From the NCBI GenBank assembly GCA_017550025.1, contig JAFYLU010000073.1:41378-105377 (forward strand): a DNA stretch of 64,000 nt. The letters run 5' to 3'. This stretch comes from Bacteroidales bacterium. GTDB taxonomy: Bacteria; Bacteroidota; Bacteroidia; Bacteroidales; UBA932. The notes under the pieces were generated by a model. It did no database searches. It saw only the letters and a program-made list of their open reading frames with translations, and was not told the DNA's origin. Shown one piece after another: positions 1 through 64,000 of this stretch (positions within the stretch are counted from its first letter, which is position 1; every line of letters starts with the position of its first letter). The position numbers and the translations under genes are program-made.

Positions 1-721
1 CATTCACGACCGCGTCACCAAGCTTCGCCTTCTTTGTTGTGATCATGATGACACCGTTGGCACCACGGGCACCGTAAAGCGCATTTGAAGCCGCGTCCTT
101 GAGGACTGTCATCGACTCGATGTCGGCAGGGTTGAGGTTGTTCATGTCAAAGTCGCTTCCGTAAGGAATACCGTCGATCACATAAAGAGGATCGGTACCT
201 GCAGACATTGAGCTGACACCACGGATGATGAGCTGCGGCTTGCTGCCGAGCGAACCTGAAGCCGTAGTCATCTGCACACCGGCAACCACACCCTCAAGCG
301 CACGTGTCGCATCGGTTGACTGTGTCTTTGCGATGTCATCAGACTTGACGACTGTTGCAGAACCTGTGAAAGACTCCTTCGTAGCAGTACCGAAAGCCAC
401 CACGATAGTCTCCTCGATAGCTTCGGTATCCGGATCAAGGTTTACATTATGGACAGCAGTGCCCATTACCGGAACTTCAACTGTAACATAGCCTACTGAA
501 GAGAAGATGAGGATGCCGTCAGCAGGAACGGAGATCGAATACATACCATCACCGTCAGTGCTGGTACCGACCATTGTGCCTTTCAGCTGAAGAGAAGCGA
601 AAGGTACTCCCTCACCAGTGGATGAATCCTTGACAACACCTGTCACGGTCAGGTTCTGGCCATAAGCCAGAGCCGAAACAAGCATCGCCGTCAGCATTAA
701 AAACAATCTGATCTTTTTCAT
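1..721 (-). CDS. SusC/RagA family TonB-dependent outer-membrane receptor, 5' part (truncated by window edge)
   Basis: Reading the minus strand from 721 gives a signal peptide (MKKIRLFLMLTAMLVSALAYG), then a carboxypeptidase-regulatory-like beta-sandwich (TVTGVVKDSSTGEGVPFA), then the TonB plug with the SusC hallmarks DPLYVIDGIPYG, NPADIESMTVLKDAAS and YGARGANGVIMITTKK. Only about 240 of the usual roughly 1000 residues are inside the window; the barrel lies beyond base 1. Such proteins import glycans or peptides through the outer membrane with a SusD partner, which is not visible here. Plug sequence differs from the two starch-locus SusC proteins (VAFGTATKESFTG rather than VIGYGxVxKxDxTG), so its substrate cannot be assumed to be starch. 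Confidence 0.93.
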   Translation of the reverse strand, partial: MKKIRLFLMLTAMLVSALAYGQNLTVTGVVKDSSTGEGVPFASLQLKGTMVGTSTDGDGMYSISVPADGILIFSSVGYVTVEVPVMGTAVHNVNLDPDTEAIEETIVVAFGTATKESFTGSATVVKSDDIAKTQSTDATRALEGVVAGVQMTTASGSLGSKPQLIIRGVSSMSAGTDPLYVIDGIPYGSDFDMNNLNPADIESMTVLKDAASNALYGARGANGVIMITTKKAKLGDAVVN

Positions 722-791
722 CTGGTTGTTCGAGTTTAGTTATTTAACATAAATATTTTAATGATTTTTCATTGCAAGGCATAGAAACATG

Positions 792-822
792 CAAAGATAG
801 CAATATATTCAGTCATTTCCAA
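792..822 (-). promoter_or_regulatory. Bacteroidota-type promoter for the SusC-like gene
   Basis: On the minus strand TTG (822-820) is followed after 20 bases by TATCTTTG (799-792), a full match to the TAnnTTTG -7 box. Transcription would start near 786, giving a 5' leader of about 65 bases before the ATG at 721. Confidence 0.6.
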
Positions 823-882
823 TCAGACACAAACAAGAACAACGCATAATTACAATATTTTCAACAAGATGGATATATTTTT

Positions 883-913
883 TTTGCCAAAAAACGGTTT
901 ATTCGTATATTGG
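883..913 (+). promoter_or_regulatory. Promoter of the YhhN-like gene
   Basis: TTTG at 883-886, a 19-base spacer and TATATTGG at 906-913 (one mismatch to TAnnTTTG) lie just before the ATG at 930, implying a very short leader of about 10 bases. Confidence 0.5.
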
Positions 914-929
914 CAGAAAACGGAAAGTC

Positions 930-1619
930 ATGGGAATCTTCAACATCGCTCAGAAAAAGACAAAGCCGGCAGCCTTGACGACAACCGGCATATTCTTCAT
1001 CCTCACGGTAATTTATTTTACGGTCACAGACATACCGCATCTGATCACGCTTCCCCTCGCATCCCTCTTCATAGCATCGCTTTGGCTGTGTCCGTGGCAG
1101 ATGTGCATTGCCTTGCTCTGTTCGGCGACAGGAGACTATATGGGCTCATGCAGCAACTTCCTCGGACAGATGGGTTTCTTTGCCCTCGCTCATATCTTCA
1201 TGGCAACATACTTCATCTGCAGATACTTCCGCAAGGTCGAGCACGACAGAAAGCTCACCGGCAAGGCAAAGGGTTATCTTGCCGTACTGATCATATGCAT
1301 AGGAGGCATACTTGCAGTCACATTCACCAGGATCGCCCCATGCGCTCCTGAAGGAATCATACGAATCGGCGTCTGCATATATGCCTGTCTGATAAGCATG
1401 ATGCTGATGTCGGCAATGCTTCAGCGCAGCAGCCTGTTCGCTCTCGGAGCTCTGCTCTTCGTATTCTCCGACTTCATCCTCGCATGGAACAAGTTCGTTG
1501 ACCCTGTCCCTTACAGCAGGTATATGATACTGGTGCCGTACTTCATCGGACAGTGGCTTCTGTTCATCCGGTCGACCCCATACAGAGTAGGCCCGGAAAT
1601 GAGGCTGATGAGATTCTGA
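930..1619 (+). CDS. YhhN/TMEM86 family membrane protein (putative lysoplasmalogenase)
   Basis: A 229-residue, highly hydrophobic protein with about seven to eight membrane segments. It has the two acidic family signatures: SATGDYMG (Asp69) and GALLFVFSDFILAWNKF (Asp181), followed by PYFIGQWLL near the C-terminus. Characterised family members (TMEM86B, Legionella lysoplasmalogenase) hydrolyse the vinyl-ether bond of lysoplasmalogens; whether this bacterial member does so is inferred from family only. It is a single-gene unit with its own promoter and a strong hairpin terminator shared with the convergent glucokinase gene. An overlapping frame at 869-1351 has no recognisable features and is treated as a shadow. 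Confidence 0.85.
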   Translation: MGIFNIAQKKTKPAALTTTGIFFILTVIYFTVTDIPHLITLPLASLFIASLWLCPWQMCIALLCSATGDYMGSCSNFLGQMGFFALAHIFMATYFICRYFRKVEHDRKLTGKAKGYLAVLIICIGGILAVTFTRIAPCAPEGIIRIGVCIYACLISMMLMSAMLQRSSLFALGALLFVFSDFILAWNKFVDPVPYSRYMILVPYFIGQWLLFIRSTPYRVGPEMRLMRF

Positions 1620-1622
1620 AAC

Positions 1623-1657
1623 AAAACGGGCCCCGACTTTTGCCGGAGCCCGTTTTT
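1623..1657. terminator. Bidirectional terminator between yhhN-like gene and glucokinase
   Basis: AAAACGGGC...GCCCGTTTTT forms a GC-rich stem with an inner CCCG/CGG pairing, A-rich on the left and T-rich on the right, so it can end transcription from both convergent genes. Confidence 0.8.
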
Positions 1658-1674
1658 AATTGATATGCAGCAGA

Positions 1675-2628
1675 TTAGAGTTCCCATGCAAGGGCAGAAG
1701 CGCCGAGGATGGCGGCATCAGACTCCTTGAGCTGAGAGAACACGATCTTCACCTTGTTCTTCCACAATGTAAGCACATTCTCATTCATTGCAGTCTCCAT
1801 CGGCTCGAGGAGGAATTCCTTCGAACGTGCAAGACCACCGAAGAGAACGATAGCCTCTGGTGCGCTGAATGCGATGAAGTCAGCGAATGAACGGCCGAGG
1901 ATCTTTCCTGTGAACTCGAAGATCTTGAGGGCAAGCTTGTCACCTTCCTTCGCAGCCTCATATACATCCTTTGAAGCGATCGAATCAAGGCTTCTGAGCA
2001 CTGAAGGCTCGTCTGAAAGCTCAAGCCACTCACGGGCAGTCCTTGCAACACCTGTAGCAGAGCAGTAAGTCTCAAGGCATCCTGTTCTTCCGCAACCGCA
2101 TGAACGTCCGTTATTGCGGACAGCGATAGTATGTCCGAGCTCGCCTGCAAATCCGTCATGACCGTAGACCACCTCTCCGTTGATGACGATACCCGAACCC
2201 ACACCTGTACCAAGGGTAATCATGATGAAGTTCTTCATACCTCTTGCAGCACCGTAAGTCATTTCACCCACAGCAGCAGCATTTGCATCGTTTGTAAGAG
2301 CTACAGGAAGACCGAGAGCCTCGTTGAGAAGCTTTGCAAACTCCACCTTCTGGCGACCCCAGAGAAGGTTAGGAGCGTTCTCGATGGTACCTGTATAATA
2401 GTTTCCGTTCGGAGCACCTACTCCGACACCTCTTACCTTTCCTTCTGTGCCTGACTCCTTGATAAGCTTCTTTACAGCCTCTGCGAGCTCGGCGATATAA
2501 GGCTCTACCTGATCATATGTGTCTGTACGGATTACAGTCTGTGCAAGAACGGTTCCTCTTGCATCTACAACTCCGATCTTGGAGGTCTGTCCTCCGACAT
2601 CAATACCTACTACGAAAGATGAATTCAT
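1675..2628 (-). CDS. ROK family glucokinase
   Basis: Cytoplasmic ATP-dependent sugar kinase of 317 residues, the normal ROK length. Visible motifs are the phosphate-binding DVGGQTSKIG (10-19), catalytic NDANAAAVGE with Asp114, the sugar-binding ELGH (163-166) and the ROK zinc site CGCGRTGCLE (Cys177, Cys179, Cys184). It is the second gene of a minus-strand pair behind a sugar/H+ symporter, separated by 43 bases. Together they would take up a hexose and phosphorylate it. Because the window also holds a complete starch-degradation set that yields glucose, glucose is the likeliest substrate; N-acetyl-hexosamine or another sugar cannot be excluded without assay. Confidence 0.92.
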   Translation of the reverse strand: MNSSFVVGIDVGGQTSKIGVVDARGTVLAQTVIRTDTYDQVEPYIAELAEAVKKLIKESGTEGKVRGVGVGAPNGNYYTGTIENAPNLLWGRQKVEFAKLLNEALGLPVALTNDANAAAVGEMTYGAARGMKNFIMITLGTGVGSGIVINGEVVYGHDGFAGELGHTIAVRNNGRSCGCGRTGCLETYCSATGVARTAREWLELSDEPSVLRSLDSIASKDVYEAAKEGDKLALKIFEFTGKILGRSFADFIAFSAPEAIVLFGGLARSKEFLLEPMETAMNENVLTLWKNKVKIVFSQLKESDAAILGASALAWEL

Positions 2629-2671
2629 GATGTTTTAATTATGTTAGTTGATGGTTATTATTTTCTGGAAA

Positions 2672-3970
2672 TTACGCCTTCTTCACCTTTGATCCGAGAA
2701 CTGCGAACCATAGGATGTATGCGAGGGCAGCTACGATCACCCAGTAGCTTGACATGTATGAAACAGAGTCAGCGATTGCGCTCTGAACGAGTGGAAGGAC
2801 TCCACCGCCTACCACCATCGCCATGAAAAGACCTGATGCAAGAGCTGTGTGCTTTCCGAGGCCCTCAACCGAGAGGTTGAAGATTGTTCCCCACATCACT
2901 GAAGTGCAGAGACCGCAGAGGATGAGAAGAAGTGCAGAAAGAGGAAGGCTCATAACTGCAAAACCTTCAGAGAAGCCCTTGAGAACCGGCATGTTGATAG
3001 ACACTTCAGATGTGAACATAGCGCAGATAACGAGTGCGATAGCAACTGCCGAAGTTACAGAAAGCTGTGTACGGCTTGAAACCTTTCCGCTGATGAAGCT
3101 TGATGTGAAACGGCCGCAAAGCATGAGAAGCCAGTACATTGCCGCAACTGAACCTGCGATAGAAGCAGCTGTAGAAGGATCAAGACCTGCACCCTTGTCA
3201 GAGTCTGCAAGGAAGAAGTTGAGTGTACTTGGGATACCGATCTCAACACCTACGTAAAGGAAGATCGCGATGACTCCGAATACAAGGTGACGATACTTGA
3301 GGACTGTCTTCACAGAAGCATTGTTCTTGTCCTGCTCAGGCTCAACGAAAGGAACGAAGATAAGGATAGCGAATACAGATGCGAACACACCCATTGCAAT
3401 GTAAAGCACTGTATTTACATCAGCGATCTGCGTCTCGGCTGTAACAGCACCGATGAGGGCACCGATAAGCATAGGTGTAAGGGTTCCTGTGAGGGAGTTG
3501 AATGTACCTCCGATCTGAACGAGCTGATTTCCTCTGTTTCCACCGCCACCGAGGAGGTTGAGCATAGGGTTAACGACTGTATTGAGGATACATACCGAGA
3601 AACCGCAGATGAATGCTCCGAGAAGATAAACGAAGAAGTTTGCAGGAAGGGTTCCGAGAGTAGAGCCTACTCCGATCTTTCCAGAAAGGAACTGGATGAA
3701 TACACCGCAGAATCCGACAGCCACACCGATGAGGGTTGTCTTCTTGTAACCGAGGTTGGTAATGAGCTTACCTGCTGGAAGACCCATGAAAAGGTATGCA
3801 AGGAAGTTCATCATGTTACCCATCATACCCCAGAAGTTCGAGCCCTCGATACCAGGAGCCTGTTTCCAGATGACTCCGATAGGAGCTGCGAGATTGGTAA
3901 CGAATGAGATCATTCCGAAAAGGAACATCATGGTAAGCACCGCTACCCAATTGATCTTGTTCTTGTTCAT
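2672..3970 (-). CDS. MFS sugar permease (fucose/glucose/galactose:H+ symporter-like)
   Basis: A 432-residue protein with twelve predicted membrane segments. The N-terminus (FLFGMISFVTNLAAPIG), the loop GLPAGKLITNLGYKKTT after segment two, and the acidic loop before FGVIAIFLYVGVEIGIPS are typical of the FHS branch of the major facilitator superfamily. It precedes the ROK glucokinase and shares its transcript, which supports monosaccharide uptake across the inner membrane. Exact substrate is not readable from sequence. The upstream region holds a consensus promoter and a hairpin in the leader (see 4085-4173). Confidence 0.88.
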   Translation of the reverse strand: MNKNKINWVAVLTMMFLFGMISFVTNLAAPIGVIWKQAPGIEGSNFWGMMGNMMNFLAYLFMGLPAGKLITNLGYKKTTLIGVAVGFCGVFIQFLSGKIGVGSTLGTLPANFFVYLLGAFICGFSVCILNTVVNPMLNLLGGGGNRGNQLVQIGGTFNSLTGTLTPMLIGALIGAVTAETQIADVNTVLYIAMGVFASVFAILIFVPFVEPEQDKNNASVKTVLKYRHLVFGVIAIFLYVGVEIGIPSTLNFFLADSDKGAGLDPSTAASIAGSVAAMYWLLMLCGRFTSSFISGKVSSRTQLSVTSAVAIALVICAMFTSEVSINMPVLKGFSEGFAVMSLPLSALLLILCGLCTSVMWGTIFNLSVEGLGKHTALASGLFMAMVVGGGVLPLVQSAIADSVSYMSSYWVIVAALAYILWFAVLGSKVKKA

Positions 3971-4084
3971 TTTGATTAGTTTTTATGTTAATAATTCAAT
4001 ATTCGTCAAAATCGCGCCCAAGATACGAAAAAAAACACAATTACAGACCAAAAGAATGATTTTTCAAACGATTCGGGCACACAT

Positions 4085-4173
4085 ACATAAAATTAGCAGG
4101 GTTCCCTCCCCAAGGAACCCTGCCGTATATAAAACGAACTTAACAAATAGACACGAAAATAATTTCTGATGTC
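4085..4173 (-). ncRNA. Candidate short leader RNA / attenuator or small RNA upstream of the permease-glucokinase operon
   Basis: A full-consensus promoter on the minus strand (4209-4179) should start transcription near 4173. About 50 bases later comes a perfect 10-bp inverted repeat, GCAGGGTTCC / GGAACCCTGC (4096-4105 and 4114-4123) with an 8-base loop, followed in transcript sense by TAATTTTAT. No start codon is seen between promoter and hairpin. The product would be a roughly 90-nt terminated RNA, or a leader whose terminator must be read through to reach the permease ATG at 3970. No known RNA family was recognised. Confidence 0.45.
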
Positions 4174-4178
4174 TGTCA

Positions 4179-4209
4179 CAAAGGTAATGATTTAAAATCA
4201 AAATCCAAA
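4179..4209 (-). promoter_or_regulatory. Consensus promoter upstream of permease-glucokinase operon
   Basis: On the minus strand TTTG (4209-4206), a 19-base spacer and TACCTTTG (4186-4179) match the Bacteroidota -33/-7 pattern exactly. Confidence 0.65.
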
Positions 4210-4349
4210 CATTTCCGCAAATTGAAAAGCATAATCGCGGAATCAGACCCTAATTTATCACCTCATTCCCATCAGAAGACATGAAATCAGAGGCAGTCGG
4301 CCTGAATGTTGATTAAGTCCGGACAAACGGATTTAACAAACATAATGTC

Positions 4350-5147
4350 ATGATCTTCATTTTACCACCGCTCCCATACGCAATGGACGCATTGGAGCCC
4401 ATAATGAGCGAGGAAACGCTCGAATACCACTACGGGAAACATCTGCAGACCTATGTGGACAATCTCAACCGCCTTCTGGAAGGCACTCCACACGCCGAGG
4501 TCTCGCTTGAGGAAATCATCCTGTCATCAACCGGACCGGTGTTCAACAACGCCGCCCAGGTCTGGAACCACACATTCTTCTTCAATTCCCTGACTCCTGA
4601 ACAGAAGCCAATGCCTGAAGTGCTTGAGGAAGCCTTGATAAAGGACTTCGGATCGGTCAAAGCATTCGAAGAACAGTTCAAGAAGGCAGCCGCTGGAATC
4701 TTCGGTTCCGGATGGGCATGGCTGGCACAGGACAGGAACGGCAAGCTTCACATCATTCAGGAATCGAACGCCGGCAACCCTATGAGGGCAGGATTCAAGC
4801 CACTCCTGACAATCGATGTCTGGGAACATGCCTATTACATCGACTACAGGAACAGACGCGCAGAATTCATCGACGGGTGCTGGAAGCTCTTCGACTGGGA
4901 CAAGGTAGCACACAGGATGGGAGAAAACACATTGACAGCCGTTCTCGGTGATCTTGCCGAGGACAGAAAAACAGAAACAAAAAAAGCCATGGACAAGTAT
5001 GTATGCATTACCTGCGGATGGGTATATGACCCTGAAGAAGGAGACCCGGAAGGCGGAATCGCTCCGGGAACAGCATTCGAGGACATTCCGGAAGACTGGA
5101 CATGTCCCGCATGCGGAGTAGGCAAGGAATTCTTCGAGAAAGTCTGA
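4350..5147 (+). CDS. Fe-type superoxide dismutase with C-terminal rubredoxin domain (fusion)
   Basis: Residues 1-191 are a complete iron/manganese superoxide dismutase, with metal ligands His27 (EYHYGKH), His74 (WNHTF), Asp156 and His160 (DVWEH); the AAQVWNH motif with Gln70 is of the iron type. A linker of about 22 charged residues ([14 protein letters not shown]) leads to a full rubredoxin (214-265) with both iron-binding pairs, CITC (Cys219, Cys222) and CPAC (Cys252, Cys255), and the usual [11 protein letters not shown] core. A Met at 4989-4991 would be the natural start of a free rubredoxin, but the frame is open throughout. Rubredoxin is an electron carrier normally paired with superoxide reductase or rubrerythrin; fusion to a dismutase suggests delivery or removal of electrons at the same site. 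It appears to be transcribed alone. No clear promoter was found in the 140 bases upstream. Confidence 0.93.
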
Positions 5148-5189
5148 AAATTCCATACGCAAAATAATAAAGAATCCTTCCGATTTATT

Positions 5190-5197
5190 TAATTTTG
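5190..5197 (+). promoter_or_regulatory. -7 box of the S26-like peptidase gene
   Basis: TAATTTTG matches TAnnTTTG and lies 22 bases before the ATG at 5220. No convincing -33 TTG is at the right distance. Confidence 0.4.
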
Positions 5198-5219
5198 CGG
5201 AGCTATTGACAGACAGGCT

Positions 5220-5681
5220 ATGCCCAGAAAGATAACCATAGACAAGGCCGTGATGATGGAAGAAATCAGAACATTGGTTTCCGACGGCAAGACTGTGAGC
5301 CTGACAGTAAGGGGAAACAGCATGAATCCGATGATCGTAGACCGCAGGGACAGCATGACACTGGGGCCATGGAAGGACTCCGACCTACGCAGAGGATGCG
5401 TCGCCCTCGTCCGCGACAAGAGAGGGGAATACCTGATACACAGGATAATACATCGAAACGGAAACCAACTTACCCTTCTTGGTGACGGCAACATAAGGAT
5501 AACGGAAAAAGCTGACATCGACGATGTCATAGCCATCATGCATTCGCTCGAAAGGAAGGGCAGGACCATCACCACCGACAGCATCCTGTGGAAGACATAT
5601 TCATGGGCATGGATGTTCCTCGAACCGGTCAGAAGATGGCCGTTAGGATTATGGAGGAGGCTGTTCCTCCGACAGGACTGA
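5220..5681 (+). CDS. S24/S26 (signal-peptidase-like) family protein, SipW/Sec11-like active-site pattern
   Basis: A 153-residue protein. RGNSMNPMI places a Ser34 nucleophile in the S26 box, LIHRIIHR (His74) and LLGDGN (Asp89) match the Ser-His-Asp arrangement of SipW/Sec11-type peptidases rather than the Ser-Lys of LepB. There is no N-terminal membrane anchor; a hydrophobic/Trp-rich stretch near the C-terminus (residues 123-149) could associate with membrane. Related genes are annotated as S24/S26 peptidases in many Bacteroidales, but their substrate is not established. It sits alone between the dismutase and a convergent acyl-CoA ligase. Confidence 0.72.
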   Translation: MPRKITIDKAVMMEEIRTLVSDGKTVSLTVRGNSMNPMIVDRRDSMTLGPWKDSDLRRGCVALVRDKRGEYLIHRIIHRNGNQLTLLGDGNIRITEKADIDDVIAIMHSLERKGRTITTDSILWKTYSWAWMFLEPVRRWPLGLWRRLFLRQD

Positions 5682-5687
5682 AAAAGA

Positions 5688-5723
5688 AAAGCGTGCTCAC
5701 GGGAAAACCCGCAGGCACGCTTT
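5688..5723. terminator. Bidirectional terminator
   Basis: AAAGCGTGC (5688-5696) pairs with GCACGCTTT (5715-5723), with an internal GGG/CCC pair in the loop and A/T-rich flanks. It separates the peptidase gene from the convergent acyl-CoA ligase. Confidence 0.8.
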
Positions 5724-5742
5724 CTTTCCATATGTCCCCGCA

Positions 5743-7656
5743 CTATGACAATGATGCGAGATTGATTTCGTTTACGATATTCTTTCCTTCAGGAGTGTAT
5801 GCAAATTCCATATTTGCCTTATATGCCTCCTCTACCCTTCCGCGCACTACCTTCATCGAGCTGTTGAGGAAGTGGTTCTGTTCTGTCCAAGGTTCAGGAA
5901 GGACACAGACAGCGGCAGGAAGCCATCTTTCAGGGAATGCGCCGAAGAGACGACCTCCCTTGCGGTACATATTGACCTCACTCTGAAGAAGCTCGAGCAT
6001 CTTCACCTTTGCCTCATGTGTGGCAGGGTCAAGTCCGAGTTCCTTTGCATATGCCTTGAGGGCCTCCTTGTTAGGAGTGATGAGGGCGATTGTATAAGGA
6101 TCCTGGCTGTTGTGGAGAAGGGCTCCGTCAATATACTTCGAGCTTTCCACGAGATTCTCCTCGATTCCCTCCGGCGAATACTTCTCACCGTCAGCAGCGA
6201 TAAGGAGCGACTTGAAGCGTCCTACGACATAAAGCATCTCCTCATCACGCATATAACCCATGTCACCTGTATGGAGCCATCCGTCTACGATCGTATCAGC
6301 AGTAGACTTCGGGTTCTTCCAGTAGCCTGCCATCACATTCTCGCCCTTGATGCAGATCTCACCCTTCTGTCCGAAAGGCTGCTCCACTCCGTCAGCGTCA
6401 AGAATCTTGATTTCCATTGGCTGGACAATCTTTCCTGACGAACCGAATATATGCTTTGCAGGTGAGTTTGCAGAGATGATAGGAGTCGCCTCTGAAAGTC
6501 CGTATCCCTGATACATAGGGATTCCGATAGCATAATAATATCTCTGGAGGTCGATATCAAGCAAAGCGCCGCCACCGACGAAGAACTTCATATGTCCGCC
6601 GAGACCTTCACGAACCTTCTTGAAGATGATCTTGTCGAAAAGAAGCATAAGAGGCTTACGGAAGATATCCGCAAACTGGGTACCCTTGTTGTAGCCCTCC
6701 TTGTTGTAAGCGATGGCGTTGTTCAGAGCGAAGTTGTAAAGCTTCTCCACTGTAGGGCCGCTCTTCTTGATTGTTGATTCGATATTCTTCTTGAAGCTCT
6801 TCGCGAGAGTCGGAACCGAAAGCATCACGTTCGGCTTGAACTCCTTGATGCTGACAGGGATGTTCCTGAGCGCTTCCTTGCCTGACTTTCCTGAAGGAAC
6901 CGTACCGATGGAAGCACCATACGACATCATGGTATAGAAGCCTGCCACATGGGCGAAGCAGTGGTCAAGAGGAAGGATGATCAGCATACGGTCGCCTGGC
7001 TCAACTCCGATCACAGAATGAGCCTGCTCTACATTCGCAGTGTAGTTCCTGTGTGTGAGAAGAATACCCTTCGGATCGGCTGTGGTGCCTGATGTATAGC
7101 TGATGTTCGCATAGTCATCCGGCTCGACAGACCTGTATCTCTGGATAAAGAGATCCTCATTCTTTGCCAGGAACTCGTCTCCCATAGCGATTACCTCGCT
7201 GATATAAAGCTCATTGTCCTGCTTGTCAGCCACCTCGTCAAATATGATGACCTTCTCTACCATAGGGCATTCCGGAAGGATCTTCCTGACCTTCGGAAGC
7301 TGGAACTTCGAAGTGATCACATATTTTGAGTCAGAATGTTTCACACGGAAAACAAGGTCGTTTGTCTCCTCAAGCTTGATGGAAAGAGGTACGTTAACAG
7401 CACCGGCATACAAAACACCAAGCTCTCCGATTACCCACATGTCGCGGCCTTCGCTGAGGTATGAAATCTTCTCGCCCTTCTGCACTCCGAGGGCCATGAG
7501 GCCGGCAGCAATACGCTTGGCCTTCTTCAAAGTCTCATCATAAGTCGTAGGTTCCCATACATTTGTATCGAGGTTCTTCTCCCAAAGGAAAGGATTCTGC
7601 GAATACTTGGCAACATACTTCTCGACAAAGTCGATGATTGTCAATCTTTCTGCCAT
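5743..7656 (-). CDS. Long-chain fatty-acid--CoA ligase (AMP-forming)
   Basis: A 637-residue ANL-superfamily enzyme. It has the AMP/ATP-binding loop YTSGTTADPKGILLTH (187-202), the GYGLSEATP adenine-binding motif, and DGWLHTGDMGYM followed by GRFKSLLIAADGEKYSPEGIE, which includes the hinge to the C-terminal domain. These fit long-chain acyl-CoA synthetases of the FadD/ACSBG type, which activate fatty acids at the inner face of the membrane for phospholipid synthesis or degradation. Gene order places it after the deoxynucleoside kinase (69-base gap with a hairpin), so co-transcription is uncertain. Substrate chain length is inferred only from family. Confidence 0.9.
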   Translation of the reverse strand: MAERLTIIDFVEKYVAKYSQNPFLWEKNLDTNVWEPTTYDETLKKAKRIAAGLMALGVQKGEKISYLSEGRDMWVIGELGVLYAGAVNVPLSIKLEETNDLVFRVKHSDSKYVITSKFQLPKVRKILPECPMVEKVIIFDEVADKQDNELYISEVIAMGDEFLAKNEDLFIQRYRSVEPDDYANISYTSGTTADPKGILLTHRNYTANVEQAHSVIGVEPGDRMLIILPLDHCFAHVAGFYTMMSYGASIGTVPSGKSGKEALRNIPVSIKEFKPNVMLSVPTLAKSFKKNIESTIKKSGPTVEKLYNFALNNAIAYNKEGYNKGTQFADIFRKPLMLLFDKIIFKKVREGLGGHMKFFVGGGALLDIDLQRYYYAIGIPMYQGYGLSEATPIISANSPAKHIFGSSGKIVQPMEIKILDADGVEQPFGQKGEICIKGENVMAGYWKNPKSTADTIVDGWLHTGDMGYMRDEEMLYVVGRFKSLLIAADGEKYSPEGIEENLVESSKYIDGALLHNSQDPYTIALITPNKEALKAYAKELGLDPATHEAKVKMLELLQSEVNMYRKGGRLFGAFPERWLPAAVCVLPEPWTEQNHFLNSSMKVVRGRVEEAYKANMEFAYTPEGKNIVNEINLASLS

Positions 7657-7683
7657 AAAGTATCATTTTATTAAACGGCACAA

Positions 7684-7712
7684 GTGGCTTTCCTCCCTAC
7701 GGAAGAAGCCAC
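7684..7712. terminator. Hairpin between deoxynucleoside kinase and acyl-CoA ligase
   Basis: GTGGCTT (7684-7690) pairs with AAGCCAC (7706-7712) and the inner bases extend the stem partly. There is no strong T-run, so this may be a weak terminator or an intercistronic structure. Confidence 0.35.
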
Positions 7713-7725
7713 CTGCACACAATTA

Positions 7726-8346
7726 TCATTCATTTGGAAACAGACCGAAAAGCTCTGCATCGATCTTGTCGATAACCTCCTGGAAATCCTCCGGACGGTT
7801 CTCGAACTTGATGCGGTCCACATCAAGAATAAGCAGATTATGCTTATAATCCTTGATCCAGTTCTCATAACGCTCGTTCAGACCTGTGATATAGTCAATA
7901 CGGATGCTCTTTTCGTACTCCCTTCCTCTCTTCTGAATCTGTCCGATGAGGTTAGGAATCGAGCTGCGCAGATAGATCAGCAGGTCAGGCGGGTTGACCA
8001 ATGACATCATGAGGTCGAAGAGATCTGAATAATTCTCGAAATCCCTTGTGCTCATAAGACCCATTCCATGAAGGTTGGGAGCAAATATCCTCGCATCCTC
8101 ATAAATGGTCCTGTCCTGGATGATCACGGTGTCCTCCTTCGATATGTCCACCACATCCTTGAATCTCTTGTTGAGAAAATATACCTGAAGATTGAAAGAC
8201 CACCTTTCCATATCATCATAGAAATCAGCGAGATATGGGTTGTAGTCTACGGACTCGAATTTCGGAGTCCAGCCATAATGGGCAGCAAGCATCTTCGTGA
8301 GAGTAGTCTTGCCGCTTCCGATATTACCTGCAATAGCTATATGCAT
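7726..8346 (-). CDS. Deoxynucleoside kinase (dAK/dGK family)
   Basis: A 206-residue P-loop kinase with GNIGSGKTT (7-15), the DRTIYED motif (the family ERS/DRx lid-proximal motif that binds the sugar) and an Arg-rich lid region (QKRGREYEKS). Length and motifs match bacterial deoxyadenosine/deoxyguanosine kinases of the thymidine-kinase-2-like family, which salvage deoxynucleosides in the cytoplasm. Specificity between purine and pyrimidine substrates cannot be settled by eye. A possible -7 box (TATGTTTG, 8458-8451) lies about 105 bases upstream, divergent from the MBL hydrolase promoter. Confidence 0.88.
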   Translation of the reverse strand: MHIAIAGNIGSGKTTLTKMLAAHYGWTPKFESVDYNPYLADFYDDMERWSFNLQVYFLNKRFKDVVDISKEDTVIIQDRTIYEDARIFAPNLHGMGLMSTRDFENYSDLFDLMMSLVNPPDLLIYLRSSIPNLIGQIQKRGREYEKSIRIDYITGLNERYENWIKDYKHNLLILDVDRIKFENRPEDFQEVIDKIDAELFGLFPNE

Positions 8347-8471
8347 ATTCTGTCTTTTTAATTCATTTCAAGGCAATTACGCCACAAAGGAAGAAACCGT
8401 CTTGGCAGTTTTTTTCAAACAGTCAAAGCAGTTTCCAGCCTATCATTCAGCAAACATACTAAATTTTAATG

Positions 8472-8479
8472 TAAATTTG
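8472..8479 (+). promoter_or_regulatory. -7 box of the MBL hydrolase gene
   Basis: TAAATTTG is a full TAnnTTTG match, 23 bases before the ATG at 8503. The -33 region is not clear. Confidence 0.45.
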
Positions 8480-8502
8480 CATGTTTTTAGTGATTTTTTT
8501 GA

Positions 8503-9165
8503 ATGATACACATTGAGCATTTCGTATTCAACAACTTCCAGACACGCTGCAGCGTAATCTGGGATGAGAGCCTCGCATGCGCCATCACAGACCCGGGATG
8601 CGCGGATGCATCCGAACTTTCACGCCTGACTTCATTCATCGAGGGCAAAGGTCTGAAACCAGTCTGCATCATGCTGACACACGGCCACTTCGACCACATT
8701 CTCGGAACTGCAGAACTGGCTGCGAGATATGGCGGAATCCCTGTCTACATGCACCCGGAAGACAGATTCACACTCGAGAGCAACGAATATTTCTGCCGCT
8801 GCTTCGGAGCACCTCTCCCTGCAGCATTTGAAACCGCTGACATCCATGAGGGCGACATCATAGAGGTGGGATCACTGCATTTCGAAGTCATAGAGACCCC
8901 GGGCCACACCAAAGGCGGAGTCTGCTATCTTGAACGCAACGAGAAGACCCTTTTTAGCGGAGACACATTGTTTGCCGGAGCGATCGGACGTACCGACCAC
9001 CCGGGCGGAGACTATGACAGCCTGATGAAGAGCATCCTCGAGAAGCTGATCTGCCTCGACGGAGACATCAGGGTATTCCCGGGCCACGGACCGTCGACAG
9101 AAATCGCAAAGGAAGGCATGACCAATCCTTTCCTTCTTCCGTTCAACGAACCTTACGAGGATTAG
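8503..9165 (+). CDS. MBL-fold metallo-hydrolase (glyoxalase II-like)
   Basis: A 220-residue protein with the metallo-beta-lactamase signature THGHFDH (His60, His62, Asp64, His65), then TPGHTKGG (His135), FSGDTLF (Asp154) and FPGHG (His195), so all ligands for a dinuclear metal centre are present. The closest group is the short glyoxalase II-like hydrolases (YcbL type), which lack the long C-terminal substrate domain of true glyoxalase II. Probable thioester or related hydrolase in the cytoplasm; substrate unknown. It ends 2 bases from the convergent nucleoside kinase gene. Confidence 0.88.
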   Translation: MIHIEHFVFNNFQTRCSVIWDESLACAITDPGCADASELSRLTSFIEGKGLKPVCIMLTHGHFDHILGTAELAARYGGIPVYMHPEDRFTLESNEYFCRCFGAPLPAAFETADIHEGDIIEVGSLHFEVIETPGHTKGGVCYLERNEKTLFSGDTLFAGAIGRTDHPGGDYDSLMKSILEKLICLDGDIRVFPGHGPSTEIAKEGMTNPFLLPFNEPYED

Positions 9166-9167
9166 GA

Positions 9168-10880
9168 TCAGAGACTCTGTCCTGATATGAACTCACGCAA
9201 AATCGAAGTAGGCGGAATGGCCGCGATCTCTGCAGGAGAGAGTTCCACTATATAATCCAGGAACTTCAGCATCCTTGTGGCTTCGGCATAGGCCGGAGAA
9301 CGCGGTGATATGCGACGCAGAAGCGGTTCCGCATAATACTTAAGGACAGGGAGTTCGAATATATGGGCTGAATTGAAGACCGCATCAGCATTCTCCTGGA
9401 ACGGGAATATGTTGCGGTTTTCTCCTCGACGCACGCTCTGCCATCTCGATATGGTATCCTCCGGCACAATGCCGCGCGTACGGTTGTCTCGTATCATTCG
9501 GCGGAGCATACGGTTGTCCGATGTCGAAATGTTGTTGTTTTCGTCGATCGAGAGCGATGTAAGAGCCGATGCATATACACGGAACACCTTCGAGCTGTCC
9601 ACATCCGGTATCATTGCAGGGTTCAGCGCATGTATTCCCTCCATTATAAGGATATCCTTCTCATGCAGCTGCATAAAGTTACCCTCGAAGAACTTGCGTC
9701 CTTCCTTGAAATCAAATCGGGGAATCTCGACTTCCTTACCCGCAAGCAGTTCGTTCAGCTGCTGTCCGAGAAGCTTAAGGTCCATTGCTCCGAGACATTC
9801 GAAATCATATTCGCCGTTCTCATCCTTCGGGGTCATCTCCCTGTCTACGAAATAGTTGTCAAGTTCGATCACCTTCGGATTCAGGCCGAGGATCCTGCAC
9901 TGCAGGGCCAGACGCTTTGAAGTGGATGTCTTTCCGCTGCTTGAAGGGCCTGCGATAAAGACAATCTTCACACTTCCTCTGCGTGCGTATATCTGATCCG
10001 CGATTTCCGCATATTTCCTTTCATGCAGGGCTTCAGAAAGATTTATAAGGTCCACTACATCTCCGGAAATCACCATCGAATTGAGCTTGCCGACTCCTCT
10101 TACACCCATTACAGAACACCAGTCCGAATGCTCCTTCAGGGCCGTTGCGAGCTTTGACTGCCTCTTCATAGGAAGAACCTTGCTGAAATCACCCTCAAGA
10201 GGATACTGAAGACAGAATCCGTCATTGAAGCCCATTATGTTGAAAGTCTTCAGGACTCCTGTCGACGAAGCAAGAGGGCCATAGAATGTATCAGCCTGGC
10301 CATCAAGATAATACACATTATAATGATAACGTCCCAAAGTCTTGAGGAGGCTGACTTTTTCCGTCTGTCCGTTTGCCATGAAAAGCTTTTCACATTCTTC
10401 AAGGCTCATCATCTTCTTGCCGAAAGGAAGATCTGCTGCCACCATGTCCCTCATACCCTGCTCGATTATCCCGAGCTCCTCATCAGTCAGATACAGCACA
10501 TGAGGGCGTCCGTCATCCAGATTCTTCTTCTCCCGCAGCTCACAGTAAAGACCGCTCGGAAGAGAATAGTCTATAGCAAGAATCTTGTCAGGATACATTC
10601 TCCGCACCACATTCTGAAGAACGAAGCATAGCGAACGGATATATGTCCTCCGGCCGTCAGGATGGTCATATCCGACAAACATAACGTTGTGAGGATTTAT
10701 GACCTTGTAATCCAAAGACTTGAGCTTGTTATCCACAAGAGCTGCCATGACCGGAGTTTCAGTTCCGGACTTGTCCTTTACTGCCGGACACAACCTTTCG
10801 GAGATTTCCTTCAGGGTCGTCCCAATCGCCACCATGTCATATGTGCGGGTGTTACCGCAATATATCCTTATGTCTTCCAT
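9168..10880 (-). CDS. Nucleoside kinase with N-terminal TGS/ThrRS-like domains and C-terminal uridine kinase domain
   Basis: A 570-residue protein. Residues 1-270 resemble the TGS plus threonyl-tRNA-synthetase editing-like region found in this family. Residues 305-520 are a uridine-kinase/phosphoribulokinase domain with the P-loop GPSSSGKTS (311-319), ELDNYFVDRE and LIMEGIHALNP. The combination is common in Bacteroidota and Firmicutes and is usually annotated as nucleoside kinase or phosphoribulokinase/uridine kinase. It follows uvrA by 16 bases on the same strand and is likely co-transcribed. The function of the N-terminal half is not known. Confidence 0.87.
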   Translation of the reverse strand: MEDIRIYCGNTRTYDMVAIGTTLKEISERLCPAVKDKSGTETPVMAALVDNKLKSLDYKVINPHNVMFVGYDHPDGRRTYIRSLCFVLQNVVRRMYPDKILAIDYSLPSGLYCELREKKNLDDGRPHVLYLTDEELGIIEQGMRDMVAADLPFGKKMMSLEECEKLFMANGQTEKVSLLKTLGRYHYNVYYLDGQADTFYGPLASSTGVLKTFNIMGFNDGFCLQYPLEGDFSKVLPMKRQSKLATALKEHSDWCSVMGVRGVGKLNSMVISGDVVDLINLSEALHERKYAEIADQIYARRGSVKIVFIAGPSSSGKTSTSKRLALQCRILGLNPKVIELDNYFVDREMTPKDENGEYDFECLGAMDLKLLGQQLNELLAGKEVEIPRFDFKEGRKFFEGNFMQLHEKDILIMEGIHALNPAMIPDVDSSKVFRVYASALTSLSIDENNNISTSDNRMLRRMIRDNRTRGIVPEDTISRWQSVRRGENRNIFPFQENADAVFNSAHIFELPVLKYYAEPLLRRISPRSPAYAEATRMLKFLDYIVELSPAEIAAIPPTSILREFISGQSL

Positions 10881-10896
10881 ATGTTTAAGGATTGAT

Positions 10897-13659
10897 TTAT
10901 TCTGTAAAAAGGATTTCCTTGAGGAAAGGTCCTGTTACGGATTCCGGATTCTGGGCCAACTGCTCCGGTGTACCCTCGGCAACAATCCGTCCTCCTTTCT
11001 TTCCTCCTTCCGGTCCCATGTCAAAGATATAGTCCACGGACTTGAGCACGTCAAGGTTATGTTCGATGACTATGACCGTATTTCCCTGCTCCACCAGTTG
11101 CTGAAGCACCTCCATGAGGACCTTGATGTCTTCGAAATGAAGTCCAGTCGTCGGCTCGTCAAGAATGTATAAAGTGTTTCCGGTACCCTTGCGGGCAAGT
11201 TCGGCAGCGAGCTTCATACGCTGGCTCTCGCCTCCTGAAAGAGTCACCGCAGACTGTCCCAGGCGCACATATCCAAGTCCCACATCCACCATAGCCTTCA
11301 GCTTCTGTGCTATGGACGGTATGTTTTCAAAGAATTCATATGCCTCGCTTATAGGCATTTCCAGAACATCATTGATATTCTTTCCCTTATATCGGACTGC
11401 CAGAGTATCGTTCTTGTATCTTCTTCCACGGCATTCGTTGCATACGACATTCACGGAAGGAAGGAAATTCATCTCGATGACCTTTATTCCTGCTCCCTTG
11501 CACTCCTCGCATCGTCCTCCGGCCACATTGAACGAGAAGCGGCCGGCCTTGAATCCCCTCACCTTTGCGTCAGGGGTAGCCTCGAAAAGATTCCTGATGT
11601 CGTTGAATACACCGGTAAATGTGGCCGGATTGCTTCGCGGAGTACGGCCGATAGGGCTCTGGTCTATCTCGATGAGCTTGTCTATATTATCTGCTCCTGT
11701 GATTTCCGTATAAGGCAGAGGCTGCAGCTTTGCGTTGTAGAAGCGGTTCTTCAGGACAGGCATGAGCGTCTCATTGATCAGAGATGACTTTCCGCTGCCG
11801 CTGACACCGCTTATGCCGACAAGCATTCCCAGAGGGAAGTCGACGTCGACATTCTTGAGATTGTTTCCCGACGCTCCGCGTATTCCAAGAGTAAGCCCGT
11901 TTCCGGACCTGCGCTGCTTCGGCACTTCGATCGACCTTGCACCGGAAAGATAGTCGAGAGTAACCGACGAACCTTCCGAAATCCTGTCCACAGGGCCGTT
12001 AAAGCATATCCTTCCGCCTTCCGCACCTGCTCCGGGGCCCACATCCACAAGCCAGTCCGCCGCAAGCATGGTCTCCGCATCATGCTCAACAACCATTACT
12101 GAATTGCCCTCGTCACGAAGTTTCTTAAGCGAAGCTATGAGTTTGCGGTTATCTCTCTGATGCAGACCAATGGAAGGTTCATCCAGAATATAAAGAACAT
12201 TGACAAGCTTCGATCCTATCTGGGTCGCGAGTCTGATTCTCTGGCTTTCTCCGCCGGACAGCGAAGCCGTTGCACGGTCAAGAGACAGATAGTCCAGTCC
12301 CACATCCAGAAGGAAAGATACCCTGTCCTTCAGCTCCTTCAATATGTCCCGGGCTATTATGCTTTCCCTCTTTCCGAAGCTCTCGTCAAGAGAATGAAGC
12401 CATTCGTGCAGCTGGGATATCTCCATCGCCGCCACTTCGGAAATGGTCTTCCCGTCTATCTTGAAATATGTGGTATCCTTGTTAAGCCTGGACCCGTTGC
12501 AGACAGGACAGACTACCTTTTCATGTATGTCTCCTACTATTCCCGGGAACGAGACCATTTCGGAAGACGTGCCCTCACCCACCCTGAAAAGTTCATCCGA
12601 ACCGAAGACGATAAGAGATACCACTTCATCCGGAAGGTCTTCTATAGGGTCATACAGGGAAAAACTGTACTTCCTTGCTATCGAACGTATTATATCGAAC
12701 TTCTTCGTTTCTCTGATCTTACCCAAAGGTATGATGCCTCCGTCAGCTATGGAAACGGCCCTGTTCGGGATGATTGTATCCATATTGACATCCACTATTA
12801 TCCCCAGGCCCTTGCAGTGAGGACAATATCCCTGCGGAGAATTGAATGAAAAGGAATGCGGAGCAGGCTCGGCAAGCGACAGTCCTGTATCCGGACACAC
12901 CAGATGCTTTGAGAAATGACTGACCTCCTCCGTCTCCATATCCATCACGGCAAGCGATCCCTTTCCGAAGTTCAAGGCAGACACGACCGACGACCGGATG
13001 CGTTTCTCATCCTTCTGGGAAGGCTTCAGACGGTCGATGACCAGTTCGATAAAATGGGCCTTGTAACGGTCCAGGGCAGTGATTTCATTCAGTTCATGGA
13101 GCTGCCCGTCGATCCGGACCTGCGTATATCCCCTCTTGCGCATCTGCTCAAGCAGTTCCTTGTAATGTCCCTTGCGTCCCCTTACCACCGGAGCAAGGAG
13201 GTAGCATTTGCGATCCCTGTAATTCTCCATGATGAGCGAGACTATCTGCTCATCGGTATATCTGACCATTGGCTTTCCCGTATGAGGAGAATAGGCAGTG
13301 GACGCCCTCGCATACAGGAGTCGGAGAAAATCGTAGATTTCAGTGATGGTGCCCACAGTGGACCTCGGATTGTTTCCCGTAGTCTTCTGCTCTATGGCTA
13401 TTATAGGGCTCAAGCCAGTTATGGACTCTACCTCCGGCTTTTCAAGAATGCCCATGAAGTGCTTGGCATAGGTGGAAAGGGTATCCATATACCGTCTCTG
13501 TCCTTCGGCATAAATGGTGTCGAAGGCAAGAGAGGACTTACCGCTGCCGCTCAAGCCTGTGATAACCACAAACCGGCCTCTTGGTATCGCCAGGGAAGCT
13601 CCCTTGAGGTTATGGGCCTTTGCCCCTTGTATCTCTATGTATTCACCTTGTTTCTCCAT
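10897..13659 (-). CDS. uvrA: Excinuclease ABC subunit A (UvrA family), variant first zinc site
   Basis: A 920-residue twin ABC ATPase of nucleotide-excision repair. Both Walker A motifs (GLSGSGKSS, 35-43, and GVSGSGKSS), both LSGGESQR signatures, DEPSIGLHQRD and DEPTTGLHFEDI, and the C-terminal zinc hairpin with CEEC/CNEC are present. The first zinc site is altered: CPDT (Cys255, Thr258) replaces CxxC, while CPHC (Cys279, Cys282) remains. Bacteroidota genomes often carry more than one UvrA, and this form may be the paralogue rather than the only repair copy. It is first in a pair with the nucleoside kinase and has a -7 box at 13690. Confidence 0.92.
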   Translation of the reverse strand: MEKQGEYIEIQGAKAHNLKGASLAIPRGRFVVITGLSGSGKSSLAFDTIYAEGQRRYMDTLSTYAKHFMGILEKPEVESITGLSPIIAIEQKTTGNNPRSTVGTITEIYDFLRLLYARASTAYSPHTGKPMVRYTDEQIVSLIMENYRDRKCYLLAPVVRGRKGHYKELLEQMRKRGYTQVRIDGQLHELNEITALDRYKAHFIELVIDRLKPSQKDEKRIRSSVVSALNFGKGSLAVMDMETEEVSHFSKHLVCPDTGLSLAEPAPHSFSFNSPQGYCPHCKGLGIIVDVNMDTIIPNRAVSIADGGIIPLGKIRETKKFDIIRSIARKYSFSLYDPIEDLPDEVVSLIVFGSDELFRVGEGTSSEMVSFPGIVGDIHEKVVCPVCNGSRLNKDTTYFKIDGKTISEVAAMEISQLHEWLHSLDESFGKRESIIARDILKELKDRVSFLLDVGLDYLSLDRATASLSGGESQRIRLATQIGSKLVNVLYILDEPSIGLHQRDNRKLIASLKKLRDEGNSVMVVEHDAETMLAADWLVDVGPGAGAEGGRICFNGPVDRISEGSSVTLDYLSGARSIEVPKQRRSGNGLTLGIRGASGNNLKNVDVDFPLGMLVGISGVSGSGKSSLINETLMPVLKNRFYNAKLQPLPYTEITGADNIDKLIEIDQSPIGRTPRSNPATFTGVFNDIRNLFEATPDAKVRGFKAGRFSFNVAGGRCEECKGAGIKVIEMNFLPSVNVVCNECRGRRYKNDTLAVRYKGKNINDVLEMPISEAYEFFENIPSIAQKLKAMVDVGLGYVRLGQSAVTLSGGESQRMKLAAELARKGTGNTLYILDEPTTGLHFEDIKVLMEVLQQLVEQGNTVIVIEHNLDVLKSVDYIFDMGPEGGKKGGRIVAEGTPEQLAQNPESVTGPFLKEILFTE

Positions 13660-13689
13660 AAACCAGCCGCCTGCAATGGAGCAAGCTTA

Positions 13690-13697
13690 CAAATATA
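13690..13697 (-). promoter_or_regulatory. -7 box upstream of uvrA
   Basis: On the minus strand TATATTTG (13697-13690) matches TAnnTTTG, about 30 bases before the uvrA ATG. No well-placed -33 TTG. Confidence 0.4.
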
Positions 13698-13716
13698 AGA
13701 ATTTTTGAGCAAAACT

Positions 13717-15015
13717 CTATCTGATGCGGAGATATGAATGGCCGAACCTCTCCGCAGCCGCGCGGTCAAGTTCCTCACGTACCGAAGGGTGAGCAATCTC
13801 TATCAGCGCTCGTGCTCGCTCTGCAAGACTCTTGCCACGAAGATGAGCAACGCCATACTCGGTAACGATATTCTGGATCATATGTCTTGTCGTCACAACG
13901 CCTGCGCCTTCCGTCAGGACAGGCTTTATCTTGGAGACTCCCTTTTCCGTCATCGAAGGTATGGCTATGAAAGTCTTTCCGCCTTCGGACAGAGAACCTC
14001 CGTACATGAAGTCATGCTGCCCGCCCACTCCGGAGATAATGCGCGTTCCCACAGAATCCGCACATACCTGGCCGGTCAGATCGACCTCAACCGCCGAATT
14101 TATCGCCATGACCTTCGGATTCTGCGCTATCCTGAACGGATCGTTGGTCCAGGCCACGTCCTTCAGGATAAGATCCTCACGATAATTCATATAATCATAC
14201 AGACGGCGGGAGCCAAGTGCAAGCGAAGCCACCGAAATACCGGGACAGACCTTCTTGCATGAATTGTCTATGACACCGCTTTCAAGCAGAGGCAGCACTC
14301 CGTCTGTCATGGCCTCCGTATGAAGCCCGAGATGCTGATGATCCTTGAGAGCCGATAGGACAGCATTAGGTATTCCGCCTACTCCTATCTGAAGAGTGGC
14401 CCCGTCAGGAATCATTTCAGCGATGTGACGGCCGATGGCGATATCGATTTCAGAAGGCACTGCAGTCGGAACCTCAACCAAAGGATCGTCCACTTCCACG
14501 GCTGCATCTATCCTCGAGACATGTATCAGGGCATCACCATAGGAGAACGGCATGGACTTGTTCACCTGTACGATTATCTTATTCGCACACTCGGTCGCAG
14601 AAACCGCCAGGTCGGCAGAGACGCCGAAAGAACAGTAGCCCTCGTCATTCGGTGGGGACACATTCAGGAACACCACATCGAGAGGAAGGGTCCCGTCACG
14701 GAAAAGACCAGGTATCTCCCCAAGGAATGCCGGAATGGTAGAACCGTATCCTGCTGCAAGCCATTTACGGATGTTATTGGCCACAAAAAGACTCTTCACA
14801 TGAAAAGAGTCCTTATACTCCGGCCTGCAATATGGAGCTTCACACCTTCCCACGGCAAAGGCGGCATAAATAGTGACATCACGAAGTTCGTGACCTCTGT
14901 CCGCCAAAGCCTGCGAAAGGACTTCCGGTATGGATGTACTGCCCTGGATATATACACTTTCGCCAGAAGCTACAAGTTTTACGGCATCCGCCGCTGACAT
15001 ATATTTCATAAGCAT
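13717..15015 (-). CDS. Acetyl-CoA hydrolase/transferase family protein (4-hydroxybutyrate/acetate CoA-transferase-like)
   Basis: About 432 residues when started at the ATG overlapping the upstream stop codon (TGATG at 15017-15013). The longer frame to 15153 lies inside the aminotransferase gene and its first 46 residues look unrelated to the family. Family signatures are IQGSTSIPEVL, the NVSPPNDEGYCSFG loop, GVGGIPNAVL, HTEAMTDGV carrying the catalytic Glu, and SGVGGQHDFMYG. Such enzymes move CoA between acetate and short acyl groups, often in fermentation. Translational coupling to the aminotransferase suggests a joint amino-acid or short-chain-acid pathway, but the substrate is not evident. 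Confidence 0.87.
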   Translation of the reverse strand: MLMKYMSAADAVKLVASGESVYIQGSTSIPEVLSQALADRGHELRDVTIYAAFAVGRCEAPYCRPEYKDSFHVKSLFVANNIRKWLAAGYGSTIPAFLGEIPGLFRDGTLPLDVVFLNVSPPNDEGYCSFGVSADLAVSATECANKIIVQVNKSMPFSYGDALIHVSRIDAAVEVDDPLVEVPTAVPSEIDIAIGRHIAEMIPDGATLQIGVGGIPNAVLSALKDHQHLGLHTEAMTDGVLPLLESGVIDNSCKKVCPGISVASLALGSRRLYDYMNYREDLILKDVAWTNDPFRIAQNPKVMAINSAVEVDLTGQVCADSVGTRIISGVGGQHDFMYGGSLSEGGKTFIAIPSMTEKGVSKIKPVLTEGAGVVTTRHMIQNIVTEYGVAHLRGKSLAERARALIEIAHPSVREELDRAAAERFGHSYLRIR

Positions 15016-16349
15016 CAATGATTTGCCGCAAACATCCGCAGCCTTTCTGACAGCATGTCGAACTGCTCCGGCCTGTTGAGCTGGGAAACACATATACGGA
15101 CACCGTTCTGCGCACTTCCAGTCAGAGAAAGAGCTATAGAACAGATACCGCACAACATAAGCTCCTGCATCAGATACGCACCTGTCATTTCCTTCGGATT
15201 ACCGTCAGCCGACTTCTCCATATAACCTACCGTATAGAAGAATCCGTCACTCACATCTTCCGAGCCGTCCTTGCTGTAAACGATATGGAAGCCGTTGTCA
15301 AGGAACATCTTCTTGGTCAGGGACGCACGACGACCATACTCGGCCGTATCCGCGACAAAGTCCAGGGAGCCGTCGGAAGCCGCCTTGAACATGGCCGCAA
15401 GAGCATACTGGGCGGAGTGGCTGGTACCGGAAGAAACGGCATACAATATTCCCAAGACCAGGGCTTCTCCCAGACGCGCAATCCTGTAGCGTTGACGGAG
15501 AGCATCATACTCACGCATGTACAGCTTGTCAGAAACCGCAACCATCGCAATTCTCTGGCCTGCATAGCTGAACATCTTGGAAGCAGACATGAGAATGATG
15601 TAATTATCGGTATATTTTGCGACTGTGGGCTGGAAAGGAGGTTCGAAAGGCCTGCCCAAAGGCTTTCTGAAATCCATGCACATATAGGCGAGATCCTCTA
15701 TGACTATAGCATCATGACGGGTCGCCGCCTCACCAATGGTACGGAGTTCATCTTCCGTAAGATTGAACCATGCAGGATTATTAGGACTTGAATAGATGAT
15801 TGCGGCAATCCTTCCTGTCGACAGGAACTCCTCAAGCTTGCCGGCAAGCTTTTCCCCTCTGTAATCATAGATGTCGAACGACTGGCTGCGTATCCCAAGT
15901 ATCCTTGCCTGACTTCTCTGCACTGGGAAACCCGGATCGATGAACAGGATGGTATCTTTTGAGGGATTAAGCTGCGAACACAAGAGGAATGAGCTGAAGC
16001 TTCCCTGCATCGAGCCGACCGTAGGAATGCATCCTTCCGGGGAAAGATCTATGTCAAGATAGGCCTTGAGAAAACGGGAAGCCTGTGTCTTCAGTTCAGG
16101 AGTTCCCTTCATATCAGGGTACACCGATGCAATGCCAGCCTTCAGGGCTGCACATTCCGCCTCAACACCCACACTTGCAGGCGGAAGTCCCGGGATACCC
16201 ATCTCAAGATGTAGAAATTCTACACCCGTCGCCTTTTCAAGAGCCCTGGCGATTGCTCCTGACTGACGGATAGTGGCATCTGAAATTTCCGGAATGTCCA
16301 TCTGTTCCAGGACAGAGCAGAGGACATCAGGATTTATAGGTTGTCTCAT
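15015..16349 (-). CDS. Class I/II PLP-dependent aminotransferase
   Basis: A 444-residue fold-type I aminotransferase. Visible are YSSPNNPAWF (substrate/PLP Asn), ED-LAYM for the ring-stacking Asp region, and the Schiff-base lysine in MSASKMFSYAGQR. The C-terminal VRICVSQLNRPEQ supplies the carboxylate-binding Arg. Its stop overlaps the CoA-transferase start by one base, so the two are almost certainly co-translated. The preceding fimbrillin-like lipoprotein gene ends only 26 bases upstream, so all three could share a transcript. Amino-acid specificity cannot be assigned; the unusual N-terminus (EFLHLEMGIPGLPP) is like that of LL-DAP/aromatic-type Bacteroidota aminotransferases. Confidence 0.87.
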   Translation of the reverse strand: MRQPINPDVLCSVLEQMDIPEISDATIRQSGAIARALEKATGVEFLHLEMGIPGLPPASVGVEAECAALKAGIASVYPDMKGTPELKTQASRFLKAYLDIDLSPEGCIPTVGSMQGSFSSFLLCSQLNPSKDTILFIDPGFPVQRSQARILGIRSQSFDIYDYRGEKLAGKLEEFLSTGRIAAIIYSSPNNPAWFNLTEDELRTIGEAATRHDAIVIEDLAYMCMDFRKPLGRPFEPPFQPTVAKYTDNYIILMSASKMFSYAGQRIAMVAVSDKLYMREYDALRQRYRIARLGEALVLGILYAVSSGTSHSAQYALAAMFKAASDGSLDFVADTAEYGRRASLTKKMFLDNGFHIVYSKDGSEDVSDGFFYTVGYMEKSADGNPKEMTGAYLMQELMLCGICSIALSLTGSAQNGVRICVSQLNRPEQFDMLSERLRMFAANH

Positions 16350-16375
16350 ATATATGTGTAAGGGGAGAATTCACT

Positions 16376-18598
16376 CTAATTCTGTGGTACCGTCTCCGAG
16401 TAAGTCTCATAGAAATTACCCTCCGCATCACACCATGTCACGTAGACAGAATTCTCCTTATCACCATAGATAAGGGTTTCCATCTGACCCGGCACCACCT
16501 TTACGCCCATATTGTAGACTCTTATCGCAAGATCTTCTGGCGTCTCACAGTCAGCAATACTATTAGGATGAGCACATACTGTATACGCTGTCATGCCTTC
16601 TGCCGGCTGCACAGACCATTTCACGATATAGAATCCGGATTCTTCCATACATGTACCAAATGATATGACTGGCTGCGACTCCTGCCACAGAGAGCTTTGC
16701 GAACCGGTCTTGTACACAAAGTTACCAAGATCCATGGTCGGCACAAACTCCAGAAGCGCCGCTCTTGAAAGGAGACCTTCAGCAGTCACAACCATAACGA
16801 CTGCGACATACTCTTCCGACATCTCCACATCCTCAAACTTTATACAGCCATCCACAAGAGGAGTCTCCAGAGTGTTTTCAAGAAGATAGCTGCCAGGATT
16901 TGATGCCATATAGCTTTCAGCTGACTCACGGGTACCGCCAAACATTCTGTTCCATGTAGAAGAAGACTTCTTGCCTACAAAATAACGGCAATATGCCTCT
17001 TCCGGCAATGTTCCCACATTTACATATGCAGTCTTTCCCTCATACGACACAGAAAGATTCACCTGAATAGAATCATCAAACAGAGGAACAGCTGTAGACA
17101 CAGACTGACGCATAAGCGAGCCATACTTTCCTTCGCTGCCAATTGCTACAGCAACAAGGTTCAGAGCCGTACCCGGCTGCAAGCCCGTACGAGATACGAC
17201 AGCTGTCTCACCCGAAACAGGTGAAGCCTTGTCAAAAAGGTATCCGATCAATGCGGCATCATCCGCATACTTCGCAATTTCAGCATCAGTAAGCAAGGCA
17301 CTGTAAATGACTGATGCACCAGGAGCTGAAAGTTCTGCCTCAAGCGAATTCAATTCAGCACGCACTTCATTGCATGCAACTTCGACATTTCCTCCACCAC
17401 TGACTCCAGGCACTGTAAACTCCCTGTATACGATATCCTCCTGGGCTACAGACTTCTGACCCGCCTTATACGGAGCCACCCATACGACATATGTCTGTCC
17501 TGCAGAAACAGGAACTGGAGTCACATTAGGAAAACCTGTCAGAGGACCCTCATACTCAAACACATCCGAAATACGAGGAACAGTCTTCCAGTTTGCATCA
17601 CGCTGAACCTTTGAGAGGGTAAAGGCACTCGCAAGAGCATATCCGCCGCTATATTCCACGGCGTCTTCCACTTTCACATGAATCAATATTTCATTAAAGG
17701 TAACAGACACAGCCTCGATCTGCACGCCACCTGTCGGCTCAAACAAAATTTCAGGCATACAAAGGACAGTGGACCTTTTCACTTCTGCCCTCGCGGAAGT
17801 GTTGAGCGTCATATGGGCTCCTGTCTGACTCTCGACCACAACATTGAAACCGTTCTCGAAAACTGTAGGAGGCAGAGGAATAAGAAAGGCCGTTGGCGCA
17901 TCAGGCTGAAGCTGAACGCCGAATCCGCAATCGATCTTGACCGATTTGCCAGCACTCTCCGACATCGACACGACAGGGACCGGATTACTGAAACTTACAG
18001 ATACCGCTCCATTTCCGGACAAAGGCTCGCCGGCATTACCCTGCACTGTCAGTGACTTTACGGCATCTTCACCTTTAAGGAGAAGCTTGAGTACACCGCT
18101 GACATTCCTGAATGAGAAATCTTCAGATACTGGTTCGGTGATTGCAACCATAGGGAAAAGACCTTCCGGAAAAGTTCCCTCGACATAGTCCATTTCCGAA
18201 GGAAACTCAAAGCTTGTAATCTCATAACCGTCATCACCAAGCTTCGAACAATACATACCGGATGAATACGGATAGAACGCGACATCAGCACCGATTTTCA
18301 CACCCTTGGATTTGTTCTCTACACATTTGAACACTCCGGAAGTCGTACCGACAGATTCAGGCATGATTGCATACGGGCTTCCTGCCATGCTGTTCTTGAA
18401 TACGTTTATAGTATCATATTCAGACCACAGGACGCTATTGCCGGCACCAAGGCTTGTCTTTGTAACAGCATCTTCATCTTCAATTACAGCACGGATCACA
18501 GGCATTTCCTCAACTGAAAGTTTCTGGTATTCCGGCTCACTATTGCAGCCCAAAGCAAGCGAAATGCATGCTGCAAAGAAAAGAAGATGTGTCCTCAT
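16376..18598 (-). CDS. Fimbrillin-like surface lipoprotein with C-terminal fibronectin-type repeats
   Basis: A 740-residue lipoprotein: signal peptide with lipobox LALGC (Cys18). Residues about 45-290 show the Mfa/FimA-type pattern (TKTSLG, VLWSEYDTINVF, a beta-rich NVSGVLKLLLKG segment and FLIPLPPTVFENG). Residues about 300-735 look like three to four beta-sandwich modules with the GLQPGTALNLVAVA signature of fibronectin type III folds. This suits a surface or fimbrial-tip type adhesin. The substrate or ligand is unknown. A possible promoter lies at 18624-18654. Confidence 0.68.
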   Translation of the reverse strand: MRTHLLFFAACISLALGCNSEPEYQKLSVEEMPVIRAVIEDEDAVTKTSLGAGNSVLWSEYDTINVFKNSMAGSPYAIMPESVGTTSGVFKCVENKSKGVKIGADVAFYPYSSGMYCSKLGDDGYEITSFEFPSEMDYVEGTFPEGLFPMVAITEPVSEDFSFRNVSGVLKLLLKGEDAVKSLTVQGNAGEPLSGNGAVSVSFSNPVPVVSMSESAGKSVKIDCGFGVQLQPDAPTAFLIPLPPTVFENGFNVVVESQTGAHMTLNTSARAEVKRSTVLCMPEILFEPTGGVQIEAVSVTFNEILIHVKVEDAVEYSGGYALASAFTLSKVQRDANWKTVPRISDVFEYEGPLTGFPNVTPVPVSAGQTYVVWVAPYKAGQKSVAQEDIVYREFTVPGVSGGGNVEVACNEVRAELNSLEAELSAPGASVIYSALLTDAEIAKYADDAALIGYLFDKASPVSGETAVVSRTGLQPGTALNLVAVAIGSEGKYGSLMRQSVSTAVPLFDDSIQVNLSVSYEGKTAYVNVGTLPEEAYCRYFVGKKSSSTWNRMFGGTRESAESYMASNPGSYLLENTLETPLVDGCIKFEDVEMSEEYVAVVMVVTAEGLLSRAALLEFVPTMDLGNFVYKTGSQSSLWQESQPVISFGTCMEESGFYIVKWSVQPAEGMTAYTVCAHPNSIADCETPEDLAIRVYNMGVKVVPGQMETLIYGDKENSVYVTWCDAEGNFYETYSETVPQN

Positions 18599-18623
18599 AG
18601 CCTAAATTTTAGAATAAACATGG

Positions 18624-18654
18624 TAAAGTTATTAAAACTTTTTTCAAAAAACAA
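18624..18654 (-). promoter_or_regulatory. Possible promoter of the fimbrillin-like lipoprotein
   Basis: On the minus strand TTG (18654-18652), a 20-base spacer and TAACTTTA (18631-18624, one mismatch to TAnnTTTG) precede the ATG at 18598. Confidence 0.4.
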
Positions 18655-18692
18655 GTCAGGCCGGGAGCATCATTGCGTGTTCCCAGCCTGAC
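18655..18692 (-). terminator. Terminator of the glycosidase operon
   Basis: GTCAGGCTGGGA / TCCCGGCCTGAC (minus sense, 18692-18655, one wobble pair) followed by TTGTTTTTTG. It lies after the GH97 gene and before the promoter of the next lipoprotein. Confidence 0.78.
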
Positions 18693-18743
18693 CTATGAAC
18701 TGAATCGTTTTATTTTCCGTCACCCTGCTTATGCAGGAATGGA

Positions 18744-22887
<4,144 letters not shown>

Positions 22888-22889
22888 GA

Positions 22890-24113
22890 CTACTCGGCAG
22901 TGATTTCGTATGTCCAAGGAGCCTTGAGCTCAACCTTGACCGTAACCTTGTTTTCAGGAAGCGTACGTGTAAACACGAGAACGCTGTCCTCCGCAGAAAC
23001 CACCTCGAACTTTCCGCCCTTGTCGCCTGCAGAAAGTGCAGGGTTGGCGTGACGGACAGCTATGAGTTCCTTGTAGAAGTCGAAGTACTCGTTCTTCTCC
23101 CATGCAGGAACCGGATCCTTCTCAAAGAACTCGAATCTCTTGTTCCAGCCCATTTCCTGACCTGTATAGATGAGCGGCTGGCCACCAGGAAGAGTGAATG
23201 TGAGGACTGCCATGACCTTTGCGGCGTCCCCCATCCTCTCGAACTCTGTACCTGCCCATGAGTTCTCGTCATGGTTGGATGTGAACATGAGACGGAATGC
23301 ATCTGCAGGCTGTCTCTCTGCATCCTTTGCCAGATACTCAAGAAGTTCAGGGATATTCTTCTCTCCGCGTGCGATGGCATTCATCATATGGTGAAGCTCC
23401 CATGAATATGATGAATTGAAGCCGGAAAGCGAGTGGAGAAGAGGCTCTTCACCTTCCGCGAGCATGTACATTTCAGGATAGTCGGCACGAAGTCCTGCGA
23501 TGGTCTCCTTCCAGAACTCAAGCGGAACCTCACATGCCATGTCGCAACGGAAGCCGTCGATACCGCGCTCCATCCAGAAACGCATTGCATCCGCCATGCC
23601 CTTCCATACATCCTTGTTCTCGTAATTGAGGTTGGCTGTATCAGACCAGTCAGCTGTAAATGTAGTATTGCCTTCAGCATCACGCTCATACCACTCCGGA
23701 GCACGTTCAGTTGTCCATACTGCATCAGGAGAAGTGTGGTTCGCCACCCAGTCGATAACGACGCGTAGCCCGAGTCTGTGTGCCTCGGCCACGAAATTGT
23801 CGAAATCCTCGAGTGTACCGAATTCCGGATTGACAGCACAGTAATCCCTTACTGCATAATATGATCCGAGAGTTCCTTTTCTGCCATCCACTCCGATAGG
23901 ATAAATCGGCATGAGCCATACGATATCTACGCCGAGTTCCGCAAGACGAGGAAGTTCCTGCTGCGCGGCAGCAAATGTTCCTTCCGGTGTGTACTGTCGT
24001 ACATTCATTTCATATACGACCGAATTTTCAAGAGGCTGCTGCTGTGGGGCCGGTGCCTGTGTGCATGACAGTGCCATAAGCGCAGCGCAGATTGCAATGA
24101 TTGTCTTCTTCAT
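22890..24113 (-). CDS. GH13 alpha-amylase, compact lipoprotein form
   Basis: A 407-residue protein with lipobox MALSC (Cys17) and no extra modules. The GH13 motifs are complete: WLMPIYPIG, DWVANHTS, GFRCDMACEVP (Asp191), MLAEGEEP (Glu220) and FTSNHDENSW (Asp282). The short length and lack of N-terminal domain distinguish it from the neopullulanase next to it; it may prefer small malto-oligosaccharides. Its stop is two bases from the next gene's ATG, indicating tight co-translation. A composite palindromic repeat occupies most of the 87 bases between it and the pullulanase gene. Confidence 0.9.
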   Translation of the reverse strand: MKKTIIAICAALMALSCTQAPAPQQQPLENSVVYEMNVRQYTPEGTFAAAQQELPRLAELGVDIVWLMPIYPIGVDGRKGTLGSYYAVRDYCAVNPEFGTLEDFDNFVAEAHRLGLRVVIDWVANHTSPDAVWTTERAPEWYERDAEGNTTFTADWSDTANLNYENKDVWKGMADAMRFWMERGIDGFRCDMACEVPLEFWKETIAGLRADYPEMYMLAEGEEPLLHSLSGFNSSYSWELHHMMNAIARGEKNIPELLEYLAKDAERQPADAFRLMFTSNHDENSWAGTEFERMGDAAKVMAVLTFTLPGGQPLIYTGQEMGWNKRFEFFEKDPVPAWEKNEYFDFYKELIAVRHANPALSAGDKGGKFEVVSAEDSVLVFTRTLPENKVTVKVELKAPWTYEITAE

Positions 24114-24141
24114 ATCTTCTGTTATTGATTATTTTCTTTTT

Positions 24142-24209
24142 GAGATCCCCGATCAGGTCGGGGATGACGTACGGGCGTCATTGCCGGGAGAACCGGCAAT
24201 CTACATCTC
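24142..24209. repeat. Composite REP-like palindrome (three nested hairpins)
   Basis: ATCCCCGA/TCGGGGAT (24145-24152, 24158-24165), ATGACG/CGTCAT (24164-24169, 24176-24181) and ATTGCCGG/CCGGCAAT (24180-24187, 24193-24200), enclosed by GAGAT (24142-24146) and ATCTC (24205-24209). It reaches the last codons of the pullulanase gene. Similar hairpins occur at 50737-50807 and 56429-56449. Confidence 0.75.
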
Positions 24210-26156
24210 GGCAAGGATAGTGGCTGACGTAGCTCCGGCAGCGCAATACGAGCCTGAATATGCTCCTATACCATCGGCATCAGCCTTTCCGAGCTGTGCA
24301 AGGACCACATAATTTCCCTGCGGGATATCGATCTTCACATTCTTCTTTGATCCGTTGAGAAGGACAGTGAGTGACTTTGCAGAATCGATGCCCTCGAGAC
24401 ATGTGATACGGAATGCCACTACGCATGGATCATCCACCTCGATGAACTGGAGCTTCTCACGCACAAGATCAGCATCTCCCAGGCAGAAGCCAGGATGAGC
24501 ATGACGGATGGCAGCCAGCGCCGCATAATAGTCCACAAGGTCCTTATACTTTGTCTTGTATGTCCAGTCGATTGCATTGATTGAATCCGGCTTGTTATAG
24601 CTGTTCTTCACTCCCTGCTTGTGACGATAGAGCTCTTCACCATTGAAGATGAACGGAATACCCTGGGATGTATAGACTGCAGTCTGCGCAAGCTTTACCA
24701 TTGCAAGACGCTCTGCCTCTGTAGCTTCCGTAGCCTCTTCAAGACGGTCGCGGAGACAGTGGTCATCGTGACAGCTGACATAGCTGACATGCTGGAGAGG
24801 ATTGTTTGTCCATCTCTCCACGCTGACCTGCGGATGCTCGACTCCACCTGCGATTCCGAACTCCACGTTTGCCTTGTTGCCTGCGACGCCATCCATGAAA
24901 CCGGCATTTTCGCAGCCGAGAGGGCCACGTACCGCATCACGGATATTGTCACTGAATGCTCCCACCTTGTCAAGCATGTATGTGTTCGCCTTGAGAGCGA
25001 TTTCCTCGGCAGGATATGCAGGAGCCGCAGCAGCCCAGCCTTCGCCATAGATGACCACGGCAGGATCGATCGCATGAAGACGCTCGCTGATCTCGTTCAT
25101 TGTCTCAATGTCATGGATGGCCATGAGGTCAAAACGGAAACCGTCGATATGGTATTCCTTCATCCACCACTCGAGAGACTCGATCATATATTTGCGGAAC
25201 ATCTCCCTCTCCGATGCAGTCTCGTTGCCGCATCCAGAACCGTCAAAGAAGCTTCCATCCTCGCGCATGCGGTAGAAATAACCCGGCATGGTACGCTCGA
25301 AGCCTGTATTTGAGGCGTTTGTAGTATGATTGTACACGACATCAAGAATCACACGGAATCCAGCCTTGTGAAGAGACTGCACCATCTGCTTGAACTCCTT
25401 GATACGCACGACCGGATCATATGGATCAGTTGAGAACGAACCCTCGACAGCATTATAGTTGAGAGGCTCATAACCCCAGTTGTACTGATTGTCTTCGAGA
25501 CGTGTCTCGTCGATGGTTGCGAAGTCTGTAGAAGGAAGGAGCTGGACATATGTAACTCCTATTTCCTTGAGATGGTCGAGACCTGTAGCCAGACCGTCCG
25601 GATTCTTTGTACCCTCCTCTGTAAGAGCAAGGAACTTTCCCTTATTGCTTACGCCTGATGTCTCATGAATAGAGAAATCCCTGTGCTGAAGCTCGTATAC
25701 GATGATGTCAGAAGGCTTGATTTCAGGGCTCTTGTCTTCCGCCCATCCTTCAGGATCGGTCTCATCCCAATCGATGACAGCTCCCCGCATTCCGTTCACA
25801 CCGACTGCCTTGGCAGCTATACCCTCTGTCTCTTCGAGCCATTTTCCATCTTTGCATACCTGGAAAGTATAGAATGCACCCTTGACATCCTCCTTGACCA
25901 CAGCCTTCCAGAGGCCATCCTTGCCAAGCTTCATGTTCACGATCTTGAACGCCACCTCATCAGAAGCGGATTCATAAAGTCGGAGCTGCGCAGCCTCCGC
26001 ATCGGGAGCCCACACCGCAAATTCAGTCTTGTCGCCCAGGTACACGCACTCCTCAAGAGGAGCAACAGGAACAACGATCGAACCGTCAGATGCACATGAC
26101 ACCATTGCGGCAGCAGCAACAGTACTCATCAGAATTGTTTTAAGTGTTATCTTCAT
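24201..26156 (-). CDS. Type I pullulanase (GH13), lipoprotein
   Basis: A 651-residue debranching enzyme with lipobox MVSC (Cys21). Residues 33-135 form a CBM48-like beta-sandwich (TEFAVWAPDAEAAQLRLY). The pullulanase hallmark YNWGYEP is at 225-231, followed by DVVYNHT, GFRFDLMAIHD (Asp343), IYGEGWAA (Glu372) and VSCHDDHCLRD (Asp464). It would cut alpha-1,6 links in pullulan or amylopectin fragments. It leads the four-gene glycosidase operon. Upstream are three 21-bp-spaced GACGAA repeats and a weak -7 box, suggesting activator-dependent expression. Confidence 0.93.
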   Translation of the reverse strand: MKITLKTILMSTVAAAAMVSCASDGSIVVPVAPLEECVYLGDKTEFAVWAPDAEAAQLRLYESASDEVAFKIVNMKLGKDGLWKAVVKEDVKGAFYTFQVCKDGKWLEETEGIAAKAVGVNGMRGAVIDWDETDPEGWAEDKSPEIKPSDIIVYELQHRDFSIHETSGVSNKGKFLALTEEGTKNPDGLATGLDHLKEIGVTYVQLLPSTDFATIDETRLEDNQYNWGYEPLNYNAVEGSFSTDPYDPVVRIKEFKQMVQSLHKAGFRVILDVVYNHTTNASNTGFERTMPGYFYRMREDGSFFDGSGCGNETASEREMFRKYMIESLEWWMKEYHIDGFRFDLMAIHDIETMNEISERLHAIDPAVVIYGEGWAAAAPAYPAEEIALKANTYMLDKVGAFSDNIRDAVRGPLGCENAGFMDGVAGNKANVEFGIAGGVEHPQVSVERWTNNPLQHVSYVSCHDDHCLRDRLEEATEATEAERLAMVKLAQTAVYTSQGIPFIFNGEELYRHKQGVKNSYNKPDSINAIDWTYKTKYKDLVDYYAALAAIRHAHPGFCLGDADLVREKLQFIEVDDPCVVAFRITCLEGIDSAKSLTVLLNGSKKNVKIDIPQGNYVVLAQLGKADADGIGAYSGSYCAAGATSATILAEM

Positions 26157-26179
26157 ATGTATAAATTATCGCTTTCTTA

Positions 26180-26187
26180 CGAAAATA
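26180..26187 (-). promoter_or_regulatory. Weak -7 box of the glycosidase operon
   Basis: On the minus strand TATTTTCG (26187-26180) differs from TAnnTTTG by one base and has no -33 partner. It lies about 24 bases before the pullulanase ATG and about 31 bases from the nearest GACGAA repeat, the layout expected for an activator-dependent promoter. Confidence 0.35.
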
Positions 26188-26218
26188 CGGAATATTTCTT
26201 ATATATTTTTATATATAA

Positions 26219-26266
26219 GACGAAAGGCTGAAAGATTTTGACGAACGGTAAGATTTCACTGACGAA
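26219..26266. promoter_or_regulatory. Candidate LytTR operator: three GACGAA direct repeats at 21-bp spacing
   Basis: GACGAA occurs at 26219, 26240 and 26261, exactly 21 bases (two helical turns) apart, upstream of the pullulanase-led operon. The same word and spacing recur at 43128-43175 beside the LytTR regulator gene. LytTR proteins are known to bind direct repeats with 21-22 bp periodicity. Binding is inferred. Confidence 0.6.
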
Positions 26267-26275
26267 GACAGGGAG

Positions 26276-26315
26276 AAAAAGTACAGGTCTTCCCTGCCGC
26301 CTGACAGAGAAGACC
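26276..26315 (-). terminator. Terminator after the first SusC/SusD pair
   Basis: Minus sense: GGTCTTC (26315-26309) pairs with GAAGACC (26292-26286), followed by TGTACTTTTTC. It ends the SusD transcript at 26342 before the glycosidase operon's control region. Confidence 0.6.
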
Positions 26316-26341
26316 CGCGTTCCATGCTGGCGACAGTCCGG

Positions 26342-27973
26342 CTAATAGCCTGGGTTCTGGACCAATGCATTGTTGGTTGCCATTTCTGTCGCAGGGATCG
26401 GGAATATGGACTTGTAGTCAGGAAAAGCCTTTCCTGCATAAGAATCCCCTCCCTTGTATGGCCAGAGATATGCCGAAGAAGTATACAGTTCGTACCGTAT
26501 GAGGTCAGTGCGCCTATGGGCTTCCCATAGCAGTTCCCTCGCCCTTTCCTCCACAAGATACGCTGTCGTCACTGCAGACGGAGCCTCCGCTCCGGACCTG
26601 TCGGCCAGTTCCACTAGCTTCGGAAGTGCCGTCGCTTCCACTCCCAGATTCATGCATGCCTCTGCATAGATGAGATAGATTTCACCCAGTCTGATCATCG
26701 GGAAATCGACATCAGAATAAGCCTTAACTGCAGACACCGGCAGAAAGGACTGATCCGTCTGATCATGGGGTATATTGTTGAACTTCAGGCATGACCATCC
26801 GTTCATGAAGGAATAGAGAGCACCTTCCATCGACTCGGAACGGTCCTTTATGTAGAATACCTGTCCACGCCTGTCAGCAATGTCGTATCGACCTGTCTGA
26901 TAATCCTTACCCAGCACATCGAAATATCTTTCGACATATTCGTAGGGAACCCTCAGTCCGGCCCAGCCGTTTCTCTGGCCGTTGGGTCGCGACTGATCCG
27001 TAATGTCTGTCGATGCAAGCGAGGCACTCAACAGGTAGGATGTACCTCCATATGACTGCGTCTTTTCCGCATTGTATCCGACCGCCCACAGCATTTCGGC
27101 GCGAGCTTGTGGATTTTCCCCGTTATCTCCCCTGAAAAGAGCCTGATAATCAGGACATAGTGAATATCCCATCGTGAAGATCTCCTCACACACATTCTTT
27201 GCATCCTGCCATCTTTCCACACCTGTATACACTTCGGAATTCAGATACATCCTGGCAAGCAGTCCTGCAGCGGAGCCCTTGTCGGCACGGGGATAAAGGC
27301 TCCTCGGGGCAGGAAGCGCACTGTCCGCAGACATGAGAGAGACAAGTTCAGCCACACAGAAGTCATATATGTCCGTACGGGAGGCCTGCTGCGGGAAATA
27401 TGTACCACCGAAAGGAGAGTCTTCAGTGGTGAAAGGCACGCTGCCGAAGCAGTCCAGAGCCATCCAGTAGAGATAGGCCCTTATGAACCTTGCTTCCGCT
27501 CTGAATCCCTGGATCCTTGATGCAAGATCGGGAGGAACTCCCCGGGAAGCAAGACGGTCCGGAGAAGTCTGGCGGAGATATTCATTGACGAATGCAATTC
27601 CTTGCAGGGCACGCACATACACGGCATACACCGCATCATTCTGCACTTCCGTCCATGTGTTGGTATTCAGATCACGCACCCAGGCATCATTCTCCCACGA
27701 GCATTTCGCCGCATCAGCTGTGGTTTCCTGGACAGACCAGAAGGCCCTTATCATTTCCGATGCACCGCCGTCCATCTGCTGAAGGTCTGTCAGGTCATTG
27801 GAGACGAACTGGAAATACAGTCTTCCGAGTCCGGAAAGATAGGCATCCTCATCAGCTCCGTATACATATTCGGAAATCGGCTCGGTCTTGTCAAGCGGCA
27901 GGGTATCGAGATCATTGACACAGGCTGTCGATAAGGCCGCAGCCAGCACCATTGTGTGTATATATCGTTTCAT
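26342..27973 (-). CDS. SusD/RagB family glycan-binding lipoprotein (pair 1)
   Basis: A 543-residue surface lipoprotein with lipobox LSTAC (Cys18), the SusD N-terminal VNDLDTLPLDKTEP, tetratricopeptide-like helical segments (FRAEARFIRAYLYWMALDCFGSVPFT) and the C-terminal RARELLWEAHRRTDLIRYELYT followed by FPIPATEMATNNALVQNPGY. It binds glycans at the cell surface and caps the SusC transporter. It follows SusC pair 1 by 11 bases. Position between two starch operons suggests an alpha-glucan ligand, but the sequence alone does not prove this. Confidence 0.93.
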   Translation of the reverse strand: MKRYIHTMVLAAALSTACVNDLDTLPLDKTEPISEYVYGADEDAYLSGLGRLYFQFVSNDLTDLQQMDGGASEMIRAFWSVQETTADAAKCSWENDAWVRDLNTNTWTEVQNDAVYAVYVRALQGIAFVNEYLRQTSPDRLASRGVPPDLASRIQGFRAEARFIRAYLYWMALDCFGSVPFTTEDSPFGGTYFPQQASRTDIYDFCVAELVSLMSADSALPAPRSLYPRADKGSAAGLLARMYLNSEVYTGVERWQDAKNVCEEIFTMGYSLCPDYQALFRGDNGENPQARAEMLWAVGYNAEKTQSYGGTSYLLSASLASTDITDQSRPNGQRNGWAGLRVPYEYVERYFDVLGKDYQTGRYDIADRRGQVFYIKDRSESMEGALYSFMNGWSCLKFNNIPHDQTDQSFLPVSAVKAYSDVDFPMIRLGEIYLIYAEACMNLGVEATALPKLVELADRSGAEAPSAVTTAYLVEERARELLWEAHRRTDLIRYELYTSSAYLWPYKGGDSYAGKAFPDYKSIFPIPATEMATNNALVQNPGY

Positions 27974-27984
27974 CGCTGTTTATT

Positions 27985-30900
27985 TTAAAAGTTTATGTTC
28001 AGGCGTAGCGAAAATGTGCGTGGCCGCGGCCATGTCGAGCCGTCAATTCCGTTTTCCGATATGACTTCAGGGTCTCCTCCGCTGTAACCTGTGAGCACAA
28101 AGACATTCTGTACTCCTGCTCCGACACGGATATCGGTCTCCCACCGTCCTATGCCTCGGAAAGTATATCCGAGATTCACATCGTCAAGACGGAGGAAGGA
28201 AGCATTTTCAAGAAAATAGTCAGAATACCATTGCTGTTCACTGTTCGGGGCCGTAAATCCAGTGGTCTTCACGACAGGAGCCTGATTCGGAAGAGCTCCG
28301 GAATTGAGGTCAAGGCTTGCTGTGGAATTGGCGGATGCAAAGTCATTGAAGACCCAGGTTCCTGCAGCTCCATGTCCGTTCATGCCGAAGTCCCAGTTTC
28401 CGATGGTCATCTTCATGCTGAAGCCATAATAGAACTTCGGCGAAACGCTCTTTCCGGTCATGTACCGGTCATTGCCAGTGATGGTACCGTCACCGTCCCT
28501 GTCCACGAATTCGTTCTGCAGAGGCTTTCCGTCTGTGCCATATTTCTGCTGATATGTGTAGTAGGTGTAAGGTGCATATCCCACCATCTGACGGCACAGA
28601 TATCCTCCGGTTCCTTTAGACAAGGTTCCTGTCTCGATGTAATAGTTCCTGTCATCGGTAGGATTCAGCTTCGTGAACTTCGTTTCCTGGAATGTTCCGT
28701 TGAATCCAAGCTGAAGGCTCACGCCGGGTCTCTGTACCGGAATTCCGCTGACCGAGAACTCCACTCCCTTGTTACGGATGGATCCGATGTTGGTCATAAG
28801 CCTGTTTCCGAAACCGGATCCCATAGGGACCTGTACGGAATTCAGAAGGTCCTTTGTATCGCGTATGTATGCATCGATGCTTCCCGAGAGCCTGTCATTG
28901 AAAAAGCCGTAATCGATTCCGACATTGTATGTGAGAGTCGTTTCCCATCTTATGCCCGGATCATATGCCTGCGGAGTCAGAAGATTCACATAATTTCCTC
29001 CTCCCATATCATATGTCTTATACGGATCGTTCGACATTGAATACCTTGCAAGATGCACATAATTGCCTATTCCGTCCTGCTGGCCTGTCAGTCCTGCAGA
29101 CAGACGCAGCTTGAGGGCCGATACCTGCTTCACTCCCTTCATGAAAGGCTCCTGCGCAATATTCCATGCAAAGGCTCCGGAAGGGAAGAAGCCCCACCTG
29201 TATGCCTTCGCGAACTTGCTGGAACCGTCCCCGCGGGCTGTAAACGTGAAGACATATCGTGAATCGATGGAATAGTTGGCTCTGCCATAGAATGACACCA
29301 TATAGTTCTCGTTCCTGTACGTCAGGTAGCGCGAATCCACTGTCTCGCCCGGTTCAAGCTTGACCTCATCCGTTTCGTTGAAGTATGTTATGCTGCGGTT
29401 CGCCCAGTAGTTGTTCTGCCATGAATATCCCGCAAGGAGCTCGAGGTTATGCACGCCCCACTTCTCATTATAGGCCGCATATGCCTCGAAAACCTGGCTT
29501 CGGCTGAGGCTGACCCCCTTGGTATGCTGTCCGATACCAAGATTCTCCGTATCAGTATATGCCTGGAATGATCCCGGACGCACTCCGTTATAGGAATCCG
29601 TGGCGGTGATGTCAAGTCCCGCGCTAACATTGAAGCTCAAGGCTTCAAACCCATGCACCTTGTATCCGGCTGCAATACGGCCTATAAGGCGGGTCGACCT
29701 CGCATCGCTTATGTCATCATACAGCATCGAAAGCGGACTCGGGCCGACAAGGGTGTTGGGAGAGAATTCCCCTCCTCTGCCGTTTCCGTAATTCCAATAG
29801 CCGTTCGTAGTGGCATAATCGACCGAACCGTCCGGATTCCTCCAGTACGGATCAACTGTAGGGTTGTAAAAGGCCGCCTTCGACACTACGCCGCTGTCAG
29901 TATAATCCGAATATGAATATATTCCCTTCAGATTGAAATCCAAATTCAGGTGTCTGTCAAAGAAGTCCGGGGCAAGATTCACATCCATCGTACCTCTGTC
30001 ATATGATGCCCCCTTCAGAGTTCCCTGCTGCCCGATATACGAAGCCGAGCCTCGGTAAGGCATCCTGTCATTCAGATTTCCGTATACACTCACATTATGT
30101 TCCGTAGCGAATGCCGTTCTGAATATCAGGTCCTGCCAGTCGGTCCTGGCGTTTCCCGCAAGTTCCTTTATACGATTCCCGACAGGTGTTCCGACAGGGT
30201 AAGTTTCCGAATAGAAGGCCATCAGCTCGTCTGCAGACATGACCGTTATGTTCGAAGCGGTCCGTTGAACGCTGACAGAACCGTTATATGCCACCTGTGG
30301 GGCTCCCCCTTTACCCTTTTTCGTCGTGATGAGGATGACTCCGTTTGAGGCACGCGATCCGTAGATAGCTGCAGATGACGCATCCTTTAGTACAGAGAAA
30401 GACTCGATATCATTAGGATTCAGGAGATCAAGCGGATTTGACATGGCACCTCCGGCTCCCTGGGCCACCGGAACTCCGTCTATCACTATCAAAGGATCAT
30501 TCGACGCATTCAGCGAGGCAGAACCTCTGATTCTGATGCGGGAGCCTGATCCCGGTCCGCCGTCTCCCGGAGTCACGAGAAGGCCCGCAACCTTTCCTTT
30601 AAGCATGTCCTGCGTATTGACCACTGCTCCTCTGTTGATTTCTTCAGCCTTGATTGCCGAAACCGAACCGGTCACATCATCTTTCCTGACGGTTCCGTAA
30701 CCTATGACAACCACCTCACTCAGATGTTCGGCATCCTCCTTCAAGACAATGGTTCCAGGCAGGGCCGCCGCCTCGTAAACCTGGGTCACATATCCGATGC
30801 AGCTGATCTCAACCATATCCGAAGGTCCGGACACAGAAAGCGAAAACCCTCCGTCCGGGCCAGTTGAAGTACCGTTGGATGTGCCTTGCTCCACTACCGC

Positions 30901-31029
30901 AGCTCCGACCACCGGACCATAGCTGTCCGTCACAGTACCCGATATCCCATACCCTCCTTGAGCGGAGAGGGCTATGCCGCCTGCCAAAAGAAGCACCAGC
31001 GACACATATATTTTTCTAATCATGTCCAT
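27985..31029 (-). CDS. SusC/RagA family TonB-dependent transporter (pair 1)
   Basis: A 1014-residue outer-membrane barrel protein. After a signal peptide (LVLLLAGGIALSAQG) come the carboxypeptidase-regulatory-like domain, the plug (VVIGYGTVRKDDVTGSVSAI, DPLIVIDGVPV, IYGSRASNGVILITTKKGKGG) and a long barrel ending in FSLRLNINF. It forms an operon with SusD pair 1 and has its own promoter at 31052-31080. The plug is very close to that of the second SusC at 38685, so the two pairs are probably duplicates specialised for related glucans. Confidence 0.94.
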   Translation of the reverse strand: MDMIRKIYVSLVLLLAGGIALSAQGGYGISGTVTDSYGPVVGAAVVEQGTSNGTSTGPDGGFSLSVSGPSDMVEISCIGYVTQVYEAAALPGTIVLKEDAEHLSEVVVIGYGTVRKDDVTGSVSAIKAEEINRGAVVNTQDMLKGKVAGLLVTPGDGGPGSGSRIRIRGSASLNASNDPLIVIDGVPVAQGAGGAMSNPLDLLNPNDIESFSVLKDASSAAIYGSRASNGVILITTKKGKGGAPQVAYNGSVSVQRTASNITVMSADELMAFYSETYPVGTPVGNRIKELAGNARTDWQDLIFRTAFATEHNVSVYGNLNDRMPYRGSASYIGQQGTLKGASYDRGTMDVNLAPDFFDRHLNLDFNLKGIYSYSDYTDSGVVSKAAFYNPTVDPYWRNPDGSVDYATTNGYWNYGNGRGGEFSPNTLVGPSPLSMLYDDISDARSTRLIGRIAAGYKVHGFEALSFNVSAGLDITATDSYNGVRPGSFQAYTDTENLGIGQHTKGVSLSRSQVFEAYAAYNEKWGVHNLELLAGYSWQNNYWANRSITYFNETDEVKLEPGETVDSRYLTYRNENYMVSFYGRANYSIDSRYVFTFTARGDGSSKFAKAYRWGFFPSGAFAWNIAQEPFMKGVKQVSALKLRLSAGLTGQQDGIGNYVHLARYSMSNDPYKTYDMGGGNYVNLLTPQAYDPGIRWETTLTYNVGIDYGFFNDRLSGSIDAYIRDTKDLLNSVQVPMGSGFGNRLMTNIGSIRNKGVEFSVSGIPVQRPGVSLQLGFNGTFQETKFTKLNPTDDRNYYIETGTLSKGTGGYLCRQMVGYAPYTYYTYQQKYGTDGKPLQNEFVDRDGDGTITGNDRYMTGKSVSPKFYYGFSMKMTIGNWDFGMNGHGAAGTWVFNDFASANSTASLDLNSGALPNQAPVVKTTGFTAPNSEQQWYSDYFLENASFLRLDDVNLGYTFRGIGRWETDIRVGAGVQNVFVLTGYSGGDPEVISENGIDGSTWPRPRTFSLRLNINF

Positions 31030-31051
31030 ATAAGCCCATTTTATAACTATT

Positions 31052-31080
31052 CAAAATTACATATGGGCCTGGACAAACAA
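31052..31080 (-). promoter_or_regulatory. Promoter of SusC/SusD pair 1
   Basis: Minus strand: TTG (31080-31078), 18-base spacer, TAATTTTG (31059-31052), about 22 bases before the ATG. No GACGAA repeats are nearby, so control may differ from the other starch operons. Confidence 0.55.
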
Positions 31081-31122
31081 TCCTCAGACCAAAGGCAGAC
31101 AAAACCCGGAAATACTGCAAAA

Positions 31123-31165
31123 GAGCGGGTGGCTGAAAAGTCTACGACTGATCAGCCACCCGCTC
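31123..31165 (-). terminator. Terminator of the Sus transport operon
   Basis: A perfect 14-bp inverted repeat, GAGCGGGTGGCTGA (31123-31136) and its complement (31152-31165), followed in minus sense by TTTTGC. It lies 32 bases after the stop of the surface amylase gene. Confidence 0.82.
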
Positions 31166-31197
31166 ATAATATCACGACACATCTTCAGATGTCAATC

Positions 31198-33834
31198 CTA
31201 CAGATCCACCAGGAGCCTGAACTCACCCTGCTTGAGGGTTATGTTTCCTGAAACAGAGCCGCCGTTGATATAGTCAGTCCATGTGCCAGAAGGTACAGTA
31301 TAGCTGGTTGATGTCTTGCCGAAGTTTCCTACCACATGGAAAGCCTTTCCGTCCACCTTACATGTGATCTTCTTGAGTGTTCCGGTAGGAGTCCACTGGA
31401 AAGACGCATCACTGTCGAAGAAGCGAGGGTTCTCACTACGGAACTTCAGAAGCACGGCATATGTATCATAAAGGGCCTTGCGGGCAGGCACAGCCATGTA
31501 CTGGTCTGTCACGACAGGCTTTTCTCCTGTACGGCCGTTATGCTCGATTGTATAGTCATATCCGATTTCACCGAACTGCCATATCATCTTCGGACCCGGT
31601 ACTGTGAGGAAGAATGCTGCAGAAGCACCTGCACGGCGCATTGCCACAGTAAGCGCATCCTCATTTTCACCGGAAGATGCAGCAGGATCAGCAGGACGGC
31701 TGCCGGCATTCATGACCCATACGGTTTCTGTCTCGAGGCTGAAATAAATATCATATGTACCAGCAGCAGGAACATACATATCCTTGGATGAACTGCCGTT
31801 TGTCATTGCATATCCCTGACCTACGGTAAGCTTATAATTGTTTGTTGCCGCACCATAGTTGTACGCATCGTTCCACTCTCCAGCCTTACGGATCTTGAAA
31901 CGGTCATTTGCAGTAACTGTCACATTCTTCAAGGAGTAGAATACGCCATCCTTGCTCATCACCTTATCATTGTTCCAATTATCTCCGAGGCCTATCACTC
32001 CCCATGTAACCGAAGAGGCGTCAGCAGCTGTACCATAGCAGAGGCGCTCCTCGTCGTGGCTCTCCATATAACCTACGAAGCCGCCGAACGGAGAAGTAGA
32101 ATACATGTTGGTAAAGTTGCCCGTACCACCTGTCACAGCAGAGCGATATTCAGAATTCACATTTCTCCAAAGCTGCATTCCGTGCTCAGCAAGGACCTTC
32201 TCCTCATCCCAGTCAGAAAGATGCTCAAATATCACAACCGCATTATCATTTACTGACCAGATATGATCCGCATATCCCTTGAGGATGTTGACACGGCTCT
32301 GATCGTAATGTCCCCACTGTGCAACATTACCATTGTCTCCGCCAGAGTCTGTCTGGGTGAATCCCTTTGTAAGGTCAAACCTGAATCCGTCAACATCGTA
32401 CTCGGTAAGGAGGTACTCGAGACTGCGCTTTACATGCTCCTTCACCATAGGATTCTCATGATTCATGTCATGGAATACATTGTATGGATGCTTGGCGTAC
32501 TCGTTGAACCATGGATTGTTTGCAGCAGTCCTGTCACCGTTCCACCAGAGCTTAGCCCACGGATGGGATCCCGATGCATGGTTGTATACCACGTCGATGA
32601 TAACTGCCATACCACGTGCATGACACTCGTCGATGAATGCCTTATACTCTTCACGAGTTCCATAGAACTTATCGAGGGCGAACCAGTGATTAGGGTTATA
32701 ACCCCAGCTGAGATTGCCGTCAAACTCCTGAATCGGCATGAGCTGTACCGCATTTACACCGAGGTTCGCGATATAATCAAGCTGGGTCATCGCACCTGCT
32801 ATGTTCTGTGTCGTTGTGAAGTCACGGAAAAGCATCTCATAGATAACAAGATCATTCTTATCTTCAATCCTGAAGCTCTTGTGCTGCCAAGCGTATGCCG
32901 GTCTGTTGATCTGGAACGCAGAAACGAGTTGCTTAGCACCTGACGGGAATGCCGGGACACCAGGAATATACTGGTCGTTCCACTGATCATAAACCACCTC
33001 TGTATATGGATCGCTGAGGTAGATGTCGCTTGAACCGTCACCGATGCGATACTGGAAACGGTACTCCTTGTCTGCATCGAAACCGTCAAGAGTGATCCAC
33101 CAGCTGGTCTTGTCATCATCCCAGCGCATCGCTCCATCAGAGTTGCGTTTCCACTCGTTCCAATCACCCACGATATAGCAGTAATCATGTCTGTTTCCTG
33201 CTGTGTCGTTGTCATAAACCACAAAAGTCACCGAACCGTCCGCATTATAATTGATGCCGTCCTTGGCGCCTTCCGGAAGAGGTTCCTCAACGATAGGATC
33301 CGGCACGAACACCTCTGTCTGGTATTTCTCGTCTATCACAGAGTTGAACTGGTCCTTATCGTGGCTCTTTGTATTTCCATCGGCTGACCTGACGATGATC
33401 GCCAGCTTCTCCACCGGAGTTGTGTCGCTGCCAAAGAACTCGCGTATAGTAGGGGTCAGTTCAAGTTCCCATGAATTATCTGACACCTTCTTGAAATGAC
33501 ATTTCTCTATATTCTGATCCCAATTTGCAGGCACAAACATCCATTCACCATCAACAACAATTCCAAGATGGGCATACAATTCACCCTTATGATTATAGAG
33601 TTTATTGGAAGATGAAGGAGTGAAGAGTATCTTGCAAGGCTCATCAGCATTTGGCAGAACAGGATCCAGGGTTATGCCTGAAGACAGGTCAGGCTTGACG
33701 GCAGGCTGTTCTGGTTCCGGTTTTTCCGGCACTTCAGGTGTAGGGGTTGTTGAGCCTTCAACAAACGGTGGTTCACAGGCGGCCAACATGAAGGCCATCA
33801 CCACTGGAAAAATAATTGAAAATATACGTTTCAT
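31198..33834 (-). CDS. Multi-domain GH13 surface alpha-amylase with a beta-sandwich inserted in the catalytic barrel (SusG-like role)
   Basis: Lipoprotein with lipobox MLAAC; the second Met (33834) gives the best signal peptide, though 33843 is possible. Numbering from 33843: a proline-rich spacer (30-50), a beta-domain (55-180), a CBM48-like domain (195-310, YIVGDWNEWKRN), then GH13 from 330 with DVVYNHA, GFRFDLTKGF (Asp490), VIFEHLSDWDE (Glu540) and MESHDEERL (Asp597). Residues about 613-715 (GVIGLGDNWN ... YDIYFSLETETVWVMNAG) resemble the SusE/SusF starch-binding modules and sit between barrel strands seven and eight; catalytic sequence resumes with FFLTVPGPKMIWQFGE. It is the last gene of the transport operon and probably cleaves starch at the surface. 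Confidence 0.92.
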   Translation of the reverse strand: MKRIFSIIFPVVMAFMLAACEPPFVEGSTTPTPEVPEKPEPEQPAVKPDLSSGITLDPVLPNADEPCKILFTPSSSNKLYNHKGELYAHLGIVVDGEWMFVPANWDQNIEKCHFKKVSDNSWELELTPTIREFFGSDTTPVEKLAIIVRSADGNTKSHDKDQFNSVIDEKYQTEVFVPDPIVEEPLPEGAKDGINYNADGSVTFVVYDNDTAGNRHDYCYIVGDWNEWKRNSDGAMRWDDDKTSWWITLDGFDADKEYRFQYRIGDGSSDIYLSDPYTEVVYDQWNDQYIPGVPAFPSGAKQLVSAFQINRPAYAWQHKSFRIEDKNDLVIYEMLFRDFTTTQNIAGAMTQLDYIANLGVNAVQLMPIQEFDGNLSWGYNPNHWFALDKFYGTREEYKAFIDECHARGMAVIIDVVYNHASGSHPWAKLWWNGDRTAANNPWFNEYAKHPYNVFHDMNHENPMVKEHVKRSLEYLLTEYDVDGFRFDLTKGFTQTDSGGDNGNVAQWGHYDQSRVNILKGYADHIWSVNDNAVVIFEHLSDWDEEKVLAEHGMQLWRNVNSEYRSAVTGGTGNFTNMYSTSPFGGFVGYMESHDEERLCYGTAADASSVTWGVIGLGDNWNNDKVMSKDGVFYSLKNVTVTANDRFKIRKAGEWNDAYNYGAATNNYKLTVGQGYAMTNGSSSKDMYVPAAGTYDIYFSLETETVWVMNAGSRPADPAASSGENEDALTVAMRRAGASAAFFLTVPGPKMIWQFGEIGYDYTIEHNGRTGEKPVVTDQYMAVPARKALYDTYAVLLKFRSENPRFFDSDASFQWTPTGTLKKITCKVDGKAFHVVGNFGKTSTSYTVPSGTWTDYINGGSVSGNITLKQGEFRLLVDL

Positions 33835-33853
33835 TGTTCGCATGGAATTGGCA

Positions 33854-33881
33854 GATGGAGAAGCTGTCAGGCTTCTCCATC
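33854..33881 (-). promoter_or_regulatory. Intercistronic hairpin between SusF and surface amylase
   Basis: A perfect 11-bp inverted repeat, GATGGAGAAGC (33854-33864) and GCTTCTCCATC (33871-33881), with a 6-base loop and no T-run after it. It is better read as an mRNA stability or processing element than a terminator. Confidence 0.55.
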
Positions 33882-33887
33882 CGAAAA

Positions 33888-35900
33888 TTATTTAGCTACA
33901 CATGTGTATGTAGGTACACTGCCGTGAGCCATGTCAAGAGTGACAACATACGTACCTGCAGTCTCAATCTTGATATTAGAACCATCATGAGCAAGAGCGT
34001 CAGCAGATCCTCCGAGGTTGTATCCCCAGTCACCGTTGAAACGGAACTTCCACTCATCACCTGCAGCAAATGTCTGTTCTACAGTATATGTGAGTGTTTC
34101 CGAATTGAAGGTCATCTCAACATCAGATCCCCAGCCTGATCCTGCGAATGAACCGATGATGCCGACCTTTGTGAGAGGAGTAGCGACAGCGGTCATATTG
34201 ATGATATCCACATTCCAGAAATATGTACCGTTTGCGATGTTGCAGTTCTCTCCACCGCCCTCATTAAGGCTATAAGTGAAACCGTCCACAGATGTCTGAC
34301 CGATCCATACAGATCCGTTCTTCACGAACTTGAAGCCATATGGAGCGTCATACATTGTGATATAACCGCGATAAAGACCCTTTGAGCTATCATAAAGATT
34401 TACTCTCATATCGTCTGTACCGTTCCAGCCATGACCGGAATAGTCACCCGCAACCACGAGATAATCAGGCATGTTAACGTCAACAGCGTTGATTGACAAG
34501 TCTGAAGTCGCAGCGTTAAGAATCACCATGTAGGTTGCATCGTTCTTTGCGAATGTGATGTTGCCACCGCCGAACTCAAGAGCATCCATGTCTGTACCGA
34601 ATGAGTATGTCCAGTCAGAGTTGAAACGAACCTTGAATTCAGTACCCTTTGAAATAGCGATTTCCTCATCTGCAGTCCAAGACTTGGTATCGGCATTGTA
34701 AGTCATCTTGAGACCCTTGCCCCAACCTGCATAATCGCCGGTGAATCCACCTATGAGCTCGAGATACTCAAGCTGAATCATATCAAGGGTGTTGAACTTC
34801 TTATTTAGCTTCACATAATAGAAGCCTGAAGGAACCTTGATATTGTCAGAAGCTGGGGTCTTGGCTGTTGCGGCAGCATAGTTACCACCATAAGTTGTAA
34901 CTGTAACATCACTGAAGCCGAAGTCTCCGCCATTATCCCATGAATCTGTAGGACAGAACTTGAATTCGACATCCGCGCCGTCTGCTGTAGTAAGATCCAC
35001 GAAGCCCTGGTAGAGGCCCTTGACCTTGCTTGAAACCTTGAGGACAGCAGCTGTAGCAGGAGACCAGCTCTGGTATGAACCAGGCATATAGTACTGCTCA
35101 GAGAATGTAGCGACATAAGTTGTAATCTTTACAGTCACAGCATTTGAAGGCACTCCATCCGGAATTGTAGGGCAGCATGCATACACATAGAAGTTAACCT
35201 CTACCTCAGCATCCTCAGCACCACCGGCAGCGATGACTGCTTCGTTAAGCGCGTCCACTGTTGTAGAATATGCCATGTCATAGCCACCTTCTGAAAGCAC
35301 ATTCTCCTCGCCTGCACCGACCTTCAAAGTAACCTTGTAAGTCACATCCTCGCCATAGACGAGTCTTGGTTCAGTCCAGTTAAGAAGATCAAGGTTACCT
35401 GATGGGTTATCCTTGTCGAGTACCACCTCTGCAATCTCAGCGGAAAGTACTGAAGGGACTGCATCATCATATACATAAACCTTGAATGAAAGAGGATCAG
35501 ATGCGTACACCTCACCTGCTGCATCAGTGATTTCAACGCGTGCTGACACCGCATGAGTCGAGTTCTGCTCAAGCTCGAAGTTCTCCTTCATGAAAGTTCT
35601 GAAGTCAGTCTTCGAGAGAGTAAAATAAGTATTTACAACATCATTTGCAAGAAGAGCATCTGTCTCACCTACAGTGATGTACAGATCATACACATAAGCC
35701 TCTGCGTCGATGAAGCGTGCCTTCTCCCAAGCGAAGGTCACATCCTCGCCTACAGTAGCTGTAGTGATAAGAATGTCATTGTGTGCTGACATTACCGGTG
35801 CTACCGGTGCAGTTGAGAAGGTGTCCTCTGGTACGATGGTACAAGAAGCCACGGCAAATACAGCTGCAACAGAAGCAAATATGTTTCTAATTAATTTCAT
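33888..35900 (-). CDS. SusF-like surface starch-binding lipoprotein with four binding modules
   Basis: A 670-residue lipoprotein with lipobox VASC (Cys20). Two immunoglobulin-like N-terminal regions (25-270; FAWEKARFID and LLNWTEPRLVYG) are followed by four repeats of the SusE/F carbohydrate-binding fold starting at about 278 (YYMPGSYQSWSP), 385 (LELIGGFTGDYAGWG), 485 (YLVVAGDYSGHGWNG) and 585 (VGIIGSFAGSGWGSD). Each carries the aromatic residues that grip alpha-glucan helices. Bacteroides SusF has three such modules. The gene sits 13 bases after susE within the transport operon. Confidence 0.88.
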   Translation of the reverse strand: MKLIRNIFASVAAVFAVASCTIVPEDTFSTAPVAPVMSAHNDILITTATVGEDVTFAWEKARFIDAEAYVYDLYITVGETDALLANDVVNTYFTLSKTDFRTFMKENFELEQNSTHAVSARVEITDAAGEVYASDPLSFKVYVYDDAVPSVLSAEIAEVVLDKDNPSGNLDLLNWTEPRLVYGEDVTYKVTLKVGAGEENVLSEGGYDMAYSTTVDALNEAVIAAGGAEDAEVEVNFYVYACCPTIPDGVPSNAVTVKITTYVATFSEQYYMPGSYQSWSPATAAVLKVSSKVKGLYQGFVDLTTADGADVEFKFCPTDSWDNGGDFGFSDVTVTTYGGNYAAATAKTPASDNIKVPSGFYYVKLNKKFNTLDMIQLEYLELIGGFTGDYAGWGKGLKMTYNADTKSWTADEEIAISKGTEFKVRFNSDWTYSFGTDMDALEFGGGNITFAKNDATYMVILNAATSDLSINAVDVNMPDYLVVAGDYSGHGWNGTDDMRVNLYDSSKGLYRGYITMYDAPYGFKFVKNGSVWIGQTSVDGFTYSLNEGGGENCNIANGTYFWNVDIINMTAVATPLTKVGIIGSFAGSGWGSDVEMTFNSETLTYTVEQTFAAGDEWKFRFNGDWGYNLGGSADALAHDGSNIKIETAGTYVVTLDMAHGSVPTYTCVAK

Positions 35901-35913
35901 AGTCCGTCACTTT

Positions 35914-36987
35914 TTACTGTTTCACGTACTCGATAACAAGTGGAGTTCTGTTAGTGTGGAGTCTTACGACATAGTCACCTGCTGCAGGTGACGGGATATC
36001 GCTGCCGCCCTGAACGAGCTCGAAGCCACCCTCAATATCTGAAGAAGCTACAGGGCTGCCATACTTGTGGTCCCAGCTATTGTTAAGACGTACAAGCCAT
36101 CCGCTTGAACCGTCGAATGAAATTACCGGAGACTCCCATACGTTATCAGTTGCATTGTATGTGAATGAAGGCTCATCATCAGCCCATCCGTTGAAGCCAC
36201 CGATAAGGCCGACCTTGGTAACTGTCTCCTTGTACACTTCCTTTTTCTTTGTGTCGATAGTAAGCCATATGATAGGTTCATCTGCTGTTACAGAGAAGTT
36301 TCCGTCACCGTTCTCAGGATCAGCAACTGTCCAGCCTACAGGTTTGTAGCCATCGTTCATACCTACCCAGTTCTTACCTTCGTCAACCACCTTGAAGTAG
36401 TATGGAGTCTCATCAGGATTAGATACGTCAACGAGGAACTTGTACTGGCTTGTACCAGCAGCATACTCCCAGATCATAGTACCCAACTGATTCCAACCCT
36501 GATACTTACCAGGGAGCCAGATATTCTTCTTGGCTGGAAGGTATGTGAATACAGAGAATGAGATGTTGTTTGAAACAAGCTTCGCAGTTCCGACTGTTCC
36601 GCTGATGACAGCCTCGACATAAGCATCGATGCTCACATTCTCATTTTTTACTCCTCCGAGGTCGTTTACGACCACACCTACGAGATCACCCTTAGCGATC
36701 GAAAGGTTGTTTGAATATGACTGACCGATGAGGGCTGTTGCCTCACCCTTCTTTGCATATACAGAGTACTGGACCTGTGTGCTTGCGCCGAAGTCTGCAG
36801 CACTCCAGGTAAAGGTCACCTGCTCTACGTTCGATGTATTTGCATCTGACACGATATCGGCAACTTCAGAAAGAACAGGAGACACAAAGTCATCCGCTTC
36901 TGCAATTCTAGGCCTCTCGATGTCCAATGTGCACGAAGCCATCAGAGCAGAAACAGCCAATACCGCAAGATATCTTAATGTTTTCAT
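35914..36987 (-). CDS. susE: SusE-like surface starch-binding lipoprotein
   Basis: A 357-residue lipoprotein with lipobox LMASC (Cys19) and the SusE-type N-terminal Ig-like domain (30-150; VTFTWSAADFGAS). Two starch-binding modules follow: 152-250 (IWLPGKYQGWNQ) and 258-355 (VGLIGGFNGWADDEP). The domain order matches SusE of characterised starch systems. It follows SusD by 15 bases and precedes SusF by 13, so its dose is tied to the transporter. Confidence 0.9.
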   Translation of the reverse strand: MKTLRYLAVLAVSALMASCTLDIERPRIAEADDFVSPVLSEVADIVSDANTSNVEQVTFTWSAADFGASTQVQYSVYAKKGEATALIGQSYSNNLSIAKGDLVGVVVNDLGGVKNENVSIDAYVEAVISGTVGTAKLVSNNISFSVFTYLPAKKNIWLPGKYQGWNQLGTMIWEYAAGTSQYKFLVDVSNPDETPYYFKVVDEGKNWVGMNDGYKPVGWTVADPENGDGNFSVTADEPIIWLTIDTKKKEVYKETVTKVGLIGGFNGWADDEPSFTYNATDNVWESPVISFDGSSGWLVRLNNSWDHKYGSPVASSDIEGGFELVQGGSDIPSPAAGDYVVRLHTNRTPLVIEYVKQ

Positions 36988-37002
36988 ATTATTGTCTTTT
37001 TA

Positions 37003-38667
37003 TTAGTAACCGATATTCTGAGTCAAGTTGCTGTTAGCACTGAGGTCGCTCTGTACAATCGGATAGATTGTGCGGAACTCCGGAATAGAAACCTTACCGT
37101 TGAGGATACCGCCCTTGTATGTCCAAGGGTAGTTCATTGAGGTGAAATAGCCGTAACGGATAAGGTCTACACGACGGTGACCCTCCCACATGAATTCTCT
37201 TGCTCTCTCATCGAGGAGCCAGTCAAGTGTGAGGTCAGACGGCATACCTACGCCAGCACGGTCACGGAGAGCCTTGACATATGAAACAGCCTTTGTATCC
37301 TTGACGCTGCCGCCATTGATACGAGCGTCTGCCTCTGCATAGTTGAGGTACATCTCAGCAAGACGGAAGATAGGCATGTCTGCAGAAGAGAGCTTATTGT
37401 CTCCACCGCCACTTACACCTTGTGCGAAAGTATTGTCTGCGTTAAGACCGCAATATTTCCAGCAGAGCCAGCCTGTAGTCATGGCAGAGAGGTCAAATGT
37501 CTCCTTGCAACCAAGATTAGTGAAGAATGCACGCTTGTCGCTTCTTTCTCTGTCATAACCGAAAGTGTTGTCTGGATTTCCCCACTCTACTCCTGAAAGC
37601 TGGAAACGCTCGACATAATCAGCAGGAACATGATAACCGGCCCAGTTCTCGAAGTTGACCTTCTCAAGACCGAAGTGCTGACCGATAGCTACGTTAGCAT
37701 CCTCATTGAGAGAAGCAGACACGAAAGTTGTTGTACCACCCCAGCTCTGAACAGAAACTCTGTCATAAGCAATTGCAAATATAAACTCGTTTGCAGAACC
37801 GTTTGTCGTGTTATCCTGACGGAAAAGATCTGCATATGTTCCCTGAAGCTTATAGCCCATGTCGATTACCTTCTGAGAAGCATCCTTGGCATCCTGCCAT
37901 CTTGCAGTTCCTGTATAAACCTCTGCATTGAGGTACATACGGCTGAGAAGCGCCCATACTGATCCCTTTGTCGGACGTGGATATCCTACCTCACCCTTCT
38001 TTGGCATAGCGCTTTCGTCAGAAGCAAGGTCAAGAAGCTCGGTCTCAAGCCAAGAGAAGAGATCTGCACGCTTAATCTGTGCTGGGTTAGCTCCACCAAT
38101 GTTCTGAGGTGTAGGGAAAGGAGGATTTCCGAACTCGTCCATAAGCACATAGAAGAACATAGCTCTGTGGAAACGCGCCTCTGCTCTGTAACCACGAACA
38201 GTCTCGATAAGATGACTCTGACCACGGGCCTCAAGCTTCGCGTCCTCAGTCTGGAGGAGATACTCGTTAACGAGTGCGATAGCCTTCACGGCACGTGTGT
38301 AAACCGCTGTCATAGCATCGTTCACACCGTCACCCCAAGAGTCTGTCTGAAGGGCAGAAATATATGAGTCACCCCATACGCACTTCAATGCGTCGCAAGG
38401 CATCTCGTTGAGGTTGAACCACTGTCTGAGGAATTCAGACTGTCCTGAATCTGAGAAGCCGAGGTCGTTAGAACCCGGATCATCCTGGCCTACCATCATA
38501 TAATATCCGTTGATATACGCAAGGGAGTGAAGATAGCTGGCCTCATTCTCGTATGCGTTCTCTGAAGTAAAGTCAGTCTTGTTGAGAGGAACGGTATTGA
38601 GGTCCTGCAAGCAAGAGCAGAGCACAAGAGCGAGAGAGAGAATAAGTATTTTGTTGAAAATTTTCAT
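37003..38667 (-). CDS. susD: SusD/RagB family starch-binding lipoprotein (pair 2)
   Basis: A 554-residue lipoprotein with lipobox LCSC (Cys19), N-terminal LQDLNTVPLNKTDFTSENAY, the helical repeat RGYRAEARFHRAMFFYVLMDEFGNPPF and the C-terminal LDERAREFMWEGHRRVDLIRYGYFT ending in NLTQNIGY. Directly between susC and susE in a starch operon, so a starch-binding cap for SusC is the likely role. Similar to SusD pair 1 along its length, especially at both ends. Confidence 0.95.
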   Translation of the reverse strand: MKIFNKILILSLALVLCSCLQDLNTVPLNKTDFTSENAYENEASYLHSLAYINGYYMMVGQDDPGSNDLGFSDSGQSEFLRQWFNLNEMPCDALKCVWGDSYISALQTDSWGDGVNDAMTAVYTRAVKAIALVNEYLLQTEDAKLEARGQSHLIETVRGYRAEARFHRAMFFYVLMDEFGNPPFPTPQNIGGANPAQIKRADLFSWLETELLDLASDESAMPKKGEVGYPRPTKGSVWALLSRMYLNAEVYTGTARWQDAKDASQKVIDMGYKLQGTYADLFRQDNTTNGSANEFIFAIAYDRVSVQSWGGTTTFVSASLNEDANVAIGQHFGLEKVNFENWAGYHVPADYVERFQLSGVEWGNPDNTFGYDRERSDKRAFFTNLGCKETFDLSAMTTGWLCWKYCGLNADNTFAQGVSGGGDNKLSSADMPIFRLAEMYLNYAEADARINGGSVKDTKAVSYVKALRDRAGVGMPSDLTLDWLLDERAREFMWEGHRRVDLIRYGYFTSMNYPWTYKGGILNGKVSIPEFRTIYPIVQSDLSANSNLTQNIGY

Positions 38668-38684
38668 TTTATATTTCCTCCTTC

Positions 38685-41675
38685 TTAGAATGTGATGTTA
38701 AGACGAAGAGTAAAGAGACGTGGACGTGGGTAAACTGTTGTATCCACACCGCTCACATTACCGATTTCAGGGTCAAGACCTGAATACTTGGTGAAAGTGC
38801 ATACATTCTGTACAGAACCTGCAAGACGCATCTTGAGATTGTTCTTAAGATCGAATGTGTATCCGAGGTTGATGTCATCGATCTTGAAGAATGTAGCATC
38901 CTCGATCCAGAGGTCAGAATACTTCTGATCCTCAGAGTTAGACGCATGCCATCCCTCAATAAGCCAAGTGTTACTGAGGTTGTTGATATAACCTTTGGTA
39001 TAGTCATCACTGTAAGATGATGAGTATCCCATCGCATTCTTGTTCACGAGTTCTGCACCGATCGCACCGTGTCCGTTGATACCAAAATCCCAGTTCTTGT
39101 ATCTTACCTGAGTGTTGATACCATAGTATGCCCAAGGTGTAGGGCTGCAACCTGTAAGATAACGGTCCTCTGTATTTACAAGGCCATCACCGTTACGGTC
39201 TACAAGAGCATTCTGGATAGGCTTTCCAGCCTCATCATAAAGCTGCTGGTAGAAGTAGTATGTATATGGAGCGTAACCTGCGCGGTGGAGTGAAGAGAAA
39301 CCAACGTTCGAACCCATTGACGTACCTGTCTCGACACCAAGATAAGTCTCGTCATCGTTAGTAAGCTTGGTGATCTTCACATCCTGGAATGTGATGTTAC
39401 CACCGATTTCCCAATGCCAGTCCTGAGTCTCTACAGGGATGAAGTTCGCTGAAAGCTCGATACCCTTGTTGAGCATGTTACCGATGTTCGAGATAACTTC
39501 CTTACCGAAGTTCGAACCGAGTGGAATAGAGATGTTGTTGAGGAGATCATATGTGTTGCGGTAGTAAGCCTCAACTGTACCAGTGATGCGGTCATCGAAG
39601 AAGCCGAAATCTACACCGATGTTGTAGGTCTCTGTAGTCTCCCACTTGATGTTAGGATTGTATGCGAGTGGCGAAAGGGCATTGTATCCATAGCCATCAC
39701 CCATCGGGTACTGCATGGTATTGGACTCAGACTGATAGTATCTTGCGATATAAGGGTAGTAATCGTCTCCGATATCCTGCTGGCCTGTACGTCCCCAACC
39801 GAGACGGAACTTCATCTGAGATACCTTGTCGTTATCCTTGAGGAAGTCCTCGTTTGCGATGTTCCAAGCGAAGGCTGCTGATGGGAAGAAGCCCCAACGG
39901 TTCTTTGGAGAGAAACGGCTGGATGCGTCAGCACGGGCTGTGAATGTGAAGAGATACTTCGACGCGTAGCTATAGTTGAGACGGCCGAAGAATGACACGA
40001 GATAGTACTCCTTGGCATTGGTAGGAGCCTGGTAGTAAAGTTCAGTACGATTGTTATTGTAGAACTGCTTTGAGTCGTATCTCACATAGTTGTGCTGCCA
40101 TGAGTAACCAGCCATCGCATTGAAATTGTGCTTCTGTGCAAATGTCTCGTTATAATCAAGATATGCCTCGAGAAGGGTATTCTTGTTATAGTTCATGTAG
40201 GTGTTGTAATAATCCTTTGAACCTGAACGGAGAGATCCGATGGTACCTATACCGTTATAGTTGGTACCCTCTGTTTTCGCCATATCCATACCGAGGTTCA
40301 CATTTGCTCTCAAAGACTCAAGACCATGGAACTTATAGTCGAGCTGGATGTTTCCGATTCCACGGAAAGTATGAGCGAAATCAACCCAGTCATAAGTTGA
40401 CGAAAGAGGATTGACGCTTGCCATTGTATTGGCAGAACCTGCTGTAAGCCAGTTCCAATATCCGTTTGAAACTACTGAATTATCAACATTACCATCAGCA
40501 TCTGTGAAATATACAGGCTTTGTAGGGTCGAATGCAAGTGCTGAACCTACAGGGTTTGAACCCCAGTTTGTGTGCTGGTATACACCCTTTGCATTTACAT
40601 TCACAGAGAGGTGATTGTCAAAGAATTTAGGTGAGAGGCTCACGTCAATGTTAGATCTCTGGTTGTCACCCACCTTGAACTGTGCCTGGTCGAGATTGTA
40701 TCCGAGGCTGACACGGAAAGGAATGATTCCACCTGAATAGAGACTCATGTTGTGGTCAGTGTTGAGTGCTACGCGGTAAATCTCCTTCTGCCAGTCAGTG
40801 TCATAGATCACGCCGTCAACTCCAAGAAGACCCGCAGAATCAGGACGATACTGCTGAATGTACTCTGCGAACTGAGTACCGCTCATCATGTCGATCTCAC
40901 CTGACTTGAATTTGGCCGAAGCACTTCCGCTGTATCCGAAGTGAAGGCCTTTGCCCTTACCCTTCTTGGTTGTGATGATGATGACACCGTTAGATGCACG
41001 TGAACCGTAGATTGCAGTTGCAGAAGCATCCTTGAGCACTGAATATGACTCGATATCGTTAGGGTTTACTGTCGCGAGAGGGTCACCCATACCTGCACCG
41101 GCCTCTTTGGTGACAGGAACGCCGTCGATCACGATAAGAGGGTCATTGGACGCTGTCAGGGAAGCTGCGCCACGGATACGGATTGTGGCACCCGCACCTG
41201 GCTGTCCTGAGGCAGGGGTGATATTAAGACCCGATACCTTACCCACGAGCATCGATGAAGGAGAAGTGACTGCACCTCGGTTGACATCCTCTGCCTGGAT
41301 AGCAGCTACCGAACCTGTCATGTCTTCCTTCTTTACAGAACCGTAACCGATGACTACTACCTCATCAAGGAATGTGGTATCCTCAGAGAGAGTCACGATC
41401 TTTGGAAGCTGTGAAGCCACGAAAGTCTGTGTTGCATAACCGATGCAGCTGATCTCTACAACGGCATTTGCGCTAGAAACAGAAAGGACATAGTCGCCGT
41501 CGAGACCGGTCGAGGCACCGTTAGCAGTGCCCTGCTCGATCACGGTTGCACCGATGATCGGACCGATTGCATCAACAACTACACCCTTCACCTCGTATCC
41601 GCCCTGGGCGAATACAGATGCGCCCATAATGCATGAAAGCAAGAATGATGCGCATAGTGTCATGATTCTATTCAT
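38685..41675 (-). CDS. susC: SusC family TonB-dependent transporter for alpha-glucan oligosaccharides (pair 2)
   Basis: A 996-residue receptor: signal peptide (SFLLSCIMGASVFAQG), carboxypeptidase-regulatory-like domain, plug with VVIGYGSVKKEDMTGSVAAI, DPLIVIDGVPV and YGSRASNGVIIITTKKGKG, then the barrel ending PRPRLFTLRLNITF. With SusD it would import malto-oligosaccharides using TonB energy. Follows the MFS permease by 59 bases in the same orientation; no separate promoter is obvious in that gap, so both likely derive from the control region at 43043-43238. Confidence 0.95.
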   Translation of the reverse strand: MNRIMTLCASFLLSCIMGASVFAQGGYEVKGVVVDAIGPIIGATVIEQGTANGASTGLDGDYVLSVSSANAVVEISCIGYATQTFVASQLPKIVTLSEDTTFLDEVVVIGYGSVKKEDMTGSVAAIQAEDVNRGAVTSPSSMLVGKVSGLNITPASGQPGAGATIRIRGAASLTASNDPLIVIDGVPVTKEAGAGMGDPLATVNPNDIESYSVLKDASATAIYGSRASNGVIIITTKKGKGKGLHFGYSGSASAKFKSGEIDMMSGTQFAEYIQQYRPDSAGLLGVDGVIYDTDWQKEIYRVALNTDHNMSLYSGGIIPFRVSLGYNLDQAQFKVGDNQRSNIDVSLSPKFFDNHLSVNVNAKGVYQHTNWGSNPVGSALAFDPTKPVYFTDADGNVDNSVVSNGYWNWLTAGSANTMASVNPLSSTYDWVDFAHTFRGIGNIQLDYKFHGLESLRANVNLGMDMAKTEGTNYNGIGTIGSLRSGSKDYYNTYMNYNKNTLLEAYLDYNETFAQKHNFNAMAGYSWQHNYVRYDSKQFYNNNRTELYYQAPTNAKEYYLVSFFGRLNYSYASKYLFTFTARADASSRFSPKNRWGFFPSAAFAWNIANEDFLKDNDKVSQMKFRLGWGRTGQQDIGDDYYPYIARYYQSESNTMQYPMGDGYGYNALSPLAYNPNIKWETTETYNIGVDFGFFDDRITGTVEAYYRNTYDLLNNISIPLGSNFGKEVISNIGNMLNKGIELSANFIPVETQDWHWEIGGNITFQDVKITKLTNDDETYLGVETGTSMGSNVGFSSLHRAGYAPYTYYFYQQLYDEAGKPIQNALVDRNGDGLVNTEDRYLTGCSPTPWAYYGINTQVRYKNWDFGINGHGAIGAELVNKNAMGYSSSYSDDYTKGYINNLSNTWLIEGWHASNSEDQKYSDLWIEDATFFKIDDINLGYTFDLKNNLKMRLAGSVQNVCTFTKYSGLDPEIGNVSGVDTTVYPRPRLFTLRLNITF

Positions 41676-41734
41676 AAAGAATTTTGTTTGGTTAGTAGAT
41701 TGTTTATGTTAATACTTGATTGTATTTCAAATTG

Positions 41735-43042
41735 TTATGCCTTCTTGCCATCCTTCACGAAACGTACGGCAACAGCTCCGAGAACGAGAAGGACTGCCGC
41801 AACAAGGAACATGCTTACCTGCGCACCTCCTACAAGCTTGAGGACAAGGCCGCCACATGCAGCTGCAGCGATCTGCGGAAGGCATATAGTACCGTTGAAG
41901 AGGCCGAGATATGTTCCGATATGGCTGCCTGAAAGCGAATTGGTAAGAAGGGTGAAAGGAATTGCGAGCATCGCAGCCCATGCAGCTCCGATAAGGAGGA
42001 ATGAGCCGACAAGCAGATACTGGTCATGGATGAAGAACACCGAAGCGAAGCCTGCAGCTCCGACAAGGAGGCTCACGGCATATGCCACCCTGATGTTCCT
42101 GAACTTCGGGATAAGCAACGCCCAGAGCATAGCTCCTACAGCCTGCACGGCAAAGAGTACTCCGACCCAGTTTCCGGCAGTCTGATAGCCCTCTGAAGCC
42201 ACATCTGTAGTATCCCATACGGTTTCTGCAATCGCACCGTTAGTATAAGTCCACATATAGAGAAAGGCCGCCCAGCAGAAGAACTGCACCAGACCCACGG
42301 TCCAGAATGTCTGTGGGGCATTCTTCAGGAGGGTGAACATTCCCGGAGCCTTCTCCTCCTTCTTGTCCGGATCTATGCCATGGAACTCGGCATATTCCTT
42401 CGGAGGCATCTCCTTCACCTTGAAAGTAGTGAAGAGGACGCAGAGGATGAGGATGGCCGCACCGATGTAGAATGCATATTTCACTGTATCTGGAACCTGT
42501 CCTTCCGGAGCGACATTGGCGATTCCGATCCATGCGAAGAGTATCGGGAAGATGTAGCCCATGAGGCTTCCTGCATTGCAGAGGAAGCTCTGGATAGAAT
42601 AGGCCTGTGCCTTCTGATTCTCACCGACCATATCACCCACAAGCATCTTGAACGGCTGCATGGCAACATTGATCGAAGTGTCGAGGAACATGAGGGAGAT
42701 CAGTCCGAAGATCATGGCTCCGCTGACTGCAAGACCGAAGTTTCCGGCATTAGGAAGCATGCACATCACAAGGATGGCGATTATCGATCCAAGGAAAAGA
42801 TACGGGATACGCCTTCCCAGACGTGTCCATGTCTTGTCGCTGTATTTTCCTACGAGGGGCTGGACAAGAAGGCCCATGAGAGGAGGGAGAATCCAGAAGA
42901 AGCTGAGGCTGTGAGGGTCAGCTCCCAAAGTCGCAAAGATGCGGCTGATATTGGCACTCTGAAGGGAATACGCTATCTGGACACCGAAGAATCCGAAGCT
43001 GATGTTCCACATCTGCCAGAAAGTAAGTTTCGTTTTCTGCAT
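41735..43042 (-). CDS. MFS permease, maltose/oligosaccharide type (glycoside-pentoside-hexuronide/SLC45-like)
   Basis: A 435-residue protein with twelve predicted membrane segments. MWNISFGFFGVQIAYSLQSANISRIFATLGA and PLVGKYSDKTWTRLGRRIPYLF are hallmarks of the SLC45-like sucrose/maltose permease group common at the head of Bacteroidota starch loci. It would carry maltose or maltodextrin across the inner membrane. It is the first gene of the transport operon, next to the repeat array and divergent from the sensor kinase. Confidence 0.9.
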   Translation of the reverse strand: MQKTKLTFWQMWNISFGFFGVQIAYSLQSANISRIFATLGADPHSLSFFWILPPLMGLLVQPLVGKYSDKTWTRLGRRIPYLFLGSIIAILVMCMLPNAGNFGLAVSGAMIFGLISLMFLDTSINVAMQPFKMLVGDMVGENQKAQAYSIQSFLCNAGSLMGYIFPILFAWIGIANVAPEGQVPDTVKYAFYIGAAILILCVLFTTFKVKEMPPKEYAEFHGIDPDKKEEKAPGMFTLLKNAPQTFWTVGLVQFFCWAAFLYMWTYTNGAIAETVWDTTDVASEGYQTAGNWVGVLFAVQAVGAMLWALLIPKFRNIRVAYAVSLLVGAAGFASVFFIHDQYLLVGSFLLIGAAWAAMLAIPFTLLTNSLSGSHIGTYLGLFNGTICLPQIAAAACGGLVLKLVGGAQVSMFLVAAVLLVLGAVAVRFVKDGKKA

Positions 43043-43067
43043 TTTAGAGCGTTTTTGGTTACTGTTT

Positions 43068-43076
43068 CAAAGTGTA
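43068..43076 (-). promoter_or_regulatory. Possible -7 region of the Sus transport operon
   Basis: Minus strand reads TACACTTTG (43076-43068), a TA...TTTG box with one extra spacer base, 26 bases before the permease ATG. There is no -33 TTTG. Imperfect boxes also occur at the glycosidase operon, consistent with positive control. Confidence 0.3.
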
Positions 43077-43113
43077 TTAAAAGTCTGCTAAAATAATCAT
43101 TATATATAATAAG

Positions 43114-43175
43114 GACGAATGTCCGTTGACGAATTGCCGGAAGTTTCAGACGAACTGCGCGATTTTCATGACGAA
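43114..43175. promoter_or_regulatory. Candidate LytTR operator: four GACGAA direct repeats between sensor kinase and Sus operon
   Basis: GACGAA occurs at 43114, 43128, 43149 and 43170. The last three are exactly 21 bases apart. All are in the same orientation as the three copies at 26219-26266. They occupy the 196-base divergent gap shared by the two-component system and the transport operon, so they could serve both activation of the operon and autoregulation. Confidence 0.62.
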
Positions 43176-43188
43176 CAAATGACAAAAA

Positions 43189-43219
43189 TTGCAGAATAAG
43201 CCTAAAATATCTATATTCG
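43189..43219 (+). promoter_or_regulatory. Possible promoter of the sensor kinase gene
   Basis: TTG at 43189-43191, a 20-base spacer and TATATTCG at 43212-43219 (one mismatch) lie 20 bases before the ATG at 43239. Confidence 0.4.
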
Positions 43220-43238
43220 GACATTGTTTTTGAAACAT

Positions 43239-44621
43239 ATGGCATCAATACGTAATATCAAGGTATCCTGGGTCATCCACATATTCGCCTTTCTGCACGC
43301 TGCAACAGCTTTCGGATGCAGGCATGCCGGATTTGAAGACGAACTTCTCCTGACCATCCTCACAATGACGATGGCACTTATAATCTGTCTGAAGAAGACT
43401 CTCAGGATAGAGTTCACTGCGGCTGTCATAATCATCGTCAACATAATCGGCTATTTCATGGGTAACCTGGGAGCTGAATTCTTTCTGAAACTGGTTCCCT
43501 CACAAATTGCCGCCCATGCACTGTCAACCTTCCTGACAACGGAGATTTTAGGATGGGGCATAGTCGCTATCACAAAGATCTTCCAGTCATGGAAAACAAC
43601 ACGTGAAACCACGACGGACTCGCCTTATATGTCATGGCTCATATTGGCCATGGGAGGTGTATTCATCCTGCGTCTGGGCATAATATTCCTGTTTTCCACA
43701 GATCCCTTTTCCAGCGGAAGCGCCATCGAAATATCCGGCAAGATATTCTCGAATTCATTCTCACTCATAATCCTTATATGCCTCAACATTCTGTATGTCA
43801 GATATACGGCATCCTTCAGAAAGAAATCATATTATATCAGGACGCTGGTACTCATCGGTTTCATAATTGCGGCTTCCCTGGTGGAAACCGTCATGGCCGG
43901 ACTGATGCTTACATTGGGAAACAGGAGCAATTTCATTGAAGAGTTTCCCGTACTTTTCTCCTGCTCACTTCTTGCTGAAGTCACTGTATACTGCATTGTC
44001 TTCATGGTAAACTATGCCGTAACAGCCCGGAACGAAATGCATGAAGAACGTGAAAAGGCAAATACCGCCCAGTACCGTTACATAAAGCTCAAGCATCAGG
44101 TAAATCCCCACTTCCTGTTCAATTCCCTGAACATCCTGGACTGCCTCATCTGCGAGGAACAGACAGACAGGGCCAGCAGCTACACACACAAGCTTGCGGG
44201 AGTCTACAGATACATGCTTAAAAGCGAGGAGGAAATGATCGTATCCCTGCATGACGAGCTGGTATTCACTGATCTGTATGTGGACCTTCTTAAGGAACGA
44301 TTCCCTAAAGGATTCGTTGTAGAGACTGATGTTCCGGAAAGCTTCATGGCAAGATATGTGCTCCCGTGTTCAATACAGCTGCTGCTGGAGAATGCGATAA
44401 AACACAACACGGTAGACGAGGGCAATCCTCTGAAAATCAGCATCTACATTCAGGACGACAGCATAATAGTGCGGAACAATGTAGTGCCGAAGCTGACCAA
44501 GGTACCGTCTACAGGACTCGGTCAGAAATACATCAGGCAGATGTATCTCGACCTGACGGGAAAACAGATAGGAATAGAAAGTACTGACCAGATTTATAAA
44601 GTAACCTTACCACTGATATAA
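43239..44621 (+). CDS. LytS/YehU-type membrane sensor histidine kinase
   Basis: A 460-residue kinase from the ATG at 43239; an in-frame TTG at 43224 is less likely. Six to seven membrane segments fill residues 10-262 with no large periplasmic domain. The HisKA-like region has HQVNPHFLFNSLN with phospho-acceptor His291, and the ATPase part has the N-box LLLENAIKHN (381-390) and STGLGQKYI. This is the LytS-family architecture. The signal is probably sensed within the membrane. The cognate LytTR regulator follows after 4 bases, and the Sus transport operon is divergent, suggesting starch or maltodextrin control. Confidence 0.9.
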   Translation: MASIRNIKVSWVIHIFAFLHAATAFGCRHAGFEDELLLTILTMTMALIICLKKTLRIEFTAAVIIIVNIIGYFMGNLGAEFFLKLVPSQIAAHALSTFLTTEILGWGIVAITKIFQSWKTTRETTTDSPYMSWLILAMGGVFILRLGIIFLFSTDPFSSGSAIEISGKIFSNSFSLIILICLNILYVRYTASFRKKSYYIRTLVLIGFIIAASLVETVMAGLMLTLGNRSNFIEEFPVLFSCSLLAEVTVYCIVFMVNYAVTARNEMHEEREKANTAQYRYIKLKHQVNPHFLFNSLNILDCLICEEQTDRASSYTHKLAGVYRYMLKSEEEMIVSLHDELVFTDLYVDLLKERFPKGFVVETDVPESFMARYVLPCSIQLLLENAIKHNTVDEGNPLKISIYIQDDSIIVRNNVVPKLTKVPSTGLGQKYIRQMYLDLTGKQIGIESTDQIYKVTLPLI

Positions 44622-44625
44622 CGAT

Positions 44626-45387
44626 ATGAATGTCTTTATTGTTGAAGATGAGCTGATGGCTCAGAAGAGCCTCATGCGCGTACTTGCGCAGAATTTCACT
44701 GACATGGACATAGCCGGCTGCGCCACATCAGTAAAGGGAGCCGTGGAATGGCTCAACACACCCGGCAACAGTGCCGACATAATATTCATGGATGTGGAAC
44801 TGGCTGACGGAAAATGCTTCGAGATATTCCGCCAGACCGAAATCAAGGCCAAAGTCATAATGACTACGGCATATGACAGCTATGCACTTAAGGCTTTCGA
44901 AGCAGGCAGCATCGACTATCTGCTCAAGCCTATCGACCCGGCAGCATTGAAAAGAGCGGTGGCACGATGCAGGATGAGCGGAGGCACTATCGACGTGCAG
45001 GCCCTGCTCAAGGCAATGGACATGACGGGAGGAACACGCAGAAAGGAATACAAGGAAAGATATATCATCCGTTTCAACGACCGTATCGTACCTCTGGCAA
45101 CTGCAGACATAGCCTATATCTATTCCGAGGAGAAGAACAACTATCTGGTGACATTCGACGACCAGCGATACATAATAGACTCTTCACTCGACGTGATATC
45201 TGAAGAACTCGACCCAGTATCGTTCTTCCGTATCTCACGCAGCTGCATAGTGGCCATAAAAGCCATCAAAAGCATAGTGAAGCAGGCAGGAGGAAGGCTT
45301 CGCATAATGGCAGATCCGGAGTCATCATTTGAAATGACAGTAAGCCGTTCCCGTGTGGATGACTTCATGACATGGCTGGAGAAATAG
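44626..45387 (+). CDS. LytTR-family response regulator
   Basis: A 253-residue regulator. The receiver domain (1-120) has acidic Glu7-Asp8, phospho-acceptor Asp56 (IIFMDVEL), Thr81 and LLKPID with Lys101. Residues about 145-250 are a LytTR DNA-binding domain (ERYIIRFNDRIVPLATADIAYIYSEEKNNY and FFRISRSCIVAIKAI). LytTR domains bind pairs of direct repeats about 21 bp apart, which matches the GACGAA arrays upstream of both starch operons. It takes the place normally held by SusR in starch loci; regulation of starch use is inferred from location and repeats. Confidence 0.92.
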   Translation: MNVFIVEDELMAQKSLMRVLAQNFTDMDIAGCATSVKGAVEWLNTPGNSADIIFMDVELADGKCFEIFRQTEIKAKVIMTTAYDSYALKAFEAGSIDYLLKPIDPAALKRAVARCRMSGGTIDVQALLKAMDMTGGTRRKEYKERYIIRFNDRIVPLATADIAYIYSEEKNNYLVTFDDQRYIIDSSLDVISEELDPVSFFRISRSCIVAIKAIKSIVKQAGGRLRIMADPESSFEMTVSRSRVDDFMTWLEK

Positions 45388-45402
45388 CCTGACACTTAAT
45401 GC

Positions 45403-45439
45403 AATACCGCCTGTTCCGGAATCCGGAACAGGCGGTATT
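45403..45439. terminator. Strong bidirectional terminator
   Basis: A perfect 18-bp inverted repeat (AATACCGCCTGTTCCGGA at 45403-45420 and its complement at 45422-45439) lies between the convergent response regulator and glucanotransferase genes. Confidence 0.8.
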
Positions 45440-45461
45440 CATATCACTACAGATGCATGAA

Positions 45462-47864
45462 TCAGCATCTTCCGCTTGCTGCGATCATTTCAGCCAGCGT
45501 CTCATTGAACTCCCTGGCATCTGCAAGCTGCTCGAGAGTCAGATGCATACGATAGCGCCAGTAATGGCGTGAGTTTGCAGGGACATTGATTCTTTCAGAA
45601 TTAGGATCCTCGCGACGAAGCAGCTCATCCATTGAAAGCCAGTCCTGAAGCGGAAGGATTGTCAGCATTGCAGGAGACCACACATGCTGCTCAAGAATCT
45701 GACGGCAGATCCAAGGTTCACAGAAGAGAGGTGCATCACCATGATTGTTCAGGATCATATGCCAGAAATCATTTGTAACCTTACGGTCCTCCTCCCACCA
45801 TGCACGGATAGGATTCATATCATGAGTCGAAGTCGTGCAGACAGAAAGGTACGGATAGTTTGCAGGATGAGCGAATGTCTCCTCTACAGACTTCGGCATG
45901 CGCTGGATCTCAAGCGAAAGGATGCGGAGATCCGACATCACCTGCGGTACTGTCGCCGGAATCATTCCGAGGTCTTCACCGCACGCAAGCATTCCGGTAG
46001 AATCAAGGAGTGCTGGAAGCTTCTGCATAGCCTTGTCTTTCCAGAACTCATTGTTTCTGCGATAGAAGAAGTCATCATAGAGACGGTCAAATGACGCGCG
46101 ACGATATGCATCAAGTACATAATACGACTGTGTCTGCTTTGCTCCGATCTTCGGATGATAATATCCTTCCTGACGAGGGTCCTGGAGGAAAAGGTCAAAA
46201 TCGTTGACATCAAATCCCTGTGCCTGGAGTTCATGGGCAGGGAATGGAAGTGCAGGGTTGAAATAACCGTTCAGACCGCTCTTCGTCCAGAGCGGAATCT
46301 CCCAGATACGGAAGAATCCGAGGATGTGGTCGATACGGAATGCATCGAAATATTCCGACATCTTCGCAAGGCGTGATTTCCACCATGCATATCCGTCTTC
46401 CGCCATCTTCTCCCAGTTATATGTAGGGAAGCCCCAGTTCTGTCCGTCTGCAGAGAATGCATCAGGTGGTGCTCCAGCCTGTGAATCCATATGGAAGAGT
46501 TCAGGATAAAGCCATGCATCAACACTTGTACGGCTGATACCGATAGGAAGGTCACCCTTGAACACGACTCCCTTCGAATGAGCATATGCACACACCTCAG
46601 AGAGCTGAAGGTCAAGGTGATACTGTACGAAGCACCAGAAGTCCACATCGGCCTTGTGCTCCTCACAGAACGCAGCAACCTTCTTCTTGTTATATTTCGC
46701 ATATCCCTTCCACTGTGAGAAGTCAGGGGTTCCGTTGATGTCACGAAGCACGCAGAATGCGGCATATGGAAGAAGCCAGTGGCTGTTCTTCTCAACGAAT
46801 GCCTTGTAGTCCTTCTTTGCGGAAAGTTTCCTGAATGTCTTGTCAAAAGCCTGGCGAAGGAGAAGGAGCTTCGTTCCGTTCACCTTTTCGTAATCGATCT
46901 GGTCAAGGGCATTCAGTTCAGCCTGAAGGGCCTTGTACTCATCGTCAACCTCGACACCTACAGCCGGCAGATGCAGGAACTGCGGATGGAGGGCGAATGT
47001 CGAATTCGGATTGTACGGATATGAGTCCTCCCATGTATTGAACATCGTAGTGTCATTGATAGGAAGAAGCTGAAGTATGCTCTGACCTGTAGATGCAGCC
47101 CAGTCCACCATTTTCTTCAGATCGTAGAACTCGCCTACTCCGAAATCGTCTTCACTGCGGAGAGCAAATACCGGGATAGCTGTACCGGCACCTTTCCAGT
47201 CTCTGCCTGCAAATCTCACCTGAAGATCAGACTGCACCACAAACTGGTCGTTTTCAGGAACTTCCACAAACCATCTGTCAGAGCCTTCCTCCCATGCTAC
47301 AGGAGCAAGAGTCTCCTTGTCAGCAATGAGAACCTTATATGCGAAAGGCTCGCTCACATTGAGGGCCAATGTCCAGTAAGGGAACTGCGATCCGTCGAAA
47401 GGCACCACCTTGTTCCAGTTCTTCAATGCTTTTCCGCTGCCTGCAATTGCAAGTACTTCATTAGGACGGAGAGCAGGTGCTGCAACCTGGATAAGCACAT
47501 TTGCGCCCTTCGGAGCCTTCTTTGCCTTTTCCGCCTTTCTTCCGAAAATGGCGTTTGTAAATGCTGAAGAATAGAACGGAGAGTCGTATGGGCGGTCTAT
47601 CCATCTGTCGATTATGGTGAGTTCCTTTGGTTCTGTTCCTTCCGGAAGGGCAAGACGATGATTCTTCCACTCTGTCCTCACGGTAACTCCGTCACGAACG
47701 ACCTCGTAACCATATTCAGTAACCTTCTCGGGATTGAAACGGGACACTTCCCCTTTCCATATTCCCTCGGCCACATACGCGAGAGGATAGCGCTTGCCTC
47801 CAAGACAAAGGACGAGTTCCTCGCCCCAGGCAGTCCTGTATTCAATGCTGATATTCAGTGTCAT
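45462..47864 (-). CDS. malQ: 4-alpha-glucanotransferase (GH77, DPE2-like with N-terminal starch-binding modules)
   Basis: Started at ATG 47864, 14 bases after the upstream stop, giving 800 residues; the longer frame to 47954 overlaps the permease gene. No signal peptide, so cytoplasmic. The N-terminal 260 residues form two CBM20-like beta-sandwiches (VEIEYRTAWGEELVLC-like start and VLIQVAAPALRPNEVLAIAGSG). The GH77 barrel has FRIDHILGFFRIWEIP (nucleophile Asp), CGEDLGMIPATVPQVM (acid/base Glu) and STHDMNPIRAWWEED. The layout is that of plant DPE2 and Bacteroidota MalQ, which transfer glucosyl units from maltose to longer glucans, releasing glucose for the ROK kinase. Confidence 0.92.
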   Translation of the reverse strand: MTLNISIEYRTAWGEELVLCLGGKRYPLAYVAEGIWKGEVSRFNPEKVTEYGYEVVRDGVTVRTEWKNHRLALPEGTEPKELTIIDRWIDRPYDSPFYSSAFTNAIFGRKAEKAKKAPKGANVLIQVAAPALRPNEVLAIAGSGKALKNWNKVVPFDGSQFPYWTLALNVSEPFAYKVLIADKETLAPVAWEEGSDRWFVEVPENDQFVVQSDLQVRFAGRDWKGAGTAIPVFALRSEDDFGVGEFYDLKKMVDWAASTGQSILQLLPINDTTMFNTWEDSYPYNPNSTFALHPQFLHLPAVGVEVDDEYKALQAELNALDQIDYEKVNGTKLLLLRQAFDKTFRKLSAKKDYKAFVEKNSHWLLPYAAFCVLRDINGTPDFSQWKGYAKYNKKKVAAFCEEHKADVDFWCFVQYHLDLQLSEVCAYAHSKGVVFKGDLPIGISRTSVDAWLYPELFHMDSQAGAPPDAFSADGQNWGFPTYNWEKMAEDGYAWWKSRLAKMSEYFDAFRIDHILGFFRIWEIPLWTKSGLNGYFNPALPFPAHELQAQGFDVNDFDLFLQDPRQEGYYHPKIGAKQTQSYYVLDAYRRASFDRLYDDFFYRRNNEFWKDKAMQKLPALLDSTGMLACGEDLGMIPATVPQVMSDLRILSLEIQRMPKSVEETFAHPANYPYLSVCTTSTHDMNPIRAWWEEDRKVTNDFWHMILNNHGDAPLFCEPWICRQILEQHVWSPAMLTILPLQDWLSMDELLRREDPNSERINVPANSRHYWRYRMHLTLEQLADAREFNETLAEMIAASGRC

Positions 47865-47878
47865 GTCAAATATAGTTA

Positions 47879-49240
47879 TTAGTTTGATTTCATTTTCTTC
47901 CAATTCATAACAGGCAGTACGAAGGAAAGGACTGATGCCACGATCCAGAACCAAGACACCGGACCGAAATCATATATGTCTGTCCCATCGACCTCCGTCA
48001 TGAAACCCTGTATGAGGTATCCGCTTGTTATATCCTGCAGTCCTGCTGCTATGTAGCTTGATATGCCCACAACTCCGAGAGCAGCACCGGTAGCCTTCCT
48101 CGGCACGATGTCCACAGCCATGAGTCCGGCCACAATGCAGTATAGCACACCTACCGACAAGCTGAACAAAGATACATAAAAGATGTTAAGAACAAAGCCG
48201 CCTCCGACGAACAGAAAGAGAATCAGGGATGAAGTGCTGATAATTCCGGATAAAACGGCAGGCTTGACTCTGTCACCCTTGAAAAGCCCGTCAGAGAGCC
48301 ATCCTGCAAGCACAGTTCCGAGGACTCCGAATATGGCTGAAAAGGCTATGATCTGCGAAGCCTCCGCCAGACCGCATCCCCTTTCCTTCTGGAGGAAGAG
48401 GATTCCCCAGCCAGCCACTGCATATCTGGTTATGTAAATGAAAGCGCTTGAAATTGCAATTATCCATATGCCGGGATGCTTCACTATCATCTTCTGAAGC
48501 TCCTTCGTCGGCATCTTGTCCTCCTTTGTCAACTCCTCTCCCGAAAGTCTCTGCACAGACGGAAGTCCCTTGCTTTCAGGAGTATCCGATACGAAAAGAA
48601 GAATCAGGCATGCTCCGGCAAGTCCGGCAAGGGCGGCAATCACGAAACCGAACTGCCAGCCGAGCCAGCCTACTACCAGTGCAAGCACGTTATATGAAAT
48701 GAACTCGCCTATGTACGGGCTTGTACTGAACAGGCTGTAATATGTACCTCGTTTCGTCTGCGGAAACCAGCGCGAGAGACTTATCACGCCGGGAGGAGAT
48801 CCCATCGACTGCATCCATCCGTTCACTCCCCAGAGGACAGCAAACATCATGAATATCAGCATTGTAGGAAGCATGCTCTGAAAGAGTCCGAAAACTCCCA
48901 GAAGCAGATTGACAACTGCAGATATGAAGAGACCGGTAGCCATGAAGCGACGGATATTGCAGTAATCCGCTATGAAGCCGTTCATGAACTTGCCGACCGC
49001 ATACACAAAGAGAAGAGCAGAACCGATGAGTCCGAGCTGTCCCGCAGTCAGCACACCCTCGTCAATGAGAGGCTGCTTAACGACATTGATGCTCATCCTG
49101 CAGACATAATACAGGCTGTATGCGATGGTAACACCCCAGAAAGTCCTGTTTCTCAAGGATTTGTATACACCTTCAACCTTCTCTTCAGGAACCCTCTCCG
49201 ACGAGGGCTTGCTTATTCTGTAAAATGAATATAAACCCAT
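47879..49240 (-). CDS. MFS permease of the organophosphate:phosphate antiporter group (GlpT/UhpT-like)
   Basis: A 453-residue, twelve-segment permease. The N-terminal RTFWGVTIAYSLYYVCRMSINVVKQPL and the later NGWMQSMGSPPGVISLSRWFPQTKRGT match the OPA signature of GlpT and UhpT. It precedes and is probably co-transcribed with the cytoplasmic 4-alpha-glucanotransferase, pointing to a sugar-phosphate or sugar substrate linked to maltodextrin use; glycerol-3-phosphate is also possible. Its promoter is at 49291-49320. Confidence 0.85.
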   Translation of the reverse strand: MGLYSFYRISKPSSERVPEEKVEGVYKSLRNRTFWGVTIAYSLYYVCRMSINVVKQPLIDEGVLTAGQLGLIGSALLFVYAVGKFMNGFIADYCNIRRFMATGLFISAVVNLLLGVFGLFQSMLPTMLIFMMFAVLWGVNGWMQSMGSPPGVISLSRWFPQTKRGTYYSLFSTSPYIGEFISYNVLALVVGWLGWQFGFVIAALAGLAGACLILLFVSDTPESKGLPSVQRLSGEELTKEDKMPTKELQKMIVKHPGIWIIAISSAFIYITRYAVAGWGILFLQKERGCGLAEASQIIAFSAIFGVLGTVLAGWLSDGLFKGDRVKPAVLSGIISTSSLILFLFVGGGFVLNIFYVSLFSLSVGVLYCIVAGLMAVDIVPRKATGAALGVVGISSYIAAGLQDITSGYLIQGFMTEVDGTDIYDFGPVSWFWIVASVLSFVLPVMNWKKMKSN

Positions 49241-49290
49241 TTCCGTTTATCCGTTAAAATACCGCCGCCCAGGGAAGCGGCAAACAAGGA

Positions 49291-49320
49291 CAAAGTTAGC
49301 AAAGAATGGCAAAAATCAAA
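49291..49320 (-). promoter_or_regulatory. Promoter of the permease-malQ operon
   Basis: Minus strand: TTTG (49320-49317), 18-base spacer, TAACTTTG (49298-49291), both full matches, with a leader of about 45 bases that contains a short CCGC/GCGG hairpin. Confidence 0.62.
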
Positions 49321-49343
49321 ACTACAGGCTGTATTTGCACCCG

Positions 49344-50732
49344 TCAGGAAGGAATGACCGTTGTGCGATATTTCACCGAAAGATAAACGGTGCGGGCGAG
49401 CAGGTGGGCGAAATATGCAGCCATCAGGACATGCATGGCCATACGGCCGTAACTTGCCGCAGAGTCAGGGCCTTCAGGTCCCAGCCAGTTCAGACATAAT
49501 ATTCCGGCAATCCACACTCCACCAAAACCGACAACAGCCCACAGCATCGAATTTCGGATAGCCTTGGAAGCCGTCGCACCTATATAGATACCGTCCCATG
49601 TGAAGGCGGCACAGCCGATCACAGGCATCAGAAGCAACCATGGAAGATACTCCACAGACGCCTCAACCACAGCAACATCAGATGTCATGATCTTCAGAAG
49701 CGGCACTCCGGCAAAATGATATATTGCGATGAATATCAATGCAATGCCCATGCTCCAGGCAAATGTCCACCGGACTGTCTGACGCAGCATCCCCTTGTCA
49801 CGGGCACCGATATATTTTCCTGTCATCGCCTCACCGGCATATGCAAATCCGTCTGTAAAATATGAGAAGATCATCAGCAGCTTCATCATTATGGAGCTGA
49901 CCGCCAGCAGAAGGTCTCCGTAACGGGCTGAAATGACAGTGAATCCGATATATATGGCTATGAAGCAGAGCGAGCGCACAAAAAGATCGGCATTCATCAC
50001 GAAGAAGCGACGTGTCTCTCCACCCTTGAACACAGTCTTCAGGTCTGACGAGGTCATGGTCATGAGAGTATTCTTCCTGTACCGGACAAGAACCAGCAGC
50101 AAAGCCACGGCAAGGCCGGAATACTGCGCCACGACTGTACCGGCCGCAATTCCGCTGAACCCCATACCCTCATATCCAATAAAGCTGACGCCAAGGGCCA
50201 GAACTATACTCATCAGCACATTCATTCCGTTCACAACCAGATCCGTAACCATCGGGCTTACACTGTCCTGCATACCTATGAACCATCCTTTGAAGGCCAT
50301 AAGGCTCAATGTCGCCGGAGCAGCCCAGATGCGGATGAAGAAATACCGGGATGCCAGATCCTGTACCTGTGGAGTACAGTCCACCACCAGGAAGGCCGCC
50401 TTGACGAAGAGCCACTGGACTGCAATCAACACAAGGGCGCATGCCATTGCCATGCCGACAGCCCTTGTCAGAATCCTGGCGCATTCCCGCCTGTCCCCTG
50501 CTCCATATGCCTGGGCGGCAAGACCTCCCGTACCAACACGAAGAAAACCGAAGTTCCAGTAAAGCAGGTCGAAAAGCATGGTACCGATAGCGATTCCTCC
50601 TATCATCACAGCCGCATTGGCATCCAGGTGACCGGCCACGGCTATATCCGCCATTCCCACCAAAGGAACGGTGATATTCGCCAATATGCTTGGAACAGCA
50701 AGCTTAAGTATGTCCTTGTTGATTGATTTCAT
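49344..50732 (-). CDS. MATE family multidrug/Na+ efflux transporter (DinF-like)
   Basis: A 462-residue protein with twelve membrane segments. LAVPSILANITVPLVGMADIAVAGHLDANAAVMIGG at the start and DGFAYAGEAMTGKYIGARD in the second half are typical of DinF-type MATE exporters. It is transcribed with or shortly after rsgA, from which it is separated by a REP-like tandem. Substrate unknown. Confidence 0.88.
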   Translation of the reverse strand: MKSINKDILKLAVPSILANITVPLVGMADIAVAGHLDANAAVMIGGIAIGTMLFDLLYWNFGFLRVGTGGLAAQAYGAGDRRECARILTRAVGMAMACALVLIAVQWLFVKAAFLVVDCTPQVQDLASRYFFIRIWAAPATLSLMAFKGWFIGMQDSVSPMVTDLVVNGMNVLMSIVLALGVSFIGYEGMGFSGIAAGTVVAQYSGLAVALLLVLVRYRKNTLMTMTSSDLKTVFKGGETRRFFVMNADLFVRSLCFIAIYIGFTVISARYGDLLLAVSSIMMKLLMIFSYFTDGFAYAGEAMTGKYIGARDKGMLRQTVRWTFAWSMGIALIFIAIYHFAGVPLLKIMTSDVAVVEASVEYLPWLLLMPVIGCAAFTWDGIYIGATASKAIRNSMLWAVVGFGGVWIAGILCLNWLGPEGPDSAASYGRMAMHVLMAAYFAHLLARTVYLSVKYRTTVIPS

Positions 50733-50736
50733 ATAT

Positions 50737-50810
50737 CATCCCCCGCTACGACCACTCTGTCATCCCCGGCCACGACCATTTTGTCATCCCCGGCCACGAC
50801 CGGGGATCTC
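50737..50810. repeat. REP-like tandem: three 24-bp units ending in a hairpin
   Basis: Units CATCCCCGGCCACGACCA-like start at 50737, 50761 and 50785, with 24-base spacing. The last unit closes ATCCCCGG/CCGGGGAT (50786-50793, 50800-50807). It fills the whole 78-base gap between rsgA and the MATE gene. Core bases match the repeat at 24142-24209. Confidence 0.78.
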
Positions 50811-51842
50811 CTACCTGTATTTGCCCTCCTCATCCAGCATTCCGAGATAAGAGCTGTAACGGTCATAGCTTATCTCTCCGGCCTCCACAGCCTCCTTCAC
50901 TGCACATCCCGGCTCATGGGTATGAGTGCAAGGAGTGAACCGGCAGCCTTCGGAAGCCTTCAGCATTTCAGGAAAATACAGAGCGATCTCCTCTTTCTTA
51001 AGGTCGACAAGTCCGAAACCGCGCAGACCCGGAGTGTCTACAATAAAGCCGAGAGCATCATCACTTCCTTCAGGAGAGCTTGATGAAAGGGCATACATTT
51101 CATAGAAAGTCGTTGTATGCTTACCCTGGAGATGGACATCGGAAATCTCTCCCACACGAGGGTCGAGAGATGGGTCGAGAGCCTTGATCAGCGATGACTT
51201 TCCCACTCCAGAAACACCAGAGAAGAGCGATACATGGCCTCGGCAGGCCTCGCGAAGTTCATCCACTCCCTCACCTGTCAATGCAGACACCTCCAGCACA
51301 GGATATCCCGCTCCCTCATATATCTCATGAAAGGCCTCAAGCATTTCCTTATGCGATTCCCTGTACAGGTCCACCTTGTTCAGAACTATCGTCACCGGCA
51401 CATTGTATACTTCGCATGTGACGAGGATACGGTCAAGGAACGGAAGCTTTATCTCCGGATAATCTATCGTTGCTATGATGAAGGCGCGGTCGAGATTCGC
51501 GGCGATTATATGTGACTGACGGGAAAGATTGGTTGACTTGCGGATGATGTAGTTCTTCCTCTGGCTGACAGCTGTTATGGCCGCAGGATTCTCCAGGTTC
51601 AGGAACTCCGCTCCAGCACGCCTGCCGTCAGAGAAGACGATCTGACCGTCCTCGCGAAAAGCCTCCTGAGGCACCTCCGCCTCAAACGAAACCACATCGC
51701 CCACAGCCACAGGGTTGGTGGCAGTACTTCCCTTCAGTCTGATCTTTCCCCTCAACACTGCCGGAAAAAGATTCCAGTCCGGAAGCTGCGCCAGCATATA
51801 GTGGCTTCCCGTATGCTTTACAACTGTTGCTTGTCCTTTCAT
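50811..51842 (-). CDS. rsgA: Ribosome small-subunit maturation GTPase RsgA
   Basis: A 343-residue circularly permuted GTPase from ATG 51842 (MKGQATVVKHTGSHYML, the usual family start; ATG 51848 two codons earlier is also possible). The longer open frame to 52160 runs into the divergent gene and is rejected. Features: N-terminal OB fold, TIDYPEIKLPFLDRILVTCE, NKVDL, GVSGVGKSSLI (G1), DTPGLRGFG (G3) and the C-terminal zinc site CRFTPCTHTHEPGC. RsgA helps late 30S assembly. It diverges from the prenyl synthase gene with back-to-back -7 boxes. Confidence 0.94.
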   Translation of the reverse strand: MKGQATVVKHTGSHYMLAQLPDWNLFPAVLRGKIRLKGSTATNPVAVGDVVSFEAEVPQEAFREDGQIVFSDGRRAGAEFLNLENPAAITAVSQRKNYIIRKSTNLSRQSHIIAANLDRAFIIATIDYPEIKLPFLDRILVTCEVYNVPVTIVLNKVDLYRESHKEMLEAFHEIYEGAGYPVLEVSALTGEGVDELREACRGHVSLFSGVSGVGKSSLIKALDPSLDPRVGEISDVHLQGKHTTTFYEMYALSSSSPEGSDDALGFIVDTPGLRGFGLVDLKKEEIALYFPEMLKASEGCRFTPCTHTHEPGCAVKEAVEAGEISYDRYSSYLGMLDEEGKYR

Positions 51843-51867
51843 TGTCATATCACGCGCGTTTAAAGTG

Positions 51868-51875
51868 CAAAGATA
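51868..51875 (-). promoter_or_regulatory. -7 box of rsgA
   Basis: TATCTTTG on the minus strand (51875-51868), 20 bases before the rsgA starts. Confidence 0.45.
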
Positions 51876-51896
51876 AAGAAATTCCGTTTTTATAAT

Positions 51897-51904
51897 TATC
51901 TTTG
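51897..51904 (+). promoter_or_regulatory. -7 box of the prenyl synthase operon
   Basis: TATCTTTG, a full match, 19 bases before ATG 51924; divergent with the rsgA box. Confidence 0.48.
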
Positions 51905-51923
51905 TGGGATATAGACAAAAAAT

Positions 51924-52907
51924 ATGATACAGCAGACACATATCGACAACGCTCTTACGGAGCTGTTCGCCAACCTGAAATTCACACAGGAGCCTGCAGG
52001 GCTTTATGATCCTTTGAGGTACATGATGGAAATCGGAGGCAAGAGAATCCGTCCGAGACTCTGCCTTACGACTTATTCTCTTTTCAAGGACAGCCTGGAC
52101 CGCAAGGTTCTGGCACCGGCAGCAGCCCTCGAGGTATTCCACAGCTTCACCCTCATCCACGACGACATAATGGACAAGGCGGATGTAAGACGAGGCGTGC
52201 CGACAGTCTACCGCAAGTGGAACGAGAACACTGCCATCCTTTCAGGCGACGTAATGTCTATCGAGAGCTACAAGCTCATTGCCGAAGCACCGGCAGAAGT
52301 GCTCCCGGAAGCATTGCAGCTCTTCTCCAAGACGGCAGCCGAAGTCTGCGAAGGACAACAGTACGACATGGACTTCGAGAACATGGAATGCGTGCCGATG
52401 GAAGACTACATGAAGATGATCGGTCTGAAGACCGCCGTTCTGATCGCATGTTCTGCAAAGATGGGCGCCGTAATCGCAGGAGCTCCGGCAGAAGACTGCG
52501 AAAGGCTGTACAGATATGGCTATGACCTCGGACTCGCCTTCCAGATAGCCGATGACTGGCTTGATACATACGGAGATCCCGAAGTGTTCGGAAAAGCCAT
52601 CGGAGGAGACATCGTCAACAACAAGAAGAGCTGGCTGATGACACGCGCATTCGAAAAGGCCGCAGACATGAAAGACGAGCTTATGGCGGCTATGGCGATG
52701 CCGGTCCATACGGCAGAGCACAGATGGGCCAAGGTCGATGCAGTGAAGGGAATATACGACAAGCTCGGCATCGGAGAAGAGGCAAAGCAGGAAATAATAC
52801 GCCTGCACAGCCAGGCTATGGGATATATCGCCCAGCTGGGGCTTGCTCCGGAAAAGGCAGCAATGCTTGAAAATTATGCAAAGAAACTTATAGATAGAAC
52901 AAAATGA
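51924..52907 (+). CDS. Long-chain polyprenyl diphosphate synthase
   Basis: A 327-residue all-helical prenyltransferase. First aspartate-rich motif LIHDDIMDKADVRRG (with the upstream GGKRIRPRL) and second motif FQIADDWLDTYGD bind the magnesium-diphosphate groups. This is the octaprenyl/heptaprenyl type that makes the side chain of menaquinone, the quinone expected in Bacteroidota. Chain length cannot be read with certainty. Its stop overlaps the next start (ATGA, 52904-52907), so the two genes are co-translated. Confidence 0.92.
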   Translation: MIQQTHIDNALTELFANLKFTQEPAGLYDPLRYMMEIGGKRIRPRLCLTTYSLFKDSLDRKVLAPAAALEVFHSFTLIHDDIMDKADVRRGVPTVYRKWNENTAILSGDVMSIESYKLIAEAPAEVLPEALQLFSKTAAEVCEGQQYDMDFENMECVPMEDYMKMIGLKTAVLIACSAKMGAVIAGAPAEDCERLYRYGYDLGLAFQIADDWLDTYGDPEVFGKAIGGDIVNNKKSWLMTRAFEKAADMKDELMAAMAMPVHTAEHRWAKVDAVKGIYDKLGIGEEAKQEIIRLHSQAMGYIAQLGLAPEKAAMLENYAKKLIDRTK

Positions 52908-54244
52908 TAGACAACAGGAATAACAAGGCGCTTGAAATCATGGCTCCTGCGGGCAATTTCGAATGCCTGCATGCAGCTATCCAGGGCGGTGCCGACTCGG
53001 TATATTTCGGAGTCGAGAAGCTGAACATGCGTTCACATTCGGCCAACAATTTCAAGATGACAGACCTCAAGCAGATTGTGGAAATCTGCTCCCAGCACGG
53101 AGTAAAGACATATCTGACCCTCAACATCGCCCTTTTCGGCGAAGACCTTGAGGACATGAGACGCACTCTGGATGCAGCGAAAGAGGCAGGCATCACTGCA
53201 GTCATCGCATCAGACATGGCCGCCATCATCTATGCAAGACAGATCGGGGTGGAAGTACATATCTCCACCCAGCTAAGCATATCGAACATCGAGGCCCTGC
53301 GTTTCTATGCGCAGTTTGCAGATGTAATAGTACTGGCCAGGGAACTCAATCTCGGACAGGTCAAGGAAATCAAGAGAATCATAGACGAGGAGCAGATATG
53401 CGGACCTTCGGGCAGAATAGTCGAGATCGAGATGTTCGCCCACGGCGCCCTCTGCATGGCCATTTCCGGCAAGTGCTACCTCAGTCTCCATGAATATGGA
53501 GCATCAGCCAACAGAGGCTCATGCTTCCAGCTTTGCCGCCGTGCGTACAAGGTCGAGGACAGGGAGACAGGAATGCAGCTGGAGATTGACAATAAATACA
53601 TAATGTCTCCTAAAGATCTTTGCACCATCGAGTTCATGGACAAGATCATCGACGCCGGAGTCACAGTATTCAAGATCGAGGGCCGTGCCCGCTCTGCAGA
53701 ATATGTAAAGCGCGTGGCATCATGCTACCGTCGTGCAGCCGATGCCGTATGTGACGGCACATACACTCCGGAGCTTGGAGCATCCATGAAGAAGGAATTG
53801 GAAGAAGTCTTTAACAGAGGATTCTGGGACGGCTACTACCAGGGCGCGAGACTCGGTGAATGGTGCGATGTCTATGGCAGCACCGCTACCCGCAAGAAGG
53901 CATACTGCGGAAAGATCACAAACTGGTTCGGAAAATTAGGAGTTGCGGAAATCCTCGTGGAATCCAACCCTCTTAAGGTAGGCGACAAGATCCTCATCAT
54001 CGGTCCGACATCCGGATGCGTCGAATATACCGTCCCTGAAATACGCGTAGACCTCAAACCTGTAGAAGAAGCCGGCAAGGGAGTATACTGCTCGATACCG
54101 GTCGACTGGAACAAGGTTGTGCCTGGAGCACGCGAAGAAGCCCTGAACCTCTGCGGAGACGGATGCAGCGAATCTGCCTGCAAGGCAATCGAAGAAACAC
54201 GCCTTCGCCGCAGCGACAAAGTCTACATCTGGCCGGAAGTCTGA
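52904..54244 (+). CDS. U32 family peptidase-like protein (TrhP/RlhA-type RNA hydroxylation group)
   Basis: A 446-residue U32 protein. MAPAGNFECLHAAIQGGADSVYFG is the family start, EMFAHGALCMAISGKCYLSLHEYGASANRGSCFQLCRR is the U32 signature with its conserved cysteines (likely iron-sulfur ligands), and a C-terminal beta-barrel follows (ITNWFGKLGVAEILVE). Well-studied members (TrhP/YegQ, RlhA) hydroxylate tRNA or rRNA using prephenate, not peptides; this member most resembles the tRNA 5-hydroxyuridine group. It shares an ATGA overlap with the prenyl synthase. Confidence 0.88.
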   Translation: MIDNRNNKALEIMAPAGNFECLHAAIQGGADSVYFGVEKLNMRSHSANNFKMTDLKQIVEICSQHGVKTYLTLNIALFGEDLEDMRRTLDAAKEAGITAVIASDMAAIIYARQIGVEVHISTQLSISNIEALRFYAQFADVIVLARELNLGQVKEIKRIIDEEQICGPSGRIVEIEMFAHGALCMAISGKCYLSLHEYGASANRGSCFQLCRRAYKVEDRETGMQLEIDNKYIMSPKDLCTIEFMDKIIDAGVTVFKIEGRARSAEYVKRVASCYRRAADAVCDGTYTPELGASMKKELEEVFNRGFWDGYYQGARLGEWCDVYGSTATRKKAYCGKITNWFGKLGVAEILVESNPLKVGDKILIIGPTSGCVEYTVPEIRVDLKPVEEAGKGVYCSIPVDWNKVVPGAREEALNLCGDGCSESACKAIEETRLRRSDKVYIWPEV

Positions 54245-54289
54245 TGAGCACAGATGTCCCCTGACGGACATTGTGCATCCTCGCAACAT

Positions 54290-54333
54290 ATACCGTTCGG
54301 ACAAGAAACAGGAGTTTTTTGTCGGAACGGTAT
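54290..54333. repeat. Palindromic element A beside the REP-associated transposase
   Basis: ATACCGTTC...GAACGGTAT encloses GGACAA/TTGTC with an A-rich to T-rich loop. The 38 bases at 54293-54330 recur at 55530-55567 with a single substitution. Element A lies 75 bases from the end of the transposase gene. Confidence 0.8.
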
Positions 54334-54407
54334 CGTTTTATAGCATTTTGACCTATTTCCGGCACCGTTCAGTCACAAATCAAAGGAATTTTGGAGGACC
54401 GGTTTTG

Positions 54408-55322
54408 TCAGAAAAGCAGACAACGGCGAACCCTCAACTCGCCAATATGCCATCTTCGATGAAATTCTTCAGCAATTATTTTCTTTTCTTGCAGGCTCAG
54501 GTGATACACTGACACCTTGCAGAATCGCTCACGCACCATTGCATCAATTCCCGTACACAATTCTATATCTGACATCTGACGATAGTCAGCTTTACCAGAC
54601 TCGAACCTAAGCATCTTTTCCAGATCCGACTGTGAGACACTTCTTTCAATATTCCGCAAATTGAACGGTTGACATCCGTTACAGTCTTTCTCTTGTTCAA
54701 GTTCCCATTCTTCCGACGACTTCCGCGTCATGCAATAGTTGAAATACCTCGGTGTAAGAAACAGGTTTTCCATCTGCGGAATATCCAGAACGCTTTCCCT
54801 CAAAAACACCCCTGATGAATTCATCTTGTATGTGTCAGGATAAACAGCACCCTTTCCGATATATCTATAGTATGATTTCGGGCTCAAAAGATCGCTATGA
54901 GGAAGTTTACCCATTTCCTTACGGAAAACAGCATTCGCAGATGAATGATGATAGGCATATGGGACAGGCGATATTCCATGATGCACCGGATTTCTCAACA
55001 CATAACTGGCGGCTGCAACCATATGGTTAAAACCGACAACCTCCATCGTGAAATGCACCTTTTCTCCCAGACGCCCCATCCTCTGATACTTGTGATTGAA
55101 ATACTTTGAGTAGGAATGACGGAATACATGCATGAAATCATCCGGACTTGCCGTCTGAATCAGCTTATGCACATGAGTGGACATAAACGCTTCTGCCAAT
55201 CCGGTCGTCCCTGTCTTATATAATGCCAATGCGAAACAATTAAAACCTCTATGATAATCCTCAAGATCCCTGAACATGATCTCTTCACCTGCCGACAGGC
55301 ACAAATGATACGTCTTCTTCAT
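54408..55322 (-). CDS. REP-associated tyrosine transposase-like protein (Y1/IS200-type HUH enzyme)
   Basis: A 304-residue protein. MSTHVHKLIQT contains the HUH motif (His50, His52), and SYVLRNPVHHG contains the likely catalytic Tyr107 within the typical NP-V turn of REP-associated transposases. The region 180-304 (NLRNIERSVSQSDLEKMLRFESGKADYRQ) is probably a helical DNA-binding tail. The gene is flanked by matching palindromes (54290-54333, 55459-55492, 55529-55569). Known relatives bind and cut such hairpins. Base composition is A/T-richer than its neighbours, fitting acquisition. Confidence 0.87.
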   Translation of the reverse strand: MKKTYHLCLSAGEEIMFRDLEDYHRGFNCFALALYKTGTTGLAEAFMSTHVHKLIQTASPDDFMHVFRHSYSKYFNHKYQRMGRLGEKVHFTMEVVGFNHMVAAASYVLRNPVHHGISPVPYAYHHSSANAVFRKEMGKLPHSDLLSPKSYYRYIGKGAVYPDTYKMNSSGVFLRESVLDIPQMENLFLTPRYFNYCMTRKSSEEWELEQEKDCNGCQPFNLRNIERSVSQSDLEKMLRFESGKADYRQMSDIELCTGIDAMVRERFCKVSVYHLSLQEKKIIAEEFHRRWHIGELRVRRCLLF

Positions 55323-55458
55323 TACATTTTATCTTTTACACATCCGACATCTTCTTCCGCTTTCACATCTTTCTCGAAATGAATGAAATCGCTTCAAATG
55401 TATAAAATTATTCAGAAGTAAGCATATATTTCCTCAACAATCCAACCTGTAAGATAGC

Positions 55459-55492
55459 GTTCCTACAAAAAAACGGTAATTCATGTAGGAAC
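55459..55492. repeat. Palindromic element B
   Basis: GTTCCTACA (55459-55467) pairs with TGTAGGAAC (55484-55492); it is followed by GGTATC as element A is, then by an AT-rich spacer and element C. Confidence 0.72.
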
Positions 55493-55528
55493 GGTATCAA
55501 TATTTTGGCATAAGTATCTGTTTTTAAC

Positions 55529-55569
55529 ACCGTTCGGACAAGAAACAGGAGTTTTTTGTCCGAACGGGT
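55529..55569. repeat. Palindromic element C
   Basis: ACCGTTCGGACAA (55529-55541) pairs with TTGTCCGAACGG (55556-55567). The 38-base core is a near-identical copy of element A in the same orientation. Confidence 0.82.
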
Positions 55570-55759
55570 CACCTGAACATTTGAGGTGACACCGGGCAAC
55601 AGTCATGCGCAAGGACGACTTTGGGGCCAAGCTGCCTGCAGAGCATGATCTGTAGTCGCCAGAGGTCATATATTCCGGCGACGGTGAGCGTCACTCTTCG
55701 GGCTGCTCGAATACGTAAAGCCTGGAATCGTTACAGAGGGGATTCTACAGGTCGGAGCA

Positions 55760-56413
55760 TCAAGAGAAGAGTTCACGCAGAACTTTCAGGGAATTTACAT
55801 TTACAGCCGATTCGCTGTGGAATTCTATGTAGCGGAGGATTTCCTCCGCTATTTCATTTCTTGTGACACCGTTCAGAGGGATAAGCATGGATTCCGCAAA
55901 CGGAACCGTCATGAAACGCTCTATGACCGGATAGTGGTCACCGACGAAGGGCACAAGGTCGCGGGCCTCGGGGCTGAAGCCGAGAGCAACCGAAAGTTCA
56001 AGAAGGAATCTTATGTGAAAATTGCTGAAGTCGATGCTGACAGCATCCAGCAGGAGGATATTCTTCTCGCACCACTCGAAAAGGCCTTCCTCATAAGCTC
56101 CTTCCCTCACGACCCGGTAAAGGACCTCGCTCATGAACATCGTCATGGAATTCTTGAAAATGTCATTGCGGATGCCCAGAAGGGGGTAACGGGCAACAAT
56201 ATTCCTTGCCGTATAAAGAGTTGACCTTGAGGTTTCAACTATATCCGCTTCAAGAACATTCAGCGGAAGAAAGAGAGACATGCCGGCCTTCTTCCCTACA
56301 CCTTTGACAAGAAAACTGCGTCGCCCATAATCCTTGCTCAAGGTATGGACGACAAGCGAGTTCTCACCGAACTTGGTGGTATGAAGAACTATGAGTCCGG
56401 TGTTGGTTGTCAT
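55760..56413 (-). CDS. recO: DNA repair protein RecO
   Basis: A 217-residue protein. The N-terminal OB fold (GLIVLHTTKFGENSLVVHTLSKDYGRRSFLVKG) and helical C-terminal part (FEWCEKNILLLDAVS, FHIRFLLELSVALGF) fit RecO, which loads RecA with RecR in gap repair. The C-terminal zinc cysteines of many RecO proteins are absent, as is common in Bacteroidota. It is flanked by REP-like palindromes at both ends, one of which fills part of the gap to rdgB. Confidence 0.88.
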   Translation of the reverse strand: MTTNTGLIVLHTTKFGENSLVVHTLSKDYGRRSFLVKGVGKKAGMSLFLPLNVLEADIVETSRSTLYTARNIVARYPLLGIRNDIFKNSMTMFMSEVLYRVVREGAYEEGLFEWCEKNILLLDAVSIDFSNFHIRFLLELSVALGFSPEARDLVPFVGDHYPVIERFMTVPFAESMLIPLNGVTRNEIAEEILRYIEFHSESAVNVNSLKVLRELFS

Positions 56414-56428
56414 TTTCTATAGGATTGG

Positions 56429-56449
56429 ATTCCCGGTCGAGCCGGGAAT
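56429..56449. repeat. REP-like hairpin
   Basis: ATTCCCGG (56429-56436) pairs with CCGGGAAT (56442-56449), followed by GACTG. A degenerate member of the family seen at 24142 and 50737. Confidence 0.6.
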
Positions 56450-56523
56450 GACTGATTGAGGCTGGTCTGACTTGGCTCCGTGCGGAAGGCTCGGACTGAA
56501 GTCATACCGGGAAAGGATGCAGG

Positions 56524-57153
56524 TCAGGCTTTTTCGTGAAGCCACTGAGCCATAGCACGAAGTGCCTTTCCCCTGTGGGATATCGCGTTCTTTTCTTCCT
56601 CGGTAATATCAGCGAGAGTCTGTCCGGGGAACTCGTCAGCGATGAAGATCGGGTCATAACCGAAACCTCCGTTTCCTGACTTCTCACGAGATATCACGCC
56701 CTCGAGTGTTCCTTCGAACATCTTCACCTCGCCATTGATTATAAGGGTTATCACGCTCTTGAATCTTGCTCTTCTTGATACGGGTTTAGTCTTCAGACCC
56801 AGAGCAGCCGCCATCCTTGATTCCGACTCCAGCACGGAAAGTTCATAGAGGACCTTGTCCATGTTCTTGTTGAAATCCTTGTCATCACCCGCATATCGGG
56901 CAGTATATACACCCGGAGCACCTCCCAATGCATCCACTTCAAGTCCGGTGTCGTCTGCAAAACAATTGCATCCCACCTTTTCATACAGATACTTCGCCTT
57001 CTGCAAAGAGTTGGCTCTCAATGTTTTTCCTGTCTCCGGAATATCCTCATGAATTCCTACTTCCGCGAGGGAAACGAGCTCAAAGCCCTCGCCCAAAATC
57101 TCTGATGCTTCACGCAGTTTACCGACATTGCCCGTTGCAAACACTAATTTCAT
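56524..57153 (-). CDS. rdgB: XTP/dITP diphosphatase (RdgB/HAM1)
   Basis: A 209-residue house-cleaning enzyme. LVFATGNVGKLREA is the substrate-binding start, FADDTGLEVDALGG carries the catalytic aspartate pair, and GNGGFGYDPIF and SHRGKALRAM complete the site. It hydrolyses deaminated purine nucleotides in the cytoplasm. About 110 bases of repeat-containing sequence separate it from recO, so co-transcription is possible. A -7 box is at 57190-57197. Confidence 0.94.
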   Translation of the reverse strand: MKLVFATGNVGKLREASEILGEGFELVSLAEVGIHEDIPETGKTLRANSLQKAKYLYEKVGCNCFADDTGLEVDALGGAPGVYTARYAGDDKDFNKNMDKVLYELSVLESESRMAAALGLKTKPVSRRARFKSVITLIINGEVKMFEGTLEGVISREKSGNGGFGYDPIFIADEFPGQTLADITEEEKNAISHRGKALRAMAQWLHEKA

Positions 57154-57189
57154 AATACTGCTTATTATTCTTTACTACTAAAACCACTG

Positions 57190-57197
57190 CAAAGGTA
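57190..57197 (-). promoter_or_regulatory. -7 box of rdgB
   Basis: TACCTTTG on the minus strand (57197-57190), 37 bases before the ATG. Confidence 0.45.
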
Positions 57198-57209
57198 TAA
57201 AATATTTCG

Positions 57210-57217
57210 TATTTTTG
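57210..57217 (+). promoter_or_regulatory. -7 box of the S41 protease gene
   Basis: TATTTTTG, a full TAnnTTTG match, 49 bases before ATG 57266; divergent from the rdgB box. Confidence 0.42.
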
Positions 57218-57265
57218 TGGCATCATATATGCGGAGATATTGCACCGCAAATTTCAAACCGGAAA

Positions 57266-58885
57266 ATGAAAGGAAACATATTGATATCATGCATGGCTGC
57301 AGCCATGGCATTCGCTTCAGGCGTAACCGCCGACGCACAGTCACAGAACTTCAAGCTCGGGCAATGGACCGAAATCAACAATTCCATAGTCAAGGAACTG
57401 AACCGCTCGTATGTGGACACTCTGCCATTGGACAGGATAATGAGGGCAGGAGTGGACGCGATGCTGGAAGAACTTGACCCTTACACAATCTATGTTCCCG
57501 AAGAGGAAAACGAAGACTTCGAGCTTTTCCTTTCGAAGACATACGGAGGAATCGGCGCCATCATCCACAAGAAGGTCGGTGAAAATGTGATAATAAACGA
57601 GCCATATGCCGGCTCACCTGCCCATAAGTACGGCCTTCAGTGCGGTGACGAGATCATCGCAATCGACGGAGTGCCTGTCAAGGATCTCGAGACAAAGGAA
57701 AGCAGCGACAGGATGAAGGGCAAGCCCGGCACTACCGTGACATTCAAGGTGAAGAAGGTGCGCACCGGAGACACATTGGATATAAATATAGTCCGTGAAC
57801 GCATCCATTTTCCTGACATCCCGTATGCCGGAATGCTGGATGACACGACAGGATATATCCTTCAGAGCGGATTCACGGAAAATGTATCGGCAGAGGTACG
57901 TGCAAGATTCAACGAGCTGAAGAAACTCGGAATGAAACGTCTTGTGCTCGACCTGCGCGGAAACGGCGGAGGTCTCATGAGCGAAGCCATCAACATAGTA
58001 TCCCTCTTCGTTCCGAAAGGCTCATTGGTCGTTTCATCAAAGGGCAACACGGAGAATTCCCTGAAGGAATACCACACCACACTTGAACCTATTGACACAG
58101 ATATGCCTATCATCGTCATGATCGACTCGGGCTCCGCTTCGTCATCAGAGATCGTTTCCGGCGCCCTGCAGGATCTCGACAGAGCCACCATCATGGGCAA
58201 GAGAAGCTATGGCAAAGGTCTCGTGCAGTCAATCAGGCCGCTTCCATACAACGGCCAGCTGAAGGTTACCACAGCGAAATATTACACTCCGAGCGGACGC
58301 TGCGTGCAGGCAATCGACTACTCAAGCCGCAACGAGGACGGCAGCGTAGGACATATCCCTGATTCTCTGACAAAGGAATTCAGGACAGCAGGAGGCAGGA
58401 TCGTACGCGACGGCGGCGGCATCACACCTGATGTAGACATAGCCGTGCCTGACTACAGCCGACTAGTATACGCCCTCGTGCTCGGAGGAGTGATCGACCA
58501 ATATGTCATCGACTATGCGAGAAGAAACGAAAGCATCCCGGCAGTGGACGACTTCCATTTCAGCGACGAGGACTTCGAGGACTTCATCAGATTTGCAAAG
58601 ACCCAGGACTTTGACTACAGAAGCAGCGCGAAGACCTATTACGACCAGATGAAGAAGGAGCTTGAAAAAGACGGTCTGGCCGACGCAATGAGAGATGAAC
58701 TGACAGCCCTTGAAAAAGCCCTTGAAATGGATAAGGAACGATTCATCCGGCTTAAGAAAGAAGAGATAATTCCGTTCATCGAAGAGGAACTCGCCACAAG
58801 GTACTGGTTCCAGGAAGCAGGTGTCAAGGTGCGCCTGCGTTACGACGAGCAGCTCAAGACCGCCTTGATCAAGCCTATGATATGA
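57266..58885 (+). CDS. S41 family C-terminal processing protease (CtpA-like)
   Basis: A 539-residue secreted protease from ATG 57266, where a signal peptide begins (MKGNILISCMAAAMAFASG); the upstream TTG at 57215 would disrupt it. Domains: short helical cap, PDZ (about 75-165; GIGAIIHKKVGENVIINEPYAGSPA), then S41 with LDLRGNGGGLMSEA, MIDSGSASSSEIVSGAL carrying the nucleophile Ser and GKRSYGKGLVQ carrying the Lys. It cleaves C-terminal tails of periplasmic proteins. Its stop overlaps the start of the HAD gene (ATGA, 58882-58885). Confidence 0.93.
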   Translation: MKGNILISCMAAAMAFASGVTADAQSQNFKLGQWTEINNSIVKELNRSYVDTLPLDRIMRAGVDAMLEELDPYTIYVPEEENEDFELFLSKTYGGIGAIIHKKVGENVIINEPYAGSPAHKYGLQCGDEIIAIDGVPVKDLETKESSDRMKGKPGTTVTFKVKKVRTGDTLDINIVRERIHFPDIPYAGMLDDTTGYILQSGFTENVSAEVRARFNELKKLGMKRLVLDLRGNGGGLMSEAINIVSLFVPKGSLVVSSKGNTENSLKEYHTTLEPIDTDMPIIVMIDSGSASSSEIVSGALQDLDRATIMGKRSYGKGLVQSIRPLPYNGQLKVTTAKYYTPSGRCVQAIDYSSRNEDGSVGHIPDSLTKEFRTAGGRIVRDGGGITPDVDIAVPDYSRLVYALVLGGVIDQYVIDYARRNESIPAVDDFHFSDEDFEDFIRFAKTQDFDYRSSAKTYYDQMKKELEKDGLADAMRDELTALEKALEMDKERFIRLKKEEIIPFIEEELATRYWFQEAGVKVRLRYDEQLKTALIKPMI

Positions 58886-59502
58886 TAGTTTTATTCGACT
58901 TTGACGGTGTCATTGCAGACACTGAATCTCAATACACGATATTCTGGGACAGGACAGGCAGGCAGTACCTCGGTCTGGAAGATTTCGGGCACACGATTAA
59001 AGGACAGACCCTTGTTCAGATTTTCGACCGATACTTCAACGGCATGGAGAAGGAGCAGGAAGAGATCGTGTCCCGTCTCGACGAATTCGAGAAGAACATG
59101 TCGTATGAATATATTCCTGGGGCATACGAATTCATGCTTTCCCTCAAGGCAGCCGGCATACCGATGGCTATCGTGACCAGCTCCAATGAGGCAAAGATGG
59201 CCAACGTATACAAGGCACACCCGGAAATCACAGGAATAGTGGACGCCATCCTCACAAGCGAGCATTTCTCAAAATCAAAGCCAGACCCGGAATGCTTCAT
59301 CAAGGGCATGGAGGTCCTCGGAGGAAGTCCTGAAGAAACCTTCGTATTCGAAGACTCCTTCCATGGCCTCGCGGCAGGACGCGCATCGGGAGCAAAGGTC
59401 ATCGGACTGTCGACAACTAATCCTGAAGAAGACATCAGCTCCCTCTGCGACAAGGTAATCAAGGATTTCACCGACTTTCAACTTCAGGATATGTATTTTT
59501 AA
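58882..59502 (+). CDS. HAD family hydrolase (beta-phosphoglucomutase-like)
   Basis: A 206-residue HAD phosphatase. LFDFDGVIADTES supplies nucleophile Asp6 and Asp8, IVTSSNEAK the second motif, KSKPDPECF the Lys, and VFEDSFHGLAAGRASG the metal-binding Asp. The helical cap is of the C1 type used by beta-phosphoglucomutases and small sugar phosphatases. It is translationally coupled to the protease gene but no functional link is evident. Substrate unknown. Confidence 0.88.
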   Translation: MIVLFDFDGVIADTESQYTIFWDRTGRQYLGLEDFGHTIKGQTLVQIFDRYFNGMEKEQEEIVSRLDEFEKNMSYEYIPGAYEFMLSLKAAGIPMAIVTSSNEAKMANVYKAHPEITGIVDAILTSEHFSKSKPDPECFIKGMEVLGGSPEETFVFEDSFHGLAAGRASGAKVIGLSTTNPEEDISSLCDKVIKDFTDFQLQDMYF

Positions 59503-59503
59503 T

Positions 59504-59511
59504 TATCTTTG
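59504..59511 (+). promoter_or_regulatory. -7 box of the GH53 gene
   Basis: TATCTTTG, a full match, starts two bases after the HAD stop and 32 bases before ATG 59536. Confidence 0.45.
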
Positions 59512-59535
59512 TAAGATAGCAGATTACAGCACAAT

Positions 59536-60630
59536 ATGAACATCCGCAGACTATATCTCACCGTGGCCGCCGCACTTGCCATCACCGCATGCGGCAAAGA
59601 TATCGACGGGGAAAATTCCAACGAAGGAGGAGCATATGTCCCGCCTCCTGTAACCATGAACGGATTTGCAGAAGGAGCAGACATCAGCTGGGTGACCCAG
59701 ATGGAAGGTGACGGCGTGAAATTCTACAACGCCGAAGGCAAGGAGACAGAATGCACCGCACTGATGAAGCAGACCGGCTTCAATGCCATAAGGCTCCGCG
59801 TATGGGTCAATCCTGACGGAGGATGGTGCGGAAAGGAAGATGTGCTCGAAAAAGCCAGAAGAGCCCAGGCCCTCGGCATGAGGATAATGATTGACTTCCA
59901 CTATAGCGACACATGGGCTGACCCGTCAAGACAGACTGTACCGGAAACATGGACAGGCTATAGTCTAAAGCAATTATCAGACGCAGTCAAGGACCACACG
60001 AAAGAAACACTTAATCTATTGAAGAGCAATGGAATAGATGTAGAATGGGTACAGGTGGGAAACGAGGTGAACAGCGGCATGCTCTGGCCTTTGGGAAAAA
60101 TCCAGGGATATATTGCAGATAAATTCACAGGCTTCGTCAACAGCGGATATGAAGGTGTCAAGGAAATCTATCCCGCCGCAAAGGTGATCCTGCATGTAAG
60201 CAACGGACACGACAGCAGCCTGTTCGAATGGTTCTTCAACCTCATGAAGCTGAACGGAGCGAAATATGACATCATCGGCATGTCCCTCTATCCGTCATGG
60301 TGGGAGAACGGAGGATGGAGCGCATGGAAGCCGGTAGTGGACAAATGCATCGCCAATCTGCAGAAGATGAGCGCAGATTACGGAAGGCCTGTGATCATAT
60401 GCGAGACCGGAATGCCGGTAAGCGACCCGCAGACAGCTGGAGAAGCCATGCGATACATACTTGAAAAGACAAGAGCTATGGATAACTGCCACGGCGTATT
60501 CTATTGGGAGCCGCAGACTGACGGAAAATGGAAGCCTGCAAGCTACAGCGCCCTTGGATGGAACGCTTATGACAAGGGAGCATTCAGCAACGGAAGGCCT
60601 ACTGCCGCCCTTGCCCCTTTTAAAGACTGA
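59536..60630 (+). CDS. GH53 endo-beta-1,4-galactanase, lipoprotein
   Basis: A 364-residue enzyme with lipobox ITAC (Cys19). The GH53 features are GADISWVTQME, NAIRLRVWVNPDGGW, MIDFHYSDTWADPSRQ, WVQVGNEVNSGMLWP (acid/base Glu177) and VIICETGMP (nucleophile Glu290). It cuts beta-1,4-galactan side chains of pectin (arabinogalactan I). No SusC/SusD pair is adjacent, so it may act as an orphan surface or periplasmic enzyme. The subtilase gene follows by 23 bases in the same orientation. Confidence 0.92.
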   Translation: MNIRRLYLTVAAALAITACGKDIDGENSNEGGAYVPPPVTMNGFAEGADISWVTQMEGDGVKFYNAEGKETECTALMKQTGFNAIRLRVWVNPDGGWCGKEDVLEKARRAQALGMRIMIDFHYSDTWADPSRQTVPETWTGYSLKQLSDAVKDHTKETLNLLKSNGIDVEWVQVGNEVNSGMLWPLGKIQGYIADKFTGFVNSGYEGVKEIYPAAKVILHVSNGHDSSLFEWFFNLMKLNGAKYDIIGMSLYPSWWENGGWSAWKPVVDKCIANLQKMSADYGRPVIICETGMPVSDPQTAGEAMRYILEKTRAMDNCHGVFYWEPQTDGKWKPASYSALGWNAYDKGAFSNGRPTAALAPFKD

Positions 60631-60653
60631 CAAAAAGATAAAACCATACGATT

Positions 60654-62693
60654 ATGAAACACATACTTACCATGCTGACAGCATTGGCCGCAGTCAGCAT
60701 ATCATGTACACAGGAGATCCGGAACGAAGCCGAAGACATGTCGGCAGGAACGCAGACCCTGATGACAAAACTTGTAGGAGGCCAGGAAGGCAGGGCCGTG
60801 GAAGGATCGCTGCTGTTCAAGGTTGACGACACTCTCCTCAAGCGCATAGAGGCCGGAGAAGACATGAGCGGAACACTCCTGAACGGCATTCCGGTAAAAT
60901 CATTCACCTACGCACTTCCGGCACAGCCGAAGAATGTCGAGGCAGCAAGAAAATACGGTCTGCACAAATGGTTCAGAGTCTGCTTCGACGAGAACATGCC
61001 TGTCCACAAGGCCGCTGAAATAATCGCTGCCGCACCTGAAGTGAAGGCCGTCCAGTTCGACTCATACCTTGAGCCTGTGTCAGCTGACGCAGTGATGCCG
61101 TTCAGCGCAACAGCAGTGACCAAAAGCGGGGAAACAGCAGAAGCTGTCTTCGACGACATATATCTTTCCCACCAGTGGAACCTCATCAACGAAGGAAAGG
61201 CCGGGGCAGTAGCCGGTGCCGATGTTGGGGTGAAGGATGCATGGAGACTCTGCGCGGGAGACCCGAGCGTTGTGGTAGCAGTGTTCGACTGCGCGGTCAA
61301 CAACTTCCACGAGGACCTCAAGGATGCGGTCTGGGTGAACGAGAAGGAAAAGAACGGAACAAGCGGAACAGATGACGACGGAAACGGATATATCGACGAC
61401 ATCTACGGATTCAATTTCGTGGGATGCAACCAGCTGACATCATCTGTAACCGGAGGATTCCTTGAAGGCCAGAAGCCGTCCGCAATAAAGGGAAGGTCCC
61501 TCAACTGGAACAAGGGCACAGGTCACGGAACCCATGTCGCCGGAATCATCGGAGCGACCAACGGAAACGGCAAGGGAGTGAGCTCCATTGCCGGAGGAAG
61601 CGGCAACGGTGACGGAGTACGCCTTATGACCTGCCAGATTTTCGAAGGAAACGAATACTGCTCGGATGCACAGAACGCAGCGGCATTCATCTACGCTGCA
61701 GACAACGGGGCATGTATCGCACAGTGCTCATACGGAGAGCCGAACATAATCACAGACGACGAGACTTTCATCAATGGAAACGAGGCTGATAATCTGAACG
61801 GATCACCTCTTGAGTATGCAGCCCTGCAGTACTTCCTCGACCCATCGAACAGCAACCACGAATCACTCGATGGAAACCTTGCCATCTTCGCGGCAGGAAA
61901 CCACCAGAATCCGTATTCAATCTATCCCGGAGCCCTCTCATTCTGCATTTCCGTAACAGCAATCAGACAGGACTTCCTTCCGGGAAGCTACACCAACTAT
62001 GGTCCCGGATGCAAGATCGCCGCACCGGGAGGAGAATATGCCGGCAGCGGAACAGACTACAGTTCGATGATCCTCTCGACAGGTGTATCAAATGCAGCGA
62101 CCTCGTCTCCTGCAGTTACCGGATCGAACGGAAGAGCTGACAGGAACTATGTCTACATGCAGGGAACATCAATGGCATGCCCTCATGTATCCGGAGTGGC
62201 AGCACTCGGAATATCGTATGCGAAGAAACTCGGCAAGAAGTTCACAAGAGAACAGTTCACTTCAATGATTCTCACATCAGTGAACGACATGTATCAGCAC
62301 TTCCCTGCAGGAAGCAAATATCTCGGACAGATGGGAACAGGATCCATCGACGCATGGAAACTTCTCATGGCGGTAGAAGGCATTCCTTCTGTCATGGTGA
62401 AGGCCGGAGAAAGCTCGAAGGTCGACATGGCAGCCTACTGCAATCCTTCGGGAGAATATGAGATCTCGGTCGACGAGGCCACACGCAAGTCACTCGGCCT
62501 TACATCGGATCCTGTCATAAGGAACGGAAAGCTGGAGATAAAGTGTACCGCAATAGGTTCCGGCAAGATCACCATCAGCTCATCGATAGGAAAGGATGAG
62601 AAGCTGGAGAACGGAATAGACGGAATGGACTTCTCACGCGAGATTTCCATCGTATCAAGACCATTTGCAACTAAAAACGGGGGTTGGCTCTAA
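60654..62693 (+). CDS. Subtilisin-like serine protease (S8), lipoprotein
   Basis: A 679-residue secreted protease with lipobox SISC (Cys18). Residues 50-150 look like an I9-type propeptide (KWFRVCFDENMPVHKAAEIIAAAPEVKAVQ). The catalytic triad is complete: VAVFDCAVNNFHEDL (Asp212), GTGHGTHVAGIIG (His291) and GTSMACPHVSG (Ser506), with oxyanion Asn416 in FAAGNH. The usual DTG after the Asp is DCA. A beta-sandwich domain ends the protein (630-679). It follows GH53 by 23 bases and probably shares its transcript with the small lipoprotein downstream. Typical of Bacteroidota surface or periplasmic proteases. Confidence 0.9.
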   Translation: MKHILTMLTALAAVSISCTQEIRNEAEDMSAGTQTLMTKLVGGQEGRAVEGSLLFKVDDTLLKRIEAGEDMSGTLLNGIPVKSFTYALPAQPKNVEAARKYGLHKWFRVCFDENMPVHKAAEIIAAAPEVKAVQFDSYLEPVSADAVMPFSATAVTKSGETAEAVFDDIYLSHQWNLINEGKAGAVAGADVGVKDAWRLCAGDPSVVVAVFDCAVNNFHEDLKDAVWVNEKEKNGTSGTDDDGNGYIDDIYGFNFVGCNQLTSSVTGGFLEGQKPSAIKGRSLNWNKGTGHGTHVAGIIGATNGNGKGVSSIAGGSGNGDGVRLMTCQIFEGNEYCSDAQNAAAFIYAADNGACIAQCSYGEPNIITDDETFINGNEADNLNGSPLEYAALQYFLDPSNSNHESLDGNLAIFAAGNHQNPYSIYPGALSFCISVTAIRQDFLPGSYTNYGPGCKIAAPGGEYAGSGTDYSSMILSTGVSNAATSSPAVTGSNGRADRNYVYMQGTSMACPHVSGVAALGISYAKKLGKKFTREQFTSMILTSVNDMYQHFPAGSKYLGQMGTGSIDAWKLLMAVEGIPSVMVKAGESSKVDMAAYCNPSGEYEISVDEATRKSLGLTSDPVIRNGKLEIKCTAIGSGKITISSSIGKDEKLENGIDGMDFSREISIVSRPFATKNGGWL

Positions 62694-62704
62694 AATCTGA
62701 AGAC

Positions 62705-63151
62705 ATGAAAAGAATAGCATACATATTTGCAGCCATCATGCTGCTGGCATCATGCAACGGAAAAAATCCTGACGGCGGAAAGCTCACATTGGAGCAGCAG
62801 CTGTACGGAGAATGGCACAGCACATCATTGAGCATCACAGGTGACATCTATCTGGATTTCAACGAAGACAAGACCTTCGAGCTCTACCAGCAGATCGGCC
62901 AGGGCTCATACAGGCTCTACAGAGGCACATGGGGCCTTCAGGAGAATCTTCTTACAGGAAAATACAATGACGGCGAAAGCTGGGCCACAGCATATGAGAT
63001 CACTGTCAGCGACAAGAGCCTGACCATGGTTTCAAAGAATGACGCGGCCGAGCAGAGCATCTATTCCAAAAAGGACATCCCGGCCCAGGTCAAGGACAAT
63101 TGCATCACTGTCGTGAAGTCCGGACAGACCCAGGGAGCTCCCGTGCTCTAA
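62705..63151 (+). CDS. Small lipocalin-like lipoprotein, unknown function
   Basis: A 148-residue lipoprotein from ATG 62705 with lipobox LLASC; an in-frame TTG at 62684 overlaps the subtilase gene and is not favoured. The body is a predicted beta-barrel (LYGEWHSTSLSITGDIYLDFNEDKTFELYQ, a lipocalin-like GxW start). It follows the subtilase by 11 bases. Its last 4 bases overlap the end of the convergent queH gene. Function not recognised. Confidence 0.75.
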   Translation: MKRIAYIFAAIMLLASCNGKNPDGGKLTLEQQLYGEWHSTSLSITGDIYLDFNEDKTFELYQQIGQGSYRLYRGTWGLQENLLTGKYNDGESWATAYEITVSDKSLTMVSKNDAAEQSIYSKKDIPAQVKDNCITVVKSGQTQGAPVL

Positions 63152-63921
63152 ACATCCTTTCGCATACTGAATTCGCAGCCGCAGTAAAGCTGGTTGTAGA
63201 ATTCATATTCCTTTATGATCTGAAGGCGGCGCTCCTGGAGGCCGCCTTTTCTCCAGTTCTGTTCCCACCAGATTGGCGGGAACAGAACCGGAGAAGATTC
63301 CACCCCCAGTCGGCTGGAGCCGACAGCCCCGAGGGGCATGCCATCACAGTCGATGCCTGTGATGGGTGCCACAGCTGCATCGATGTCCTCCGGACATCTT
63401 GCTGACGCTGATGGCACGGCGCTGATGCGCCCCGATATTTCTGTGAGCGGCGGGAACAGAGCTGGAGAAGATTCCACCCCCAGTCGGTCAGGACCGACAG
63501 ATAAGACTTGTTCACAGGCCCAACGGCCCGCCTCATTTATCTGGTCCAGAGACTTCCAGCGTGAAGAAGCCAAAGTCGTGGTGATGACCCTGATACCATG
63601 CCGCATGGCATAACGGGCAGTATCAAGAAGACGCACCTTGAAACATTTCAGACAGCGGCCTCCCCTTTCCGGCTCGGCCTCCAGCCCGCTCACGGCCTCA
63701 AGCCAGCCCTCATGATCATAATCCGCATCCACGATCTCCAGTCCCAGAGACTGCGCATACCTCGTGCACTCATTCTTGCGGATCTCATATTCCTCTTTCG
63801 GAAATATATTGGGATTGCAGTAATATATCACAGGGGTTATTCCGTTCTGCAGCAGGGCCTCTATTATGGCGCTGGAGCAAGGCGCACAGCATGTATGGAG
63901 AAGAACCTTTGTCTCCCCCAT
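63148..63921 (-). CDS. queH: Epoxyqueuosine reductase QueH with an in-frame repeat insertion
   Basis: From ATG 63921 (MGETKVLLHTCCAPC) the protein has 257 residues; longer starts at 63951 (ATG) or 63993 (GTG) are possible but lie at or beyond the -7 box at 63966-63959. QueH motifs are all present: HTCCAPCSS, GGRCLKCFKVRL, TTTLASSRWKSLDQINEAG, NWRKGGLQERR and QLYCGCEFS. Between the last two, where family members have a short link, about 75 residues (roughly 141-216) are inserted. These contain two copies of RLGVESSPxLFPP encoded by a 52-bp DNA repeat. QueH performs the last step of queuosine synthesis; whether the insert is tolerated is not known, but the frame is intact. Confidence 0.88.
   Translation of the reverse strand: MGETKVLLHTCCAPCSSAIIEALLQNGITPVIYYCNPNIFPKEEYEIRKNECTRYAQSLGLEIVDADYDHEGWLEAVSGLEAEPERGGRCLKCFKVRLLDTARYAMRHGIRVITTTLASSRWKSLDQINEAGRWACEQVLSVGPDRLGVESSPALFPPLTEISGRISAVPSASARCPEDIDAAVAPITGIDCDGMPLGAVGSSRLGVESSPVLFPPIWWEQNWRKGGLQERRLQIIKEYEFYNQLYCGCEFSMRKDV
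63275..63326. repeat. 52-bp repeat copy 1 inside queH
   Basis: Matches copy 2 (63449-63500) at all but a few positions, mostly within the loop of a CAGTCGG/CCGACAG hairpin. Its first half is also an inverted near-copy of queH bases 63251-63266 (CTCCAGTTCTGTTCCC), forming a long hairpin with them. Confidence 0.82.
63449..63500. repeat. 52-bp repeat copy 2 inside queH
   Basis: Same orientation as copy 1, 174 bases (58 codons) away, so both are read in one frame. Ends in a CAGTCGG/CCGACAG hairpin with a different 6-base loop. Confidence 0.82.
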
Positions 63922-63958
63922 CGGCGCCTGTATGATACCTTTCTTTGCCATTTGCGGG

Positions 63959-63966
63959 CAAATATA
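63959..63966 (-). promoter_or_regulatory. -7 box of queH
   Basis: TATATTTG on the minus strand (63966-63959), 37 bases before ATG 63921. It would place transcription start next to the alternative ATG at 63951, favouring the later start. Confidence 0.45.
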
Positions 63967-63978
63967 GCTTATTTTAAG

Positions 63979-63986
63979 TAACTTTG
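63979..63986 (+). promoter_or_regulatory. -7 box directed out of the window
   Basis: TAACTTTG, a full TAnnTTTG match on the plus strand, 14 bases from the window end, probably for a divergent gene beyond base 64000. Confidence 0.35.
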
Positions 63987-64000
63987 CGGCCACTAAAAAG

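Follow-up and report, generated by a model that had tools for sequence, protein, structure and literature searches.

A SusCD starch locus is headed by a gene pair encoding a membrane histidine kinase and a LytTR response regulator, and the array of 21-bp-spaced TTCGTC boxes beside it is, judging from the sequence, very probably the operator of this pair. Our explanation as a whole, activation included, is that the LytTR two-component system activates the Sus genes and, through a second array lying 17 kb from the first and directly upstream of the pullulanase gene pulA, the pulA genes as well; we hold it to be probable. The kind of regulator and the kind of operator are already known, while what is new is that they head a SusCD starch locus and that the pair appears to have collapsed repeatedly into one protein. 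In the open-access literature searched, outside which most subscription papers lie, we found no SusCD starch locus described as being under LytTR control, and among the matches listed from the open-access literature there was no case of a pair collapsing into a LytTR protein. For polysaccharide loci of Bacteroides, PMC3878776 (here and below, PMC numbers stand for excerpts of the papers concerned) names SusR-like, HTCS and ECF-sigma systems as regulator classes; a LytTR pair heading a starch locus would add a class to these, in largely uncultured gut bacteria. For an arabinoxylan locus of Roseburia, a LytTR regulator is listed in the excerpted part of PMC5320581.

The features of the window, that is, of the whole stretch of 64,000 nucleotides analysed, are collected in Table 1. 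Hydropathy gives the kinase hydrophobic segments. PF06580 is its sole Pfam match, the LytS 5TMR sensor domain was not found in it, and its sensor half matches no family; the 5TMR domain is absent from some LytS/LytTR members. In a search of solved structures, the three alignments shown all cover the receiver domain and so give no information on DNA contacts.

Table 1. Genes, candidate operators and proposed promoter elements of the starch locus (window coordinates)
Feature	Position	Strand	Basis or remark
Proposed operon 2: pullulanase, two GH13, GH97	18744..26156	-	Pfam and TIGR02104
GH97 of proposed operon 2	18744-20951	-	
GH13 genes of proposed operon 2	22890-24113 and 20959-22917	-	
Type I pullulanase pulA	24201-26156	-	TIGR02104 above cut-off
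Proposed -7 element TATTTTCG, pulA promoter	26180..26187	-	31 nt past box 3
Array 2 upstream of pulA, TTCGTC in triplicate every 21 bp	26219..26266	-	Candidate operator
Second SusC/SusD pair	26342..31029	-	Pfam
Alpha-amylase family (GH13) protein	31198..33843	-	PF00128
SusC (38685-41675), SusD-like protein (37003-38667, by position), two SusE-domain proteins	33888..41675	-	
MFS sugar transporter, gene 1 of proposed operon 1	41735..43042	-	PF07690, PF13347
Proposed -7 element TATTTTAG, MFS-Sus promoter	43088..43095	-	32 nt past box 3
Fourth GACGAA copy, 14 bp off	43114..43119	-	Seen in one gap of 32, that of the window
Array 1 upstream of MFS, TTCGTC in triplicate every 21 bp	43128..43175	-	Candidate operator, kept in 31/31 gene-anchored gaps
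Proposed -7 element TATATTCG, kinase-regulator promoter	43212..43219	+	36 nt off box 1
Membrane histidine kinase	43239..44621	+	PF06580 (72.6 bits), hydropathy; ORF listed from TTG 43224
Response regulator, receiver and LytTR DNA-binding domain	44626..45387	+	PF00072 and PF04397 above cut-off

From the MFS start codon (ATG 43042, minus strand) to that of the kinase (ATG 43239, plus strand) the gap measures 196 bases. The original prediction placed four copies of GACGAA in it, three of them at exact 21-base steps, and these were re-found on the plus strand at 43114, 43128, 43149 and 43170, the last three at exact 21-bp steps. Read on the minus strand, which is that of the Sus genes, array 1 is TTCGTC-N15-TTCGTC-N15-TTCGTC, with the general form TTCRTC-N15-TTCRTC-N15-TTCRTC (in plus coordinates, box 3 is 43128-43133, box 2 is 43149-43154 and box 1 is 43170-43175). 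Single GACGAA is not enriched in the window (32 found versus 33.3 expected). For the spaced pair GACGAA-N15-GACGAA, at up to two mismatches, there are 17 matches in the window versus 5.5 expected, and none of 100 shuffles reaches 17. The exact pair occurs five times in the window's own assembly (2.62 Mb, 83.5% complete): two overlapping copies at 43128-43175, two overlapping copies at 26219-26266 and one on another contig, inside a 194-aa frame (L001) which we take to be a Vsr-like endonuclease. When R is allowed at the fourth base, the pairs rise to 12 and the triples are still just two, array 1 and array 2. The genome scan proposed as a check in the original prediction thus led to two promoters of the same starch locus, that of MFS-Sus and that of pulA, and the second triple, before pulA, is absent from that prediction.

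The other proposed check, conservation in relatives, revealed a far stronger signal than a single gap can give. Among the matches listed from 300 same-genus genomes, 34 regulator homologues share at least 65% identity, and we scored the 31 gaps (window plus 30 relatives) for which MFS and kinase both lie on the stretch, with ends set by the genes and not by the pattern; G207, G080 and G264 were left out because the contig stops before MFS. All 31 gaps keep the array, 27 of them exactly (TTCRTC), two with one 22-bp step and two with one mismatch in the middle box. The Bacteroidota -7 consensus is TAnnTTTG, and a -7 element TAnnTTnG starts 31–33 nt past box 3 in 29 of the 31, and in 25 of the 31 a -7 element for the kinase gene is found at 36 nt from box 1. 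As for the four-copy repeat, three copies are conserved, but the one at 43114 is found in 1 of 32 gaps and is rejected as part of the operator. A wider set of 80 named loci, whose genomes are partly shared with the 31-gap set, comes from metagenome assemblies of Bacteroidales, and many of the titles name a ruminant; seven lack an MFS hit and 73 were scored. Where regulator identity is at least 65%, all 37 loci have at most one mismatch and 34 have the -7 element. The 36 more distant loci comprise 12, 8, 8, 7 and 1 with zero, one, two, three and four mismatches, respectively, i.e. at most two in 28 and three or four in 8, and the -7 element is present in 24 of them. Shuffling of the named loci gave no array in 365 at two mismatches or fewer and one at three. 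In L166, L175, L178 and L182, which are homologous pairs without an adjacent MFS hit, the array was not found in the stretch fetched.

Ahead of pulA the array is likewise kept in many relatives. The gene was found in 30 of 33 relatives with a close regulator, and 29 relative loci and the window were scored: of these 30 upstream regions, 19 have at most two mismatches, three have three, two have four and six have six or more, and the -7 element stands at 31–33 nt in 22. In L295, L299 and L300 the bases ahead of pulA look like the end of the preceding gene, so that pulA would there sit within operon 1.

The repeat itself has the form of a LytTR site. In an alignment of 62 distinct triples from both kinds of target, where the boxes themselves were set by the pattern used to collect them, box 2 and box 3 each have a C three bases ahead of them in 62/62, and this C is not kept ahead of box 1 in the same alignment. 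Boxes 2 and 3 therefore both read CMRTTCRTC, making 9-bp direct repeats with a 12-bp spacer, and the -7 element starts 31–33 nt past box 3 in 59 of the 62. LytTR sites are described in the excerpt of PMC4847170 as two repeats of 9–11 bp with spacers of 11–13 bp, a rule within which the window repeats fall, and the YpdB repeat given there, GGCATTTCAT, matches RCMRTTCRT at 8 of 9 positions. LRS repeats mostly lie ∼10 bp upstream of -35, according to the excerpted part of PMC6193735, and its Table 3 puts the B. thetaiotaomicron LRS repeat 11 bp upstream of TGTA-19 bp-TATCTTTG, so that the distance from repeat to TATCTTTG sums to 34 nt versus 31–33 here. Three repeats, as in the window, are reported for RcoM and CoxC in the passages of PMC11347149 concerned.

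Arrays and LytTR genes occur together well beyond the window. Across the 300 same-genus genomes (own included) the triple has 93 copies in 77 genomes, compared with 12 for a reversed control pattern. At least 47 of the 93 sit 1.15–1.77 kb upstream of a regulator homologue, just before the kinase (119 regulator places among the matches listed), and among the matches listed all 47 are on the opposite strand; again among those matches, an exact triple is present there for 28 of the 34 close regulators and for 19 of the 85 that are more distant. A further 14 triples belong to the starch locus: five before pulA (window, L191, L193, L194, L195), six beside a fused regulator (L200–L204, L207) and three beside MFS (L197, L205, L206). 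The remaining 32 are unassigned; we looked at 14 of them, of which nine lie in frames >120 aa and five are intergenic, and none has the usual -7 spacing. One of the intergenic triples (L190, G026:C52, 3001-3048) lies 60 bases past the stop codon of a relative of the window's GH13 gene and points away from it, without the usual -7 spacing; two others (L196 and L198, G080:C52 and G100:C1) stand ∼160 and ∼350 bases before genes for 243-aa and 373-aa proteins, also without that spacing. Near-identical triples (TTCGTCAACGCAGCGGGGGGCTTCGTCATCCGCAGGGGATG.TTCGTC) were seen in G204, G312, G208 and G149, and the L097 copy is inside a 228-aa frame.

The pair motif CMRTTCRTC-N12-CMRTTCRTC extends the association to other families. 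It was found at 31 places in 27 genomes among 393 genomes of the order (own included), the reversed control at two. Ten of the 30 other places, picked by eye as non-tandem and probably intergenic, were fetched as wider stretches, and in four of them (L240, L241, L247, L249) genes for a kinase and a full-length LytTR regulator follow the motif on its own strand, while nothing there matches the starch proteins of the window; since the places were selected by eye, four of ten is not a rate. L243 has a weaker LytTR-like hit and the other five are without one. Domains were checked with Pfam for one of the four, L240. The four operons, from other Bacteroidales families, start with a gene for a secreted protein of ∼210 aa, for which no Pfam match was obtained (two scanned), and in L240 a TonB-type receptor stands ahead of it.

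Which protein reads the array is not decided by periodicity alone, because predicted HTCS sites average 21 bp as well (mean distance between tandem sites, excerpt of PMC3878776). The 21-bp step, taken as a sign of LytTR in the original prediction, is thus not unique to that family, although the form of the repeat does fit LytTR sites. Another regulator, either an HTCS, a SusR-like protein or a LytTR protein encoded elsewhere, could read the array and leave the adjacent pair a bystander or a co-regulated neighbour, and the fixed distance between array and kinase promoter is as expected of a co-regulated gene. The own genome encodes four LytTR proteins, three besides the regulator of the window, so another of them could in principle bind. 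We nevertheless regard a different reader as unlikely. Pfam, run on the longer window ORFs with a few exceptions, found no transcription factor besides the LytTR regulator, and neither AraC-type (HTCS) nor SusR domain types were seen among the ORFs scanned; predicted SusR sites, moreover, are 67 or 77 bp apart between centres in the excerpted part of PMC3878776. At least 47 of the 93 triples adjoin a LytTR pair, the same repeats stand ahead of unrelated LytTR operons, and the LytTR domain is what survives in the collapsed regulators described below. A LytTR reader is therefore favoured on three counts: it is the sole transcription factor found by Pfam among the window ORFs scanned, array and LytTR gene co-occur, and the LytTR domain is retained where kinase and receiver are lost. 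The proposal that starch uptake here would be run by a LytTR two-component system is in this way supported by the arrays, their conservation and the LytTR co-occurrence.

Array 1 points at the MFS-Sus operon. MFS-Sus and pulA are the likely targets, given the fixed distance to the MFS and pulA -7 elements and the arrangement of one relative, L184, in which kinase and regulator are followed by MFS without a change of strand and a box pair between regulator and MFS is aimed at MFS. Autoregulation of the kinase-regulator pair is possible, in view of the fixed distance from array to the kinase's own -7 element. It could be argued that the regulator binds the array but represses, or chiefly controls its own promoter: the kinase -7 element is 36 nt from box 1 in 25/31 gaps, and a known LytTR protein with three repeats, CoxC, acts as a repressor (excerpt of PMC11347149). 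However, CoxC repeats overlap the -35 box, whereas here box 3 ends 31–33 nt before the -7 element, a spacing that resembles autoactivating LRS promoters as far as the passages of PMC6193735 describe them; array 2 stands before pulA, 17 kb off, and in L184 the repeats stay with MFS. Repression or chiefly autogenous control hence seems improbable to us, and the idea that the array belongs to the kinase gene alone is rejected, the repeats going with MFS in L184 and preceding pulA with no pair nearby. That the repeats arose by chance, for which one could cite that single GACGAA is no commoner than expected, can be dismissed as vanishingly improbable on the pair counts of the own assembly, the conserved, fixed spacing in 31/31 gaps and the 0/365 shuffles at two mismatches or fewer.

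The evidence is comparative: what the sequences show are the arrays, their spacing and conservation, the co-occurrence and the domain content. In the scheme we infer from these, a signal of alpha-glucan availability would be sensed by the membrane kinase, which would phosphorylate the regulator. LytTR domains would then bind side by side, two helical turns apart, on the 9-bp repeats of boxes 2 and 3, box 1 being a putative further LytTR site, and LytTR bound ∼32 bp upstream of the -7 element would recruit RNA polymerase, thus activating rather than repressing. With operon extents as proposed, the regulator would switch on two gene sets, MFS-SusCDE-amylase from array 1 and pulA-GH13-GH97 from array 2. 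Several observations count against the scheme: HTCS regulators too are predicted to use direct repeats at 21 bp, 8 of 36 distant loci have three or four mismatches, L166, L175, L178 and L182 show no array in the stretch fetched, six of 30 pulA genes are without one, 32 of 93 triples are unassigned and the own genome encodes further LytTR proteins.

In some relatives the pair appears to have been reduced, on more than one occasion, to one membrane protein next to this array. Nine genomes of the genus have a frame that unites the membrane half of the kinase with the LytTR domain of the regulator, beside array and MFS (L254 runs off the contig end). LytTR is the sole Pfam match (three of nine scanned), and by hydropathy several hydrophobic segments precede it in 9/9, none being present in the window regulator. 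Such proteins fit the layout of transmembrane transcription regulators, with membrane segments and a DNA-binding domain in one chain and no kinase or receiver. The fused proteins of L207 and L255 keep a stretch resembling the kinase dimer region and have lost NPHFLFN. In the fused loci the -7 element stands 31–32 nt past box 3 in 9/9, and box 3 is TTCGTA in three. No fused-regulator genome is among the 159 genomes matched by the two-gene regulator at E 1e-60, several of the assemblies being incomplete.

A tree of sensor plus LytTR (72 rows: 8 fused, 64 pairs) places the fused forms in two groups, one of them sister to the two-gene pair L256. They are united in 0/200 bootstrap trees, and the one-clade test gives p 0.0003, a test that was not blind since an earlier tree had already shown the two groups; that tree, of the LytTR domain only, was poorly resolved, contained badly cut outgroup rows and is superseded by the present one. 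L254 was left out, as were pairs in which the kinase frame fell below 430 aa or the regulator below 230 aa, and L256 (kinase 395 aa) was put in by hand. We infer the direction, from two-gene pair to single protein, from the nesting under a midpoint root and the kinase remnant. On balance we lean towards the view that within one genus the pair was replaced at least twice by a membrane protein joining kinase sensor and LytTR, with array, promoter spacing and transporter target kept. If true, phosphotransfer would be dispensable and the sensor could act on the LytTR domains directly. Nine collapsed regulators with the same array and target also open the transition from two components to one to a direct swap comparison of the two designs.

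The system shares features with several known ones. Like YpdA/YpdB and BtsS/BtsR of E. coli and AgrC/AgrA of S. aureus, it combines a PF06580 kinase with a receiver-LytTR regulator, and as in LytS/LytTR systems its direct repeats have a 12-bp spacer and lie upstream of a promoter, the repeat being close to that of YpdB (excerpt of PMC4847170). Unlike those systems, it has a SusCD starch locus and pulA as putative targets, a third box, a Bacteroidota-type promoter and a sensor half without a Pfam family. With the LRS and LRS-like operons of Bacteroides it shares LytTR repeats just upstream of the promoter, and LRS-like members have membrane segments ahead of the DNA-binding domain (both from passages of PMC6193735). 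However, LRS consists of LytTR and a membrane inhibitor without a kinase, whereas the window has kinase and receiver, and the collapsed relatives here appear to derive from a kinase/regulator pair. CoxC, in the excerpt of PMC11347149, resembles the collapsed relatives as a membrane sensor with LytTR, and CoxC and RcoM have three direct repeats 12–13 bp apart as here; yet CoxC carries an MHYT domain and represses, while the collapsed regulators match LytTR only (three of nine scanned). As with SusR and HTCS, the regulator is found at a starch or polysaccharide locus with direct-repeat operators, but SusR sites are 67 or 77 bp apart (both from the excerpted PMC3878776), and HTCS are single chains that run from a periplasmic sensor through kinase and receiver to an AraC-type domain, in contrast to two proteins and a LytTR domain here. 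Rsp of Neisseria also joins the membrane receptor of a kinase to the DNA-binding domain of the partner regulator, and a two-component origin of transmembrane transcription regulators is raised as a possibility in the passages of PMC10269533 concerned. Unlike Rsp, the collapsed proteins described here form two groups at a single conserved array, and one group (L207/L255) has a remnant of the kinase dimer region.

Two further observations concern the sensor and the pulA promoter. An alignment of 48 kinases and fused proteins shows H20, D34, T39 and T42 of the membrane half of the kinase (window 43239-43560) to be invariant and H14 to be almost invariant, which makes these residues candidates for a ligand or metal pocket. 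Between pulA box 3 and the -7 element (window 26199-26218) there is an AT-rich inverted repeat, TTATATAT-aaaa-ATATATAA, which is a candidate for a second operator. Of 21 upstream regions compared, 17 have perfect arms, either 8 or longer or the full 7 found, and in some species the outer bases vary on both arms (CAATATAT..ATATATTG, CGATATAT..ATATATCG). MFS promoters often carry TTATATATAAT at the position of this inverted repeat.
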